DNA of 64,000 bases. Source: Flavobacteriales bacterium. Lineage in GTDB: Bacteria > Bacteroidota > Bacteroidia > Flavobacteriales_D > Sanyastnellaceae. Positions 1 to 64,000 of this stretch are shown here, in pieces (position 1 is the first letter of the stretch; every line of letters starts with the position of its first letter). The stretch covers positions 159,905 to 223,904 of the forward strand of contig JAIXWX010000002.1 of assembly GCA_027491075.1 (NCBI GenBank). The letters run 5' to 3'. The position numbers and the translations under genes are program-made. The notes under the pieces are model-generated. The model ran no database searches and had not been told where the DNA came from. It saw only the letters and a list, made by a program, of their open reading frames with translations.

Positions 1-955
1 CGCCCAACGTATCATTATTGTTGCTTGTGGTACTTCCTGGCACGCCGGTTTAGTAGCCGAGTATTTGTTTGAAGATTTTGCGCGCATTCCTGTGGAGGTG
101 GAATATGCCAGCGAGTTTCGTTATCGAAACCCGGTGATCCTTCCGGGCGACATTGTCATTGCCATTTCACAATCGGGAGAAACTGCGGACACCTTAGCGG
201 CAATAGAACTTGCAAAAGAACGCGGCGCATACATTTTCGGAGTATGCAACGTGGTGGGATCGAGTATTTCTAGAGCCACACACACCGGCGCGTACACACA
301 CGCTGGGCCGGAAATAGGCGTGGCATCCACCAAAGCATTTACCGCACAAGTTACAGTATTATATCAGTTGGCACTCGCTGTTGCGTCTGCAAGGGATACC
401 ATTGCTCAAGAGCGACTGAACCGATTAATGGCAGGTCTAAACAGCATACCTGATCTTATTGAAGAGGTGCTGAAAACCAATGACGCAGTAGAGAAAATTG
501 CAGCCATTTATAAAGACTCAACCAACGCGCTCTATCTAGGTAGAGGATATACGTTCCCCGTTGCTTTAGAGGGTGCCTTAAAGTTGAAGGAAATTTCTTA
601 TATCCATGCAGAAGGGTACCCTGCCGCAGAAATGAAGCACGGACCAATAGCCTTGATTGATGAAGAAATGCCTGTGTTTGTCATTGCTACTCAAGGACAG
701 AGCTACGAAAAAGTGGTAAGCAATATTCAGGAGGTAAAGGCAAGAAAAGGAAAAATTATTGCCATTGTCACTGCAGGAGATAAGGTGGTTAAGGAATTGG
801 CAGACCATGTTATAGAAATACCCAAAACCGATGACAGCTTAGTGCCCATTGTTGCGGTAGTTCCATTGCAACTGCTTGCATATCATATTGCTGTAATGAG
901 AGGCTGTAATGTTGACCAACCCCGTAACCTAGCAAAAAGTGTCACTGTGGAGTGA
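1..955 (+). CDS. glmS: Glutamine--fructose-6-phosphate aminotransferase (isomerizing), C-terminal SIS domains; 5' truncated by window edge
   Basis: Frame open from base 2 (AQRIIIVACGTSWHAGLVAEYLFEDFARIPVEVEYASEFRYRNP...); SIS motifs SQSGETADT, EGALKLKEISYIHAEGYPAAEMKHGPIALI; C-term DQPRNLAKSVTVE is typical of GlmS. Confidence 0.97.
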   Translation, partial: AQRIIIVACGTSWHAGLVAEYLFEDFARIPVEVEYASEFRYRNPVILPGDIVIAISQSGETADTLAAIELAKERGAYIFGVCNVVGSSISRATHTGAYTHAGPEIGVASTKAFTAQVTVLYQLALAVASARDTIAQERLNRLMAGLNSIPDLIEEVLKTNDAVEKIAAIYKDSTNALYLGRGYTFPVALEGALKLKEISYIHAEGYPAAEMKHGPIALIDEEMPVFVIATQGQSYEKVVSNIQEVKARKGKIIAIVTAGDKVVKELADHVIEIPKTDDSLVPIVAVVPLQLLAYHIAVMRGCNVDQPRNLAKSVTVE

Positions 956-1038
956 TTTTTTCATTATCAACAGCCTTTGGTGCAGTCTTTGACAACAGTC
1001 GACGCCTTGCGAAAGAAATGCGTCGAAAAAAATGTTCT

Positions 1039-1069
1039 TTTGGTCGATGAGAGATTTCGTATAAATTTG
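1039..1069 (+). promoter_or_regulatory. Putative Bacteroidota primary-sigma promoter (TTTG-N19-TAAATTTG) for the outer membrane protein gene at 1192
   Basis: TTTG at 1039-1042, 19-bp spacer, TAAATTTG at 1062-1069; matches TTTG/TAnnTTTG consensus, 123 bp upstream of the ATG. Confidence 0.55.
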
Positions 1070-1073
1070 ACCC

Positions 1074-1105
1074 GTGAATGTCCGTTGTTAATAATTAACA
1101 TTCAC
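1074..1105 (+). promoter_or_regulatory. 5'UTR hairpin with overlapping alternative palindrome
   Basis: GTGAATGT...ACATTCAC (8-bp arms) overlapping TGTTAAT-A-ATTAACA (1086-1100), just downstream of predicted -7 box. Confidence 0.5.
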
Positions 1106-1191
1106 AAGTTAGAAAACCGATATAAAACCGTAAAAATCACAACAAGAAATTGCACAAACTTGCAATATCATAACCCAAAAACTCAACATTT

Positions 1192-2040
1192 ATGAAAAAG
1201 AAACTTTTGTTTGTTGCATTGGCCTTAGCATCTACAGGTCTTTTCGCACAGAAGCAGACCGGTGGAGAGAAGAACATTGAAGTACAGTTCTCTCCTTTGA
1301 ATGCTAGTCCAATCTCTACAAACGGAATCCGTTTGCGTTTGTTTAACAGCGAGTCTTCTGCTATCCGTATCGGTTTCGGTATCGGTGGTGGTACTACTAC
1401 TACTGTTAACACACAGCCATTTGAAGCTACAAGCTCTTCAGGAACAGACGTTCCAGTTGATGCATTGTATGACTATGACAGAAACTTCAGCTTCAATATC
1501 CGTCCAGGATATGAAATGCACTTCGAAGGAACTGACCGTCTTTCTCCATACGTAGGTGCTGAATTATTGATTGGTATCAACAGAAACTCTTTCGAAAGAG
1601 AATTCTGGGGACCAAACTCTCAAATTTCAGTTGACAACCAACAAAGAGAGAACTTCGAAATGTTCACTATGAAGAGAAACGAAGGTTCTACTGTAATCGG
1701 TTTCGGAGCAGTAGCGGGTGTGGATTACTACATCGCTGACAACCTTTATCTTGGTGCTGAAATCGGTTTCGGTTTCAACAGAACTGTACTAAGAGACGTT
1801 GAAGTAGAAGTATCTGATGAGAACTACTACATCTTCACTAACGACAACGCTGACGTATTGGGTGGTTATGTTGCTGATTTCGGCGATTTCAACGACGTTG
1901 CTACAGTAGTTGACGGTACTAACAACACTCGTATCCTTGAAAACAGAACCATCGTGGGTGACAACTCTGGCGATTGGAAAGATTTTCAGTGGGGAGTTAC
2001 CTTCCAGCCTACTATCCGTTTGGGTTGGTTGTTTAACTAA
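1192..2040 (+). CDS. Outer membrane beta-barrel protein (OmpX/OmpW-like size class), secreted
   Basis: Signal peptide MKKKLLFVALALASTGLFAQ; alternating aromatic/polar strands, PYVGAELLIG, LYLGAEIGFGFN, terminal aromatic ...TIRLGWLFN; codons biased to GGT/ACT/AAC/TTC/CGT. Confidence 0.8.
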   Translation: MKKKLLFVALALASTGLFAQKQTGGEKNIEVQFSPLNASPISTNGIRLRLFNSESSAIRIGFGIGGGTTTTVNTQPFEATSSSGTDVPVDALYDYDRNFSFNIRPGYEMHFEGTDRLSPYVGAELLIGINRNSFEREFWGPNSQISVDNQQRENFEMFTMKRNEGSTVIGFGAVAGVDYYIADNLYLGAEIGFGFNRTVLRDVEVEVSDENYYIFTNDNADVLGGYVADFGDFNDVATVVDGTNNTRILENRTIVGDNSGDWKDFQWGVTFQPTIRLGWLFN

Positions 2041-2066
2041 TCGATTGTTTTTGTAAAGAAAATAGT

Positions 2067-2094
2067 AAGGGTTATGGCTAAGGCCATAACCCTT
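2067..2094 (+). promoter_or_regulatory. Intercistronic perfect 12-bp stem / 4-nt loop hairpin
   Basis: AAGGGTTATGGC-TAAG-GCCATAACCCTT between stop of 1192..2040 and start of 2118..3026; followed by only TTT (weak U-run). Confidence 0.7.
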
Positions 2095-2117
2095 TAACAC
2101 TTAAATACACAACACTC

Positions 2118-3026
2118 ATGAACCTAAAGTTTTTCGCATTTGCGGCAACCATCGGAGCAAGCTTGGTGTTTGCTGGTTGTCAGAAAGAAGAAGAAGCAAC
2201 TTACGGAGCTCCTGTTAGTGTTCAAACTGGTCAAAAGGTTGGCACTGCCACCATTTCTGGTGAAAACATGCGCGAGGCATCCAAAGTAGTTTCTAAAGTT
2301 CCTAAACTTCGTTATTACGATCCGTACAGACACCGTTTCCTTGACCTGAATCTACAAAACAGAGAGTTCGTCTTCTCTGATCCAGATGAAGGTTTCACGT
2401 TTGACAATATCGGAGCTAACAACGATGTAATGGTGTACTCTGATAATAGCGGAGACTACATCATCTACTCTACGGGTATTGCTTCTGCTGCCAATGGCGG
2501 AGGTGGTCTTGTAGTAGCAGGTGAAACCGTACTAAACATGGACTTCACCGTGTGCATAGGTGCTCAGGAAATCCAAGATGGATCTAGCTGGGATGACCTT
2601 TTCGACATCGGTGCTGACTTCGACGAATTTGGCCTCGTTGTAGGTATTGCTGGCGATTTCGATGCATTGCAAGATGCTGATTGGGAATCTGAAAATTTCG
2701 ATCCTTTTGAATTCATCGAAGGATATGCTTCTTACTATGTAATCTCTTCAGATCTTAGCGGAGAGCACGAAGTATTTGATTGGTTAGGTTGGGTGAACGA
2801 TGAGTTCAGCGACATCAATGATTTCGCTAGCTCTGTAGTGATCGACCTACAGCAAGAAGCTATTTATTTGTCTACCTCTGGTACCGTAACTGTTGCCGGT
2901 GGATCTATGACTTATGATGGAGAATACGCAAGCCTTATGGATGTATTCACCAGCTTCTTTGAAGATTCTGAAGAAGATGTTGATATTGATATCGTAAGTG
3001 GTTACGGTCAAATGGCTTGTAACTAA
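2118..3026 (+). CDS. Hypothetical secreted lipoprotein, acidic
   Basis: Lipobox-like signal MNLKFFAFAATIGASLVFAGCQKEEE; D/E-rich body; no recognised domain. Confidence 0.75.
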   Translation: MNLKFFAFAATIGASLVFAGCQKEEEATYGAPVSVQTGQKVGTATISGENMREASKVVSKVPKLRYYDPYRHRFLDLNLQNREFVFSDPDEGFTFDNIGANNDVMVYSDNSGDYIIYSTGIASAANGGGGLVVAGETVLNMDFTVCIGAQEIQDGSSWDDLFDIGADFDEFGLVVGIAGDFDALQDADWESENFDPFEFIEGYASYYVISSDLSGEHEVFDWLGWVNDEFSDINDFASSVVIDLQQEAIYLSTSGTVTVAGGSMTYDGEYASLMDVFTSFFEDSEEDVDIDIVSGYGQMACN

Positions 3027-3050
3027 TCTGAATAAACGTTTTATGTCATT

Positions 3051-3086
3051 AAAAAAGCCTCGTTCTATCGAACGAGGCTTTTTTTT
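3051..3086. terminator. Bidirectional intrinsic terminator
   Basis: AAAAAAGCCTCGTTC-TATC-GAACGAGGCTTTTTTTT between convergent genes 2118..3026(+) and 3093..3974(-). Confidence 0.9.
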
Positions 3087-3092
3087 GGCTGT

Positions 3093-3974
3093 TCAAGCTT
3101 TCTTTCTTAGTCTATTCTCTAAAAAAATTGTCCCTAGAATGATTCCAGAACCTAAATAAAACTGGGGCGACATGAATTCTTTTTCTCCATAAAGAAATAA
3201 AGCAATAAGAATAGTGTACAATGGCTCTAGATTAATCGCCAATGCCACTGTAAAAGGTGTGAGCACCTTCATTACATCTATGCTCACAATAAAAGCAATA
3301 CCCGTAGCTACGGTTCCCAGAATCAGAACTAACAAAAAGTCTCTTTGATCAATCGCCACTACATCACTGAAGTGCACACCGCTTAAGAATAAGAAGACGG
3401 TCATCCCAAGAAAAGCAAAAAACATTTCGTAAAACGCCATTTTCACAGGATGATACGTTTTTACCAAAATACTGTTTGTACTGGAGAAAATTGCAGCGAG
3501 CAACGCTGCAGTCAAGGACATCACAATGCCTAATTGTTTATCTGGTTCAAAGCGGAAAATAATCGTTAAACCAAGAACAACCAAACCACCTAAAACCAAT
3601 TCAAGCTTAGAAAAACGCGTCTTCCGTATAAGCGGTGAAGTCAAAGCGACAAAAAACGAAGTAGTGCTAATCACAGCGAGGGCCGTAGAAACATTGCTCA
3701 CTTTAATACTTCCAAAAAAGAATATCCAATGTGCCGCCGTTAGCAACCCAACAATAGCGTACATGGCTGCTTCTTTAGGCGCAAGTCTCCATTCTATTTT
3801 CTTAAAGAATAAATAAACCCCAATAGTGATCGTAGCGATAAATACACGCCACCACACCAACTCTTGAGCATCTAAAGAAATTTCGTTGCCTAAAATACCA
3901 GTGAATCCCCAAACGAAAACAGTAAGGTGAAGTGCCAATAATGCTTTACTTCTCGTCATCTTCTGCTTTCTCAA
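3093..3974 (-). CDS. EamA/DMT superfamily transporter
   Basis: About 10 hydrophobic segments; LHLTVFVWGFTGILGNEI, two EamA-like repeats (ALAVISTTSFFVALTSPL ... ALAINLEPLYTILIALFLYGE). Confidence 0.88.
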   Translation of the reverse strand: MRKQKMTRSKALLALHLTVFVWGFTGILGNEISLDAQELVWWRVFIATITIGVYLFFKKIEWRLAPKEAAMYAIVGLLTAAHWIFFFGSIKVSNVSTALAVISTTSFFVALTSPLIRKTRFSKLELVLGGLVVLGLTIIFRFEPDKQLGIVMSLTAALLAAIFSSTNSILVKTYHPVKMAFYEMFFAFLGMTVFLFLSGVHFSDVVAIDQRDFLLVLILGTVATGIAFIVSIDVMKVLTPFTVALAINLEPLYTILIALFLYGEKEFMSPQFYLGSGIILGTIFLENRLRKKA

Positions 3975-4560
3975 TTTCCACTATTCCACCACTGACGATA
4001 TACTTCATAATTTCTACGCTATTTCTATCGATGGGAGTCACATTCTTCTTTGGAACAACCACAAGATGTCCAGAAAAGCTATAAGACATGGGGAAATAGA
4101 CTGCCACTTTACCTTCGATTTCGTCGGCCAATTCGGTGAGGTCTTCATCTGTGACAAAACCAATCATTTCTAGCTCTTGCTGAGGATTTATTTTAACCAA
4201 AACCGGCTTATTAAAGCGCTTCTTGCTACCAACAAAGGCATCAATAAGATCTTTCAAACTTTTGTAAAAAGGCACTTTCTCCAACCATCTTCCTAGCCTT
4301 CTCTTAATGGGATCAGAGATCAACTTTGTTCCCAAATATCCCATCAAAAAGAGAAATACCAACAATAAAAAGATGCTCAATGGAGATATCTCCGTGCCTG
4401 TCCTGTCTAGTTCTTCTTTGGTGTAAAGTACATTCAATAACGGTGTACTCAGCCAAACTAAAATTTTATATATGATATAAAATACAATGGCAATAGGTAC
4501 CGTGATTAACACACCATTCAAGGTATAACCAGCAATACCCCTTAAAATCCCATTCTTCAT
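3946..4560 (-). CDS. DUF502 family membrane protein (start set to 4560, not the ORF-track 4623)
   Basis: MKNGILRGIAGYTLNGVLITVPIAIVFYIIYKIL ... LLVFLFLMGYLGTKLISDPIKRRLGRWLEKVPFYKSLKDLIDAF ... YFPMSYSFSGHLVVVPKKNV; the extra N-terminus from 4623 would lie in a terminator hairpin. Confidence 0.85.
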   Translation of the reverse strand: MKNGILRGIAGYTLNGVLITVPIAIVFYIIYKILVWLSTPLLNVLYTKEELDRTGTEISPLSIFLLLVFLFLMGYLGTKLISDPIKRRLGRWLEKVPFYKSLKDLIDAFVGSKKRFNKPVLVKINPQQELEMIGFVTDEDLTELADEIEGKVAVYFPMSYSFSGHLVVVPKKNVTPIDRNSVEIMKYIVSGGIVEIEKAEDDEK

Positions 4561-4592
4561 GAAGACACTATTTGTGGCAAATGTACCAAAAT

Positions 4593-4632
4593 AAAAAACC
4601 GCGGTTGCTGTGTTGATTAGCAAACCGCGGTT
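4593..4632 (-). terminator. Intrinsic terminator of the 4649..7918 gene
   Basis: On minus strand: AACCGCGGTTTGCT-AATCAACAC-AGCAACCGCGGTT followed by TTTTATTTT; stem has one bulged base. Confidence 0.8.
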
Positions 4633-4648
4633 CTAATTCTGCGAAAAA

Positions 4649-7600
4649 TTATTTTACTATCACTCGAAGCGTTTGGCTTGCATTATCCGATTCACAAAGA
4701 ATCGTGTACACACCAGATGGATAATTTCCAACATCTAACCTTGTGGTTCCGATATTGACGTTGCTCAATCGTGTCACTTCCTTTCCTGCGATATCAAACA
4801 CACGTACTAGGTTCAGTTGCTGAGAAACCTCTAAATTGATGAAGTCACTTGCTGGCACTGGATAAGCAGTAATATTCGTGCTGGAGTTCTCCTCTACAGA
4901 AGAATAAACAACATCCACTGTGATGCTCGATGCATCAGTACAACCATCTAAGCTCGCAATTAAAGTAACAGTCAATTCAGCCAGTGGTGCTAAAGCATCG
5001 TAAGAATAAAAATACTCACTCAAATCTCCTTCTAGTGTTTGGCCGTCACCCAAGTCCCACTCAAGGGTAGCACCATTTGTGCTGGTATTGGTAATATCCA
5101 CTGTTACTCCATTATCACCAAACACTACTGGGTTCGCGATGGCAAATGATGCAATCACTTGCTCTGTTATATCTTCCATGTAACGAGGATAGATGACATA
5201 ACCTTGATCGTAAGGAGCTGATTCGTCCATCTGCTCTACTATTCCCGTCAAAGTAAAACGACCGTCTATTACAGCCTCGTCAAAGATTTCAGAATCACCG
5301 TCGATCAAGATCTGAAACACCCCGCTTCCTTCAGCATCCACCACAAAGAAACTTCCTTCTCCAGTCCATTGGTTTTGATCTACCAACTCAACACACTCGA
5401 TGGTTACCAAACTACTTTCATTTTCTTCAGTTATAGAAGTAACCACGGTAGAAGGGAACAATGGATGATTCTGATCTATTAATGTAATTGCATCCGGACG
5501 AATCTCGGACTGTCCCATAAACTGATCAATAATTCCCTGAACGTGAATACTGTCGCCCTCACTTACAGAATACCCTAAGTTTTCCAAAGCACTAAAGACC
5601 TTGATTCCACCGGTTTCATCCAATAAATGAAAGTGAATTCCTTGCGCATTGAAGTTAATACCATGAACAATTCCTCTAAGCTCGCAAGGAACATCCGAAC
5701 TATCCAAAATACCATTGGCATCCGTTCCTTTAACTTCAGCAATAGAATACAAAGGATAGGACTGATCATTGGCTACAATCGTCAATGTGAATTCCGGAAT
5801 AAGTATCTCCTCTCCATTCAATGCAGTCAACTGAAGTGTAAAAAACTCCACATTGTCTTCTTCGATTAGATCGTCAATCACCTGAATGGATATCGTTTGC
5901 TGTGAATTTCCAGGTTCAAATGTCAATACTTGTGGCCCATCATTCACGTAGTCCTCTCCAGCCAGCGCTGTTCCGTCGATGAAAGACAATTCCAGTTGTG
6001 CTTGAACTGGAATATTGTAAGCTATGATGGCTACATCGTAAGTTCCTACACCTTCTTCAACACTTTGAGCGCTGATTTCGAATCCCAAAACAGGCACATC
6101 AGAGCAAGGAATGAAGTCATGCTGACCAATGGTTGAATAAACATTAGAACTGACAACGGCATATTGATTGGCTGCAACGCTCCAGTCAGTAGTACCTTCT
6201 GTTACGAAAGGAAGTCTTGTCAGCGCAAAGTTTTGAGTGGTTCCGCTTCCTACCGACCAAAAATCACCCGGGTCTTGTCCAATCACACCAATAGCATCGA
6301 TATCTACCCCATTTTGTTGAAGTACAAATGCATCATCACCATTAAAATTAACTACGGTGCTCTGAGCATCAGCGATCGCTAAGAGCTCCGGCCCAGCTTG
6401 TGGGTGGGCAATAACGTAGGTTTCTCCTCCAGCGAGAATTCCTTCTGGAGCAAAAACTGTATTGAATGTGGTTGAACCATTGGTGTATAAAAACACCTCA
6501 TAGTTATCTAAATCGATTGGATAAATAGACGTATTATACAATTCTATCGCCTTATTAAAAGACGATCCTTCAAAGTATTCTGATATAATCAATGACTCAC
6601 ATCCATTTTCGAAGGAGCAGTCCAGTACCTGAATAGTGATGAAATTGTCTGTCAAGGCCACACAAGCGCCGTCCGTTGCAATCAATGTCGCATCATCTCC
6701 AATTTCCAAAGTTGAAGCATCCAGATTCGGGTAATAAGACAAGCCCCATATTCTATATGCTCCGAAAGGAAGGTTATCCAAATTGATCAATCCCGCATCT
6801 AGCACTTGTACGATCGTATTGGATGCTGTGGTAAGCAAGAATAAGAAGTCCTGTGGTTCATTGCCTGTCAATCCAACTTCAATAAAATCAGCCTCTCCAT
6901 CGTTGCAAATAGAATAGAAAGAAGCCTCAGAAGTAATTGTACCTCCTACACAAACGGGCAAAGAACAATCCTCAATCACGATATCCACAGAGTTGTTGCT
7001 AACGTCAATGCAATCGTCCGAATCCACCGCGCTGATCAAATCACCTTCTTCAATAGTGATTCCATCTAGATTGCCCGTGTACACAACAGCAAAAACTTCA
7101 TATTGTCCAATAGGATAAAGATCCAAATCAAAACTTCCAATATCACTCAGGGCTACAATCAATCCAGAAAAATCTACTAAAGCATAGAAGTAAGTTTCAT
7201 CTACCTCAGGAGCGCCAGAAAGTGAAAAGAAATATGGATCTTCATCCTCGTTGCTGCATGAAGTAATGGGTTCTGTAAACATCATCGGAACTACATCTAG
7301 CGCAATGCAAGTTGGTGTTGCTCCCGCATTGAATGCACCAGGAGTTGGAGCTTGACGCACAAAGTTAGAAGACGCAAAAGGGGATCCTCCATCTGGAACT
7401 CTGGACAGAGATACGGCTGTTCCTGTTGACTCCGCGTTTTCATCTGCTTGGATCTGACCAGGGGTGAGCACAGATAAAAGTACTGTATCATCCAGGTCTA
7501 AGGTGCCATATACCAAAGCATCTACTAGGCCTGTATTGGTAACAGGAGTGGACGCAGGAAACGCACTTATATCGGCACTATAGATGGCTACGGCATCTGC

Positions 7601-7918
7601 CCCATTTTGAAGGGTATTCTCAGGAAAAATGATTTGTACCCCGTTTACCCCTGCATTCCCCAAAACGAAAAGTCCATTGTTATCCGTAGAGAATCCATTC
7701 AAGCTAAATGTCTGATAAGACAGGTCATTCGATCCATTGTAGAAGACTACTACTAGCCCGTCCAAAGAGGTGTTTGGAGCTCCGAGAAGTTCGACAAACT
7801 CAGAAGCATCATTGACCATATCAATTACAGGTTGATCACAGTCTAGCTCATTGATGACTACTTGGCTTTGTGCCGAAAAGGTTACGAAGAGCAGTGTTGC
7901 AAGTAAAAAACGCTTCAT
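4649..7918 (-). CDS. Multi-domain secreted protein: two lamin-tail-like domains, Calx-beta, OB-fold-like, PKD and type-A T9SS C-terminal sorting domain
   Basis: Start at MKRFLLATLLFVTFSAQSQVVINELD (7918); VVINELDCDQ...NDASEFVEL and LIISEYFEGSSFNKAIELYN (LTD); FIDGTALAGEDYV (Calx-beta); TLEWDLGDG (PKD); ITAYPVPASDFINLE...GVYTILCESDNASQTLRVIVK (T9SS type A). Confidence 0.85.
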   Translation of the reverse strand: MKRFLLATLLFVTFSAQSQVVINELDCDQPVIDMVNDASEFVELLGAPNTSLDGLVVVFYNGSNDLSYQTFSLNGFSTDNNGLFVLGNAGVNGVQIIFPENTLQNGADAVAIYSADISAFPASTPVTNTGLVDALVYGTLDLDDTVLLSVLTPGQIQADENAESTGTAVSLSRVPDGGSPFASSNFVRQAPTPGAFNAGATPTCIALDVVPMMFTEPITSCSNEDEDPYFFSLSGAPEVDETYFYALVDFSGLIVALSDIGSFDLDLYPIGQYEVFAVVYTGNLDGITIEEGDLISAVDSDDCIDVSNNSVDIVIEDCSLPVCVGGTITSEASFYSICNDGEADFIEVGLTGNEPQDFLFLLTTASNTIVQVLDAGLINLDNLPFGAYRIWGLSYYPNLDASTLEIGDDATLIATDGACVALTDNFITIQVLDCSFENGCESLIISEYFEGSSFNKAIELYNTSIYPIDLDNYEVFLYTNGSTTFNTVFAPEGILAGGETYVIAHPQAGPELLAIADAQSTVVNFNGDDAFVLQQNGVDIDAIGVIGQDPGDFWSVGSGTTQNFALTRLPFVTEGTTDWSVAANQYAVVSSNVYSTIGQHDFIPCSDVPVLGFEISAQSVEEGVGTYDVAIIAYNIPVQAQLELSFIDGTALAGEDYVNDGPQVLTFEPGNSQQTISIQVIDDLIEEDNVEFFTLQLTALNGEEILIPEFTLTIVANDQSYPLYSIAEVKGTDANGILDSSDVPCELRGIVHGINFNAQGIHFHLLDETGGIKVFSALENLGYSVSEGDSIHVQGIIDQFMGQSEIRPDAITLIDQNHPLFPSTVVTSITEENESSLVTIECVELVDQNQWTGEGSFFVVDAEGSGVFQILIDGDSEIFDEAVIDGRFTLTGIVEQMDESAPYDQGYVIYPRYMEDITEQVIASFAIANPVVFGDNGVTVDITNTSTNGATLEWDLGDGQTLEGDLSEYFYSYDALAPLAELTVTLIASLDGCTDASSITVDVVYSSVEENSSTNITAYPVPASDFINLEVSQQLNLVRVFDIAGKEVTRLSNVNIGTTRLDVGNYPSGVYTILCESDNASQTLRVIVK

Positions 7919-8019
7919 TTGATTGATTATTAGGACAACAAAAATAAGGTGAGAAAAGTACCAAACGGCATATCCCATTTATTTCTTATTATTGTAGTAA
8001 CCTTGACATTATTTGATAC

Positions 8020-9741
8020 ATGAAAAAAACTCTCCTAGCTTTCTTTTTAGCCTGTGCAAGTGTCTCTTGGAGCCAGTGCCCGACGTGTAATCCCGACCTT
8101 AGCTGCGTAAGCGCTGATGGCTCACCAACAGTTTGTCCTCTTGAACTACCTGCTGCGTTTTCCGGGGAATACTATGAAGAGGTACTCACCTTTTATATGC
8201 CCGCATCGGTTACGGATCCTGAATTCAATATTGCTGTGGATCTTGAACAAGTTACTATCACCTCCGTTACAGGACTGCCTTTCGGATTGAGCTATACTAC
8301 AAACAATGCGAATGGTGTCTACTTTCCACTCAACGGAGAAAATCATGGATGTGCCACCTTGTGCGGCACTGCACTCATTCCCGGTGTATATGATGTAAAT
8401 ATCAATGTTGATATTATCGCCTCCGTGGGTGGTTTCGAGATTACCGATAGTCGATCCTTCTCCTATGCCTTAATAGTGGAACAAGGAAGCGTTAGTACAG
8501 AAACGTTTACTTATTCTACTCCTGCAGGATGTGGAGAAACTGAAGTCCTTTTCGAGGCAACTTTATCTGGGACGGAAGCACAGCTTACTACCTATGCGTG
8601 GGATTTCGGAGATGGAAACACATCCTCTATTCTCAATCCTGCCTATACGTTTAATGAGCCCGGTGAATATGAGGTAAGTTTGACTACTTCTATATTCGAT
8701 TATACGCTGCAAACTGTGTCGTTGGCAAATATCAACGACAACGGAGATGGAGATACAGAGGAGTTTTTTAGCCCTCCTGCAGATCCCTATTTCATCATTA
8801 CAGACGGTCAAAACAATACCGTCTTTACATCGAGTACGGTGGACAACTCCATCAACCCTTCATGGTCTAATCTCAATATTCTTTTGGAAAACCCACCATA
8901 CAGTATCGCCTTTTGGGACGAAGACGTCGTCACAAGCAACGACCTACTAAGCACTTTTAATATCTCACTTTCTGAGGGTGAATTGGTCTTCAATAGTGGG
9001 GATGGCACCGTTGGTTCATTGGTTGTAACGCTCACTGCAAGCGGCGCACTAACAAACTCTTCTACGATTACTGTGTTTTCCGAACCCGACGTGACCATTA
9101 CTGCCCTTGGTTCAATACTCGGTGTTGCCGAGATTGGAGCGGCTTCCTATCAATGGTATGTCAATGGTATGCCAATAGCAAATGCTAACTCGCAAAATTT
9201 CTCAGCAAGTGACATTGGTGTTTACAGCTGCGAAGTTGTTAGTCAGCAGGGCTGCGAGGCAATAAGTGAGGATTTCGTTTTTTGTGGAACACTTCAACCC
9301 GTATTTGATCCTTTGGCCAATGAAGTTTATGTGGATGACGATTTTGATACCTATCAGTGGTATTACAACGGAATAGAAGTCCAAGGAGCAACTACATTTT
9401 ACTTGGTAAATCCGCTCGCAGGGAATTATTCTGTTTATGTAACCAATGACATTGGCTGCGCATTTCAAAGCAGTGTAATCATCGTTCCTGTGGTGTCCAT
9501 TAAAGAAATTTCCAAAGGAGAAATTTCTATTTATCCCAACCCATCCAATGGAATTTTTACAGTAGAAACAACAGAGCCAATTGAATGGGTAAAGGTTCTT
9601 AATAGTGTTGGTCAAGTCGTTCACACCTCCTCACCATTTCAAACCAAATGGCAGAATGTCACCAACTTTGAAAAAGGTTTTTATCTTTTAGAAATAAAGA
9701 CGACTAATGGGTTTTTCAAAGAAAAAGTACTCATTGATTAG
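8020..9741 (+). CDS. Secreted protein with PKD domain, C2-like domain, Ig-like segments and type-A T9SS C-terminal domain
   Basis: MKKTLLAFFLACASVSWSQ signal; YAWDFGDGNTSSILNPAYTFNEPGEYEVSL (PKD); ADPYFIITDG...INPSWSNLNI...YSIAFWDEDVVTSNDLL (C2-like); ISIYPNPSNGIFTVET...GFYLLEIKTTNGFFKEKVLID (T9SS). Confidence 0.85.
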   Translation: MKKTLLAFFLACASVSWSQCPTCNPDLSCVSADGSPTVCPLELPAAFSGEYYEEVLTFYMPASVTDPEFNIAVDLEQVTITSVTGLPFGLSYTTNNANGVYFPLNGENHGCATLCGTALIPGVYDVNINVDIIASVGGFEITDSRSFSYALIVEQGSVSTETFTYSTPAGCGETEVLFEATLSGTEAQLTTYAWDFGDGNTSSILNPAYTFNEPGEYEVSLTTSIFDYTLQTVSLANINDNGDGDTEEFFSPPADPYFIITDGQNNTVFTSSTVDNSINPSWSNLNILLENPPYSIAFWDEDVVTSNDLLSTFNISLSEGELVFNSGDGTVGSLVVTLTASGALTNSSTITVFSEPDVTITALGSILGVAEIGAASYQWYVNGMPIANANSQNFSASDIGVYSCEVVSQQGCEAISEDFVFCGTLQPVFDPLANEVYVDDDFDTYQWYYNGIEVQGATTFYLVNPLAGNYSVYVTNDIGCAFQSSVIIVPVVSIKEISKGEISIYPNPSNGIFTVETTEPIEWVKVLNSVGQVVHTSSPFQTKWQNVTNFEKGFYLLEIKTTNGFFKEKVLID

Positions 9742-9767
9742 CCCTTGTTTTTCTTTAGAAATAGAAT

Positions 9768-9798
9768 AACGTCTAGCCCAAGGCTAGGCGTTTTTTTT
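9768..9798 (+). terminator. Intrinsic terminator downstream of 8020..9741
   Basis: AACGTCTAGCC-CAA-GGCTAGGCGTT + T8. Confidence 0.9.
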
Positions 9799-9965
9799 CG
9801 TCAAATGTGATTTCTACGTCATCAAAACCGTAAATCTTAACGATGAACACATTAGCGTTGAAAACATAAAAAACTTGATTTCATTAGACTAGTAATAAAA
9901 TTGAATTTTACCTACTGAACTAACCTACGCTTCTGAACACTTACCAAAGCGAGAATCACTTCACG

Positions 9966-12900
9966 ATGAAATTCAATACGAGTTTTAGCTTAAAAGCAAT
10001 AGTTGCCGTTTTATTAATGGCCGCTTCTATCCCCTTCAATGTTCTTCGCGCTCAATTCGATACTGAGTTTTGGATGCCTCCATTGTGGGAAGTAGGAGTT
10101 GGATCTAGAAATCAACCTTCCAATTTGTTTATCACGACGCCCTTCAACTTTCCGGTAACCGTGAATATCCAAACCTTGGATGGAACAACTTTCAATTTCA
10201 CTGGTACTGTTATAACCGGCACACCGCTAATAGTGCCCTTGAGCACTACACTTGGTCAGACCAACATCGCTGGTATAGCCAATACCAATCGTGGACTTAG
10301 AATAACTTCTTCAGCGCCAATTCAAGCGGTGCACCGGGTAGCGGGTACCGAAAATCAATCGCTAGTAACATTAAAGGGGAAAAATGCTCTTGGTGAAGAT
10401 TTTCGCTGTGGTTCTCAAGTGAGAAACTTAAATGCCAATTATGGACCGCTAGAAGTTCATTTCATCTCTGTCATGGCCACTGAAAATAATACACAAGTGC
10501 AATTTCAGACTCCCTTCACCATGAACGGAAATAGTGGGCCGCTTACCAACCCCCACACGATTACACTTCAGGCAGGGCAGAGCTATCTCATTCGTGGAAA
10601 CACTCCGATTGAGCATGTTTGCGGTGCTAGGGTCACTTCTAACAGACCCATTGTTGTTACGAGCGGTTCCACACATACAAGAATTTCAGGCTCAGGAGCT
10701 AATGCTGCCGATGCTGGAATAGATCAATTGGTTCCTGTAGGCCTTGCAGGAAACGAATGGGTTTGTATCAAAGGAAATAACAATAACCCATGGGATTATG
10801 CAATCATTGTTGCTACCCAAAACAACACCAATGTATTCATTGACGGCTCGGCCACACCTGCGGCAACTTTGAACGCGGGACAATTCTTTGACTGGACCAT
10901 GACAGGTTCCTTTGGTGCTCCTCATTACTTCCGTACGGATCGTCCAGCATTCTGCTATCACGTGAGCGGTTGCTCACTGGATGAAGAGGTAGATATGTCT
11001 GCTATGCCTGAAATCAGTTGCACGGGATCCAGATACATCGAGTTCTCCAAATTCAATGTAACGGGTCTAAATGAAATCATGCAGATTCTCATTCCTCCCA
11101 CTGCTGAGTCGACTTTACGCATCAACAACGTGGACTACGACTTATGGCCTGGTATTATAGTTAACACCGTACCCGGTCTGCCCGGCTGGAGAGCGGCTAC
11201 CATTCCAAATGCCAACGTACCTCTTGACGTGATTTTAACCTCTCAGGGTTTCTTTCATGCGGGTTGGTTGACAGGTAACAGCGCAACTGGTGCATTCGGC
11301 TACTTATCTGGATTCAATGATGCATTCGAGTTCCAAGATCCAAGTGCCGCTCAACCCATCCCAACTACCATTTACAACGTGGCAACTCTTTGCCAAGGTC
11401 AATCTGTAGATCACTGCCTTCGTGTGTTCAGTTGTGGCGCAAATAATTTTATTGATAGCTTCAATGGCAATGAGGGAAATATTGTTATCGCACCGCCATC
11501 TGCGCCTCACGATACATGTTTTAGATACACGGCCCCTTTCAATTTTGTAGGAAGGGATACCGTAACCTTTGTCGTGGAAAATGAATTCGGATTTGAAGGT
11601 TCCATTGATCTCGTGTTCACTGTAGTTAATCCCAATACACCTATAAATGCCGGCGCAGATCAATTTATTTGTAGTGGTTCATCTGCAACATTATCCGCCG
11701 TCAATCCAGATCCGCTAGCCGTTGGCTACTGGACTGTTGCGCAAGGAACCGGCACCCTAGTTAACCCGAACTCTCCAACTACGGTAGTGAACAACTTGTC
11801 CTTTGGCCCAAATAGTTTTGTTTGGCATCAGGACTATCCATCCTGTGGGATACAAAGGGTTGATCTTGTCCAGGTATTTAGATTTTCAGGCGCTCCGCCC
11901 ACTGCAAACGCGGGACCCGACGCCAACCTTTGCAGTGGAAATTCTTATACCATGCAGGCCAACGCTCCAGGTGTAGCGGCTACCGGCACATGGTCCATTA
12001 CAAGTGGAACCGCGACCATTCAAAACATCAATAGCAATACTTCCTTAGTCACAAACCTCGCAGTAGGTATCAATACCTTTGTTTGGAACATCAGCAACGG
12101 ACCTTGTCCCTTGGGTGAGTCTCAAGATGTGATGGTGATCAACGTCTTCAACCAAAACCATCCTGCGGCGAATGCTGGACCGGACCAAGAGGTTTGTCAA
12201 GGCTCTTTCTCATTCATTTCCGTTGCAGGAAATAATCCTATTGTTCCAGCTACGGGTCAATGGTCTGTGATAGCAGGAAGTGGAACGTTTGCAAATGCAA
12301 ATTCTGCTTCTACGACAATAACAGGATTAAGTATTGGAACCAATACCTTCCGATGGACTATCAATAATGGTCCTTGTGGGTTGCTAAACGATGAAGTGAC
12401 TATTGTCGTATTTAGTCCCTCTTCTCCAGCGGCAAATGCGGGTCCTGATCAAACGGTTTGTTTACCTGACAATTCTGCAACATTGGCGGGGAACTCTCCT
12501 ATAGCACCTGCAACAGGCACATGGTCAGTGATTCAAGGAACAGGGTCTTTCTCCAATGCAAACTCACCAAGTGCCACTGTTAGTGGCTTATCCCTTGGTA
12601 TCAACCGCTTTCGATGGACTCTAAATAATGGACCATGTCCGGGCGCAATCACAACTGATGAAGTGGTGATCACCGTATTCCCTGTTTCGCAGCCATCGGC
12701 AAATGCAGGGCCCGATCAAACATTCTGTTTCACCTCTACACCCATTACTGCAACTCTTTCAGGAAACGCCCCAACAGCACCAGGTACAGGGCAATGGTCT
12801 TTGATCAGTGGATCTGGAACCATTGCAAATCCCAACTCCGTCACTACTACCGTGACTGGATTAAGCTTAGGACAAAATGTGTTTCAATGGACCCTTAACA

Positions 12901-15900
12901 ATGGCTCTTGTGATGCGGCGGTGTTTGATCAAATGATTATTACAGTATTCAATGGTAGCTTATCAACAGCAAATGCTGGGGCAGACGGAGTAGTCTGTTT
13001 CCCTACCACGACATACACCTTTGCTGCTACCAACCCTGCGCTTCCTGCAAGTGGTTCTTGGTCTCAAGTTAGCGGACCTGCAGGAGCGGTAATTAGCACT
13101 CCATCGGCAGCAAATTCTCAAGTAACAAACCTTACAACGGGTACCTATGTGTTCCGATGGACCATCAACAATGGACCGTGCGGAAGCGCTGTATTCGACG
13201 AGATGACTCTCAGCGTATTCAATGCGCCTTCCCAAGTTTCCAACGCAGGACCAGATCAATTCCTCTGCTTTACAGGAATTGCTACCGTTACAACAACCAT
13301 GGCGGCCAACGCGGCTACAGCACCCTCTACAGGAATCTGGACCGTCGTTTCAGGAAGCGCTACCATCAACAACCCTACGAGTCCTACCACCACAGTAACG
13401 AACTTGCCCGTAGGGATTACCATCCTCCGTTGGACCATCAACAGTGGTACATGCGGAAGTTCGAATGATCTTGTAGCTTTATTTGTTTTCTCTGCAGGGC
13501 AAAGTGTGGCCAATGCAGGTCCTGACCAAAGCATTTGCTCATCACAAACCACTGTGAATCTTTCGGGAAGCCCTATCATTTCTCCTGCGACAGGTACATG
13601 GTCTCAGGTAAGCGGTCCCTCAACAGTAAGCTTCGGATCCGTAGACGCTCCGAATTCAACAGTTACTGGATTTGTGCCTGGAGTATATACCCTTCAATGG
13701 ACTGTAAATAATGGACCTTGTGCTACGCCCTCTATCCTTTCAGATCAAATAGTAATTACTGTATTTCCAGTTGGTCAAGCTCCTTCCAATGCAGGACCAG
13801 ATCAGAGCATTTGTAATACAACCTCATCTGTCAACTTAAATGGAAATGCGCCCACATTCCCTGCAACTGGACAATGGACGGTAGTAAATGGTAGCGGAAC
13901 GTTTACCAATCCAACATCTCCAATAACTTCTGTAACGGGAATGAGTGTTGGTACCAATTGCTATCGATGGACTATCAGCAACGGTCCTTGTGGCGCACCA
14001 ACTTTCGATGAGATTTGCATTACCGTTTTTGATAACAATCAAGCCATTGCTAATGCCGGCCCAGATCAAAATATATGCTTACCAACGAACACTGCCGCCT
14101 TTGCCGGTAACACCGCAGTATTTCCTGCAACGGGTTCGTGGACTCTTATCAATGGTACAGGAATCATCGCGAACAATACCGTCCAAAATACAAGTGTAAA
14201 CGGACTTTCATTGGGAGTCAATACATTCCGTTGGACCATCAACAATGGATCCTGCGGGACCATAACAACCGATGATGTAGTGATCACTTTGTTTAATAAT
14301 GCCCTTGCTCCACCGAATGCAGGTCCTGATGCTTCACTTTGCACTCCCAACAGTACGTATACAATGCAGGGTAGTTCAGTAAGCGCTCCAGCTCTCGGAG
14401 TTTGGACATTGGTTTCAGGAACGGGAACAATAGGAAGCCCCAACTCTCCAACCGCAAATATTTCAGGTCTAGGAATTGGAGCCAATGTATTTCAATGGAC
14501 CACTTTAAATGGTCCTTGCCCCGCTGGCTTGAACTTCGATCAAATGACCATTTTTGTATTTGATGAAAACCAATTGAATGCGAATGCGGGACCAGATCAG
14601 TTTTTATGTTCCACTGGGTCTCCAGTAAACACTACAATGGCAGGAAGCCCAGTTGTATTCCCAGGAAGCGGAACGTGGACAATCATTCAAGGAAGCGGAA
14701 ACATCATTTCTCCAAATAGCCCAACTACAACCATCACCAATCTCGGAATTGGCGAGAATAGATTCGCCTGGACAGTCAATAACGGCCCATGCGCAAACGC
14801 TGTTACCTCCGACATTGTATCCATATTTGTATTCTCTGGGTCTCAGGCCTCCGCAAATGCGGGTCCAGACCAAAATTTGTGTTCAACAAACCCGAACACT
14901 ACACTTGCTGCGAACTCCGTCATTTTTCCTGGCACTGGAACATGGTCTGTGGTTCAAGGCACAGCCACCTTTGACAATACTTCAAATCCAAATAGCGCGG
15001 TAACTGGTCTTGCAACTGGGACCAATATTCTTCGATGGACCATTAACAATGGTCCATGTGTTCCAGGTATCACGTTTGATGAGGTAACGATTATTGTATT
15101 TGACAACAATCAACCCGCTGCCGTTGCTCCTTCAGATTTCTCAACGTGCTCGAATGCTGGACCAATAACGTTGACTGGTAATGCATTTGCTTTTCCTGCA
15201 ACGGGAGGGTGGTCTTTGTTTAGTGGAACTGGAACCTTAGCGAATGCCAATACTTCTATAACGACAGTATCTGGTTTGGGTTTAGGCACGAACGTATTTC
15301 AATATACCATCAACAATGGACCATGTGGAGCACCTACTGTTGATCAAGTAGCAATTACTGTTTTCTCTGCAGATCAACCTATCGCTAATGCGGGGTCGGA
15401 TCAAAGTTTATGTTTACCAACGAACTCCGCATTCCTCAATGGGTCACCGTTAATCTCTCCCGCCACGGGTACTTGGACTCTTGTTTCTGGAACAGGTATA
15501 ATTAGCAGCCCCAACTCATCAAGCACAACGGTTACGGGGCTTTCCATTGGTCAAAATATTTTCCGCTGGACTATTTCCAATGGACCTTGCTCACCAGCAA
15601 CGACTTTAGATGAAGTAACAATTACTATTTTCAATAATCTGCAAGCAGCAGCGAATGCTGGACCTGATCAGTCTATTTGTGAGCCAGTAACGTCTGCTAC
15701 TCTTGCTGGTAATGCTGCGCCATTCCCAGCGTCTGGTCAATGGACTTGGATTTCAGGACCTACCACACCCTCGATTGTTTCTCCTTCCAGTTCGAATACT
15801 ACAGTAAATGGTCTTGGTGTGGGCGCCAATGTATTTCGCTGGACTGTTTTGAATGGTCCTTGCGCTCCATCATCTACGACAGACGATGTTACGATTTTAA

Positions 15901-18900
15901 TCTTCGATGACAATCAACCTGCAGCCAACGCTGGTCCGGATCAATTCCTTTGTTCACCAACATTCAACACACAATTTGCTGCGAACAATGCAATTTTTCC
16001 AGCCACTGGCACGTGGGCCCTTGTGAGCGGTTCTGGCACGATCAACAACCCCAACTCACCAACGTCCACTGTAACGGGTTTGAGTATTGGTGAAAATGTA
16101 TTTCGTTGGACCATCAGCAACGGACCGTGCATTGGCGCTGTTACTGAAGATTTAGTAAGCATCTTTGTGTTCGATAGTGCTGCTCCTTCTGCCAATGCAG
16201 GTGCCGACCAATCTATTTGTACACCTGCATCATCCGTAACGATGACTGCCAATGCGGCAATTTTCCCTGGCGTAGGAACATGGACATTGGTTTCCGGCGG
16301 GGGAACCATAATCAATCCAAATTCTCCTACAACTGCTATTACCAACTTGTCTGTAGGCGAGAACGTTTTTAGATGGACCATTAATAATGGAAATTGTGGA
16401 ACTAGTATTACTGAAGACCTCGTGAGCATTTTTGTATTCAATGAATTCTCACCCGTCGCCAATGCAGGTAGTGATCAAGATCTTTGTACACCTATAACTT
16501 CTACTACCTTAGTTGCATCGTCCCCTATCTTCCCCGCTAGTGGGTTCTGGTCACTCATTTCAGGTACTGGAACAATTATTTCTCCTAATAACCCAACAAC
16601 ATTAGTTACCGATTTGAGCATTGGTCCAAATGTTTTCCGTTGGACGAGCAATAATGGACCTTGCGCCACAGGAATAACAACTGATGATGTTATCATCACT
16701 ATATTCAATGGAGGCGCTTCTGCACCAAATGCTGGCCTAGATCAGGAACTTTGTTCTCCTGACTTTGATACTTCATTAAACGCAGACGCCGCTGTTTTCC
16801 CTGGTATAGGTAGCTGGAGCGTCACGTCTGGAACAGGTACTTTCACCAACATCAATGATCCGAACAGCAACGTCACTGGACTTTCTATTGGAATCAATGT
16901 TTTCAGGTGGAGTGTAAATTATTCTACATGCGGATCTCCATTCGATGAGGTTTCGATCATTGTTTATGACTCCTCTCAATTGCCTTCCAATGCGGGGCCT
17001 GATCAGGAACTTTGTACGCCAAATACCAGTACAAACCTTCAAGCCAATAGTGTCATTGCTCCCGGTATAGGCACTTGGACCTTAATAGAAGGGTCGGGTG
17101 CTATCTCTAACCCAAACGACCCAAATACACTTGTAACCAATTTAGCTGTCGGAGAAAATATCTTTGTTTGGACCATTGATAACGGTCCTTGTTTAGTAGC
17201 CCCATTTACAACTGATAGCGTTACCATTTGGGTGTTTGATGAACTCAACCCAATGGCTAATGCGGGACCTGACCAAGAACTTTGTACACCTACAACCAGT
17301 GCAAGCCTAACCGGTAGCTCTATCATATTTCCAGCATCGGGTGCGTGGACTATAATTCAAGGAAGCGGCACCATCACTGAACCTACTAGCCCGAGTACCA
17401 CTATTACTGGTTTATCTGTTGGTGAAACGATCGTTCAGTGGACAGTGAGCAACGGCCCTTGTGCTAATTCGATTACTTCTGATCAGATATCGCTTTTCTT
17501 ATTTGATCAAAATCAAGCCCCGGCAAATGCAGGTCCTGATCAATTTATTTGTACGCCTACCACTTCAACGACCTTAACTGGAAATGCCGTTACATTCCCA
17601 GCCACAGGTCAATGGGTATTACTAAGTGGCACAGGAACCATCAGCAATCCGAATAATCCGATAACTACTGTAAGCGGTTTATCAATAGGGGCGAATACGT
17701 TCCAATGGTCCATCAATGATGGTCCTTGTGCTGTCGGATTCACCTCCGATGTTGTAACAATTTTCGTCTATGATGAAAATAATCCGAATGCAAATGCGGG
17801 ACCTGACCAAGAAATCTGCACACCAAACTCGGCAGTGAATATGGCTGCGAGTACGTATACTTTCCCTGCTACAGGTCAATGGACAATCGTTTCTGGATTC
17901 GGGAATATTATCAATCCAAATGACCCAAATACCGCTATTACCAACCTTCCTGTTGGAACAAATGTGTTTCAATGGACAATAGACAATGGACCTTGTGCAA
18001 ATGGCATAACTAGCGATATTGTGGAAATTCATGTGTTTGATCAGAATGCCCCTCTTGCTAATGCAGGAGCAGATCAAGAATGGTGTGATCCTACTTCATC
18101 AACTATACTAAATGCTACTGCTCCCGCAATCCCAGGCATTGGATCATGGAGCGTGCTTTCCGGTCCGCCGTCGATTGTGATTGCTAATGTAAACGACCCT
18201 AACTCCGAAATTTCAGGTCTCGAAGTAGGAGAAACCGTGTTGTTATGGACGGTTTACAACGGGCCTTGTAATAACACCAATTCATTCGACCAGGTTTCTA
18301 TATTCCTCTTTGATGATAATCAAACTGTTGCTGATGCTGGAGATGATCAACAAATATGTACTCCTCAAACCTCTACTACAGTATCAGCAAACATTCTTAT
18401 TTTCCCTGCAACGGGACAGTGGACATTACTGAGTGGTGGCGGTGTGATTGAAAATCCAAGTTCACCATTGACCCAAATCAATGATTTGCCTGTTGGTGTG
18501 AATACATTCTGTTGGACCATTGACAATGGACCTTGTACTCCGCCAACGACGACTGATTGCGTAACCATTGAAGTGTTTGACTCTGAGCAGTCGGACGCCT
18601 TTGCTGGAGAAGATCAAGAGCTTTGTCTTCCAACTAATGAAACTACACTAACGGGCTCTGCTGTTGTAGGCGCTTCAGCAGGCGCATGGACATTGATCCA
18701 AGGAAGCGGAGATATACTAGCTCCGAATTCGGCTGTTGCCACAGTGACCAACCTTCAGCAAGGAGAAAATATTTTCAGATGGACTGTTGACAATGGTTCA
18801 TGCGGATCGACGTTTGATGAAGTATCAATATACCTATTTGATCCGAATGCGCCTGAGGCGAATGCTGGTGATGATGCAACATACTGCACTCCAACAAGCA

Positions 18901-21900
18901 CACACGCGATGAATGCCAATACGCCTGCCTCTCCAGGAGTTGGAACTTGGGAAATCGTCTCTGGACCAGGATTCACAGGAACCGGAACCATTGACAATGT
19001 AAACAACCCAAACGCAAACATCAGTGGTCTAGTGATTGGAGAAAATAGATTTTCTTGGACCATTTATAATGGACCGTGCGAACCACCAACAACTGACTTC
19101 ATTAGTATTTTCATTAATGATGAGAACCAGCCTGCTGCCGATGCAGGAAGCGACCAAGAAATTTGCCTTCCTCAAACTGCTGTAGATATGGACGCCAATA
19201 TGGCCATATTCCCTGCTTTCGGAACATGGACACTCCTTGAAGGTGACGGAAATATTATTAGTATAAACGATAGCACAACTTCAATCATTGATCTAGCAGT
19301 TGGAGAAAATATATTCCAATGGACTATCGAAAATGGGGCTTGCAATCCTCCGATCACTAGCGATTTGGCATCCATATTCGTTTTTGATCCTGATGCTCCT
19401 GAAGCTGATGCAGGACCAGATCAAAGTTTCTGCGAACCCGTTTCCACGACTAACTTACAAGCGCTAACCCCTTCAACACCTGGCTTTGGCACGTGGACAT
19501 TGGTAGGCGGAAACGGCACCATCGATAACATCAATGATCCTAACACATTAATAACGGATCTTGAAGTTGGAGAGAACTGCTTCCTATGGACAGTCTATAA
19601 CGGACCATGCGAAGAACCAACAGAAGACTTGGTGTGCATATATATTTTCCCAGAAGATCAGCAACCCGCCAATGCAGGTCCTGATCAACAATTATGCACT
19701 CCAAATACAGAAACACAAATGAACGCCAACAGCGTGACTTTCCCCGCTGTAGGAAATTGGGTGCTCCTTTCTGGACAAGGAGATCCTATAAATCCTTCTG
19801 ACCCCAATACGGTAGTCACTAATCTTGGACTTGGAATAAACGAATTCATGTGGGTTATAGACAATGGTTCTTGTGAGAATCCTTTGTCAACGGATGTGGT
19901 TACCATTAGCGTGTTTGATAATACTCTCGAAGACGCAAACGCTGGTGCAGATCAAGCATTCTGCTTACCAACGAATTCAACCACCGTGAACGGATCCAAT
20001 ATCTCTGCCGCTGCTACTGGTCTTTGGTACAACATCGATGGTGGAGGCGACATTGAAAATCCAACTTCGCCAACTACAGCTATAACCAATTTGCCAATTG
20101 GAAATAACACCTTTGTTTGGTTTGTAGACAATGGCCCATGCGGCACGAGCAGTGACACAGTGAATATTGCAATATTTAATCCTGATGAAGTGATTGCAAT
20201 TGCTGGAAATGACGCATCCTACTGCACTCCTTCAGACTCACATTGTATGAGCGCTAGTTCGCCGTCAGAACCCGCAATTGGAACTTGGGTGCTGATAACT
20301 GGTACGGGAAATATCAACGACATCCACGATCCGAATACATGCATCACTGGATTAACCGTTGGAGAAAATATCTTCATGTGGTGCATAGACAATGGACCTT
20401 GTGGATTAACGTGCGACGTTATATCCATCTTCGTCTATAACATAAACACTCCAAATGCGAATGCCGGGGAAGACATTGAAATTTGCCTTCCGCAGGATGA
20501 AGTGAACATGAATGCCTCCGCCGCCGAATTCCCCGCTATTGGAATTTGGACACTCATTGGAGGTGAGGGATACATTACCGATTTAAATAATCCACTTGGT
20601 TTAATGGACTCTCTTGAACTCGGTGTAAACACCTTCGTTTGGACTGTAAACAATGGAGTGTGTCCTAATGGTATAACCTCTGATACCGTTGAGGTGCGTG
20701 TGTTTGACCCTGGATTACTTCCTCCAAATGCAGGTCCAGATCAATTCATTTGTACTCCTCTAAACTCCGTGATTATGGCGGGCAATGAACCAGCTGCTCC
20801 AAGCTTTGGATATTGGAATCTTATCAACGGCAGCGCAACAATCATCGATTCATTAAGTGGAAATACGATTGTAACAGACCTCGCAGTAGGTATCAATGAA
20901 TTTGTATGGACATACTACAATTCCAGTTGCGAAAACTCTGCTCCCGCCGATACCATGCGTGTTTTGGTGTATGATCAAAATCAACCTCCAGCGAATGCTG
21001 GACCAGATCAGGAATGGTGCTTCCCAACAAATAGCACAGTGATGAGCGCCAATCCGCCAATAGTACCTGCAGTTGGTCAATGGACGCTGATTTCCGGTTC
21101 CGCTACATTCAGCGACATCTTCGATCCGAATGCTGCCGTAACCAATCTCGCGCCCGGCACCAATGTCTTTGTTTGGACAATCGATAATGGCCCATGCCCA
21201 GATGCAATTACAACAGACACATTAGAAATTAGAATATTCTTACCGGACGCTCCGGTAGCGAATGCTGGTGAAGATCTAAGTCTGTGTACACCCGTTGATT
21301 GTATCGAAATGCAAGCATTAGAGCCTACGGATCCACAGACAGGAACTTGGTCTTTCATATCTTCAGTGAATGGCTCGGGACCAATTTCAAACGGAGCATT
21401 AAACGACCTCAATGATCCAAACGCAGAACTCTGTGCACTTGCTGTAGGGGTGCATACTTTGGAATGGTCGATCTACAATGGTCCGTGCAATAACAATACC
21501 TCCGATCAAGTGGTCATTTCTGTTTATGACAACACCGCGCCAGCTGCAAATGCCGGCGAGGATATTTTCCTTTGTGCTCCAGAAAGTAGTACCGTGCTCG
21601 CCGCCAACAGCGCTGTGTTCCCTGGAGTTGGCAGCTGGTCAATAGCATCCGCTCAAGGACCTAATGGACCATTAAACTCTGGATCATTCAGCAACTTCAA
21701 TGATCCGCAAGCTGCTATTTCTGGTCTCGAAATAGGAATCTATACCCTCGTTTGGACCATCGACAACGGACCTTGCGGTATGCCTACCTCCGACACGTTG
21801 ATAATTCAAATAAACAATCCACTTTCACCCAATGCAGACGCAGGTCCCGATCAGAGCTTCTGTTTGAACTTTGCAGATGCAACTATGAATGCAAACGTTC

Positions 21901-22922
21901 CTCTCTTCCCAGCAACAGGAACTTGGACCGCAATCAGTTTTGATCCAACCGGTACAATCACTGACGTGAATGATCCAGCTACTACCATTACTTCAATTCC
22001 ACTGAATGAACACCTATTCGTGTGGTGCATTGATAATGGTGTTTGTGCGAACACTGTATCATGTGACACCTTATCCATTTATGTAAACGACAGCACCATT
22101 GCTGCTGCCAATGCCGGAAATGACATCGTGTTCTGTGGTGCACCTGACTCGCTGATTATGCAAGCGAGCATTGCAGTAGGACTTGCTGAAGGATACTGGA
22201 ACTATGACGACGGAACATACATCTTCTCAGACTCCACGTTCCACGAGAGTATCGTTTATGGTTTCCAAGTTGGAGAAAATACATTTACATGGACCGTCGA
22301 TAACGGTGCCTGTGGAATTTCCTCGGACGAGGTGACTTTCTTAGTATACGACCCTGGACTTCCCGCAGCAGATGCAGGAGAAAGTCAAGCGATTTGTGAA
22401 AGCAAATTCCAACCGTTCAATCTAACCGCAATTGCTCCCGATCCTCCCGCTACTGCATATTGGGATATAATCAGCGGTCCAATACTCATTTCTGACACCT
22501 TGGCTGCGGATGCTCAAGTAATTTCACTTGGTCAAATTGAGGAACAATTAGTGGATGTGCCAAGCACACTGGTTTGGATAGTTGATAATGGTCTTTGTGG
22601 AATCACAACAGATACCGCGGTGTACATTCTTGAAGACTGTCTAACCGTAGAAGTTCCAGACGCCTTCTCTCCTAATGGAGACGGGGTGAACGATATCTTC
22701 TTCATTCCTAACTTAGAAAGTTATCCAAGACATTCATTAAAAATATTCAACCGTTGGGGAACACAGGTATTTGAAGCGGCCCCGTACCCTAACAACTGGG
22801 ACGGAACTTCTCAGCATCCTGCTACAATTGGCGAGGAATTACCTGTTTCCACCTATTACTATATCCTTGACCTAGGAAATGGTGAAGAAGCCTTCCACGG
22901 ATTTGTATATCTAAAACGATAA
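9966..22922 (+). CDS. Giant (4318 aa) secreted repeat adhesin-like protein with gliding motility-associated (type-B T9SS) C-terminal domain
   Basis: Signal-like N-term; IgGFc-binding-like N-terminal region (IQAVHRVAGTENQSLVTLKGKNALGEDFRCGSQ...NNTNVFIDGSATPAATLNAGQFFDW); cadherin-like YTAPFNFVGRDTVTFVVENEFG; about 41 repeats; C-term VEVPDAFSPNGDGVNDIFFIPNLESYPRHSLKIFNRWGTQVFEAAPYPNNWDGTSQ...YYYILDLGNGEEAFHGFVYLKR. Confidence 0.93.
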   Translation: MKFNTSFSLKAIVAVLLMAASIPFNVLRAQFDTEFWMPPLWEVGVGSRNQPSNLFITTPFNFPVTVNIQTLDGTTFNFTGTVITGTPLIVPLSTTLGQTNIAGIANTNRGLRITSSAPIQAVHRVAGTENQSLVTLKGKNALGEDFRCGSQVRNLNANYGPLEVHFISVMATENNTQVQFQTPFTMNGNSGPLTNPHTITLQAGQSYLIRGNTPIEHVCGARVTSNRPIVVTSGSTHTRISGSGANAADAGIDQLVPVGLAGNEWVCIKGNNNNPWDYAIIVATQNNTNVFIDGSATPAATLNAGQFFDWTMTGSFGAPHYFRTDRPAFCYHVSGCSLDEEVDMSAMPEISCTGSRYIEFSKFNVTGLNEIMQILIPPTAESTLRINNVDYDLWPGIIVNTVPGLPGWRAATIPNANVPLDVILTSQGFFHAGWLTGNSATGAFGYLSGFNDAFEFQDPSAAQPIPTTIYNVATLCQGQSVDHCLRVFSCGANNFIDSFNGNEGNIVIAPPSAPHDTCFRYTAPFNFVGRDTVTFVVENEFGFEGSIDLVFTVVNPNTPINAGADQFICSGSSATLSAVNPDPLAVGYWTVAQGTGTLVNPNSPTTVVNNLSFGPNSFVWHQDYPSCGIQRVDLVQVFRFSGAPPTANAGPDANLCSGNSYTMQANAPGVAATGTWSITSGTATIQNINSNTSLVTNLAVGINTFVWNISNGPCPLGESQDVMVINVFNQNHPAANAGPDQEVCQGSFSFISVAGNNPIVPATGQWSVIAGSGTFANANSASTTITGLSIGTNTFRWTINNGPCGLLNDEVTIVVFSPSSPAANAGPDQTVCLPDNSATLAGNSPIAPATGTWSVIQGTGSFSNANSPSATVSGLSLGINRFRWTLNNGPCPGAITTDEVVITVFPVSQPSANAGPDQTFCFTSTPITATLSGNAPTAPGTGQWSLISGSGTIANPNSVTTTVTGLSLGQNVFQWTLNNGSCDAAVFDQMIITVFNGSLSTANAGADGVVCFPTTTYTFAATNPALPASGSWSQVSGPAGAVISTPSAANSQVTNLTTGTYVFRWTINNGPCGSAVFDEMTLSVFNAPSQVSNAGPDQFLCFTGIATVTTTMAANAATAPSTGIWTVVSGSATINNPTSPTTTVTNLPVGITILRWTINSGTCGSSNDLVALFVFSAGQSVANAGPDQSICSSQTTVNLSGSPIISPATGTWSQVSGPSTVSFGSVDAPNSTVTGFVPGVYTLQWTVNNGPCATPSILSDQIVITVFPVGQAPSNAGPDQSICNTTSSVNLNGNAPTFPATGQWTVVNGSGTFTNPTSPITSVTGMSVGTNCYRWTISNGPCGAPTFDEICITVFDNNQAIANAGPDQNICLPTNTAAFAGNTAVFPATGSWTLINGTGIIANNTVQNTSVNGLSLGVNTFRWTINNGSCGTITTDDVVITLFNNALAPPNAGPDASLCTPNSTYTMQGSSVSAPALGVWTLVSGTGTIGSPNSPTANISGLGIGANVFQWTTLNGPCPAGLNFDQMTIFVFDENQLNANAGPDQFLCSTGSPVNTTMAGSPVVFPGSGTWTIIQGSGNIISPNSPTTTITNLGIGENRFAWTVNNGPCANAVTSDIVSIFVFSGSQASANAGPDQNLCSTNPNTTLAANSVIFPGTGTWSVVQGTATFDNTSNPNSAVTGLATGTNILRWTINNGPCVPGITFDEVTIIVFDNNQPAAVAPSDFSTCSNAGPITLTGNAFAFPATGGWSLFSGTGTLANANTSITTVSGLGLGTNVFQYTINNGPCGAPTVDQVAITVFSADQPIANAGSDQSLCLPTNSAFLNGSPLISPATGTWTLVSGTGIISSPNSSSTTVTGLSIGQNIFRWTISNGPCSPATTLDEVTITIFNNLQAAANAGPDQSICEPVTSATLAGNAAPFPASGQWTWISGPTTPSIVSPSSSNTTVNGLGVGANVFRWTVLNGPCAPSSTTDDVTILIFDDNQPAANAGPDQFLCSPTFNTQFAANNAIFPATGTWALVSGSGTINNPNSPTSTVTGLSIGENVFRWTISNGPCIGAVTEDLVSIFVFDSAAPSANAGADQSICTPASSVTMTANAAIFPGVGTWTLVSGGGTIINPNSPTTAITNLSVGENVFRWTINNGNCGTSITEDLVSIFVFNEFSPVANAGSDQDLCTPITSTTLVASSPIFPASGFWSLISGTGTIISPNNPTTLVTDLSIGPNVFRWTSNNGPCATGITTDDVIITIFNGGASAPNAGLDQELCSPDFDTSLNADAAVFPGIGSWSVTSGTGTFTNINDPNSNVTGLSIGINVFRWSVNYSTCGSPFDEVSIIVYDSSQLPSNAGPDQELCTPNTSTNLQANSVIAPGIGTWTLIEGSGAISNPNDPNTLVTNLAVGENIFVWTIDNGPCLVAPFTTDSVTIWVFDELNPMANAGPDQELCTPTTSASLTGSSIIFPASGAWTIIQGSGTITEPTSPSTTITGLSVGETIVQWTVSNGPCANSITSDQISLFLFDQNQAPANAGPDQFICTPTTSTTLTGNAVTFPATGQWVLLSGTGTISNPNNPITTVSGLSIGANTFQWSINDGPCAVGFTSDVVTIFVYDENNPNANAGPDQEICTPNSAVNMAASTYTFPATGQWTIVSGFGNIINPNDPNTAITNLPVGTNVFQWTIDNGPCANGITSDIVEIHVFDQNAPLANAGADQEWCDPTSSTILNATAPAIPGIGSWSVLSGPPSIVIANVNDPNSEISGLEVGETVLLWTVYNGPCNNTNSFDQVSIFLFDDNQTVADAGDDQQICTPQTSTTVSANILIFPATGQWTLLSGGGVIENPSSPLTQINDLPVGVNTFCWTIDNGPCTPPTTTDCVTIEVFDSEQSDAFAGEDQELCLPTNETTLTGSAVVGASAGAWTLIQGSGDILAPNSAVATVTNLQQGENIFRWTVDNGSCGSTFDEVSIYLFDPNAPEANAGDDATYCTPTSTHAMNANTPASPGVGTWEIVSGPGFTGTGTIDNVNNPNANISGLVIGENRFSWTIYNGPCEPPTTDFISIFINDENQPAADAGSDQEICLPQTAVDMDANMAIFPAFGTWTLLEGDGNIISINDSTTSIIDLAVGENIFQWTIENGACNPPITSDLASIFVFDPDAPEADAGPDQSFCEPVSTTNLQALTPSTPGFGTWTLVGGNGTIDNINDPNTLITDLEVGENCFLWTVYNGPCEEPTEDLVCIYIFPEDQQPANAGPDQQLCTPNTETQMNANSVTFPAVGNWVLLSGQGDPINPSDPNTVVTNLGLGINEFMWVIDNGSCENPLSTDVVTISVFDNTLEDANAGADQAFCLPTNSTTVNGSNISAAATGLWYNIDGGGDIENPTSPTTAITNLPIGNNTFVWFVDNGPCGTSSDTVNIAIFNPDEVIAIAGNDASYCTPSDSHCMSASSPSEPAIGTWVLITGTGNINDIHDPNTCITGLTVGENIFMWCIDNGPCGLTCDVISIFVYNINTPNANAGEDIEICLPQDEVNMNASAAEFPAIGIWTLIGGEGYITDLNNPLGLMDSLELGVNTFVWTVNNGVCPNGITSDTVEVRVFDPGLLPPNAGPDQFICTPLNSVIMAGNEPAAPSFGYWNLINGSATIIDSLSGNTIVTDLAVGINEFVWTYYNSSCENSAPADTMRVLVYDQNQPPANAGPDQEWCFPTNSTVMSANPPIVPAVGQWTLISGSATFSDIFDPNAAVTNLAPGTNVFVWTIDNGPCPDAITTDTLEIRIFLPDAPVANAGEDLSLCTPVDCIEMQALEPTDPQTGTWSFISSVNGSGPISNGALNDLNDPNAELCALAVGVHTLEWSIYNGPCNNNTSDQVVISVYDNTAPAANAGEDIFLCAPESSTVLAANSAVFPGVGSWSIASAQGPNGPLNSGSFSNFNDPQAAISGLEIGIYTLVWTIDNGPCGMPTSDTLIIQINNPLSPNADAGPDQSFCLNFADATMNANVPLFPATGTWTAISFDPTGTITDVNDPATTITSIPLNEHLFVWCIDNGVCANTVSCDTLSIYVNDSTIAAANAGNDIVFCGAPDSLIMQASIAVGLAEGYWNYDDGTYIFSDSTFHESIVYGFQVGENTFTWTVDNGACGISSDEVTFLVYDPGLPAADAGESQAICESKFQPFNLTAIAPDPPATAYWDIISGPILISDTLAADAQVISLGQIEEQLVDVPSTLVWIVDNGLCGITTDTAVYILEDCLTVEVPDAFSPNGDGVNDIFFIPNLESYPRHSLKIFNRWGTQVFEAAPYPNNWDGTSQHPATIGEELPVSTYYYILDLGNGEEAFHGFVYLKR
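11640..22640 (+). repeat. About 41 tandem ~89-aa protein repeats ([S/P]xNAGPDQxxCxP...FPATGxWTxxSGxGTIxNPNSPxTTVTGLxxGxNxFxWTINNGPCxxxxDxVxIxVF)
   Basis: Counted by eye on the conserved A(N/D)AGxDxxxC anchor; period about 265 bp; each unit has one N-terminal and one C-terminal (NNGPC) cysteine. Confidence 0.92.
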
Positions 22923-22926
22923 GCGC

Positions 22927-23856
22927 ATGCAGAAAATTAAATCACTAGTTATCATCTTCCTGTTGATCATCAGTCAGGCAATGCGCTTAGCTGCTCAGCA
23001 AGACCCCATGTTCTCCCAGTACATGTTCAATATTTTGAGCATCAATCCAGCGTATGCAGGAAGTGCGGACCGAATCAGTGCCGTAGGTATTTATCGCTCG
23101 CAATGGGTAAAATTCGATGGAGCTCCAATAACACAAACGGTTACTGTGCATAGTCCCTTGCGCAAAGAAAGCTTGAGCATTGGCGGAACCGTCATCAATG
23201 ATAAACATGGCCCAGTAAATCAGACAGCGATATTTGCAGACATCAGCTATCGCATATTCCTAGATAATTCTAAACTCGCTTTCGGACTGAAAACAGGATT
23301 GAATTTGTACAGTGCGAATCTTTTAGAGTTAAATCCATTCATGGATAATGACCAGGCCTTTGCCGCAAATTTGTCCGCAAAACCATTGCCCAACTTCGGA
23401 TTTGGAATGATGTGGTATAGCAAGAGATGGTATGTTGGTTTAAGTTCTCCCCGCCTTCTACAAAACAAAATCATTGAAGGAGACATTCCCGACTTCCGCA
23501 ACAATCGAGAGCGAATGCATACTTTCCTCATAGCAGGTTATGTGTGGGATTTGAATTACTACGTCAAATTCAAGCCAACTATTCTACTCAAAGCGGTAAA
23601 TGGTGCGCCTCCAGGCTTCGATGTAACAGCCAACTTTATGTTCTATGATCGCTTGTGGCTTGGCGCAATGTGGCGCTGGAATGATGCAGTGGGAGCACTG
23701 ATTCAATATGAAATCAATAACAAACTGAAGTTTGGTTATGCCTATGACTACATCACCAGCGATCTCGGAAGATATACCTCCGGTAGCCATGAATTAATGA
23801 TTGGACTTGACTTTGGCAAAGGAAGCAAAGGAGATGTATCACCACGTTTCTTCTAA
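22927..23856 (+). CDS. Type IX secretion system membrane protein, PorP/SprF family
   Basis: MQKIKSLVIIFLLIISQAMRLAAQQDPMFSQYMFNILSINPAYAGSADRISAVGIYRSQWVKFDGAPITQTVTVHSPL...GGTVINDKHGPVNQTAIFADISYRI; classic PorP/SprF motif. Confidence 0.95.
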   Translation: MQKIKSLVIIFLLIISQAMRLAAQQDPMFSQYMFNILSINPAYAGSADRISAVGIYRSQWVKFDGAPITQTVTVHSPLRKESLSIGGTVINDKHGPVNQTAIFADISYRIFLDNSKLAFGLKTGLNLYSANLLELNPFMDNDQAFAANLSAKPLPNFGFGMMWYSKRWYVGLSSPRLLQNKIIEGDIPDFRNNRERMHTFLIAGYVWDLNYYVKFKPTILLKAVNGAPPGFDVTANFMFYDRLWLGAMWRWNDAVGALIQYEINNKLKFGYAYDYITSDLGRYTSGSHELMIGLDFGKGSKGDVSPRFF

Positions 23857-23866
23857 AAAAATAACC

Positions 23867-26041
23867 ATGAGTATCCGCTATTCTCTTATTATATTATTAT
23901 TGGCTTTGTGCTGCTTTTCTCAAGAATCATATGCACAAAAAGCCAAATTAAAAGTCGCTCAGACGTATTACGATCAGTTTGACTTTAAAACGGCTATTGA
24001 AATATACCGCGACATTCTCAGCAATCCCAAATTCGAGAATGACACTACCACCCTACGTCTCGCAGCTGATTGTGAGTTTAAATTGGCCCAGTTTGCTCAA
24101 GCTGAAGCATTGTTAACAAGACTCAACGCTCTTCCAACGGCAAATACAGAAGACATGCACCGCTTAGCAGATGTGTATAAAATCCAAGGCAAGTACCTAG
24201 AAGCCGTTGATACCTACAGAAAGATTTTATTGAAAAACCCCAAAGATGAAATAGCCCTTGAATACAGTGAAACCCCAGATTTCGCAAATAAGCTTCGAAA
24301 GGACTCTACGATGTATGAATTAAAAAATTCAGAAATCAATTCTGCGTCTTGCGATTTTGCTCCCGGCTTCTTTGTAAATGGAAAACTCATCTTCTCTTCT
24401 TCAAGAGGACTGGGTGTGGGCGCAAGAAGAAACTACAATTGGAACGAACAACCATACCTCAATAACTACTTGGCAAGCATTGGTTCTGATAGTTCGCTTT
24501 CCAATGTGGTGGTGATGGGATCTGATATCAACTCCAGATATCACGAAGGAACTGTAACCTACTCACCTAGCGATAATCTTCTCTACTTCACAAGAAACAA
24601 TCTCCTGAATGGTAATGTGAAAAAATCAAAAGATGGCCGATTGTATCTAGGTATCTACTATGGAGAAACATCATCGGGAGGAAACGTCTCCGATTTGAAG
24701 CCGTTCCCCTTTAACAATAAAGAATATACACTTCAACATCCAACCCTTACTTCCTCAGGGAAAAAAATGTTCTTCTCGTCTAACAAACCAGGAGGCTTCG
24801 GTGGAATGGATCTTTACTTTTCCATAAAGGAAAATGATGCTTGGCAAGAACCTAAAAACATGGGTGAAAAAATCAACTCCCCAGGCGATGATGTCTTCCC
24901 TTTTATCATCAACGACTCCACCCTTTACTTCTCTTCCAATGGCCGTCTCGGACTTGGGGGATTGGATATATTCTATGTTCAGCTTAACGGAGATACCGTA
25001 GTACAAAATTTAGGATATCCAGCAAATTCAGCATACGATGATTTTGGACTGGTCTTCTTCCCAAATGAAATCACAGGTTACCTCGTAAGCAATCGTCCAG
25101 GAGGAAAAGGAGATGATGATATTTATGAGTTCCGAATCTCCCCTCCTGACTTCATCAATATCAAAGGCCGAGTGGTTGATGCGGCAACGCTAATACCTCT
25201 CAAGAATGCCCTGGTAACAATCACCAATCAAGATGGCTCCGTCGTACAAGCCTTGACCGACGACCAAGGTATCTATACCCTCACTGCTCCATATAAATCA
25301 TTTGTGAAAATCGAAGGAGAAAAAAAGGACTACGAAAATGGAAATGTGGAATTGGCCACGAACCCAAGATCCACAGATTATACTGCGTCTGACATTGTGC
25401 TCAAAAAAGTCTCTTTCCTCGCTACGGGTAAAGTCGTTTATGACGTAGATGGTTCGCCTGCTCCTGGAGCAATAGTGCGCTTGCGTGATAAGACGGGTAT
25501 GCAACTAGACTCTTGCTATGTCAAGGAAGATGGATCCTATAAACTAGCACTCGAAGACAACAAAGAATACATTCTAGAAGCTTATAAAAAAGATTATGTG
25601 CTGCTTACAAAAGACGTTTCAAGTAAGAGCAATGGCCAGCGCTTCGTCAATACAGACTTTAGACTGTTCAAACTAGAAAAAGGAACTGTAGTACGCTTAG
25701 ATAATATTTATTATGACTACGGAAAATCAGACATTAGATCCGATGCTGCGCAGGAACTTAACAAACTCGTTCGAATACTGCAAGATAATCCAACTATGAA
25801 AATCGAGTTGAGTTCGCATACGGATGCGCGAGGCGGAGATGCTTACAACTTAAAGCTCTCCGATGCCAGAGCTGCAAGCGCTGTAAAATATATTAATTCC
25901 CAAGGAATAGATGCTTCACGCCTTGTTGCAAAAGGATATGGAGAAACAAAGCTCCTAAATCGATGCGCAAACAATGTACAGTGTTCCGATGAAGAACACC
26001 AATTCAATAGAAGAACGGAGTTTAAGATTCTAGATATCTAA
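23867..26041 (+). CDS. OmpA family protein with PD40/WD40-like beta-propeller, CarboxypepD_reg-like and C-terminal OmpA peptidoglycan-binding domain (PorE-like architecture)
   Basis: MSIRYSLIILLLALCCFSQESYAQ; FSSNKPGGFGGMDLYFSIKENDAWQEPKNMGEKINSPGDDVFPF; VKGRVVDAATLIPLKNALVTI; NIYYDYGKSDIRSDAAQELNKLVRILQDNPTMKIELSSHTDARGGDAYNLKLSDARAASAVKYI. Confidence 0.93.
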   Translation: MSIRYSLIILLLALCCFSQESYAQKAKLKVAQTYYDQFDFKTAIEIYRDILSNPKFENDTTTLRLAADCEFKLAQFAQAEALLTRLNALPTANTEDMHRLADVYKIQGKYLEAVDTYRKILLKNPKDEIALEYSETPDFANKLRKDSTMYELKNSEINSASCDFAPGFFVNGKLIFSSSRGLGVGARRNYNWNEQPYLNNYLASIGSDSSLSNVVVMGSDINSRYHEGTVTYSPSDNLLYFTRNNLLNGNVKKSKDGRLYLGIYYGETSSGGNVSDLKPFPFNNKEYTLQHPTLTSSGKKMFFSSNKPGGFGGMDLYFSIKENDAWQEPKNMGEKINSPGDDVFPFIINDSTLYFSSNGRLGLGGLDIFYVQLNGDTVVQNLGYPANSAYDDFGLVFFPNEITGYLVSNRPGGKGDDDIYEFRISPPDFINIKGRVVDAATLIPLKNALVTITNQDGSVVQALTDDQGIYTLTAPYKSFVKIEGEKKDYENGNVELATNPRSTDYTASDIVLKKVSFLATGKVVYDVDGSPAPGAIVRLRDKTGMQLDSCYVKEDGSYKLALEDNKEYILEAYKKDYVLLTKDVSSKSNGQRFVNTDFRLFKLEKGTVVRLDNIYYDYGKSDIRSDAAQELNKLVRILQDNPTMKIELSSHTDARGGDAYNLKLSDARAASAVKYINSQGIDASRLVAKGYGETKLLNRCANNVQCSDEEHQFNRRTEFKILDI

Positions 26042-27359
26042 TTCTCCAATCCTTCGGATAATAATTATTCTTCCGCTGGCCAATACATTTTATCCAGCCT
26101 AAAGGCAATCCTTTGTAGAAAATAGACACCCACCCTTGAGTGGGTGTCATAGCTTTGATATCTTCTCTTTTTAAAAAACGTAACGCATCGTCTGCATCCA
26201 GTTCCAGCGACATATAAGAACTAAACTTCCCCGCTAATAACCCACCATGACCGGGAATAAAATCCGACTTCTTCCACTCTCCCAGCTCCGTGCCAGACAT
26301 AGAAAAATAAAGGCTTTCAGAAAGATACTCAAACTCGTCGATCTTACACGGCACTTCAAAGAAGTGCCCCTCTTCTTGTATTACCAATTCACTTCGCACC
26401 GAATTAACATTCGGTACTTCTTCTAATCTAACTGCTTTAATTTTCTTTTTACCCTTTCCTTTGCCTCGACTACCAGCAGAAGACGTTTTTCTCAAAACAC
26501 AAACAAATAGACCCTCTCCTTTCGTTAAATGTGGATAAAAACGAAACGTTGAAACTCCATTATAAACTTCAAGTCGAATGCCTTCAAATGAGGGTATATC
26601 CAGAGTCATCTCCTCAAAGCCATTCTCCAAAAGCCAATCAATCGCACCCTCATTTTCTTCAGGCGCATATGTGCACGTGCTATAAACAAGATATCCACCA
26701 TCAGCAACACAATCCTTTACTTCCCGTAGTATATCTTTTTGTCTTTCCGAACATTGTAGCACGTTCTGAAAAGACCACTCCCTTATCGCATTGTCATCTT
26801 TTCTGAACATCCCTTCACCACTGCACGGGGCGTCGATCAATACCACATCGAAAAAATTCTTTACCCCTGAATAATCAGAAGCAGAGTTAGAGGTAACCAT
26901 CCAATTATCTCTACCCCATTTGGCCAGGTTCTCTCTCAATACGGAATTACGAAGCTTATTCACTTCATTCGCAACTAAAAATCCGTTTTCCCCAATTATT
27001 TCAGATAGCAAAATAGACTTTCCTCCCGGTGCCGCACACATATCCAAACATCGAATATTCGTTCGGTTTGATACTAACTTCTTCACAATGGCTCCAACAA
27101 ACATGGACGAACTTTCTTGAGGGTAATAGCCCCCTGCATGAAACAGAGGATCCGCGATAAAGGAAGGACGATGTTTCAAATAATATCCATTCTCCCACCA
27201 TGGAACGCTTTCTCCTAAAAATTCCAGCGGTAAAGAATGCTTTGGATTCAAGTGTAAACTATGCACTACTTCTTTAGAAATAGCATTAAGAAAAACCGAA
27301 GATTCATTCGGAAACTGTGATTCTATGCGCTGGATAAAATCCGAGGGAAGAATTTTCAT
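26022..27359 (-). CDS. rsmF: NOL1/NOP2/Sun (RsmF-like) 16S rRNA m5C methyltransferase
   Basis: CLDMCAAPGGKSILLSEII, VLIDAPCSGEGMFRKD, YSTCTYAPEENEGAIDWLLE. Confidence 0.9.
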   Translation of the reverse strand: MKILPSDFIQRIESQFPNESSVFLNAISKEVVHSLHLNPKHSLPLEFLGESVPWWENGYYLKHRPSFIADPLFHAGGYYPQESSSMFVGAIVKKLVSNRTNIRCLDMCAAPGGKSILLSEIIGENGFLVANEVNKLRNSVLRENLAKWGRDNWMVTSNSASDYSGVKNFFDVVLIDAPCSGEGMFRKDDNAIREWSFQNVLQCSERQKDILREVKDCVADGGYLVYSTCTYAPEENEGAIDWLLENGFEEMTLDIPSFEGIRLEVYNGVSTFRFYPHLTKGEGLFVCVLRKTSSAGSRGKGKGKKKIKAVRLEEVPNVNSVRSELVIQEEGHFFEVPCKIDEFEYLSESLYFSMSGTELGEWKKSDFIPGHGGLLAGKFSSYMSLELDADDALRFLKREDIKAMTPTQGWVSIFYKGLPLGWIKCIGQRKNNYYPKDWRIRYLES

Positions 27360-27378
27360 CTAACAAATATGAAACGAA

Positions 27379-30039
27379 TCAGTCTTTCTCCTGCAACCAC
27401 TTCGGCAATTTCTTTCCCTTCTTTGTGGTCTGCGACGGAGGAACATTTACAGGCGTTTCATCTTTCAACTGTCCTGATCCTTCTGATGGTTGCGCTGGCT
27501 GGCTTTCTTTCTTATCGTTTTCCTCCCATTCTACAGTTGTTACAGCGGATGGCCTTGTGTTTGTCTCTTGGTAAGCTCCCACATTGGCATCGTTCTTAAA
27601 AAGCCCAAACTCCTGCTTAAGAAGCGCTTTCATGTTTTGCTTTTCAGCAATTATTTCTTTTTGACGTTCCGTTTTAGCCGCATCCTTGTCTATTCCAAAC
27701 TGAGGGTTGTCTGTGGTGCCACGCATGTAAATGAACATTTGCTTCCCTAGACCATCGTCTTCTTCATTCAAATCTTTGTTCTTACGAACAAGAATATCCC
27801 TTAATCGAAAACCGATAGTATAATCAATGGTATTATCGAATCCATGTGTCCCACTAGCTGAAATATCCAACGCACTAGAACGAATATCCATTTGAGGAAT
27901 GACAATCTTCTTGTTTTTAATTTCAATGATGTTCTCCAACGTCGCAAATCGAATGTCCTTCATGCTTTCGGCGAATTTATCTTCATCCACAAACGGTGCG
28001 AGCCATTTGTTGCTCCGAATATATCCTGCAATTTCCTGGAGGGATTGCAAGCCCTTTAGTTGACCGTTTCGTATTTCAATATCAATTAAACTATGAAGTT
28101 TTCCCATGTCCATTTTCAGTCCATCAGACAAAGGAACTTCCAGTTGTATGGTAGCATTGGTTTGACCATCCAAATTTTGGTCTGTTATGAAGTTCTGTCC
28201 TAAGTTGTCCAAAGAGACAAACACTTTCTTGATATCCAAATCTTTCAGTTGAATAGCGCTTCGCAAAAAATAACTGGTCTCGTTCGTCTTTGAAAGGACT
28301 ATTTGAGCATTTACTTCTCCATCCGAGGTTTTAAAGGTTAAAGGATCAATAGTTAATACTTGACCTTTACATTGCATCGTAGTTCTTATGGCACCTGCTT
28401 CAAACTTTCCAAAAGTGAATTTATTGATCGCGGAATTCAATCGAAAGTCGATTCGCTTTGGCAACTCAAAATTGTAATTTCTATTCTCCGCAGAGCCTTC
28501 CGTTTTCTCAACTAAAGAAGTGAAGTCTATGGAACTGCTTGTGAAGTCTGCACTGACCTCGAGCCTTTCGTTCTCTGATAACAAAAAAGGAATAAGGTTT
28601 TGTAATTTACCCTGAATAGCAAAATCACTTCCATTGACCACTCCCTTCAACGTCTCAACATTCGCATTCTTGTCATCAAAGAGAATACTGGCCTGAATGC
28701 CCTCAAAGCTTCGATTTGAATTCTTCAGTTTAATTCTTGCATCGCTCAATAAAGCATTTCCTTGAGACTTTAACATATCTCTGTCGCTAGAACGAACGGG
28801 GCCTTGCAAATGAGTCTTTAATCCCAAACGCCCTTCGCAGACTTCAAGGGTATCCCAACCAAAAAACTGTTTCAAATCGCCCAATTGAACATCTGCTTCA
28901 ACATTCATGTCCACCGCTGGACGATCCAACGAATAAACAAATCCTGTGGCTTGGATGAATCCTCCCTCGAGAATCGATTTCAACGACCGAATGTGTAATT
29001 GATCTTGCTTTGATCCCTTAATATAACTCGCTGAGCACTCTAGTCCAGAAAGTGTAATCCCTGAATCCTCGTGCTCGACTTGGCCATTGGAAATATTAAA
29101 ATCTGCTGTTAAATCAGGCGTCTTTCCCGCATACGTACTTCCTTTTAACTGAAGTTGAAAAGACACGGAACCATCTGCATCATAATCCTCTGCCTTTTCT
29201 CTATAACTAGCGGGTAGTACACCAAATAAATCTTGCAATTCAATTTTGTTTCCAGTTACGGATAAATCGATGTTTGATTTTTCTCCGTTTATGTAATTGC
29301 ACTGAACCATAAATGGAACATCATCCACAGAAAGCTCACTCGGTCTAACCATATACCTACCTTCATCGGACAATACATCCATGGCTAACTCGGCCTTAAT
29401 CAAACGCGAGTCTATGTATTCTTCATCCCCACTTATTAAGGTTTTGATCTTCGCCTCGGTATTTACAACAAAACTCATTTGTTGTCCGGTAAAGTTGCCC
29501 TCCAGGGACAAAGAACTGGATTGAGCGTCGGCAAAAAACTGATCTCTCCTGTTTTCGTATATGAAGTGTAAATCGGTAATCTTCACTTCCTGAAGGTTCA
29601 TGGTAACCTTTGACGTGTCGGCATCCGACTCTTTGATAAAATGCCAGTTGTCTTCACCCTTCTTATTGATTTTCAAATAAGCCTTCGCACCCTTCCCTTT
29701 TATTTCGTTGATATCATATTTTCCTTTAATAATATCTGTCAGATCAAAAGCCAGATACAATTCAGAGGCAAATAATAAAGTGTCACGCTCAGGGAAAGTC
29801 TCTGGCACATATACGTCTGTAATCTTAATCGAGGCCTTTGGAAAGGTGGCCAAAAACGCCAAATCAATGCTTCCAATAGAAGCCTTTGTTTTCAGTTGTT
29901 TGTTAAATTGACTCACCGCATAGCCGACCACTTCATCCTTATATACCTGTATGACCACTAATCCTGTACCGACCAGCAGCAGTAGCAAGGCCAGTAGCAC
30001 CAAAAATGCTTTTTTTAAGATTATAAAAAATTTTCTCAT
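27379..30039 (-). CDS. AsmA-like C-terminal domain protein (envelope biogenesis)
   Basis: Start at MRKFFIILKKAFLVLLALLLLLVGTGLVVIQVYKDEVVGYAVSQFNKQLKTK; IKITDVYVPETFPERDTLLFASELYLAFDLTDIIKGKYDINEIKGKGAKAYLKINKKGEDNW; typical AsmA/DUF748-like beta-rich body. Confidence 0.82.
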   Translation of the reverse strand: MRKFFIILKKAFLVLLALLLLLVGTGLVVIQVYKDEVVGYAVSQFNKQLKTKASIGSIDLAFLATFPKASIKITDVYVPETFPERDTLLFASELYLAFDLTDIIKGKYDINEIKGKGAKAYLKINKKGEDNWHFIKESDADTSKVTMNLQEVKITDLHFIYENRRDQFFADAQSSSLSLEGNFTGQQMSFVVNTEAKIKTLISGDEEYIDSRLIKAELAMDVLSDEGRYMVRPSELSVDDVPFMVQCNYINGEKSNIDLSVTGNKIELQDLFGVLPASYREKAEDYDADGSVSFQLQLKGSTYAGKTPDLTADFNISNGQVEHEDSGITLSGLECSASYIKGSKQDQLHIRSLKSILEGGFIQATGFVYSLDRPAVDMNVEADVQLGDLKQFFGWDTLEVCEGRLGLKTHLQGPVRSSDRDMLKSQGNALLSDARIKLKNSNRSFEGIQASILFDDKNANVETLKGVVNGSDFAIQGKLQNLIPFLLSENERLEVSADFTSSSIDFTSLVEKTEGSAENRNYNFELPKRIDFRLNSAINKFTFGKFEAGAIRTTMQCKGQVLTIDPLTFKTSDGEVNAQIVLSKTNETSYFLRSAIQLKDLDIKKVFVSLDNLGQNFITDQNLDGQTNATIQLEVPLSDGLKMDMGKLHSLIDIEIRNGQLKGLQSLQEIAGYIRSNKWLAPFVDEDKFAESMKDIRFATLENIIEIKNKKIVIPQMDIRSSALDISASGTHGFDNTIDYTIGFRLRDILVRKNKDLNEEDDGLGKQMFIYMRGTTDNPQFGIDKDAAKTERQKEIIAEKQNMKALLKQEFGLFKNDANVGAYQETNTRPSAVTTVEWEENDKKESQPAQPSEGSGQLKDETPVNVPPSQTTKKGKKLPKWLQEKD

Positions 30040-30147
30040 CGGCGTTTCGAAATTAGAACACATAAGTCATTCCGAAATTTCATATCCGATCAAAAACTCA
30101 CACAACAGTGTGAACAGTCGCTCTAGATTTAGACTACCTTAGCAGGT

Positions 30148-30879
30148 ATGAATAAGCGTCAATTTATCAAAACCACAGGAATCCTTACTCTCGGTGCTTT
30201 CATTGCTCCCTCAGTAAGCTGCAGTTCTGTTTTGTCTTCCACTCAAATAACACCTTCACCTGTGGGATTTGAACTGCCTCCCTTGGGATATGCTTTCAAC
30301 GCACTCGAACCACACCTTGATGCTATGACTATGGAAATACATCATGACAAACATCATCAAGCATATGTAACAAACCTCAATAAGGCTTTGGAAAATAACA
30401 CCCCGCTCAAAGGACTTAGTATCGAGAATATTTGCATAACCATCACTTCTGATCAAACTGCGATTCGAAATAATGGGGGCGGTCATTACAACCATTCGAA
30501 GTTTTGGAAATGGATCGCTCCAGGTGGGGCAAATCAACCTCAGGGAACCTTATTGGATGCCATCAATACCTCTTTCGGATCGGTCGAAGAAATGAAAAAC
30601 AAGCTATCCGAAGCCGCAAAGTCACGCTTCGGTTCTGGCTGGGCATGGCTATCGGTAGATACAAGTAAGAAGCTATTCATCTCTAGCACTCCCAATCAGG
30701 ACAATCCGCTAATGATCAATTTGGTTGAAAAGCCGGGCACTCCCATCCTGGGGCTGGATGTGTGGGAACATGCATATTATCTGAAATATCAAAACCGACG
30801 TCCTGATTACATCAATGCCTTTTTTAATGTGATCAATTGGGATACTGTAGCACTCGACTATCAGAATGCTGTAAAATAA
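30148..30879 (+). CDS. Superoxide dismutase (Fe/Mn family) with N-terminal export signal
   Basis: LGYAFNALEPHLDAMTMEIHHDKHHQAYVTNLNKAL; NGGGHYNHSKFW; FGSGWAWL; LDVWEHAYYLKYQNRRPDYINAFF; N-term MNKRQFIKTTGILTLGAFIAPSVSCSS. Confidence 0.95.
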   Translation: MNKRQFIKTTGILTLGAFIAPSVSCSSVLSSTQITPSPVGFELPPLGYAFNALEPHLDAMTMEIHHDKHHQAYVTNLNKALENNTPLKGLSIENICITITSDQTAIRNNGGGHYNHSKFWKWIAPGGANQPQGTLLDAINTSFGSVEEMKNKLSEAAKSRFGSGWAWLSVDTSKKLFISSTPNQDNPLMINLVEKPGTPILGLDVWEHAYYLKYQNRRPDYINAFFNVINWDTVALDYQNAVK

Positions 30880-30880
30880 T

Positions 30881-32095
30881 CTACTTCCAAGCAAAACGAC
30901 GCATTAACATACCGACCAACCCGAAAGAAAAAAGACCTCCGATTATTACTACGGTAAGAAAAATTCCGATGACATCCAACCAGTCAATGGCAATGGGATA
31001 ATATTCTACCATCGCTCCTTCCATGGTCACAAGTCCAAATTGCATCTGTGCAAAACAGAGTCCCAGGCCCACTGTAGTTCCGATGACGGCGCCTAGAAAA
31101 TTGATGAAAAATCCTTCTAAAATGAAAATGCGCTCTATGCCCTTGCGTGTGAGCCCCATGCTCTCTAGTATATAGATATCTTTCTTTTTCTCAATAATCA
31201 ACATGGTCAATGACGCGATAATATTAAAACTCGCGATCAGTAAGATAAAGAAGAGTATCAAGAAGGTAAACCACTTCTCCGACGCGTTCGTTTTATAAAC
31301 CAAGGCATTCCGATCATACCGGGTTTGGATCGTTAAAGTCTCGGGCAATACCGAGGTTAGTTTTTCCTGTAAATCCTCAATGTCCGCATCGGCACGGGGT
31401 AGAATCTCTATTGCCGTTATTTCCTCTTCCATTCCAAACAGCTCGCGGGCAAATGACAACGTGACAAAAGTGTACTTGACGTCAAGTTCTGCATTAACGG
31501 AAAATGCACCGCTCACCATCACATTTGTTCGATTGAAGGCCCTTTCTTTAAATCGCGACAGCCTCTTTCCTCGAATAGGAGCGTTGATGCCCATTACAGG
31601 CGGCTCTCTATCGGGACGAGGCAACCTAAGTTCGCTCAAAACCCCAATTCCAACCACCGCGTAATTGATGCTGTCACGACTTAACTCAAAGTCGCCAAAG
31701 TACATCATGCTGTCTATTGGTGAAACTTCGGAATAATCATCTGAAACCCCTTTTACCGTGGTGACAGTATTGTAATCTCCGTATTGTAGCCACGCATCTT
31801 CCTCTATAATTCTACTCCATCGTTCCAATTCCGGATAAGAAGCCAGTGTTTCGTCCGCCACTAAACTATCTGGAAAGCTCTTTCCTTCCTTTGGTACAAT
31901 AGTCAATGCTGCATCAAAATTTGAAAACAACTGATGCACCAAATCTTCTATTCCATTGAAAGCACTCAATACTGTGATCATAGCGGCAGTAACAAAAGCT
32001 ACCACCGTCATAGAAATCATAGAAATAATATTGATAATGTTTCGCGACTTTTTAGCGAAGAGATAACGTCGGGAGATATAGAACGAAACATTCAT
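30881..32095 (-). CDS. FtsX/LolC-like ABC transporter permease
   Basis: MNVSFYISRRYLFAKKSRNIINIISMISMTVVAFVTAAMITVLSAFNGIEDLV; LIASFNIIASLTMLIIEKKKDIYILESMGLTRKGIERIFILEGFFI. Confidence 0.88.
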   Translation of the reverse strand: MNVSFYISRRYLFAKKSRNIINIISMISMTVVAFVTAAMITVLSAFNGIEDLVHQLFSNFDAALTIVPKEGKSFPDSLVADETLASYPELERWSRIIEEDAWLQYGDYNTVTTVKGVSDDYSEVSPIDSMMYFGDFELSRDSINYAVVGIGVLSELRLPRPDREPPVMGINAPIRGKRLSRFKERAFNRTNVMVSGAFSVNAELDVKYTFVTLSFARELFGMEEEITAIEILPRADADIEDLQEKLTSVLPETLTIQTRYDRNALVYKTNASEKWFTFLILFFILLIASFNIIASLTMLIIEKKKDIYILESMGLTRKGIERIFILEGFFINFLGAVIGTTVGLGLCFAQMQFGLVTMEGAMVEYYPIAIDWLDVIGIFLTVVIIGGLFSFGLVGMLMRRFAWK

Positions 32096-32102
32096 TGGCA
32101 GC

Positions 32103-32909
32103 TTACTTTCTAGCCACTACGATAAGTCCAGTGCCCGTAGAGTGATTCTGTGTGCTATCCAAATAATTTAGTAACAACGCAAACGGCATGACTACTAAAT
32201 AGTAAAATGGCAACAAAACCAAAAAGAGCTTGGAAATATTCAACATCCTCATCGGATAAGACATGCTCCATCTCCAAGAAATTTGTCCGGGTTTGCCATA
32301 ACTGTACTTAATCTCCATATCAGTAAAACCCGCTTGCTTCAATTTATCGGCCATGTCGGCAATAGAATATCCATTGCGCACGTGCTCTTCAATAAAACTC
32401 TCGTCGTCGTCATCGTGCGCATCGCTGCCGCCTTGATCACTGGGAGTACTAATGAGCAAGGTCGCGCCTTGCTTCATACTAGCGTAAAAATTCTTTAATA
32501 CATCAACATCTTCGAGAATATGTTCCATAACATCAACACAAAGCACTAAATCATAAGCCGAATCTTGACGGTACTTCGTTAAATCCTCCACACGAAATGT
32601 AACGTGATTTTTTCCCAAAGCTTTAAAAAATGCATTGCAATCGGATACTTGATCTTCCTTGACATCCACTCCCAAAAGGGAAACTTTGCCTGAGAAATTG
32701 CTCATGTAATAACTGTACTGACCAAAGCCTGAACCCGCATCAAGAATAGCTATAGGGCCGTTTATTGTTTTTCTCCAACTTCTCAATTCACGATGAATAT
32801 GCCAAGTGCGGAGGAGGAGAATGTCTAATAGCTTATAAAACAATATACGTAAATAGGGAGATCGATTGAAAAAATTCCCCAGTGTTTTCTTAATAGGATC
32901 GTAATGCAT
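32103..32909 (-). CDS. Class I SAM-dependent methyltransferase
   Basis: ILDAGSGFGQYSYYMSNFSGKVSLLGVDV ... YDLVLCVDVMEHILEDVDVLKNFYASMKQGATLLISTP. Confidence 0.85.
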   Translation of the reverse strand: MHYDPIKKTLGNFFNRSPYLRILFYKLLDILLLRTWHIHRELRSWRKTINGPIAILDAGSGFGQYSYYMSNFSGKVSLLGVDVKEDQVSDCNAFFKALGKNHVTFRVEDLTKYRQDSAYDLVLCVDVMEHILEDVDVLKNFYASMKQGATLLISTPSDQGGSDAHDDDDESFIEEHVRNGYSIADMADKLKQAGFTDMEIKYSYGKPGQISWRWSMSYPMRMLNISKLFLVLLPFYYLVVMPFALLLNYLDSTQNHSTGTGLIVVARK

Positions 32910-32918
32910 AAAGGAGAA

Positions 32919-33257
32919 TTATTTTTTTAATAAGCGATCTATTTCTTCGTAATAATCCAAGGAGTCGTCAATGTAAAATGCCAATGATGGCACCTTTCTC
33001 AATTGCTTTCCTACTGCATCCCCAAGTAATTTACGAATCAATGACGACTTTTCTTTCACCAACTCTAGACCAACTTCCTTTTTTTCTGTTGGGAAAAAAC
33101 TCAAATAAGCCTTTGCAACGCTCAAGTCAGGAGCCACGCGCACACTTGTTACAGTAACCATCATCCCGTCGAAATGCGTGTTCATGTTTTGCTGAAAAAC
33201 AATGCTCAACTCTCGCTTCAGCAAAGAAGCCATTTTTTCTAATCGAATACCAGACAT
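32919..33257 (-). CDS. rbfA: 30S ribosome-binding factor A (start set to 33257; ORF-track start over-extended)
   Basis: MSGIRLEKMASLLKRELSIVFQQNMNTHFDGMMVTVTSVRVAPDLSVAKAYLSFFPTEKKE...LRKVPSLAFYIDDSLDYYEEIDRLLKK. Confidence 0.9.
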   Translation of the reverse strand: MSGIRLEKMASLLKRELSIVFQQNMNTHFDGMMVTVTSVRVAPDLSVAKAYLSFFPTEKKEVGLELVKEKSSLIRKLLGDAVGKQLRKVPSLAFYIDDSLDYYEEIDRLLKK

Positions 33258-33320
33258 GCCACAAAGGTAAGTAAGAGCTTCTGATATACCTTCGCACTCT
33301 AAAATAATCGGTTTTCGGTC

Positions 33321-34589
33321 ATGAAAGTTTTTAAGTTCGGTGGCGCCTCTGTGAAAGATGCTGCGGCTGTTAAAAATGTAGCCTCCATCCTCGACAAATT
33401 TGCCGGAGAAAAAATCGTAGTAGTTGTATCTGCTATGGGCAAAGTAACCAATGCCCTTGAAGAAATTCATCGCAATAGGATCAAAGGAGAAAAAACTTCT
33501 GATTTAATTAAGACTTTAAAGCAATACCACGACACCATTGCCAAAGAGCTATTTGGAGACAACGCTCAAAATCGACTACACAGAGTACACGCTCTCTTTG
33601 AAGAGATGAATGAAAAAATCGGTTATCCGCGCTCTACCAATGAAGATGCTGATTACGACGCCATCGTGTCATACGGTGAACTATTCTCGACGGCATTGGT
33701 GCACGAATACTTGAGTGCTGAAGGCTTCAATGTTGCTTTCGCTGATGCTCGACAGATCATTCGCACCGACAACCGATTCAGAGATGCGCGGGTCGATTGG
33801 GGGAAGAGCGGAATGGGAGCAGAACAACTCAAGGCTAAGTTTGAAAAACACGACCTGATCATCATTCAAGGGTTCATCGGTAGTGATGCTATGGGAGCTC
33901 CCACCACCCTGGGAAGAGAGGGGAGCGACTTCACTGCGGCTATTTTGGCCTATCTTCTCCATGCGGAAAATGTAACCATCTGGAAGGATGTTCCCGGTAT
34001 GCTCAATGCAGATCCAAAATGGTTTGCGGATACCATAAAGTTGGATAAAATCTCATTTAAAGAAGCCATTGAACTGGCCTATTATGGAGCCAGTGTCATT
34101 CATCCAAAAACGATAAAGCCGCTTCAAAACAAGAACATCCCACTCTTTATCAAGTCATTTATTCACCCAGAAGCCATTGGCTCGGTGATCCAAGAAGATG
34201 ACACGTTCGACCATTTGGTGCCGAGCTTTATTTGCAAAGCAAATCAACTTCTTTTGAGCATCATTCCTAAAGATTTCAGTTTTGTGGTGGAAGACAATCT
34301 ACGCGAAATTTTTGACTTCTTATCGCAAACTGGAATACGCATTCACCTGATGGAAAACAGCGCTCTCAATTTCTCCATTTGCATTGATAAAGACGATCAT
34401 AAATTCAATCGTCTTTTGGATCTGTTGAAACCGAAATATAACTTTCGATTCAATGAAAATCTTCATCTACTGACTGCAAGGCACTACACTGAAGAAAATA
34501 TAAAAATGCTGATAAAAGACAAAGAGGTATTGCTTGAACAACGCAATCGACAAACTATTCGGTTTGTGGTGCGCCCTGTAGCGGTGTAA
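33321..34589 (+). CDS. lysC: Aspartate kinase
   Basis: MKVFKFGGASVKDAAAVKNVA; LGREGSDFTAAILAYLLHAENVTIWKDVPGMLNADPKWF; YYGASVIHPKTIKPLQNKNIPLFIKSF. Confidence 0.93.
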   Translation: MKVFKFGGASVKDAAAVKNVASILDKFAGEKIVVVVSAMGKVTNALEEIHRNRIKGEKTSDLIKTLKQYHDTIAKELFGDNAQNRLHRVHALFEEMNEKIGYPRSTNEDADYDAIVSYGELFSTALVHEYLSAEGFNVAFADARQIIRTDNRFRDARVDWGKSGMGAEQLKAKFEKHDLIIIQGFIGSDAMGAPTTLGREGSDFTAAILAYLLHAENVTIWKDVPGMLNADPKWFADTIKLDKISFKEAIELAYYGASVIHPKTIKPLQNKNIPLFIKSFIHPEAIGSVIQEDDTFDHLVPSFICKANQLLLSIIPKDFSFVVEDNLREIFDFLSQTGIRIHLMENSALNFSICIDKDDHKFNRLLDLLKPKYNFRFNENLHLLTARHYTEENIKMLIKDKEVLLEQRNRQTIRFVVRPVAV

Positions 34590-35310
34590 AAACAGGTAAG
34601 TTTCGTATCATGGTTTCTGCCGCCTCAATGGTCATGGATTGCTCTACTCTAAACGGAGCACTCTCCGTGCGACGAAGTGATTTCAAATAGGAACCAGAGT
34701 TTAACCTCTCTCCAAAATCATTGGCAATGCTTCGAATGTAAGTGCCCTTGGAGCAACGTATCCTAAAATGAACTTCCGGTAGCGCAATATGCGTCAATTC
34801 AAATACATCTATGTGAACCACCGTTCTTTTCATTTCAACCGGAATTCCGGCACGCGCTGATTCATACGCCCTCTTACCATCTATTTGCTTCGCCGAATAC
34901 ACTGGAGGAGTTTGCAATTGCTCGCCAAGAAAACTAGCCGCACAAGCATGTATCTGCTCGGAAGTAAGATGTTCAAAACCGAACGATCCTTCGGGTACCG
35001 TTTCAAGGTCAAAACTTGGCGTTACCTGACCCATCATGATGATCCCCGTGTATTCTTTCGTCCCCGTTTGAATTTCGTCAATTCGCTTGGTCCATCTCCC
35101 GCTGCATATCGCAAGTAACCCTGTAGCCAATGGATCAAGTGTACCTGCATGTCCAATCTTAAACTTAGGCGCCTTGCCATGTCTTCTAAGTAACCACTTA
35201 AGTCTTCCCACTACATCATGACTGGTCCAACCGAGTGGCTTATCTATTAGAAACAAGCCTCCTTCGAGTACTTCGTTTATATTTTCAAAAGCAAAAGGCT
35301 TGATATCCAT
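34555..35310 (-). CDS. truB: tRNA pseudouridine(55) synthase TruB
   Basis: LFLIDKPLGWTSHDVVGRLKWLLRRHGKAPKFKIGHAGTLDPLATGLL; TPPVYSAKQIDGKRAYESARAG; CSKGTYIRSIANDFGERL; start at MDIKPFAFENINEV. Confidence 0.94.
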   Translation of the reverse strand: MDIKPFAFENINEVLEGGLFLIDKPLGWTSHDVVGRLKWLLRRHGKAPKFKIGHAGTLDPLATGLLAICSGRWTKRIDEIQTGTKEYTGIIMMGQVTPSFDLETVPEGSFGFEHLTSEQIHACAASFLGEQLQTPPVYSAKQIDGKRAYESARAGIPVEMKRTVVHIDVFELTHIALPEVHFRIRCSKGTYIRSIANDFGERLNSGSYLKSLRRTESAPFRVEQSMTIEAAETMIRNLPVFTPLQGAPQTE

Positions 35311-35433
35311 GATGCAAAGATAATTCTCTTCCCCTTTTTCACTGTGAATGTAACCTTTCACCACCTCTATCCCGTTAAAGACCTCGTAAGTTCTCATGTA
35401 GAGATATTAGATAGTTTAATTGTTTTCATTTAT

Positions 35434-35473
35434 TCTGAAAGGCTACTCAACGGAGTGGCCTTTTAGTTTTTTG
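35434..35473 (+). terminator. Terminator-like hairpin upstream of the cobalamin adenosyltransferase gene
   Basis: GAAAGGCTACTC-AACG-GAGTGGCCTTTT with following AGTTTTTT; no obvious upstream + strand gene to terminate. Confidence 0.45.
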
Positions 35474-35652
35474 AAAAATCTGACCCAAGGTCCTAAATGC
35501 ATGAAAAGCGAAGAGAAAGCACTTTTTATCGCAGTGATCTCGGCGAGAATGGCATGTATTCCAATGCTTCTTATCTTTCACTTCTCGCTTGAAAATTGGG
35601 TATTTCTTTTTCTACTAGAACATCTCGATATTGCAACCGTTTTATTTACATC

Positions 35653-36198
35653 ATGAAGATTTATACTAAAAAAGGCGACGACGGCACTACCGGACTTCTT
35701 GGAGGCTCTCGCGTTCCCAAACATCATTTAAGAATAGAGGCCTACGGCACGGTAGACGAATTGAATTCCTACTTGGGAATATTGAGGGATACTTACTTGC
35801 CGTGTAAGTCAACGCTTATTGATATTCAAGAAAAGCTCTTCACCCTGGGCAGTCACTTGGCCGTTGAGCCGGGGCATGAAGGAAAAATGATGCTGCCGGA
35901 AATCACCGAACAAGATGTGGAACTCCTGGAACAGCAAATGGACAAAATGGACGAAACCCTTCCTCCAATGCGAAATTTCGTACTTCCTGGCGGTCATCCA
36001 GCTGTATCTCACTGCCATGTAGCTCGCACGATTTGCAGAAGAGCCGAAAGACTTGTCGTGGCTCTCAACGAGAACCAAAGCGTTCCTCCTACCATTCTTC
36101 ACTACCTAAATCGATTGAGCGATTTTCTATTTGTGCTTTCCAGAAAAATTTCCATGGATCTCAACGCGGAAGAAATCCCGTGGAAACCAAATAAGTAG
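35653..36198 (+). CDS. Cob(I)yrinic acid a,c-diamide adenosyltransferase, PduO type
   Basis: MKIYTKKGDDGTTGLLGGSRVPKHHLRIEAYGTVDELNSYLG; FVLPGGHPAVSHCHVARTICRRAERLVVAL; YLNRLSDFLFVLSRKI. Confidence 0.95.
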   Translation: MKIYTKKGDDGTTGLLGGSRVPKHHLRIEAYGTVDELNSYLGILRDTYLPCKSTLIDIQEKLFTLGSHLAVEPGHEGKMMLPEITEQDVELLEQQMDKMDETLPPMRNFVLPGGHPAVSHCHVARTICRRAERLVVALNENQSVPPTILHYLNRLSDFLFVLSRKISMDLNAEEIPWKPNK

Positions 36199-36287
36199 CT
36201 CTTATTCTCAAAACTACTTGACAAGGGCCCCTCGGATATCGTACTTTCGCCGCCCAATTTTAAAATCACAACACATTGATTTCGACC

Positions 36288-37340
36288 ATGAAACTAGGTC
36301 AGTTCAGGTACAAGTTACCCGAAGAACTGATTGCCCAATATCCCGCTAAACACCGCGACGAAGCCCGTTTAATGGTGGTTCATAAGAAAACCGGCAAGAT
36401 CGAGCACCGCATGTTTAAGGATGTTCTCGACTATTTTGACGAGGGCGATGTGATGGTCAACAATAATACCCGCGTCTTTCCCGCTCGCATGTACGGAAAT
36501 AAAGAAAAAACGGGTTCTATCATTGAAGTCTTCATGCTTCGCGAACTCAACGGTCAAAGCCTCCTTTGGGATACCGTTGTGGATCCAGCAAGAAAAATAA
36601 GAATCGGAAACAAGCTTTATTTTGGAAAAAACGATGAACTTGTTGCTGAGGTAATCGATAACACCACCTCGAGAGGACGTACGCTCAGATTTTTATTCGA
36701 CGGAACCCATGAAGAGTTCAAAAAACTCATTTATGAATTGGGTGAAACTCCTCTTCCAAAATACATCAAGCGTCCTGTAGAACCCGAGGATGAGTTTAGA
36801 TATCAGACCATTTACGCCAAACACGAAGGTGCCGTTGCTGCTCCAACTGCAGGTCTGCATTTCAGTCGTGAGCTCAGCAAGCGCCTTGAAATCAAAGGCA
36901 TTAACATGGCTGAACTTACCCTTCACATTGGATTGGGAACCTTTAGAACCGTAGAGGTGGAAGACCTTACAAAACATAAGACGGATAGCGAGCAACTGAT
37001 CATTCCAGCCGAAACAGCGGACATGGTGAACGAAGCGAAGGTAAATGGAAGAAGGGTGTGCGCTGTGGGAACAACGGTGTTGCGCGCTTTTGAAAGCAGC
37101 GTGAGCACCAACAACTTGCTTAAGCCTTTCGACGGCTGGAGCAGCAAGTTTATCTTCCCTCCTTACGATTTTCAAATTGCTGACAGCCTTATCACCAATT
37201 TCCACGAACCAGAAAGCGTGCTATTGATGATGACTACAGCATTCGGAGGATACGACTTAGTGATGGATGCTTACCAACAAGCCATTAAAGAAAAATACCG
37301 TTTCTTCTGCTACGGAGACGCGCTTTTGATTCTTAGTTAA
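36288..37340 (+). CDS. queA: S-adenosylmethionine:tRNA ribosyltransferase-isomerase
   Basis: [95 protein letters not shown]. Confidence 0.96.
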
Positions 37341-37371
37341 GGTGAATCATTTTTCACCTTATCTTCGTCAG

Positions 37372-37767
37372 ATGAGGCCTTGTTTTTTCTTCTTAATGCT
37401 GGTTTTCACTCTTCATTTAGAGGCTAGAACTCAAAAAATGAACTCCTCGGCATTGTCGCGCGCCTTTTTCAAAACAGAGGTAACGGGAGAGATTTCTCCA
37501 ACTGCGTTGGGGGAGTTCGTTATAAAGAAAGACAATCCAAGGCTAGTGGCCATTATGCTCAATGTTTCTTTAGGTATGTTTGGAGCACACCGAATGTACC
37601 TTGGAACAGACCTAAAAGTACCTATCCTCTACACCGTAACAATGGGAGGAGGAGCAGTAGTTTGGCTCATTGACCTTGGCCTGCTGATCGGTACCAATGA
37701 CATCACTCCGTTTTTGAATAACCCTCATTTTTTTATGTGGACTGAAAATGAGGCAACGCGAGAATAA
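37372..37767 (+). CDS. TM2 domain-containing protein
   Basis: NPRLVAIMLNVSLGMFGAHRMYLGTDLKVPILYTVTMGGGAVVWLIDLGLLIGT. Confidence 0.8.
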   Translation: MRPCFFFLMLVFTLHLEARTQKMNSSALSRAFFKTEVTGEISPTALGEFVIKKDNPRLVAIMLNVSLGMFGAHRMYLGTDLKVPILYTVTMGGGAVVWLIDLGLLIGTNDITPFLNNPHFFMWTENEATRE

Positions 37768-37788
37768 CTCTGCGTCTTACTATTGTTT

Positions 37789-38289
37789 ATGAGATACCTT
37801 AACCTTTTACTAATACTCCTATCGGTGTTCCCTTTCTCCTCGTGTACTCGAAGAGCACAAGAGGCTGGCGAATACAACGATATTATCATAACCCGTCAAA
37901 AAAACATCATTGCTTCCTTTGATCGCTTTGACTCAACGTTTGTGGACTCTATCGCAAATGAAGATCAGATTGATTTTGCCTTCGTGGACATGCAATCGAA
38001 TGTGAAAAGAAGTTTGTTGGCTCTGGATAGCATTGGACCGTTCAACAACGATCCATTATTAGAAGTAGCAGCTCGTGAGTTATTTCACACTTACGAAGAT
38101 CTTATTGAAACAGAATATCGTACTCTCAAAGACATCAAGTTAATGCCTACACAAAACATTACCGGTGCCATTGTAGATTCCAGTTATGCGGTCCAAGTTA
38201 GAATTCACGATCGTTCTAAAATGGCGCAAGAAAAGTTCCTCCTTACTCAAGAAGAGTTTGGAAAGAAGTACAATTTAGTCTTCGAATAA
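37789..38289 (+). CDS. Hypothetical lipoprotein
   Basis: MRYLNLLLILLSVFPFSSCTRRAQEAGEYNDIIITRQKNIIASFDRFDSTFVDS; lipobox-like signal. Confidence 0.7.
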   Translation: MRYLNLLLILLSVFPFSSCTRRAQEAGEYNDIIITRQKNIIASFDRFDSTFVDSIANEDQIDFAFVDMQSNVKRSLLALDSIGPFNNDPLLEVAARELFHTYEDLIETEYRTLKDIKLMPTQNITGAIVDSSYAVQVRIHDRSKMAQEKFLLTQEEFGKKYNLVFE

Positions 38290-38319
38290 CCTTTTAACTC
38301 TTCTCGCGTATCAAATGGC

Positions 38320-38814
38320 ATGATACGCCCTATTCTCACTCTTCTTTTTATTGTATGTGTACAAGCCGCCTTTGCTCAATATGGTAGAAGAGGCATGCTC
38401 GAATTTGCCGCGGGAGGCCGGGTCGGTCTTGGAACTGGCATTACAGGCCAATACTTTTATACAGACAATCACGTAATTGAAGCATTGCTTTACACCCGCT
38501 GGCAAGGCTTTAGCACCACCGTAATGTACCAACATCACATGCAATTATTTGATGTGTATGGCTTAAAATGGTATCTAGGTGCGGGAGGACACATGTCGTT
38601 CTACCCTGTAGGCAACAACCGACCAGACTCTCAAAATAATGATCTAGCTGGAAATATCTATTTTCCCGGTGTAGATGCCATCATCGGATTAGAGTACTTC
38701 TTTCGTTCGGCTCCGCTTCAAATATCTGTGGACATCAAACCTGAATACAACTTCGGCCCTATCCGTCGCCTAGATACGACCAACGGCGCAATCAGCCTAC
38801 GTTATCGATTCTAA
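38320..38814 (+). CDS. Outer membrane beta-barrel-like protein
   Basis: MIRPILTLLFIVCVQAAFAQYGRRG signal; GLEYFFRSAPLQISVDIKPEYNFGP...ISLRYRF terminal aromatic. Confidence 0.75.
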   Translation: MIRPILTLLFIVCVQAAFAQYGRRGMLEFAAGGRVGLGTGITGQYFYTDNHVIEALLYTRWQGFSTTVMYQHHMQLFDVYGLKWYLGAGGHMSFYPVGNNRPDSQNNDLAGNIYFPGVDAIIGLEYFFRSAPLQISVDIKPEYNFGPIRRLDTTNGAISLRYRF

Positions 38815-39564
38815 TCATGAATCCAACCAATGCTTGAACTCGGAAGTGCGATGTCTTGAAACGATTACCTCTTCTGCAAAATAAGGCTTCAAGGTGAGCT
38901 GCAAACGATTGTTGCTATAAGGCTCGATGCGATCAATACTGCTACTTGAAACAATCATTTTCCTGTTGATCCGGAAAAACTCCCTTGGATCCACTTGATT
39001 CTCTAACTCTTCAAGGGTCTGCTCTAATATATATCGCTCGTTTTCACTATTTACTATAAAGGTCATACCTTCTTCTGAAAAAAAATAAGAGACATCCGAT
39101 GAGGAAATAAACAATAGACGTCCAGCAGATTTCACTAAAAATCGTCTTCGATATTCCGTCAATGCGTGCTGCAGAACAGCCTTGATATCCAACGCTCCTT
39201 CCGTCGCTTTAACTAATTCTCTATGTTTCTTAAGCGCTGAACGCAAGTCATTCTCATCAATTGGTTTCAATAGGTAATCAATAGAGTTGACCTTAAACGC
39301 TTTTATGGCATAATGATCATAAGCCGTTGTAAAGATGACAGGTGCATTCACTTTTACTTTCTCAAAAATTTCAAAACTCAATCCATCCGCCAACTGAATA
39401 TCCATAAACACTAAATCGACTTTTTCTTCCAAACGAAAAAAATCAATGCTCTCCTCAACACTATCCATTTTCCGAATCACTTGCACTTCGCTGATCTCTT
39501 CTTTCACCATGCGCTCCAAACGATTGGCCGCAGGTGATTCGTCTTCTATAATTACTACTTTCAT
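38815..39564 (-). CDS. LytTR-family response regulator
   Basis: MKVVIIEDESPAANRLERMVKEE; VDLVFMDIQLADGLSFEIFE; IFTTAYDHYAIKAFKVNSIDYLLKPI; FFRINRKMIVSSSSIDRIEPYSNNRLQLTL. Confidence 0.95.
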   Translation of the reverse strand: MKVVIIEDESPAANRLERMVKEEISEVQVIRKMDSVEESIDFFRLEEKVDLVFMDIQLADGLSFEIFEKVKVNAPVIFTTAYDHYAIKAFKVNSIDYLLKPIDENDLRSALKKHRELVKATEGALDIKAVLQHALTEYRRRFLVKSAGRLLFISSSDVSYFFSEEGMTFIVNSENERYILEQTLEELENQVDPREFFRINRKMIVSSSSIDRIEPYSNNRLQLTLKPYFAEEVIVSRHRTSEFKHWLDS

Positions 39565-40640
39565 TTTTCTTCAATTTTTTCTAAAGGAAGTCGAACTATA
39601 AATCTGTCCTCGGTCTCCTCTACCCATAGCCGTCTTCCAAAGGTGAGTCGATTGCGCTTATCAATATTGCTAAGTCCCGTCTTCGTACTTCGTTCCTCTG
39701 TATTCTTCTTTTGAACTTCATTCTCCACAATGACTTCATCGGCATTCGATCGAATAGAAATAATCAATGGCTTCTTCTTTGAAACGACATTGTGCTTGAT
39801 GGCATTCTCAACCAAATTTTGAAGACTCATGGGAACGACATACTTGCTTTTTGCGCTCTCCTCTATTTCAAATTGTACAGAGAGATTCTCCGGAAAGCGT
39901 GTCTTCACCAAAAACAAATACTCCTCGAGAGTTCTTAGCTCTTCCCCTAGCGTGACAACCTGCTTTTCATTCATGTCAAGCAATTTCCGGTAAACAGCAC
40001 TCATCTTCTGTACAAACTCCACTGACTTCTTCGGGTCTTCGGGTATAATGCTCGCCAAAGTGTTCAAACTATTGAATAAAAAGTGAGGATTTACCTGATT
40101 TCGTAAAGCCTCCAGTTGAGAACTTACCCTTTCTTTTTTCAATACCTCCGCTTCTGCCAAACTCTCTTTCCAACGAAAAAAGAAATATGCTGCTTCATAA
40201 ATAGAACTCACCAAAATCGCTGAAACAAAACTAGCTATGAACGTTTGAGAAAAGGACATGTTCACGAACTTGAGCTCATTTCTATCTGCATATTGTCCTA
40301 GAAAAGTAAGACCAAAACAAATCACTATAGTAAATAATACTATGGCAAGGGTTTGTTTTATTAAACGCTTCGGAAGATCACGATGATCCGGAAAAATCCT
40401 TCGAAAATAAACGATGATCTTTCTATCCCCTACCCAAAAAATAGCCGTTATGAATATGGATGGTAATCCTTTCTGAAAAAAACAATTCCACGCTTCTATT
40501 ACACTCAGCTTGAAAAAGATGACCGGTATAAAAAAACCCAATACAAGAACTCCGATCAATCCCAACCAAAAGTCATTAAAGCCAATCAGCGCCTTGGTGG
40601 AGTAGTGCTCGTCATGATATTTAAATTTCCTTCTTCTCAC
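39561..40640 (-). CDS. LytS-type sensor histidine kinase (His_kinase/HATPase_c)
   Basis: EALRNQVNPHFLFNSLNTLASIIPEDPKKSVEFVQKMSAVYRKLLDMNEKQVVTL; PMSLQNLVENAIKHNVVSKKKPL; 4-bp overlap with response regulator. Confidence 0.95.
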   Translation of the reverse strand: MRRRKFKYHDEHYSTKALIGFNDFWLGLIGVLVLGFFIPVIFFKLSVIEAWNCFFQKGLPSIFITAIFWVGDRKIIVYFRRIFPDHRDLPKRLIKQTLAIVLFTIVICFGLTFLGQYADRNELKFVNMSFSQTFIASFVSAILVSSIYEAAYFFFRWKESLAEAEVLKKERVSSQLEALRNQVNPHFLFNSLNTLASIIPEDPKKSVEFVQKMSAVYRKLLDMNEKQVVTLGEELRTLEEYLFLVKTRFPENLSVQFEIEESAKSKYVVPMSLQNLVENAIKHNVVSKKKPLIISIRSNADEVIVENEVQKKNTEERSTKTGLSNIDKRNRLTFGRRLWVEETEDRFIVRLPLEKIEEK

Positions 40641-40643
40641 GCC

Positions 40644-43001
40644 TTAAAAATAAACGGTATACAAGAATACAGGAAAAAGACCTATCTGATAAGTCGTTTC
40701 GATGTCACGAGTGCGATTGTTATAGCTTTCTAAAAATATATTCTGTCGATTCGTAACGTTTCTCACATCAAAAGCAAAACTCTGTGCAAACTTCTTGTGA
40801 TTCACACGATATCCAACTTTAAAATCCCATCGTGCGTAGGCTGGATACTGTTCTTGAAACGCTTGATCTGAGATCAACACCTGCTCTCCAGCAGCGCGCG
40901 AAGCTTCCAAATCTATTGGAGTAAAGCGACGACCACCCGCATAAGTGAGTTTTGTATCCAGTGTCAAAACACTGTTGTCTGTTATTTTAAACTCCTTACC
41001 AGCCAAAAGATTCACAACATAATTTCCATTGAAGGCGGTGTTTCTTTCTACACCATCACTTCCTTCATACTTGCTTTGAAAAACGGATGTGGTGAGAAGA
41101 AAGTAAAATCCTTTATCTAAAAATCGTTCGACGGTCAACTCTACTCCATAGTTGTAACCTGTGCCGTCATTCACTAAATTGGCGTTGTTGGGAAAAGTAA
41201 AATCCGCTCCCGTATTGAGCATACTGAAATCCGAAGGCTGTCGATCCACAGCTATTCCATAAAGATATTGATAATACACCTCTGACTTCACTCTTAAAAA
41301 CTCACTCAGCTGTATATCATATCCAATCACGGCGTGCGCGCTCCGATTGAAGTCGAGTGACTTGTTATTTGCTACAACAGTTCCATCATTCAACTCTTCA
41401 CGACTGAAATACGTAGGTATAGGTTGAAGCTGACTGTGAAGACCAAAACCGACATTCAAGCTATGTCCTGGCTTCACGGCATACCTCGCTCCAACACGTG
41501 GCTCAACGCTAGTGCTATTATTCAGGAGAAAATGTTGAAGGTGAATACCTGAATTGATCGTCACTTTATCGGCGGGTCTATTTTGCCAAAGAAGATATCC
41601 TTGTAGAAGTCCTGCATCGCCTTCGAAATCACTTTGCTTGAAATAACGATTGCCTGCATATAAAAGACTGTCTTCGATATCAAAGAAAAAATGATCATAC
41701 ATCACTCCTCCCTTGATGGTGTTTCGAGCATTGCGCTTACTATTGAGATAATAATGCCCGCTCATTTTATTCTGGCGTTGGTATATTCCAAAATACCTGT
41801 AAGCATTTCCATTTACATCCAAGGTGTCTGTGAATCCTTCGGTTCCTCCAGTACTTACCCCGAATACTGCTTTGCCCTGGGTTTTTTCATTGAAGAAAAA
41901 AGTGTGCGACATTCCCACCACGCCTGTTGTGCTGGTAAATTGCTGATTCTCTCTATTGTTGCTGTATAAATTATTCTCTTCAGAATCTTCTCCTCTAAAA
42001 TCTATGAAACTGCTTCCTCCCATTCCAAAAAAACTGAATTTCCCTGCCTTTTTCGTAGGCAAGTCTACCTTAAAGGTTAGGTCCTGATACTCTGGAATGG
42101 CGTTTCCTGTTCCGAAATTGACGCCCAGACTATTGGCAATATCTAAAAAGGAATAACGCCCATTGACCACGTAGGTAGCCGAGCCTCCTTTCTTAAATGG
42201 ACCTTCTGCCCCAAACTCCAAACCATTGAAACCCATTTGCGCCATGTATTCGCGCTTGTCTTGATTCCCGCTGCGCAAACGCAAATCAAATACACCTGAC
42301 AAGGCATTGCCATAATCCGCCGAAAAGGCACTGGTGGCAAAGTCACTGTTTGCTAGGTTGTTGATATTCAAAATGGAAATCGGACCTCCCGTGGTACCAA
42401 CGGTTGCGAAATGATTGGGACTAGGTATATCTATTCCTTCCATTCTCCAAAGCACACCTGTCGGACTATTCCCTCGAATAATAATGTCGTTTCGATCATC
42501 GCTCGCATTGCTCACTCCTGCATAGTTTTGAGCCATGCGCGCAGGGTCCTGAAGTGTCCCGCTATAACGCATCGCTTCATCAATACTAAATGATCTGGAA
42601 GAAACCGAAGCCATCTTATTGATGGTCTCTGCCTTGTTGTCGTTTCCAACGATCTCCACAGCAGCCAATTGATTTACCGACTCCGTCAAAAAAACATTTA
42701 GCTCTAAATCTTTGCCCGAATTGAGCAATAAGTTGGAATAAAAAGAGGGATCATACCCTGTTAGCTTTACTTCTACATTAATTCTTCCAACCGGAACGTT
42801 CTCAATTCTAAATCTTCCATTCTCATCCGACATTGCTCCTAATACGGGTGTGGTGCCAACCACAGTCACTGTTGCTCCGTAAATAGGAAATTGACTTTGC
42901 TTGTCCAGAACAAGGCCTCTAATAGAGCCCGTATTCCCTGTTTGCGAAAACAGGTCCGCGCAATGAAGAAAAATAAAAAGAAGAAGGATGCACTTTTTCA
43001 T
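40644..43001 (-). CDS. TonB-dependent receptor with carboxypeptidase-like regulatory domain
   Basis: MKKCILLLFIFLHCADLFSQTGNTGSIRGLVLDKQSQFPIYGATVTVVGTTPVLGAMSDENGRFRIENVPVGRINVEVKLTGY; plug NDIIIRGNSPTGVLWRMEGIDIPSPNHF; barrel to C-term. Confidence 0.9.
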   Translation of the reverse strand: MKKCILLLFIFLHCADLFSQTGNTGSIRGLVLDKQSQFPIYGATVTVVGTTPVLGAMSDENGRFRIENVPVGRINVEVKLTGYDPSFYSNLLLNSGKDLELNVFLTESVNQLAAVEIVGNDNKAETINKMASVSSRSFSIDEAMRYSGTLQDPARMAQNYAGVSNASDDRNDIIIRGNSPTGVLWRMEGIDIPSPNHFATVGTTGGPISILNINNLANSDFATSAFSADYGNALSGVFDLRLRSGNQDKREYMAQMGFNGLEFGAEGPFKKGGSATYVVNGRYSFLDIANSLGVNFGTGNAIPEYQDLTFKVDLPTKKAGKFSFFGMGGSSFIDFRGEDSEENNLYSNNRENQQFTSTTGVVGMSHTFFFNEKTQGKAVFGVSTGGTEGFTDTLDVNGNAYRYFGIYQRQNKMSGHYYLNSKRNARNTIKGGVMYDHFFFDIEDSLLYAGNRYFKQSDFEGDAGLLQGYLLWQNRPADKVTINSGIHLQHFLLNNSTSVEPRVGARYAVKPGHSLNVGFGLHSQLQPIPTYFSREELNDGTVVANNKSLDFNRSAHAVIGYDIQLSEFLRVKSEVYYQYLYGIAVDRQPSDFSMLNTGADFTFPNNANLVNDGTGYNYGVELTVERFLDKGFYFLLTTSVFQSKYEGSDGVERNTAFNGNYVVNLLAGKEFKITDNSVLTLDTKLTYAGGRRFTPIDLEASRAAGEQVLISDQAFQEQYPAYARWDFKVGYRVNHKKFAQSFAFDVRNVTNRQNIFLESYNNRTRDIETTYQIGLFPVFLYTVYF

Positions 43002-43128
43002 TTGATGGTAGTTTGATGCAGCAAAAGTGAAATCATTCATTCATTGCCCATAATAGAATGGGTTCAATCGTAGTTTACCGTGGATGAAATGCCTCTTTTT
43101 CTGGATTTCTCGTTAAAAGTAGTTAAGT

Positions 43129-44673
43129 ATGTCGCGTGCAATGCACTTACTATGCACCCACATTGTCTTACTTTGCATCTCAATTATAGGAGTGAAGCTT
43201 CATTACATCAAAATACTAATTGCTCTAAGCACCGTGGCCGTTGCGGGACTTATCGCCTTACAGGTGTATTGGGTAAACAATACCTTTCAGCTTAGAGAAC
43301 AAGATTTTGGAAGCAATGTCTCCAAGGCACTTAATAAGGTCGTTTTCGTTTTAGAAAAAGAAGAAGCCAAGAAAAACGCTTTGAATAAATCTTCTTCCAT
43401 CCGACTTTCTTCCAGTGGAAAAGACAAGATGGTGCTCACCTATGGCAAACGAAACATCAATATCATTGAAGGTGCTGATTTAGATGAAAGCCGCGACAGC
43501 GCATTCTACGCAAAACTTGGCCCCGAAGGACTTAATCAAAGCGAACTGCTAAAGCAATCTGGAATCATTGATGATATTCTCGGGGGCGTGGTAGAGCTTG
43601 ATATTTATAACTCCATCGCAAATCGACTTGACACTACTTTTCTAGATAGCCTTATTAAAGCAGAATTGGAGAACTTCGGTATTAAAGCGAAATACGAGTT
43701 TGCTGTTTTCAATCGGGCCAAGATGCCTGAAATTATTTCTGAAAAAAACAAACCCAACGTAGACTTATTCCTGAAAGAAGGCTACAAAGCCCAGCTTTTT
43801 CCGGGGGATGCCATGGCAGACATCAATTACTTGCGACTCTGGTTTCCCAACGAAAGAGGATACTTGATCAATTCGATGTGGTCAATGCTTGCGATAGCGG
43901 TGGCGCTAATGCTATGCATCATGTTCCTGTTTAGCTATTCCATTGGAATCATTTATCGACAAAAAAAACTCAGCGATATTAAAAATGATTTCATCAATAA
44001 CATGACGCATGAGCTCAAAACACCTATTGCCACCATTTCACTGGCATGCGAGGCAATGAATGACCCTGATATGCAAAAGAGTGCTCGCGCTATGTCGACA
44101 TACATTGGAATGATCAATGAAGAAAACAAACGACTCGGGGTGCTTGTAGAAAATGTGTTGCGCACTGCTATATTCGAGCAAGGAGAAATGCAATTGCGTG
44201 TGAATCGCGTCGATATCCATGAAGTCATTCGCCAAGTGATTCGCAACATCGAAATTCAAGTGAAGAAAAAACAAGGTGAAATTATTACCCACCTCGACGC
44301 AGGCAACACCGTAATTGAGGGAGACAACTTGCACCTTACCAATGTGATCTACAACTTGATCGACAATGCCGTAAAGTATTCTGAAACGGCTCCAAGAGTG
44401 GAGATATACACTCGCGACGAGATGAATGGAATAGCCATCGCCTTCAAAGACAATGGTATTGGCATTTCCAAAGAAAACCAACGCAAAGTATTTGATAAAC
44501 TATACCGCGTACCCACCGGAAACGTTCACAATGTAAAAGGCTTCGGATTAGGCTTAAGTTATGTTAAAGGTGTTATAGAAAAACATCATGGCACTGTTGA
44601 TGTAGAGAGCGAAGTAAAAAAAGGAAGTACATTCACAATACATATTCCAAGAAAGTATGAAAAGGAAAATTAA
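43129..44673 (+). CDS. Membrane sensor histidine kinase (start uncertain)
   Basis: NDFINNMTHELKTPIATISLACEAM; NVIYNLIDNAVKYSE; IAFKDNGIGISKENQRKVFDKLYRVPTGNVHNVKGFGLGLSYVKGVIEKHHGTVDVESEVKKGSTFTI. Confidence 0.95.
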   Translation: MSRAMHLLCTHIVLLCISIIGVKLHYIKILIALSTVAVAGLIALQVYWVNNTFQLREQDFGSNVSKALNKVVFVLEKEEAKKNALNKSSSIRLSSSGKDKMVLTYGKRNINIIEGADLDESRDSAFYAKLGPEGLNQSELLKQSGIIDDILGGVVELDIYNSIANRLDTTFLDSLIKAELENFGIKAKYEFAVFNRAKMPEIISEKNKPNVDLFLKEGYKAQLFPGDAMADINYLRLWFPNERGYLINSMWSMLAIAVALMLCIMFLFSYSIGIIYRQKKLSDIKNDFINNMTHELKTPIATISLACEAMNDPDMQKSARAMSTYIGMINEENKRLGVLVENVLRTAIFEQGEMQLRVNRVDIHEVIRQVIRNIEIQVKKKQGEIITHLDAGNTVIEGDNLHLTNVIYNLIDNAVKYSETAPRVEIYTRDEMNGIAIAFKDNGIGISKENQRKVFDKLYRVPTGNVHNVKGFGLGLSYVKGVIEKHHGTVDVESEVKKGSTFTIHIPRKYEKEN

Positions 44674-45355
44674 AGTATTACTCTGCGAAGACGATCCCAA
44701 TCTAGGATCGCTGTTAAAAGAATATCTCAACGCAAAAGGCTTTGACACCGACCTCGCAATTGATGGTGCTGAAGGCGGAAAACTTTTCCGCAAAAACTCT
44801 TATAACTTCGTCATCCTCGATGTGATGATGCCCATCAAGGATGGATTCACTCTTGCTTCAGAAATTCGCGTGGATGACAAACACGTTCCTATTCTCTTTC
44901 TCACCGCCAAAGGAATGAAAGAAGATACGCTGGAAGGTTTCAAATCGGGAGCAGATGATTACATGACTAAGCCATTCAGCATGGAAGAGTTGTTGGTCAG
45001 AATGAATGCCATTTTGAGAAGATCTGCAGCCCTGCCCGAGGAAGGGGAAGAGGTAAAAGACTTTACCGTAGGCAAGTATCACTTCGACTATAACAAGCAA
45101 CGTTTGATCTTCAATGAAGAAGAAATCAAATTGACAACCAAAGAAAATGAACTCCTCTATCTTCTTTGTAAAAATAAAAATGGCATCATGGAAAGAAACT
45201 TCGCCCTCAAAGCCATTTGGGGAGAAGACAACTACTTCAACGGTCGTTCAATGGACGTCTATGTAGCCAAGCTAAGAAAACACTTAAAAGAAGACACTTC
45301 AGTAGAGATTTTAAACATTCACGGAAGAGGTTTCAAACTTATCGCCGCAGAATAA
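44657..45355 (+). CDS. OmpR-family response regulator
   Basis: KVLLCEDDPNLGSLLKEYLNAKGFDTDLA; YNFVILDVMMPIKDGFTLA; PILFLTAKGMKEDTLEGFKSGADDYMTKPFSMEELLVRM; winged-helix NYFNGRSMDVYVAKLRKHLKED; overlaps kinase by 17 bp. Confidence 0.96.
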   Translation: MKRKIKVLLCEDDPNLGSLLKEYLNAKGFDTDLAIDGAEGGKLFRKNSYNFVILDVMMPIKDGFTLASEIRVDDKHVPILFLTAKGMKEDTLEGFKSGADDYMTKPFSMEELLVRMNAILRRSAALPEEGEEVKDFTVGKYHFDYNKQRLIFNEEEIKLTTKENELLYLLCKNKNGIMERNFALKAIWGEDNYFNGRSMDVYVAKLRKHLKEDTSVEILNIHGRGFKLIAAE

Positions 45356-45392
45356 AGGGCTTTCTTATATTTGCCTTTATAAATTTGGTGAT

Positions 45393-45629
45393 ATGAATCG
45401 TCCTCCATTAGGTCTGGCCCTTAGTAAACGCAATTATACAATCATATTAATCGGCTTGGCGGTTGTAATTCTTGGTTACATCCTCATGAGCGGAGGCGGT
45501 ACTTCTGATCCCAACGAATTCAACGCCGAAGAGCTTTTTAGCGCTCGCCGCATCACCCTAGCGCCCATTGTAGTGCTCGCTGGTTACGGAATTATTGGTT
45601 ATGGCATCATGACCAAACCGAAAAACTAA
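45393..45629 (+). CDS. DUF3098 family small membrane protein
   Basis: GLALSKRNYTIILIGLAVVILGYILMSGGGTSDPNEFNAEELFSARRITLAPIVVLAGYGIIGYGIM. Confidence 0.85.
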   Translation: MNRPPLGLALSKRNYTIILIGLAVVILGYILMSGGGTSDPNEFNAEELFSARRITLAPIVVLAGYGIIGYGIMTKPKN

Positions 45630-45638
45630 GAATAGCAC

Positions 45639-46430
45639 ATGTCTCTTTGGGATGCTATTATCATTGCGATCGTTGAAGCGCTAACGGAGTTCCTTCCCGT
45701 TTCCAGCACTGGTCACATGATTATTGCCAACCACCTTCTGGGGGTGGAGCAATCCCCGTTTACCAACGCATTTATCATCACCACCCAATTTTCGGCGATT
45801 TTAAGTGTCGTTGTGCTGTATTGGAAAAGGTTCTTTCAATCGTTCGATTTCTATTTCAAACTATTCGTTGCTTTCATCCCTGCAATGATTCTTGGACTAC
45901 TGCTAGACGATTTCATCGAAGGACTTCTTAATAACGTCACTATCGTGGCAATCATGCTCCTGCTGGGAGGATTTATTCTCATTGTGATTGACAAATTCCT
46001 AAACCCTCCAACAGAAACCGAAGTAACCTATCCCAAAGCGTTTAAAATTGGCCTGTTTCAATGCATCGCTATGATTCCAGGTGTTTCAAGAAGCGCAGCT
46101 TCTATCATTGGAGGAATGACCCAAGGCCTAACACGCAAACAAGCAGCGGAGTTTTCCTTCTTTCTCGCGGTGCCTACCATGTTTGGAGCTGCTACCTTAA
46201 AACTATACCAATTGCTTTCCAATCACCCTGAAGCAATCACAAACGACGGCATTTCCATCCTCATCATTGGAAACCTTGTTTCATTCCTGGGTGCGATTCT
46301 AGCCATAAAGGGATTTATTCACCTGCTAACGCGTCATGGGTTCAAGGTTTTTGGATATTATCGAATCGTAGTTGGCGCTTTGCTGCTGATCCTCATTTGG
46401 AACGGAGTACAATTACAATTGGTTGATTGA
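45639..46430 (+). CDS. uppP: Undecaprenyl-diphosphatase
   Basis: [77 protein letters not shown]. Confidence 0.96.
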
Positions 46431-47197
46431 TATTGAAAACCCCACTCACAGCGGCCATAATCACTTTCAATGAAGAAAGAAACATTGAAAGATGCCTGCA
46501 ATCGCTTCAAGGTGTTGCGGATGAAATCATTGTCGTAGACTCTTTCTCAAAAGATAAAACGGAAGAAATCTGCAAGCATTACAATGTGCGCTTCATTCCC
46601 CACGCATTCGAGGGGCACATCCCCCAAAAAAATTTCGCGCTGGATCAAGCGACCCACGACTGGGTGCTGTCGCTGGATGCGGACGAAGCGTTGACTGAAG
46701 ACCTAAAGAATTCCATTCTTGAGGTTATGAAAAATCCCGTGCTGCAAGGATATCAAATGAACCGCCTGACTAATTACTGCGGTACCTGGATCCGATATAG
46801 CGGTTGGTATCCCGACACAAAAGTCCGATTGGTAAATCGCCATCACGCCCGTTGGACGGGAATTAATCCTCACGATCGTTTGGAAATGACCGTCAAACAA
46901 CCTCTAGGTCAATTGACCGGAGATCTGCTCCACTATAGCTATTATACGCGCCAAGACCACTTAAAGCAAATAGAGTTCTTTAGCACAATTGCCAGCAAAG
47001 AACTTTTTCAAAGAGGAAAAAAAGTAAATCGTGCAATCATCTTCCTCAAAGTAATATTTCAATTCTTAAAAAACTTCGTGCTCAAACTCGGTTTTCTAGA
47101 TGGTATCGCTGGTTGGCACATCGCGCGTCTTTCAGCATACGCTACGTATCAAAAATATTCTAAACTCCATCGCCTCTACCGTGATTCAAAACCCTAA
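46427..47197 (+). CDS. Glycosyltransferase family 2 (LPS core KdtX/WaaE-like)
   Basis: [84 protein letters not shown] start overlaps uppP stop. Confidence 0.9.
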
Positions 47198-48167
47198 ACA
47201 CATCATCGTATCCCGCACCGACAGCATTGGTGATGTAGTGGTATCACTTCCAATATGCGGTGAGCTTAAGAAATTATTCCCAGAAGTGAAGATTACATTC
47301 TTAGGTAGAACGTATACCAAAGACCTCATTTCTATTTGTAAAAATGTGGACGCATTCGAAAATTGGGACAACTATGAAAAAATGAGTCCTATAGATCAGA
47401 TCAACGCTTTCCAAAATTTACAAGCCGATACCATCATTCATGTTTTTCCAAGAAAAGAAATTGTATGGTTAGCTAAGCGCGCAAAAGTGAAGAATCGCAT
47501 TGCTACGGGTCGTCGTTGGTATACACTCACCAAATGCAATTATCCTCTTTTTTTCTCTCGAAGAAAATCCAATTTGCACGAATCGCAACTCAACTTCAAA
47601 CTGCTTCAACCCTTTGGTGTGTCTAGCGTTCCAGATTTGAAAACCATTTCAGATTTGTATGGTGTTGACATTCCAAAAAATGCAGCACTCCCAAGTTTTG
47701 TTGAAGAAAATCTAATTCTATTACACCCATTATCTAAAGGAAGCGCTGTCAATTGGAGTCTCACAGAATTTGAAAAATTATCCTCTTGGCTCATTCAGCG
47801 TGGTTTTCAAGTAGCCATCACTGGCACTAAAGATGAAGGTGAAAAACTTCGCAATCGCGGTTTTCATTTTCATCCAGGAGTATTGGACCTCACTGGCAAG
47901 TTGTCTCTTTTTGAATTTATTGTTTTGATTTCAAAATCAAGGGCCCTTGTAGCGGCATCCACCGGACCGCTGCATATAGCTGCAGCTACCGGCATTCATG
48001 CGATAGGCTTGTATTCTCCTTTAAAACCGATTGATCCCAGCAGATGGGCGCCAGTAGGAGAACGGGCTCACTATTTCACTGCTAAAAGTCATCCTGAAAA
48101 TGGAGAGCTAGAAATTTCACACCTCGTCGTTGCGGAGTACTTGCTCTCGGTGATAAAAGCGAATTAA
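47181..48167 (+). CDS. Glycosyltransferase family 9 (heptosyltransferase-like), probable GTG start
   Basis: [84 protein letters not shown]. Confidence 0.88.
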   Translation: MIQNPKHIIVSRTDSIGDVVVSLPICGELKKLFPEVKITFLGRTYTKDLISICKNVDAFENWDNYEKMSPIDQINAFQNLQADTIIHVFPRKEIVWLAKRAKVKNRIATGRRWYTLTKCNYPLFFSRRKSNLHESQLNFKLLQPFGVSSVPDLKTISDLYGVDIPKNAALPSFVEENLILLHPLSKGSAVNWSLTEFEKLSSWLIQRGFQVAITGTKDEGEKLRNRGFHFHPGVLDLTGKLSLFEFIVLISKSRALVAASTGPLHIAAATGIHAIGLYSPLKPIDPSRWAPVGERAHYFTAKSHPENGELEISHLVVAEYLLSVIKAN

Positions 48168-49724
48168 AAACGAGTGTAAGAAAATATAGAAAGTAACCCC
48201 TACTTGAGTTTCCAATGTGTCTTCTGAAATAAAGGACATCACGCAGATGACTATGAACGCTAAATACAAAGCATTCTTCCGTAAATGAACATCTGCCAAC
48301 AATGGATAAAAAAATAAAAAGAGAAAAAGCAATCCTCCAACTATGCCGTACGTGATGAAGAATGTCAAATATTGATTGTGAGCTCTAAGCCTGTTTTTTT
48401 CATTTAATCGTGAGCCCGTTTCTACATAGGCTTCGCTGAAAGATTTTTTCAAATCCCCCGTTCCAACACCACTCCATGGGTTGCTAGTAAAGATAAATGT
48501 TCCAACACTCCAAAACTCAAGTCTTTGAAAAACCGAATGTCCATTCGGGCTGCCTCCATTTCGGTAGTTGTCCAATTCGAAAAATACCTTATCGATCCTT
48601 CTTCTAATTCCCGAAGTACTGAAATACTTATAGGAAGGAATTCCTTTTTCTATATTTAAAACATCGTCTTGAGAAAGCTTCATCATGCCTTCTGCATCCT
48701 TTCTCTCTCCCATGGAAGTCAAATACCGAATCAAGGTCCATTTAACTTCATTTCCTTTCACATCCATTCCTTCAAAAGGAACCTCGCTCTTTTTCTCCCA
48801 TTCCTCTTTCAATTCAGGCCAACAGATATATGTCATGATATAATGACCGTTTTCTAGTTGCCTGTTTTCTACATAGTGATCGTATCTATTTCCGCGTGCA
48901 GAATAGCTTTCAAGAGTGGAAACATCCAAGGGCTCTACACTAAAATAATCTTTGTAACACTTGTTGATATATACCACGACGCCGCTGATGCTCAACACAA
49001 AAAGCAATGGAATTCCATAGCGCACCCAATTCTGCTTAGCGTGCAGAGCGTAATACAGAATGAGCACAGCGAGCCAACCGGCTATCAAAACAAACCCCGT
49101 AATGCTTTCCAGTATCCATAAAAAAACCAAGAAAAAAGCAACAACCGCTGCGGATACGAAAACAAACTTTCCATGCATCAGCCATCGGTGAACGATCAAC
49201 GCTATACCGAATACCAAAAGCATGCTGAAGCGTATATGCGAGATAAATACACTAATGTCTCGAATATTGACCACCTCTTTTTTCCAAACCCCTGCATACA
49301 CCGCCAAACACAAACAAACCGCAACCACCAACGTGAAAACAAAATACCGAAGTAGGTATTCTAGTGCCTTTTGAGAAAGCGCTGGCAGCGTGCCCAACAG
49401 CAAAGGGGTGAACAAAAGAGGAACCTTGATTCGAAGATCCCAAGACGCAAACTTGAAATCATCGGTCCAAAGAAGTCCTATCAAGGGCAACAGAAATATC
49501 AAGGACGGCATCCAAAGCGCCTTGTCTTTGAAGAATGAGCGAAATCTATCTTGGATCAGTTCGCCTGAAAAATAACCATTGATCAAACTAAGCGCCCATA
49601 CTCCTACCAACCAAAAGGTTCCGAAGGAGATAAAGAAATTGGAAAAAGAAAGCGCCGTCAAAACGATGGCTAGACCCATCCATTGAAGCACAAACAAGAT
49701 TTGGAGGCGTAGAGAGGCAGTCAT
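48117..49724 (-). CDS. O-antigen ligase / polymerase-like membrane protein
   Basis: Polytopic; large loop ending WSGVGTGDLKKSFSEAYVETGSRLNEKNRLRAHNQYLTFFITYGIVGGLLFLFLFF (Wzy_C-like). Confidence 0.8.
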   Translation of the reverse strand: MTASLRLQILFVLQWMGLAIVLTALSFSNFFISFGTFWLVGVWALSLINGYFSGELIQDRFRSFFKDKALWMPSLIFLLPLIGLLWTDDFKFASWDLRIKVPLLFTPLLLGTLPALSQKALEYLLRYFVFTLVVAVCLCLAVYAGVWKKEVVNIRDISVFISHIRFSMLLVFGIALIVHRWLMHGKFVFVSAAVVAFFLVFLWILESITGFVLIAGWLAVLILYYALHAKQNWVRYGIPLLFVLSISGVVVYINKCYKDYFSVEPLDVSTLESYSARGNRYDHYVENRQLENGHYIMTYICWPELKEEWEKKSEVPFEGMDVKGNEVKWTLIRYLTSMGERKDAEGMMKLSQDDVLNIEKGIPSYKYFSTSGIRRRIDKVFFELDNYRNGGSPNGHSVFQRLEFWSVGTFIFTSNPWSGVGTGDLKKSFSEAYVETGSRLNEKNRLRAHNQYLTFFITYGIVGGLLFLFLFFYPLLADVHLRKNALYLAFIVICVMSFISEDTLETQVGVTFYIFLHSFLIRFYHREQVLRNDEV

Positions 49725-49745
49725 AAAAACAAGGCAACAAACAGC

Positions 49746-51428
49746 CTATTTCTTAATCGGTGCTGGTGAGCTTAGCAGCGAGCGATAATTGGTCTTAAAT
49801 ACCTCTTTCGCTTTGAGCATGCAAGGATCCCGACGCAACGATGCCTGAACTCGGCCGTCTTGATAGTAATACCTGGAAACGATTTCATTCTCCAAATATT
49901 CTTTGATCTGGTCTTTAAATTTCAACATGTCTTGCTCTTTGTGAGGCTCGATCTTCGCAAACAACTGCTCAAACTCTTTCTCCGCACCTTGATAGTACTT
50001 TTCCTCTGTGGCCACTTTCTTCAACTGTGCATACAATTCCTCTGTGGCTGTGTTGTACTCAAACTTCTGGCCCTTGGCCCATTGCACAAAATCATTGTAT
50101 TCTGAATCGGTCAACTCAAACGTGTCTGCAGAATCAATCTTCGCATGCTCTCTTCTGAACCTGGTTGCATAGTTGAAAACCACCCAATTACTCATGAGTC
50201 CTATCACAATGTTGCCCGCCTCTTCAGGCTCTACTGGTACGTCTGGATTAATTCCACGACCATCAAAAACGGTTCTTCCCGCCCTGGTCTTGAATGGCTT
50301 GATCAAGCTGTCACTAACCACCGCCACCTGTCCTGTTTCTCCATCACGATGCGCATAATCCAAACGTTGGATACAGCGACCACTTGGAGTATAGTATTTT
50401 GCCACGGTGACCTTCATCTTAGTGTTGTAGGCCAAGTCCTTGGTTTGTTGAACCAGTCCTTTTCCGAAGGACTCTGTTCCAATCACCACGGCTCGGTCCA
50501 AATCCTGCAAACTTCCGCTCACAATTTCTGAAGCACTTGCAGACATCTCGTCCACAAATACCACCAACGGGATTTCTGTATCCAGTGGCTCAATCATCGC
50601 ATCGTACTTCTTGTTCCATTCCTCAAGTTTCCCGCGTGTGCTCACGATCTCCGTCCCTTTGGGAACAAAGTAATTGACGATCGTGACAGCTTCTCTCAAC
50701 AAGCCTCCACCATTGCCACGCAAATCCAATATGCATTGCTTCATTCCTTGCTTCTTCAATTCCAAAAAAGCCGTTCTGACTTCGCTCGCCGCGGTTTGTG
50801 TGAAACCAGTAAGCTTGATGTAGCCCGTTTCTCGGTCATCATCCATAGCGAAGTAAGGAACATCTGGAATCTTTATCTCTTCGCGCGTTACTTTGATGTT
50901 CAAGGGAGCGGCCTCTCCTTCCCGCTGAATGGCAATTTCCACCACGGAACCGGGCTGCCCCATCAACATATCAGAAATGTCTTCGTATTTCACTCCCTCT
51001 ACACTTTTTCCATTCACTTTCAAAATGACATCTCCTGCCATCAATCCCGCTTTTGCTGCAGGCGAACCCTCATACGGTTCTGAAATGATGATGGCTCCGT
51101 TTACAGTATTGATCAATGTGCCTATGCCTCCGTATTGTCCGGTTTGCATAAACATCGCGTCTTCAATTTTCGATTCTGGATAATAAACAGTATATGGATC
51201 CAATGAACGTAACATGCCGTCGATAGCCGTTTTCATCAAACTTCCAGGCTTCGTTTCGTCTACGTAATACAAATTCAATTCTTTGTAAAGCGTGGTGAAA
51301 ATTTCTAAATTCTTTGAGATTTCAAAATACTCGTCCGTAAGTACTGCCGAACTGCCCAACACGCCCACAGTCAACAAAGACGCTGTGATCACGCGAGGAC
51401 GTCTCCAAATCGATGGTCTATTGCTCAT
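49746..51428 (-). CDS. S41 family carboxy-terminal processing peptidase (copy 2)
   Basis: YYVDETKPGSLMKTAIDGMLRSLDPYTVYY; PDZ GTLINTVNGAIIISEPYEGSPAAKAGLMAGDVILKVNG; CILDLRGNGGGLLREAV; VFVDEMSASASEIVSGSLQDLDRAVVIGTESFGKGLVQ. Confidence 0.94.
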   Translation of the reverse strand: MSNRPSIWRRPRVITASLLTVGVLGSSAVLTDEYFEISKNLEIFTTLYKELNLYYVDETKPGSLMKTAIDGMLRSLDPYTVYYPESKIEDAMFMQTGQYGGIGTLINTVNGAIIISEPYEGSPAAKAGLMAGDVILKVNGKSVEGVKYEDISDMLMGQPGSVVEIAIQREGEAAPLNIKVTREEIKIPDVPYFAMDDDRETGYIKLTGFTQTAASEVRTAFLELKKQGMKQCILDLRGNGGGLLREAVTIVNYFVPKGTEIVSTRGKLEEWNKKYDAMIEPLDTEIPLVVFVDEMSASASEIVSGSLQDLDRAVVIGTESFGKGLVQQTKDLAYNTKMKVTVAKYYTPSGRCIQRLDYAHRDGETGQVAVVSDSLIKPFKTRAGRTVFDGRGINPDVPVEPEEAGNIVIGLMSNWVVFNYATRFRREHAKIDSADTFELTDSEYNDFVQWAKGQKFEYNTATEELYAQLKKVATEEKYYQGAEKEFEQLFAKIEPHKEQDMLKFKDQIKEYLENEIVSRYYYQDGRVQASLRRDPCMLKAKEVFKTNYRSLLSSPAPIKK

Positions 51429-51825
51429 TTGAACTTAATTCGTTTGTTTCAATTTCTTTCTTAAGTCGTTTCAACACCTCCAAAACTTTGCCGTGCAAAT
51501 AGGGGTAGTTAGGTAGTTGTCTGCCTGTAAAAATAAAAAATAGCGCCAGTTGCTTTCCAGATACTTCCAGCGGGTTATAAACGATGTGCTTTTGCTTTCT
51601 ATAGGCTTCCCGAAGCAATCGCTTTACTCGGTTTCGATCGTGCGCGCGCTTAAAAATGCGTTTACTCACGGTAAACAAGGCCTGAACAGGAACCTGTTCG
51701 GGTAATTCAACAAAATGATATACCCCAATCAACGCAGGAGTTTTAATGCTCTTTCCCTTTTGATGAACGACCTCTATGATCTTCTTGCGGGTGAGCCGCT
51801 CGGATTTACTTAGCGTTTGACGCAT
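51418..51825 (-). CDS. rnpA: Ribonuclease P protein component
   Basis: QTLSKSERLTRKKIIEVVHQKGKSIKTPALIGVYHF...FTVSKRIFKRAHDRNRVKRLLREAYRKQKH. Confidence 0.94.
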   Translation of the reverse strand: MRQTLSKSERLTRKKIIEVVHQKGKSIKTPALIGVYHFVELPEQVPVQALFTVSKRIFKRAHDRNRVKRLLREAYRKQKHIVYNPLEVSGKQLALFFIFTGRQLPNYPYLHGKVLEVLKRLKKEIETNELSSNEQ

Positions 51826-53479
51826 ACTTCAAGGTCTTGCCGCTCACCTGCATGGCTTGCTTAAAATCTCTATCGTTTTCTAGCAACACCTGAAACATGG
51901 TATTATCATCATACAGATTTCTTGCAAACTGGGCCTTTATTCTATTTTTCAATTCCCCACTCACGCGGCGAAGGGCTGAAGTGGAAACGCGAATTCCCTT
52001 TTTCTCCGCAGCTTTTATCAACTCGCCCACCACGGCATCGCTCACTTGGTATTTCTTGAGAAAGTCATTCCCGTCTTTGAACTTCGTAAATTCCTTTCTT
52101 CGTGTATCGCAATAGTTGAATGTGAACTCACGCAGCACTCCGGAGTAAATGAGTTCCCCCAACACTCCATTGAGCAAAGTGCTGTCCAACGGGACGAAAA
52201 CATCGGGCATGATTCCTCCTCCGCCATACACCGTACGATTGAGTCCTCCAAGCGTGGTGAACCTCAAAGAATCGGGGAAATGAGTAGTGTCGGCCACGGT
52301 AAGCTCTCCGTTCGTTAGCCTATTATGAAAATCATCCTCATATTGAATGCTATCACCATAAGGTCTTTGAATACATCTTCCACTCGGGGTGTAGTATCGC
52401 GCTACAGTAAGTCGCAACGCACTCTTGTCTGGAAGTTCTATTTCGTGTTGAACCAACCCTTTTCCGAAAGTGCGACGTCCCACGGTTACAGCACGATCCC
52501 AATCTTGCAACGCTCCCGCTACGATTTCACTGGCGGACGCACTGCTCTGATCAATCATAACCACCAACTCCATTTGGGCAAAATCTCCATTCTTAGAAGA
52601 CTTCACTACTTCCTTCCCACTATGCAACCCTTCGGTGTAAACGATCAATTGATCGTCGTTCAAAAACTCTTCAATCATTCTTGTGGCCTGATCCATCAAG
52701 CCACCACCATTGCCGCGCAGGTCAATCACTAATTTCTTACAGCCTTCTTTTTTCAAATTCTCCACCGCCTCATAAAACTCTTCGTAGGTCGTTTGCGCAA
52801 AACGCTCCACTTTCACATAACCGGCAGTATCATTCACCATGAATGCCGCAGTAACACTTTCAATGGGAATACTTCCTCTAGTGATAGTAACGGGCAAGGA
52901 TGCTTTCGTCGATGGCCGGAATATTACAATATTCACCTCACTACCCTTTTTACCCTTCAACAGCTTTTGTGCTTTGTCGGAGGTGAGTTCTTTGCCAGAA
53001 ATCTCTTGTTGTTCTACTTGCACAATACGATCGCCCGACTGAAGGCCCGCTCTTTCAGAGGGTCCGCCCGGTACCGTTTTCACTACCATCAAAGAGTCTC
53101 TGAGAATCATAAATTCTACTCCTATTCCTTCGAATTTTCCTTCCAATTGCTCTTGTGCCTGTGCAAGATTCTCGGGACTTAAATAATAACTGTGCGGATC
53201 AAGATTCTTGAGAATGCTCTCAATCGCATCATCTATGAGTTTCTTTTTGTCTACGCTGTCCACGTAGTTGTCTTCAATGAAATCAATAAGAGAAACTAAT
53301 TTGTTGGGATTTTCCTCCGTTCCTGTTTTTACTTGAAATAGATTTTTATCCCCCAAGTTGGTTCCGATAAACATTCCTACGATCAGGGTTCCTGCAAAGA
53401 ACAAGGGCTGCAGCGCCGATGGTTTGCGTTCTTTCGTGCTTTCAGTTGTTTCGTACTTCTCTAAACGTTCATTATCCAT
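51806..53479 (-). CDS. S41 family carboxy-terminal processing peptidase (copy 1)
   Basis: DFIEDNYVDSVDKKKLIDDAIESILKNLDPHSYYLSPENLAQAQEQLEGKFEGIGVEFMI; VIDLRGNGGGLMDQATRM; MIDQSSASASEIVAGALQDWDRAVTVGRRTFGKGLVQ. Confidence 0.95.
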   Translation of the reverse strand: MDNERLEKYETTESTKERKPSALQPLFFAGTLIVGMFIGTNLGDKNLFQVKTGTEENPNKLVSLIDFIEDNYVDSVDKKKLIDDAIESILKNLDPHSYYLSPENLAQAQEQLEGKFEGIGVEFMILRDSLMVVKTVPGGPSERAGLQSGDRIVQVEQQEISGKELTSDKAQKLLKGKKGSEVNIVIFRPSTKASLPVTITRGSIPIESVTAAFMVNDTAGYVKVERFAQTTYEEFYEAVENLKKEGCKKLVIDLRGNGGGLMDQATRMIEEFLNDDQLIVYTEGLHSGKEVVKSSKNGDFAQMELVVMIDQSSASASEIVAGALQDWDRAVTVGRRTFGKGLVQHEIELPDKSALRLTVARYYTPSGRCIQRPYGDSIQYEDDFHNRLTNGELTVADTTHFPDSLRFTTLGGLNRTVYGGGGIMPDVFVPLDSTLLNGVLGELIYSGVLREFTFNYCDTRRKEFTKFKDGNDFLKKYQVSDAVVGELIKAAEKKGIRVSTSALRRVSGELKNRIKAQFARNLYDDNTMFQVLLENDRDFKQAMQVSGKTLKYASNAK

Positions 53480-53546
53480 GCATCATTGTACAGCCATGTA
53501 GGGCTAATAACGCTGCAAATTAAGTAAAATACTGTCTTAAACGATG

Positions 53547-53972
53547 CTAAGATGTGGTAATTTGATGTACCTCAAGACCCGCTTGCTTCAAAAAGTTCAG
53601 ACCAGTGACGTCCTTGTACTCGTCTTTGTAAATCACGCGTTTAATACCCGCTTGTAAAATCAACTTACAACACTCTTTGCAAGGGCTGAGCGTGATGTAA
53701 AGCGTGCAGCCTTGAGCGTTGTTGGTGGATCGAGCCACTTTCATGATCGCATTTGCCTCTGCATGCAATACATACCACAACGTATGGCCTTCATGGTCTT
53801 CACAGGGGTTGGGAAAGCCGCTGGGCGTGCCGTTGTAGCCATCGGATATAATCATTCCGTCTTTGACAAGCAATGCCCCAACTTTCTTTCTTGTACAATG
53901 AGAAAGCTGTGCCCATTCAATGGCCATCCGCATATAAGCGTTATCGTATCTATGCTGTTTCTCTGTGGTCAT
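53547..53972 (-). CDS. dCMP deaminase / ComEB-like cytidine-deoxycytidylate deaminase
   Basis: SHCTRKKVGALLVKDGMIISDGYNGTPSGFPNPCED; VLHAEANAIMKVARS; LYITLSPCKECCKLILQAGIKRVIYKDEYKD (HAE, PCxxC). Confidence 0.93.
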   Translation of the reverse strand: MTTEKQHRYDNAYMRMAIEWAQLSHCTRKKVGALLVKDGMIISDGYNGTPSGFPNPCEDHEGHTLWYVLHAEANAIMKVARSTNNAQGCTLYITLSPCKECCKLILQAGIKRVIYKDEYKDVTGLNFLKQAGLEVHQITTS

Positions 53973-53980
53973 CTTGGAAT

Positions 53981-54002
53981 AAAAAACGCCCGAAAGGGCG
54001 TT
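53981..54002 (-). terminator. Intrinsic terminator of the DUF2795 gene
   Basis: Minus strand AACGCCC-TTTC-GGGCGTT followed by TTTT. Confidence 0.85.
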
Positions 54003-54027
54003 CTCTCATTTTTCAATATGAAAAAAA

Positions 54028-54249
54028 TTAATACTCATCTTCATTGAAGAAGAAGTCTTCTTTTGTCGGATAATCCGGCCAAATGTCTTCGATGCTCTCA
54101 AATACCTCTTCGTCATCTTCAATTTGCTGAAGATTCTCCACTACTTCTAGTGGTGCTCCTGTTCTCATTGCAAAGTCGATCAACTCGTCTTTGGTCGCCG
54201 GCCAAGGGGCGTCTTCGAGATATGAGGCCAATTCTAATGTCCAGTACAT
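54028..54249 (-). CDS. DUF2795 family small acidic protein
   Basis: MYWTLELASYLEDAPWPATKDELIDFAMRTGAPLEVVENLQQIEDDEEVFESIEDIWPDYPTKEDFFFNEDEY. Confidence 0.88.
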   Translation of the reverse strand: MYWTLELASYLEDAPWPATKDELIDFAMRTGAPLEVVENLQQIEDDEEVFESIEDIWPDYPTKEDFFFNEDEY

Positions 54250-54410
54250 ACCTAGTTGTTTTGAAAGTTCAACCCGTTTCTGAACGCGAAAGTAAAATTT
54301 TATTGCTAACTTCCAGCGTCTAATGGCGAAACGTAAGATTTTTATTTGGTTGCCTCTCTTTTTTAATGAGTTATGTCTATTTTAAACCTTCTGTGAAAGG
54401 CCTCATTTGT

Positions 54411-55625
54411 TTATTGCCTCCGATTGGCCAACAGCAATGGCGGGCCCCCGTCGAAAGGATTATCTCCTCTTCCTATGCTTTGTGCTTGTATTCCCGCGGC
54501 CGTCACCACCGCTCTATCGCCATACATGTGGCGAATTTTATCCATTGCTTGGTACAAGCTCACGCGTTCCTCTGTGTCGTCAAACAGATTGATTTGAAAT
54601 CCTCCGCTCACCAGGTGACTAAAGCGCACCCCGATAAGACGCACGAGGATGCGGCGCTGATAGAGTTTATCAAAAAGCTCCAAAACTTTCGGCACCAGCA
54701 GATGATCCGCGCTGGTGTAGGGTATTCGGCATTGTAGCGTTTGCGTTTGAAAATCCGAGTAGCGCACTTTCACCGTCACGCAGGAGGTTAGCTTATCGCC
54801 TTTTCTTAATTGATAGGCCAGGTTTTCTGCCATGGCAATCAATAATCCGCGCAGCTTTACAACATCTATTGTATCGCGATCGAACGTCCGTTCGGTAGAA
54901 ATGGATTTTCGCTCATGAAAAGGGACAACAGGACTATCATCAATACCATTGGCCTTCCGCCATATCGTTTCGCCATTCTCGCCCAGTGTTCTACGCAACA
55001 ATTCGACGGGCATCTCCTGCAATGTGCGAATTTCTTTAATGCCCAAATTACGCAACGTTTGATAGGTCTTGTCTCCTACCATGGGTATCTTGCGAATGGA
55101 CAGAGGAGCAAGAAAAGGGCGTTCCGTGCCTTTGGATATTTGAAGTTGATTGTTGGGTTTTGCCTCACCCGTGGCCACTTTGGATACGGTTTTATTGGCA
55201 GAAAGTCCAAACGATATGGGCAATCCTGTTTCCTTGATCACTTTTTGTCGTAGTTCAGATGCGAATTTGTAGCAGCCGAAGAATCGGTCCATGCCCGTAA
55301 GATCACAGTAAAACTCGTCGATGGATGTTTTTTCGAACACCGGCACCGCTTGTTGTACGATTTCGCTGACGATGTCCGAGTATTTGAGATAATTGTAGCT
55401 ATTTCCTCTGATCACGATGGCTTCAGGACAGAGTTGTTTGGCGAGTTTCATGGGCATGGCCGAGTGTACTCCGAAAGCGCGCGCTTCGTAGCTACACGAC
55501 GCCACCACCCCTCTGTCACTGGTTCCGCCGATAAGGACGGGTTTGCCATTGAGCCGCGCGTCGAGGAGTCTTTCAACGGATACGAAAAACGTATCCATAT
55601 CCATGTGCATAACCGATCTTTCCAT
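54411..55625 (-). CDS. dinB: DNA polymerase IV (Y-family)
   Basis: HMDMDTFFVSVERLLDARLNGKPVLIGG; GVVASCSYEARAFGVHSAMPMKLAKQLCPEA; TSIDEFYCDLTGMDRFFG; GLPISFGLSANKTVSKVAT. Confidence 0.95.
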   Translation of the reverse strand: MERSVMHMDMDTFFVSVERLLDARLNGKPVLIGGTSDRGVVASCSYEARAFGVHSAMPMKLAKQLCPEAIVIRGNSYNYLKYSDIVSEIVQQAVPVFEKTSIDEFYCDLTGMDRFFGCYKFASELRQKVIKETGLPISFGLSANKTVSKVATGEAKPNNQLQISKGTERPFLAPLSIRKIPMVGDKTYQTLRNLGIKEIRTLQEMPVELLRRTLGENGETIWRKANGIDDSPVVPFHERKSISTERTFDRDTIDVVKLRGLLIAMAENLAYQLRKGDKLTSCVTVKVRYSDFQTQTLQCRIPYTSADHLLVPKVLELFDKLYQRRILVRLIGVRFSHLVSGGFQINLFDDTEERVSLYQAMDKIRHMYGDRAVVTAAGIQAQSIGRGDNPFDGGPPLLLANRRQ

Positions 55626-55699
55626 GGTTAATTTTCTGATAATAAGCGATTTGTAGGTAAAACCAGAAGCGAGCGCTACTTCCGGATACGAATATACGT

Positions 55700-55726
55700 C
55701 ATTTTGCTAAATTTTTTAGCAAAATG
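55700..55726. promoter_or_regulatory. Perfect inverted repeat (12-bp arms, 3-bp spacer) in divergent dinB/Rhs-cluster intergenic region
   Basis: CATTTTGCTAAA-TTT-TTTAGCAAAATG. Confidence 0.75.
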
Positions 55727-55762
55727 GGGTTGGACTTGTTAAAAAGCAAGTGCACTCTTGAC

Positions 55763-55774
55763 TTGAGTACTCAA
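55763..55774. promoter_or_regulatory. Perfect 12-bp palindrome TTGAGTACTCAA
   Basis: Self-complementary, 37 bp upstream of the TTG start at 55811. Confidence 0.6.
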
Positions 55775-55781
55775 AATAGTA

Positions 55782-55798
55782 TAGTTTAGCGTAAACTA
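55782..55798. promoter_or_regulatory. Inverted repeat TAGTTTA-GCG-TAAACTA immediately upstream of 55811 CDS
   Basis: Perfect 7-bp arms, 3-bp spacer. Confidence 0.6.
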
Positions 55799-55810
55799 AA
55801 AAAATCATAC

Positions 55811-57034
55811 TTGTTTCAACTAACTAAAATAACGCTTATCATTCTACTCATTGTTTGCCTATTGCCGCAATGCCTTAGTCAGCAAATTGATCTGCCCTCT
55901 TTAAATTTTCATAGAAAAATAGAAATATATTTTCTAGCTAAAGGTGTTCAAAAGAAAAATGATAAAGTTCTAAAGCGGATAATCCAACTCGCTGACACCT
56001 ATCACCAAACTATTTGTATACAGCACGCGAGACAGGGTGAAACCTTAATAAACTCATTTCACTCAGACTATGTCAGACTCCACAGAAAAGTAATCGAGGC
56101 AAGAAAATCATATCATCAGATTTCATTTTCAAATGCCCCTCAAATTAGTGCGATAGAATTACAAATATCAAAACAAATCAATCAGTTTCTAGCAGAGCAA
56201 ATAGGACTTTGGCGTCAAGTAAAAAACCAAAAAAAAATACCTCGTCAAATTACAGAAATAGAATCCATTTGCAAACGATTCACACTAAATAGAGAACGAA
56301 TATTAAGATCTAGCATACCAGATCCTGGTCGATCAAATATTCCTGACTTTGAAAATTCTTTTCTTACAGGAATGGACTTACCTCCGCCTACCGCAAATAC
56401 TATTAATCCAAAAACTATTGCAGTACCTGAAATTCCCTTTAATAAAAACGATCTAATCAACCTACCTTTAAGTGATACTCCCCACATCAATAAAAATATT
56501 TCGGACTCGACTCTTTCGTCAATAAGCCAAAAAGACTCCACTATAGCACGCTTCAGTGAAATGGATTCCACTAATACAGAAAACGCGGCTAACGAGGTAA
56601 AAGACAAAAGACATATTGATCGCATTAACTTTTCCTTTCAAGTAGAGCCAAATCAAAATAGCAGAGAGCTATTTGTGCTAGGTACAATAATGTACCAAGC
56701 AACGGAAAAAATATTCTTGGGATTAAATGCTTCAACCCAACTGCCTTTGCAAATGATAAGAAGAGATTATGATTTAATCATTACGCGCTCCGCAAATCAA
56801 ACCTTCAGCATTCCTTCGATAAAGGGTTCCTATCAATTACACCCTAAAATATTAATCACGTCTGAAGTCGCAAACTGGTCAGTAAAAAACTTCAAGTCTA
56901 GTATTTACTTCATAGGGATAACACTATTTCAAGGGGGTAAAACTCGAAGAATTAGCACCGAAATACTGTATGACATTAACGGGTCAAACCAGCTCCTGTT
57001 TAGAACTGGAATTAACTTCAAAAGCAAATATTAA
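55811..57034 (+). CDS. Hypothetical secreted protein, possible C-terminal beta-barrel; first gene of Rhs-like cluster
   Basis: TTG start, signal MFQLTKITLIILLIVCLLPQCLSQ; C-terminal strands INFSFQVEPNQNSRELFVLGTIMYQATEKIFLGLNAS...LLFRTGINFKSKY; abuts 57035 gene with no gap. Confidence 0.7.
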   Translation: MFQLTKITLIILLIVCLLPQCLSQQIDLPSLNFHRKIEIYFLAKGVQKKNDKVLKRIIQLADTYHQTICIQHARQGETLINSFHSDYVRLHRKVIEARKSYHQISFSNAPQISAIELQISKQINQFLAEQIGLWRQVKNQKKIPRQITEIESICKRFTLNRERILRSSIPDPGRSNIPDFENSFLTGMDLPPPTANTINPKTIAVPEIPFNKNDLINLPLSDTPHINKNISDSTLSSISQKDSTIARFSEMDSTNTENAANEVKDKRHIDRINFSFQVEPNQNSRELFVLGTIMYQATEKIFLGLNASTQLPLQMIRRDYDLIITRSANQTFSIPSIKGSYQLHPKILITSEVANWSVKNFKSSIYFIGITLFQGGKTRRISTEILYDINGSNQLLFRTGINFKSKY

Positions 57035-59923
57035 ATGAAAAACAAGTCGTTCATTTTTATCTTATTTTTTTATTCTACACTTTCGTCTTTCAGTCAAACC
57101 CTTAGTGATGCTGAAATTAGCTCTATTATAAAAAACTACGGCTCAAAGCAGAGGGAAGACCTTGATTTAAAACAATTTCAATCCAATCACACATCCAGCG
57201 TCAACGGGTATAATGGCACATTTAACTTTTCCGTACCATTGGTTAACGCGAGCGTAGGAAGCATAAATGTTGATATCTCCGCTTCCTACACTTCAGGTAT
57301 AAAAGTTACGGATAGGTCTGGAGTTCTAGGAATGGGCTGGAATCTTTCATCCATAGGGTCAATTACTCGACAAGTTAACGGTATCAGTGATTTCGGAGAA
57401 GGTAACTATTTATCAGGTTCGTCTGTCATATTAGCCAAAGGAATTCTAGACCAAGGAGGGTACCCCAATTTACCTGTTAGTCTCTACAATACAGGGGTTG
57501 TAAATTACAGCTGTCCAGAATTGTTATTTGAAAGCGACTTAAATCCTGAATTGCCTTTCGATGATATAACATTTTCATCAGATGATTACTTCGGGGCTGT
57601 GAAATTAGATACCGAACGAGATGTTTTTACCTTGAACGTTCCTGGTAAGTCAATTAAATTCTTCTTTCTTAATACTTCGGAAGTAAAAGTTATTGGAAAC
57701 GAAAAAATAAAAATTTTGGAGCGGCCAACAACAGACAATGTTGAGTTTCCAGAAAATTGTGGTTGGTGTGTCATTTTAGATAATGGTTTCAAATACTATT
57801 TCGGATACACAGAAAATGATATTCTAGTTTCCCTAAACTGCGGAAATGGAAATGCCTGTAACCAAAATGTAAATGCGTGGCAATTAAACAAAATAGAAGC
57901 CCCTTCTGGTGAGTGGATCGAAATAGAGTACTTGAAACAAAATCTTCTTTCATTTAACCCCTCACCTTCTTATAACTGCACAGAAGATTTACACTCTGGT
58001 TCGGTTATTCTATCGTCTGAAACCCAATTCAATACTTATGTGCCTAGCGCAAGTATAAACTATCAAGATGCTTCCATATTGAAGGAGGTGAGGTTATATA
58101 AGTCTGAGTATCTTCAAGAAAAACTTGTCTTCGAATACACCAATAATCGCACTGATAGAGACAATGCCTTAGAGCTTTCTGAAATTCAACATAAAAAAAT
58201 CAATTATCAAAATACTTTTCCTCAAGAGAGCACAATAAAATCGATCTGGTTAAATTATCTTATAACCCCTTTCAGAACCTGGTTAAAATCAATAACTCAA
58301 AAGTCTTCAACTTCTCAATCCCTTCCTCCGTATAGCTTTGACTATTCTTCCCCAGAGGAAATACCACATAGATTTAGCTCAGCAGTAGATTATTTCGGGT
58401 ATTACAATGGTGAGGTAAACAATAATAAACTAGTTCCTTGTAATGACTTAAGCGGATCTAATTATTCGCCGTTTATTGCGAATAGCATTGGATGCTCCAA
58501 TCGCTCACCCAATAACTCATGCATAACAAAAGGTAATCTAACTAGAATAACTACCCCATTAGCTGCGGAAATCCTTATTGATTATGAGCCAAATGTAATA
58601 GCCAACTATTTCTATTCTTCTGGAATCAGGGTTCAGAAAATCCGTGTCATCGATGAGGATGCAGGGATAGACAAAGTAAGCAGATATGTTTATACTTCTA
58701 ACATTTTCAATACTGACTCAACGGAATTATTCTTGAACTATAGCTCTTCTGGTTTACTAATGAGGCTTCCCAACTTTCACAAACAAGCGTCAAGCGTAAA
58801 ATTTATTACGAGCGGTTTTTCAAACAACTTATTGCTTTCCTCGTCTGTAATATTAAACGCATCTCCTGTTAACGGTTATTCTTTTAGCGCGCAAGGAAAG
58901 GAGGTTGGGTATGATAAAGTTTATACTCTGCACGGAGAAAATGGAGAGTATGGAGTTTCCGAGACCACCTATGTAAATAATGTCGATAATCCTCTAAACT
59001 CTCACTATTCCACTAGTGGGGTTATGACAAACTCAAACTCCCAAAACATAGTTCCAATTCACTCTATTCCTACAAGCTCCGCTGAAAATATTAATGGAGC
59101 CGTGCTATCTATCAAAGAACTTTACAAAAACAATAGTGGATTCTGGAAAGTAAAAACCAAAAAAACCAATTCATATCAGGAGTCTTTTGTTTATCAAACA
59201 GGCTCAATCCTCACTTCATTGTCCTCAAGCGTTACTCCTGGTCTTGGCTGTGCTACTTCTGGTGCTATTGCAGATTTTTCTAATTGCATTTATTATGAGT
59301 GCAAGCATACGTTTCATGAACTGACCTCTAGCACTACGACGTTTTATGACGAGGATTATACCGCTTTAAATGTTGCTGAGACTTTTAATTATTTGAATGG
59401 AAAAATAAGTTCTATTCGCCTTTATCATAATGATATAATTCAATCGTCCAAATTATTTAGTTATTACCCTTATTCGTCATTTCCGGGTGAAATGGTTTCG
59501 TGGCAAATAAGTGATTCTCCTTTAATGTTACTTTCCAAAGTAGAACTAAAAAACAAGGACAATGAAATAGTTGATGGACAGAAGTTCTATTATAATGAGT
59601 TTAATCAACTTACCAAGACCTTTCAATTCAATAACTCAATTCAAGGAAATGATCCCTTTGAACTTATTGAGCAACGTTCATACTCTAGCGACCATCATCC
59701 ATCAAACACTATCTCAAGAACAAAACCTGTTCAAGGACTCGTATTCGAAAATAATCAACCCGTTTTCACCGTAACAGGCGCGAAGGTAGAACAGTGTTTG
59801 CTAAATGACTTTGAAGATAGTTTTAATGGATTTAACAATGTCCTCGAAAAAACCGAAGACTGTTTCTCTGGAGTGTACGCAGCAGCTGTTGAAATTGGGA
59901 CAAATAGCTTAATTGCTAAATGA
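57035..59923 (+). CDS. Rhs/YD-repeat-type secreted protein, N-terminal part (frame ends prematurely)
   Basis: MKNKSFIFILFFYSTLSSFSQ; NGYNGTFNFSVPLVNASVGSINVDISASYTSGIKVTDRSGVLGMGWNLSSIGSITRQVNG (Rhs/SpvB-like N-term); ends mid-domain at ...FSGVYAAAVEIGTNSLIAK*. Confidence 0.85.
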   Translation: MKNKSFIFILFFYSTLSSFSQTLSDAEISSIIKNYGSKQREDLDLKQFQSNHTSSVNGYNGTFNFSVPLVNASVGSINVDISASYTSGIKVTDRSGVLGMGWNLSSIGSITRQVNGISDFGEGNYLSGSSVILAKGILDQGGYPNLPVSLYNTGVVNYSCPELLFESDLNPELPFDDITFSSDDYFGAVKLDTERDVFTLNVPGKSIKFFFLNTSEVKVIGNEKIKILERPTTDNVEFPENCGWCVILDNGFKYYFGYTENDILVSLNCGNGNACNQNVNAWQLNKIEAPSGEWIEIEYLKQNLLSFNPSPSYNCTEDLHSGSVILSSETQFNTYVPSASINYQDASILKEVRLYKSEYLQEKLVFEYTNNRTDRDNALELSEIQHKKINYQNTFPQESTIKSIWLNYLITPFRTWLKSITQKSSTSQSLPPYSFDYSSPEEIPHRFSSAVDYFGYYNGEVNNNKLVPCNDLSGSNYSPFIANSIGCSNRSPNNSCITKGNLTRITTPLAAEILIDYEPNVIANYFYSSGIRVQKIRVIDEDAGIDKVSRYVYTSNIFNTDSTELFLNYSSSGLLMRLPNFHKQASSVKFITSGFSNNLLLSSSVILNASPVNGYSFSAQGKEVGYDKVYTLHGENGEYGVSETTYVNNVDNPLNSHYSTSGVMTNSNSQNIVPIHSIPTSSAENINGAVLSIKELYKNNSGFWKVKTKKTNSYQESFVYQTGSILTSLSSSVTPGLGCATSGAIADFSNCIYYECKHTFHELTSSTTTFYDEDYTALNVAETFNYLNGKISSIRLYHNDIIQSSKLFSYYPYSSFPGEMVSWQISDSPLMLLSKVELKNKDNEIVDGQKFYYNEFNQLTKTFQFNNSIQGNDPFELIEQRSYSSDHHPSNTISRTKPVQGLVFENNQPVFTVTGAKVEQCLLNDFEDSFNGFNNVLEKTEDCFSGVYAAAVEIGTNSLIAK

Positions 59924-60362
59924 ACCGCTTCGAAATAGTCAATATTCACTTTCGTTTTGGTCTAATAACGTACAAGCATTCGATATAAGTATTTATATCT
60001 CAGAAGACAACGCACTTATCCCCCTATTGAATTTGTTTTCTGGGAATGTGCCTGTTTTAAGTTGGGACCTCCATGAACTATCTTTTAGTGTTCCCGATAT
60101 TGACTTATCAAACAAATCTCTAGTTGTAACTTTTACTTCCTCCACCCCTCAGAGCATTAAAATCGACAACTTTAAGTTATATCCATCTCTCGCAAAAATA
60201 GAAAGTTCCCATTTTGATAGAAGAGGATTTCTCATTTCTAAAATTGACGTTAATAATAGAATTGAGCGTTATGAATACGATGACTTAGATCGTCTAAAAA
60301 TAGTCCGAGATTTCGAGAAAAATATTATTAAACACGAAGAGATAAAATTGAAAAACAACTAA
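59913..60362 (+). pseudogene. C-terminal continuation of the 57035 Rhs-like protein in +1 frame (frameshifted fragment)
   Basis: LNEPLRNSQYSLSFWSNNVQAFDISIYISEDN... completes the CBM-like fold; ends with YD-repeat FDRRGFLISKIDVNNRIERYEYDDLDRLKIVRDFEKNI. Confidence 0.75.
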
Positions 60363-60365
60363 AAA

Positions 60366-63300
60366 ATGAAAACCAAGGTTCTTCTTATACTGGCGTTCCT
60401 GTTTTTTAATATCACTTACGCTCAACATAAGATAATTACAACTATACCCGCGATTCCGGTTGGACCCGAATTTGCCTTGGGTAACTTAAATCACTTTCAA
60501 AAATTAATAACGGTTCAGCATGCATCAGAAACTGGAAAATTACTTCAAACTGTAACTAATGGTACATTACAAAATAATCAATTTTTAATTACAGGGTATG
60601 AGTATGATAGTCATGGAAGACTTATAAAACAATACGAGCCATATAGAAAACAGGTAAATCCCTTGATGTATCAATCATCCCTTACTTCTGACCTAAATGC
60701 ATTTTATTCTGGAACAAATGGTCTTGCGCCAAATGAAGCGCCCTACTCAGAATATATATACTCGAGCGGAGCTTTAAACGAACTCATCGAGTCATCTTCA
60801 CCGGGGGCTCAATGGTCTATTGGCACAGCAAATACTTTGAAAAGTAAGCAATATGTAAATACTTATGATGAGAATGTCGTTCGATTTGCCAATTCCAATC
60901 AGCTTCTAATTGAAAACGAATTAATCATCGATCCGAACATCACTCCTAACCCTCTTGTTTTTCCTACAGCAACAGGAAGTTACCTTGGCCCTATTTTGTT
61001 CTCCCAAGGAGTGTTGGTCAACAATGAAATTCGATTAAAGGGCAATACTACAGATCCAAATTACATCACTATTGAGCTTGATCCTAGTAAACACTACCAA
61101 ATCCAATTTCAAGTAACCACGATAAATGATCCCCATAGTCTATTCTCTGTTCAAGGCGTTTTTTCTAATGGTCTATATGAGTCAATAGAGAGTTCTATTG
61201 GTAATCTTTCAGGTGTGCATAGAGATCTAATACCAACTCCGTCTTTTGATATTTCTTCTCAAATTGTAACCGGTTTTTCTCAAATTGTATTTTCCCACTC
61301 TGGGCCTTCAGGATCTTCAAATGCTTATTTCCAAATTGACAATTTAATTGTAAATGAAGTAACAACTATTACCAGTCATTACTACACAGACGGAAACTTA
61401 TTCGTGCAAGAAACCAGAAATCTTGATGGAACAACGAATAAATCATACTTTAATGTATTAGGCCAAAAAATTCTTGATCGCATAGTTTCTCCGAGCAACG
61501 ATAAGCTCGATACGTACTACGTTTACAATGAAAAATATCAGCTTGTTTATGTAATTCCCCCTAACATTTCAAGTTTCATTTCTTTAAATAGCTCATTGCC
61601 TGATAATGCGGAATATTATGTGTATCAATACCAGTATAACAATAGAGGAGAAAAGGTAACGTCCAAAATTCCTGATAAATCTATTGAATACACACTCTTC
61701 GATGAATTAGGACGAAAAAGACTCTATCAAGACGGCAATTTAAGGGAAGAATCTAAATGGGTATTTTTCAAATACGATCAATTAAACAGATTAATCTCCC
61801 AAGGTGTGTTTACAGATACTGAAAATCGCACACCTCAAACTTTAAAAAGTCAGTTTCTATCCACAATAGACTCTCAGTCTGAACAGAGAACAAACAATGC
61901 GTCGAGTGAATACACTAACAATTCTTTTCCTGTTAATAATACCGATTATACACATTATTTTTACTTCGACACATATCCGGCCAGCATACCCTCTGACGTA
62001 GAAGGTCTAGAACCTGCAAACTCGAAAACCAATGATGTCCAGGTAGCAGCCTCAACAAGAATGGTGGTAGATAATGATACATATGGTCCGTTTTTATGGT
62101 CTATCTCATTTTTTGATGCCAAATCTAGGCCTATTAAATCTTTCATTGAAGGCCCAAATAATCTTTCTGCTTTAACAGTATCAGAACTATCATGGATTGG
62201 TGATATTACCCACAAGCATGTTAAGTATAAAAATACGCCAATTGGGGAGATTGAAGAAGAGTACTTCTACACGTACATACGACCTGGAGTATTAAGAAAA
62301 GTTGACTACATAATCAATGGTCAAGAATCCGTAATACTCTTTAACCAAACCTACGATCAACTTGGGAGGAAAAAGAAGTTGCAACTTTACCGTAATAATA
62401 GCTTGTCAACTAATTTTCTACAAAATGTCGATTTCAGCTACAATGAAAAGGGGTGGTTAAAGCGGATAAACAATAGCAGCTTATTGATAGATGAGTTCAA
62501 TAATGATGCTGACGATGTTTTTGGCCAAGAGATATTCTATAATGATATTCACGAAGGCTTGAGCAATCAAAACCCTAAATTTGACGGTAATATTTCAGCA
62601 ACAACATGGAAGGCTAAAGCATCGACAGTAAGCGGTTCGGCCGTCTCAGAACATTCATATACTTTTACCTATGACGAATTCAATCGGCTCGAGAAATCTA
62701 GATACGCCTCCAACACATTAACCGACGCTTATTCTTTCGATAACAATGTCGGTGCGTATGATGAGGTTTTAACTTACGACAAGATTGGAAATATTCTTTC
62801 CATTTTCCGCAAAAACAACAATCAAAATCTCGATATTCTTACTTACGGCTATACTCCTCATTCTAACTTATTGAATTCATTGAGCGATGCTAGTTCCAGC
62901 GAGTTTGGTTCAACTATCCCTAATTTCAAAACCCCCTCTCCGACAGGCTTGTATCAGTACGATTTCAATGGAAATTTGATTCTTGACCCTAACAAAGGAT
63001 ATGATTTTGAGTACAACCAATTAAATCTAATTAGTTCAGTTCGAAGGCTCGAAGACTCTGGAGAGTCCGTGATTCAACAGAATAATCCCAATTTAGATTC
63101 TAGGGTTCATTATATTTATGACGCGACCGGAGTTAAACTAATTAAACGTACTCCAACCACACAGACCAATTACTTCTCCGCCTTAGAGTTTGATTCGGAG
63201 GGAAACCTTCATTTAAACATTCCTAATGGTAGAGCAAGGCTAATTAATCAAGATGAACAACCCGAGTTTGTCTTTGATTTTTTTATTACAGATCACATAG

Positions 63301-64000
63301 GTAATGTGAGAGCAATTATTACATCTGAAAACTCAGAAATAGAAAACACATTGCTAACAATGGAAACTCTTCGGCAAGAGGAAGAAGAGGAAGATTTTTA
63401 TAATGTTACGCCCTCGCGTGTGAATAGACCTCTTATTATGCCTGAAGATAACACCTATGGCCCAAGTAATAAAACGTCTAGACTATCAACCAATGGAGGA
63501 ACAGGCCAAGGTCCTGGAAGGCTAGTCAAGGTCAAACAGGGTGATGTAATTGAAGTAAGCACTAAGTATTGGTTTGAAGATATTGAAATAATCGATCAAC
63601 CCATAAACCCAACGGCCATTCTTCAGGGTCTTGTAAGTAGTTTAATTAGTGGGGCGGCGGACTTAACTGAAAACTATGAAGCTTTGACTCAGCCGTATAC
63701 CAATACCAATTCTGCTCATTATGTCGCTTTGTCGAACTTTGTTTCTAGTTCTTTTCAGAATGTAAGAAATGATGTCCCAAAAGCTTTCCTTGTCTACCTG
63801 ACTTTAAGTGAAGAATTATATGTTAAACCAAGTCCTTTAAGCGGAATAATACAAGTAGACCAAGCAAATGAATTAGGCACCCTTCTTCGTGATCAAATTA
63901 CAATGCCCGCAGACGCTTACTTTCATGTATATTTGGTTAATGCATCCGCGAAGCCGGTGCACTTCGACAACATGAGTATTCGAGTGATTAAAGCCAATAC
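60366..64000 (+). CDS. Rhs repeat-associated core / DUF6443-like secreted protein, 3' truncated by window end
   Basis: Frame from ATG 60366 open to the window end (absent from ORF track because no stop is reached); MKTKVLLILAFLFFNITYAQ; YEYDSHGRLIKQYEP; YNVLGQKILDR-type and FKYDQLNRLISQG YD repeats; FFITDHIGNVRAIITSENSEIENTLLTMETLRQEEEEEDFYNV. Confidence 0.9.
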   Translation, partial: MKTKVLLILAFLFFNITYAQHKIITTIPAIPVGPEFALGNLNHFQKLITVQHASETGKLLQTVTNGTLQNNQFLITGYEYDSHGRLIKQYEPYRKQVNPLMYQSSLTSDLNAFYSGTNGLAPNEAPYSEYIYSSGALNELIESSSPGAQWSIGTANTLKSKQYVNTYDENVVRFANSNQLLIENELIIDPNITPNPLVFPTATGSYLGPILFSQGVLVNNEIRLKGNTTDPNYITIELDPSKHYQIQFQVTTINDPHSLFSVQGVFSNGLYESIESSIGNLSGVHRDLIPTPSFDISSQIVTGFSQIVFSHSGPSGSSNAYFQIDNLIVNEVTTITSHYYTDGNLFVQETRNLDGTTNKSYFNVLGQKILDRIVSPSNDKLDTYYVYNEKYQLVYVIPPNISSFISLNSSLPDNAEYYVYQYQYNNRGEKVTSKIPDKSIEYTLFDELGRKRLYQDGNLREESKWVFFKYDQLNRLISQGVFTDTENRTPQTLKSQFLSTIDSQSEQRTNNASSEYTNNSFPVNNTDYTHYFYFDTYPASIPSDVEGLEPANSKTNDVQVAASTRMVVDNDTYGPFLWSISFFDAKSRPIKSFIEGPNNLSALTVSELSWIGDITHKHVKYKNTPIGEIEEEYFYTYIRPGVLRKVDYIINGQESVILFNQTYDQLGRKKKLQLYRNNSLSTNFLQNVDFSYNEKGWLKRINNSSLLIDEFNNDADDVFGQEIFYNDIHEGLSNQNPKFDGNISATTWKAKASTVSGSAVSEHSYTFTYDEFNRLEKSRYASNTLTDAYSFDNNVGAYDEVLTYDKIGNILSIFRKNNNQNLDILTYGYTPHSNLLNSLSDASSSEFGSTIPNFKTPSPTGLYQYDFNGNLILDPNKGYDFEYNQLNLISSVRRLEDSGESVIQQNNPNLDSRVHYIYDATGVKLIKRTPTTQTNYFSALEFDSEGNLHLNIPNGRARLINQDEQPEFVFDFFITDHIGNVRAIITSENSEIENTLLTMETLRQEEEEEDFYNVTPSRVNRPLIMPEDNTYGPSNKTSRLSTNGGTGQGPGRLVKVKQGDVIEVSTKYWFEDIEIIDQPINPTAILQGLVSSLISGAADLTENYEALTQPYTNTNSAHYVALSNFVSSSFQNVRNDVPKAFLVYLTLSEELYVKPSPLSGIIQVDQANELGTLLRDQITMPADAYFHVYLVNASAKPVHFDNMSIRVIKAN

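Follow-up and report, generated by a model that had tools for sequence, protein, structure and literature searches.

Three genes lie on the + strand within the window (the whole 64,000-nucleotide stretch of DNA that was analyzed) and encode a giant type B T9SS adhesin, a PorP/SprF-family shuttle, and a PorE-like protein (Table 1). Their order, their coordinates, and the gaps of 4 and ~10 bp between them, as given in a preliminary description of this DNA, were confirmed by the open reading frame (ORF) listing and the translations. The adhesin and shuttle genes are separated by 4 bp (22922/22927). For the PorE-like gene, the first TTG (23801) overlaps the shuttle gene, and a start at the ATG at 23867 leaves a 10-bp gap (23856/23867) and provides a signal peptide. 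A hairpin resembling an intrinsic terminator, of which shuffled sequence yields 0.2 on average, parts the upstream gene from the operon. The promoter listed in Table 1 is a candidate only, since its -7 octamer occurs at chance frequency in the window, and a sigma-70 promoter scan 5' of the operon gave no score above chance. Between the three genes we found no clear promoter or terminator, and they are likely co-transcribed as one operon.

Table 1. Features of the three-gene locus, with coordinates numbered from the first nucleotide of the window
Feature	Coordinates	Strand	Basis or detail
Intrinsic-terminator-like hairpin, 3' of upstream gene	9768..9792	+	11-bp stem and T run
Weak candidate Bacteroidota-type promoter, TTG-N18-TAAAATTG	9875..9903	+	One mismatch to TAnnTTTG
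Giant type B T9SS adhesin, 4318 aa, 449 kDa, pI 4.05	9966..22922	+	Translation and family searches
Signal peptide, residues 1-29 (..NVLRA-Q)	9966..10052	+	Read by eye from translation
N-terminal head, ~residues 30-560, all-beta	10053..11645	+	Family search, AlphaFold2 model
41 PKD-like repeats of 87-96 aa (about 89), residues 561-4228	11646..22649	+	Profile and alignment
Type-B C-terminal sorting domain (CHU_C/TIGR04131), residues 4229-4318	22650..22919	+	Profile searches
PorP/SprF-family shuttle, 309 aa	22927..23856	+	Profile searches
Shuttle C-terminal tail motif SPRFF	23839..23853	+	Translation, homologue comparison
PorE-like protein (TPR, PD40, CarboxypepD_reg, OmpA), 724 aa from ATG	23867..26041	+	Profile searches
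OmpA-like peptidoglycan-binding domain of PorE-like protein	25709..25978	+	PF00691, 65 bits

The adhesin contains only 9 lysines in its 4318 residues, and reading its translation indicates an N-terminal Sec signal peptide. Its Pfam content consists of K319L-like_PKD, IgGFc_binding, and CHU_C, with no SprB-repeat family detected, in agreement with the earlier proposal that the repeats are distinct from those of SprB. The proposed type-B nature of the C terminus was likewise upheld, as this region scored 94 bits against CHU_C (cutoff, 27) and 55.5 bits against TIGR04131 (cutoff, 35). The preliminary description had missed the IgGFc_binding domain (PF17517), which spans head residues 140 to 389 (10383 to 11132) and scored 114 bits against a cutoff of 25.6. 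The AlphaFold2 model of the head has a mean pLDDT of 84. A sequence search of the head against the PDB gave no match, and a Foldseek search of the model against the PDB returned only generic Ig-like chains (TM ≤ 0.17 on query length), with no convincing fold. We found no literature on IgGFc heads combined with T9SS. The head may constitute the binding tip of a fiber.

Each of the 41 repeats carries one pair of cysteines, both of which are invariant, and the acidity of the repeats climbs toward the cell-proximal end. A three-repeat AlphaFold2 model (pLDDT, 95) found its best PDB match in the base of GhpA, the grappling hook of Aureispira sp. CCB-QB1 (9fly; 36% identity). The mean pairwise identity of the repeats is 42% (22 to 63%), and no tandem repeats were detected in the adhesin gene at the DNA level; these two observations rule out a recent repeat expansion. 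Judged from their sequences, the repeats are genuine but old. Orthologous arrays contain exactly 31, 41, or 51 repeats and differ by five-repeat blocks, which raises the question of how bacteria assemble stalks of such length and maintain their register.

Profile searches bore out the PorP/SprF and OmpA/PD40/CarboxypepD identities of the second and third gene products. The shuttle scored 280 bits against PorP_SprF (PF11751; cutoff, 22.3) and 276 bits against TIGR03519 (cutoff, 90.55). We surveyed the C-terminal tails of 184 sampled PorP/SprF proteins, 55 of which have a PorE-like gene downstream. A PR[YF]x tail was present in 42 of these 55 but in only 4 of the 129 others; the remaining 13 PorE-linked shuttles lack this ending. 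The dependence of the tail on a PorE-like neighbor persists when it is modeled along the PorP tree (LR, 25; P = 5e-5), albeit the association is mostly clade-inherited, such that strict independent pairs leave only ~2 informative cases. Cysteine-containing tails and PorE neighbors also appeared to be mutually exclusive by Fisher's test (2e-10), but since this was not significant on the PorP tree (P = 0.51), we do not claim that they exclude each other independently. Elsewhere, fusions of PorP to OmpA or SPOR domains occur.

The third protein follows the domain order of PorE, namely, TPR, beta-propeller (PD40), CarboxypepD-like, and OmpA domains. Since it scored 359 bits against the PorE model NF052230, under the curated cutoff of 600, we refer to it as PorE-like only. 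PorE is a lipoprotein, and no lipobox was found in the signal peptide of the PorE-like protein (MSIRYSLIILLLALCCFSQESYAQ). A lipobox occurs within the first 70 residues of 7 of the 55 sampled PorE-like ORFs, and it is present in two orthologues of the protein (L342 and L344).

All nine complete orthologues that we checked retain the triplet order, even where identity of the PorE-like protein falls to 42%. The same is true of 72 of 80 related named loci across the Bacteroidota, and a chance arrangement is excluded. The host, a freshwater-type bacterium, encodes 14 PorP/SprF genes whose neighborhoods we read for paralogue context. Since 11 of the 14 follow a type-B CTD gene, the possession of an "own" PorP, which the preliminary description had treated as special, is nothing unusual. 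Nor is the locus unique, as four further PorP genes in the genome have a PorE-like gene downstream, three of which also directly follow a type-B CTD gene. Within the genome, CTD distances correlate with PorP shuttle distances (rho, 0.59; Mantel P = 0.003). SprA, GldK, GldL, GldM, and PorU are encoded elsewhere in the host genome, along with a GldJ-like protein that scored slightly under its cutoff (449 versus 458 bits). Because the core T9SS, including translocon, motor, and ring genes, lies outside the locus, the earlier description of a "self-contained" T9SS locus was wrong. The proposal of a single module is supported insofar as it joins a type B substrate to a shuttle of its own and to a PorE-like protein as wall anchor, given the conserved order, the correlated distances, and links shown or proposed previously (PMC9143113, PMC12618676).

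We consider it probable that these genes form an operon whose product is a static T9SS type B surface fiber anchored to peptidoglycan. The adhesin would reach the periplasm via Sec and cross the SprA translocon, after which the cognate PorP/SprF barrel encoded next to it would carry it out and retain its type-B CTD. The periplasmic SPRFF tail of the barrel would dock the PorE-like protein, via the TPR or propeller part of the latter, and the OmpA domain would grip the peptidoglycan. The 41 Ig/PKD-like domains would then serve as a disulfide-locked stalk that holds the IgGFc-type head at a long distance from the cell, where it would mediate attachment.

Since the repeats resemble GhpA, we considered whether the adhesin is instead a prey- or particle-catching fiber, copies of which bundle through the repeat stalk while their heads catch cells. 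The repeat profile matched GhpA with an E value of 1e-180 (1e-95 for the adhesin alone), and the solved GhpA base is the best fold match noted above. However, PKD-type repeats are common stalk material. In addition, phmmer similarity between the two proteins was significant only over GhpA residues 4069 to 5898 and did not extend to the hook region or to any other part of GhpA, and the head profile did not match GhpA. Ixotrophy kills by T6SS (PMC11205867), yet we found no match to the sheath gene VipB/TssC in the host genome, which is 99.7% complete. With hook region and sheath gene both absent, predation of the Aureispira kind, as previously suggested, is improbable.

The static fiber must also be weighed against a SprB-like gliding adhesin, in which the shuttle would ride the GldJ/GldK/GldN track and pull the giant fiber along the cell. 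Like SprB, the adhesin is a giant protein of type B, and the genome encodes GldK, GldL, GldM, and the GldJ-like protein; Cys326 and Cys344 are present in GldK, so that the gliding-track chemistry looks available. The shuttle lacks the partner residue, however, as it contains no cysteine anywhere, including in its tail, whereas SprF requires a C-tail Cys-X-Cys to ride the track and loses gliding when either cysteine is substituted (PMC12635249). The neighboring PorE-like gene also argues against mobility, since the mobile Flavobacterium johnsoniae substrates tested are not encoded in PorE-containing operons (PMC12618676), and the repeats are not of the SprB family. The gliding role once proposed is therefore unlikely; with a cysteine-free shuttle and a PorE-like partner, the adhesin is likely static, anchored to peptidoglycan, and immobile.

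It is similarly doubtful that the PorE-like gene is merely co-transcribed and encodes a general envelope stability protein that does not bind the shuttle: the model that it matches best is CHU_0125, which represents an outer membrane integrity family (424 bits; cutoff, 620), rather than PorE, and it has many relatives elsewhere in the genome, but its PorP neighbor is kept in the orthologues and distant loci counted above, the form of the shuttle tail depends on whether this gene is present, and PorE and PorP interact directly in Porphyromonas gingivalis (PMC9143113).

More tentatively, the short periplasmic C-tail of PorP/SprF proteins could act as an address label, with PR[YF]F passing the adhesin to a PorE-like wall anchor and a cysteine-containing tail passing it to the gliding track, and with OmpA or SPOR domains, where fused, binding peptidoglycan directly; were this so, one could tell from the tail sequence alone, for any type B adhesin, if it is fixed or mobile. 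The Bacteroidota encode many type B adhesins, and only for a few, in F. johnsoniae, is it known if they are dragged along for gliding or wall-fixed. Papers from 2022 and 2025 supply PorE anchoring, cognate shuttles, and Cys-tail track attachment as separate pieces. Together with the PorP-OmpA/SPOR fusions, the conservation of the SPRFF-type ending would unite these pieces into one readable rule.

The three-gene layout is not itself new, since the triplet of type B substrate, shuttle, and PorE-like protein has already been described (PMC12618676). What this analysis adds is the association of the PR[YF]x tail with a downstream PorE-like gene, the PorP-OmpA/SPOR fusions, the 31/41/51 repeat arrays, and the kinship of the repeats with GhpA. 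The GhpA base is the best solved relative of the repeats, but the head is unrelated to GhpA. The homologous PKD-like repeats and type-B CTD lie in the C-terminal third of GhpA, the base structure of which has been solved (PDB 9flp, 9fly), and residues 4101 to 4318 of the adhesin cover the last repeats and CTD of GhpA. SprB-SprF likewise pairs a giant type B adhesin with a shuttle gene directly downstream, whereas the locus described here has another repeat family, a shuttle without the tail cysteine pair, and a PorE-like gene after 10 bp. In the P. gingivalis PorE-PorP-PG1035 complex, as proposed here, a PorP-family barrel holds a type B protein, and a TPR/propeller/CRD/OmpA protein ties the barrel to peptidoglycan (PMC9143113). 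In contrast, this role is divided over 14 PorP paralogues in the host genome, and the anchor lacks a lipobox and scores under the PorE model cutoff. Closest in layout, judging from published descriptions, are operons of the Fjoh_3952-Fjoh_3951-Fjoh_3950 type, in which these three families recur in identical order; five such triplet operons have been published for F. johnsoniae, and static surface behavior was proposed for this one (PMC12618676). Relative to it, the adhesin here is distinguished by its 4318 residues, its IgGFc-type head, and its 41 PKD repeats, and the known layout yields a clear prediction, namely, that the fiber is fixed in place and does not serve gliding.

The preliminary description had placed three adjacent genes in the window and assigned a type-B CTD (the C-terminal T9SS sorting domain) to the first; open reading frames and their translations confirmed all three positions, and both Pfam and NCBIfam located the CTD at the extreme C terminus of the giant protein. 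The locus is a predicted operon encoding a type B substrate, its shuttle, and a PorE-like protein, an already known kind. The adhesin (4318 aa, 449 kDa, pI 4.05, with only 9 Lys) consists of an IgGFc_binding head (residues 140 to 389), K319L-like PKD repeats, and the CTD (Pfam and NCBIfam). The second gene encodes a clear PorP/SprF protein, and the third product has the PorE domain order but scored below both the PorE and CHU_0125 cutoffs of NCBIfam; its start is probably the ATG 10 bp past the PorP stop. A terminator-like hairpin lies upstream of the operon, and a signal search between the three genes gave nothing convincing. Immediately upstream, two divergent genes encode type A CTD proteins with LTD/Calx-beta and PKD domains, such that both T9SS cargo classes are neighbors. 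A Pfam search returned zero matches for two long window proteins.

Coordinates of the features in the window and in fetched loci (L-numbers) or other genomes
Sequence	Positions	Strand	Feature
Window	4649-7978	-	Type A CTD protein
Window	8020-9741	+	Type A CTD protein
Window	9768-9792		Terminator-like hairpin
Window	9966-22922	+	Giant adhesin
Window	11646-22649		Repeat array
Window	22927-23856	+	PorP/SprF shuttle
Window	23867-26041	+	PorE-like gene
Window	27379-30063	-	894 aa, no Pfam match
Window	57035-59923	+	962 aa, no Pfam match
L109 (own genome, C22)	5916-8729		PorP/SprF with two-Cys tail before gldJ-like gene
L115 (own genome, C33)	4273-12761		Paralogous adhesin with its own PorP
L183	217-2379		PorP-SPOR fusion
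L197	2233-3954		PorP-TSP_3-OmpA fusion
L198	2143-3945		PorP-TSP_3-OmpA fusion
L218	1283-3229		PorP-TSP_3-OmpA fusion
L253	2181-3797		PorP-TSP_3-OmpA fusion
G118:C1	48167-49216		Related IgGFc-type head

In SprF, a Cys-X-Cys motif in the periplasmic C-terminal tail bonds Cys343 of GldK and is required for gliding (PMC12635249), and type B proteins paired with a PorE-like protein have been proposed to be static (PMC9143113, PMC12618676). The window's shuttle has zero Cys residues and ends in SPRFF. We compared tails among 184 distinct PorP/SprF proteins (among the matches listed, from ~40 genomes, largely of the window's class and leaning toward high-scoring family members), 55 of which have a PorE-like gene downstream. 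A PR[YF]x tail was present in 42 of these 55 proteins, in contrast with 4 of the 129 others. One of the four exceptions, L254, has an overlapping PorE-like gene missed by the gap limit, and two precede gldK. With the window's genome, the source of the tail idea, excluded, the counts were 39/50 versus 3/120. In a breakdown by neighbor, PR[YF]x tails made up 43/56 (PorE-like) and 0/64 (CTD only). All 16 gldJ-linked proteins carry a Cys within the last eight residues, and 16 of 25 gldK-linked proteins end in [PV]R[YFI][FL]. Pagel-type tests on the PorP tree supported a dependence of the PR[YF]x tail on the PorE neighbor (LR 25, P = 5e-5) but gave no significant support for one of Cys (P = 0.51); strict independent pairs were too few to decide this dependence. 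Taken together, these sequence comparisons point to a strong association between the PR[YF]x tail and a PorE-like neighbor, albeit with little independent replication. Separately, L268 and L289 hold tandem PorP/SprF pairs, and neither a CTD nor a PorE-like gene was called in their vicinity.

Four of the sampled PorP proteins continue at the C terminus into TSP_3 repeats and an OmpA domain, and one into SPOR domains (L275 is a weak case); the majority of these fusions come after a gene with a type-B CTD. In these proteins, evolution has repeatedly joined predicted peptidoglycan-binding modules to exactly the barrel's C-terminal end, a pattern that supports the anchoring model.

When named genomes were scanned with the window's shuttle, a query that biases the set, 80 loci were recovered (Flavobacteriales, Cytophagales, Chitinophagales, Bacteroidales, and Saprospirales), of which 72 have a CTD gene, a PR[YF]x-tailed PorP, and a PorE-like gene in order. 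Among named records, a Flavobacteriales metagenome bin comes closest (78% shuttle identity). Within the window's family, the head has ten orthologues (56 to 77% identity), and the triplet is kept in all nine complete ones, with shuttles ending in SPR[FY]F. A related IgGFc-type head occurs in a 6232-aa open frame of another genome of the family.

In the window's genome (3.02 Mb, 99.7% complete), there are 42 matches to the type-B CTD along with 14 PorP/SprF genes. Since 11 of the 14 directly follow a CTD gene (spacing of -4 to 31 bp), five precede a PorE-like gene, and the SprA gene sits elsewhere, the locus is one of several such units reliant on a shared T9SS rather than the self-contained module initially envisaged. 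One PorP precedes gldK-gldL-gldM, and one whose tail has two Cys (FACRQKKTKFRTIACPSF) stands immediately ahead of a gldJ-like gene, divergent from porU. No more than a third of the 42 CTD genes have a neighboring shuttle, so the majority must use a shared one, as has been described for orphan F. johnsoniae substrates (PMC12618676). CTD-CTD and PorP-PorP distances correlated within this genome (rho = 0.59, P = 0.003) and in four other single genomes (0.71 to 0.87), although not significantly in two of the seven tested; this sequence-level covariation supports cognate CTD-PorP pairing. The paralogous adhesin (2499 aa) follows the same design, with an IgGFc head, 20 repeats from the same family, and a type-B CTD; its own PorP ends in ..VYCGF and lacks a PorE-like gene, making this locus a natural contrast for the anchoring question.

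The window's array comprises 41 repeats (residues 561 to 4228; 87 to 96 aa each) with two invariant Cys apiece and a mean pairwise identity of 42%. Complete orthologous arrays, including the window's (window and L336 to L344), number exactly 31 repeats in seven genomes, 41 in two, and 51 in one, and the repeats of equally long arrays pair one to one with no gaps. Lengths vary in five-repeat blocks: repeats 5 to 9 and 31 to 35 of the window are extra relative to the 31-repeat arrays, and 18 to 22 and 27 to 31 are extra in the 51-repeat array, a partition that holds at most gap costs (the highest fuses the latter two into one ten-repeat block). Repeat similarity is elevated at offset five (permutation P < 0.001). 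Five domains may constitute a structural period, or later unequal exchange may have been seeded by an old duplication of five repeats. Acidity climbs steadily toward the cell surface in the window's genus (correlation of 0.84 to 0.90; weaker in other genera), and in the window each repeat has a net excess of ~2.6 acidic residues at the tip, rising to 11 at the base. Two points may have general relevance outside this locus: the C-tail rule and the change of array length in steps of five repeats.

The fibre is large and well conserved. Of the roles first proposed (attachment, gliding, or predation), attachment by a fibre fixed to the cell wall is most likely. The head is predicted to be all-beta with good confidence, and its model had no convincing relative among solved structures. 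Hook-based predation is not supported, since the hook region of GhpA, the grappling hook protein of Aureispira, has no significant match in the adhesin, no match was found between GhpA and the window's head, and no T6SS sheath gene was found in the window's genome. A three-repeat model consists of Ig/PKD domains (pLDDT 95), and the base of GhpA is the best solved match to these repeats by both sequence and fold, with significant similarity confined to the last 1830 residues of GhpA. The window's stalk is therefore of the GhpA type.
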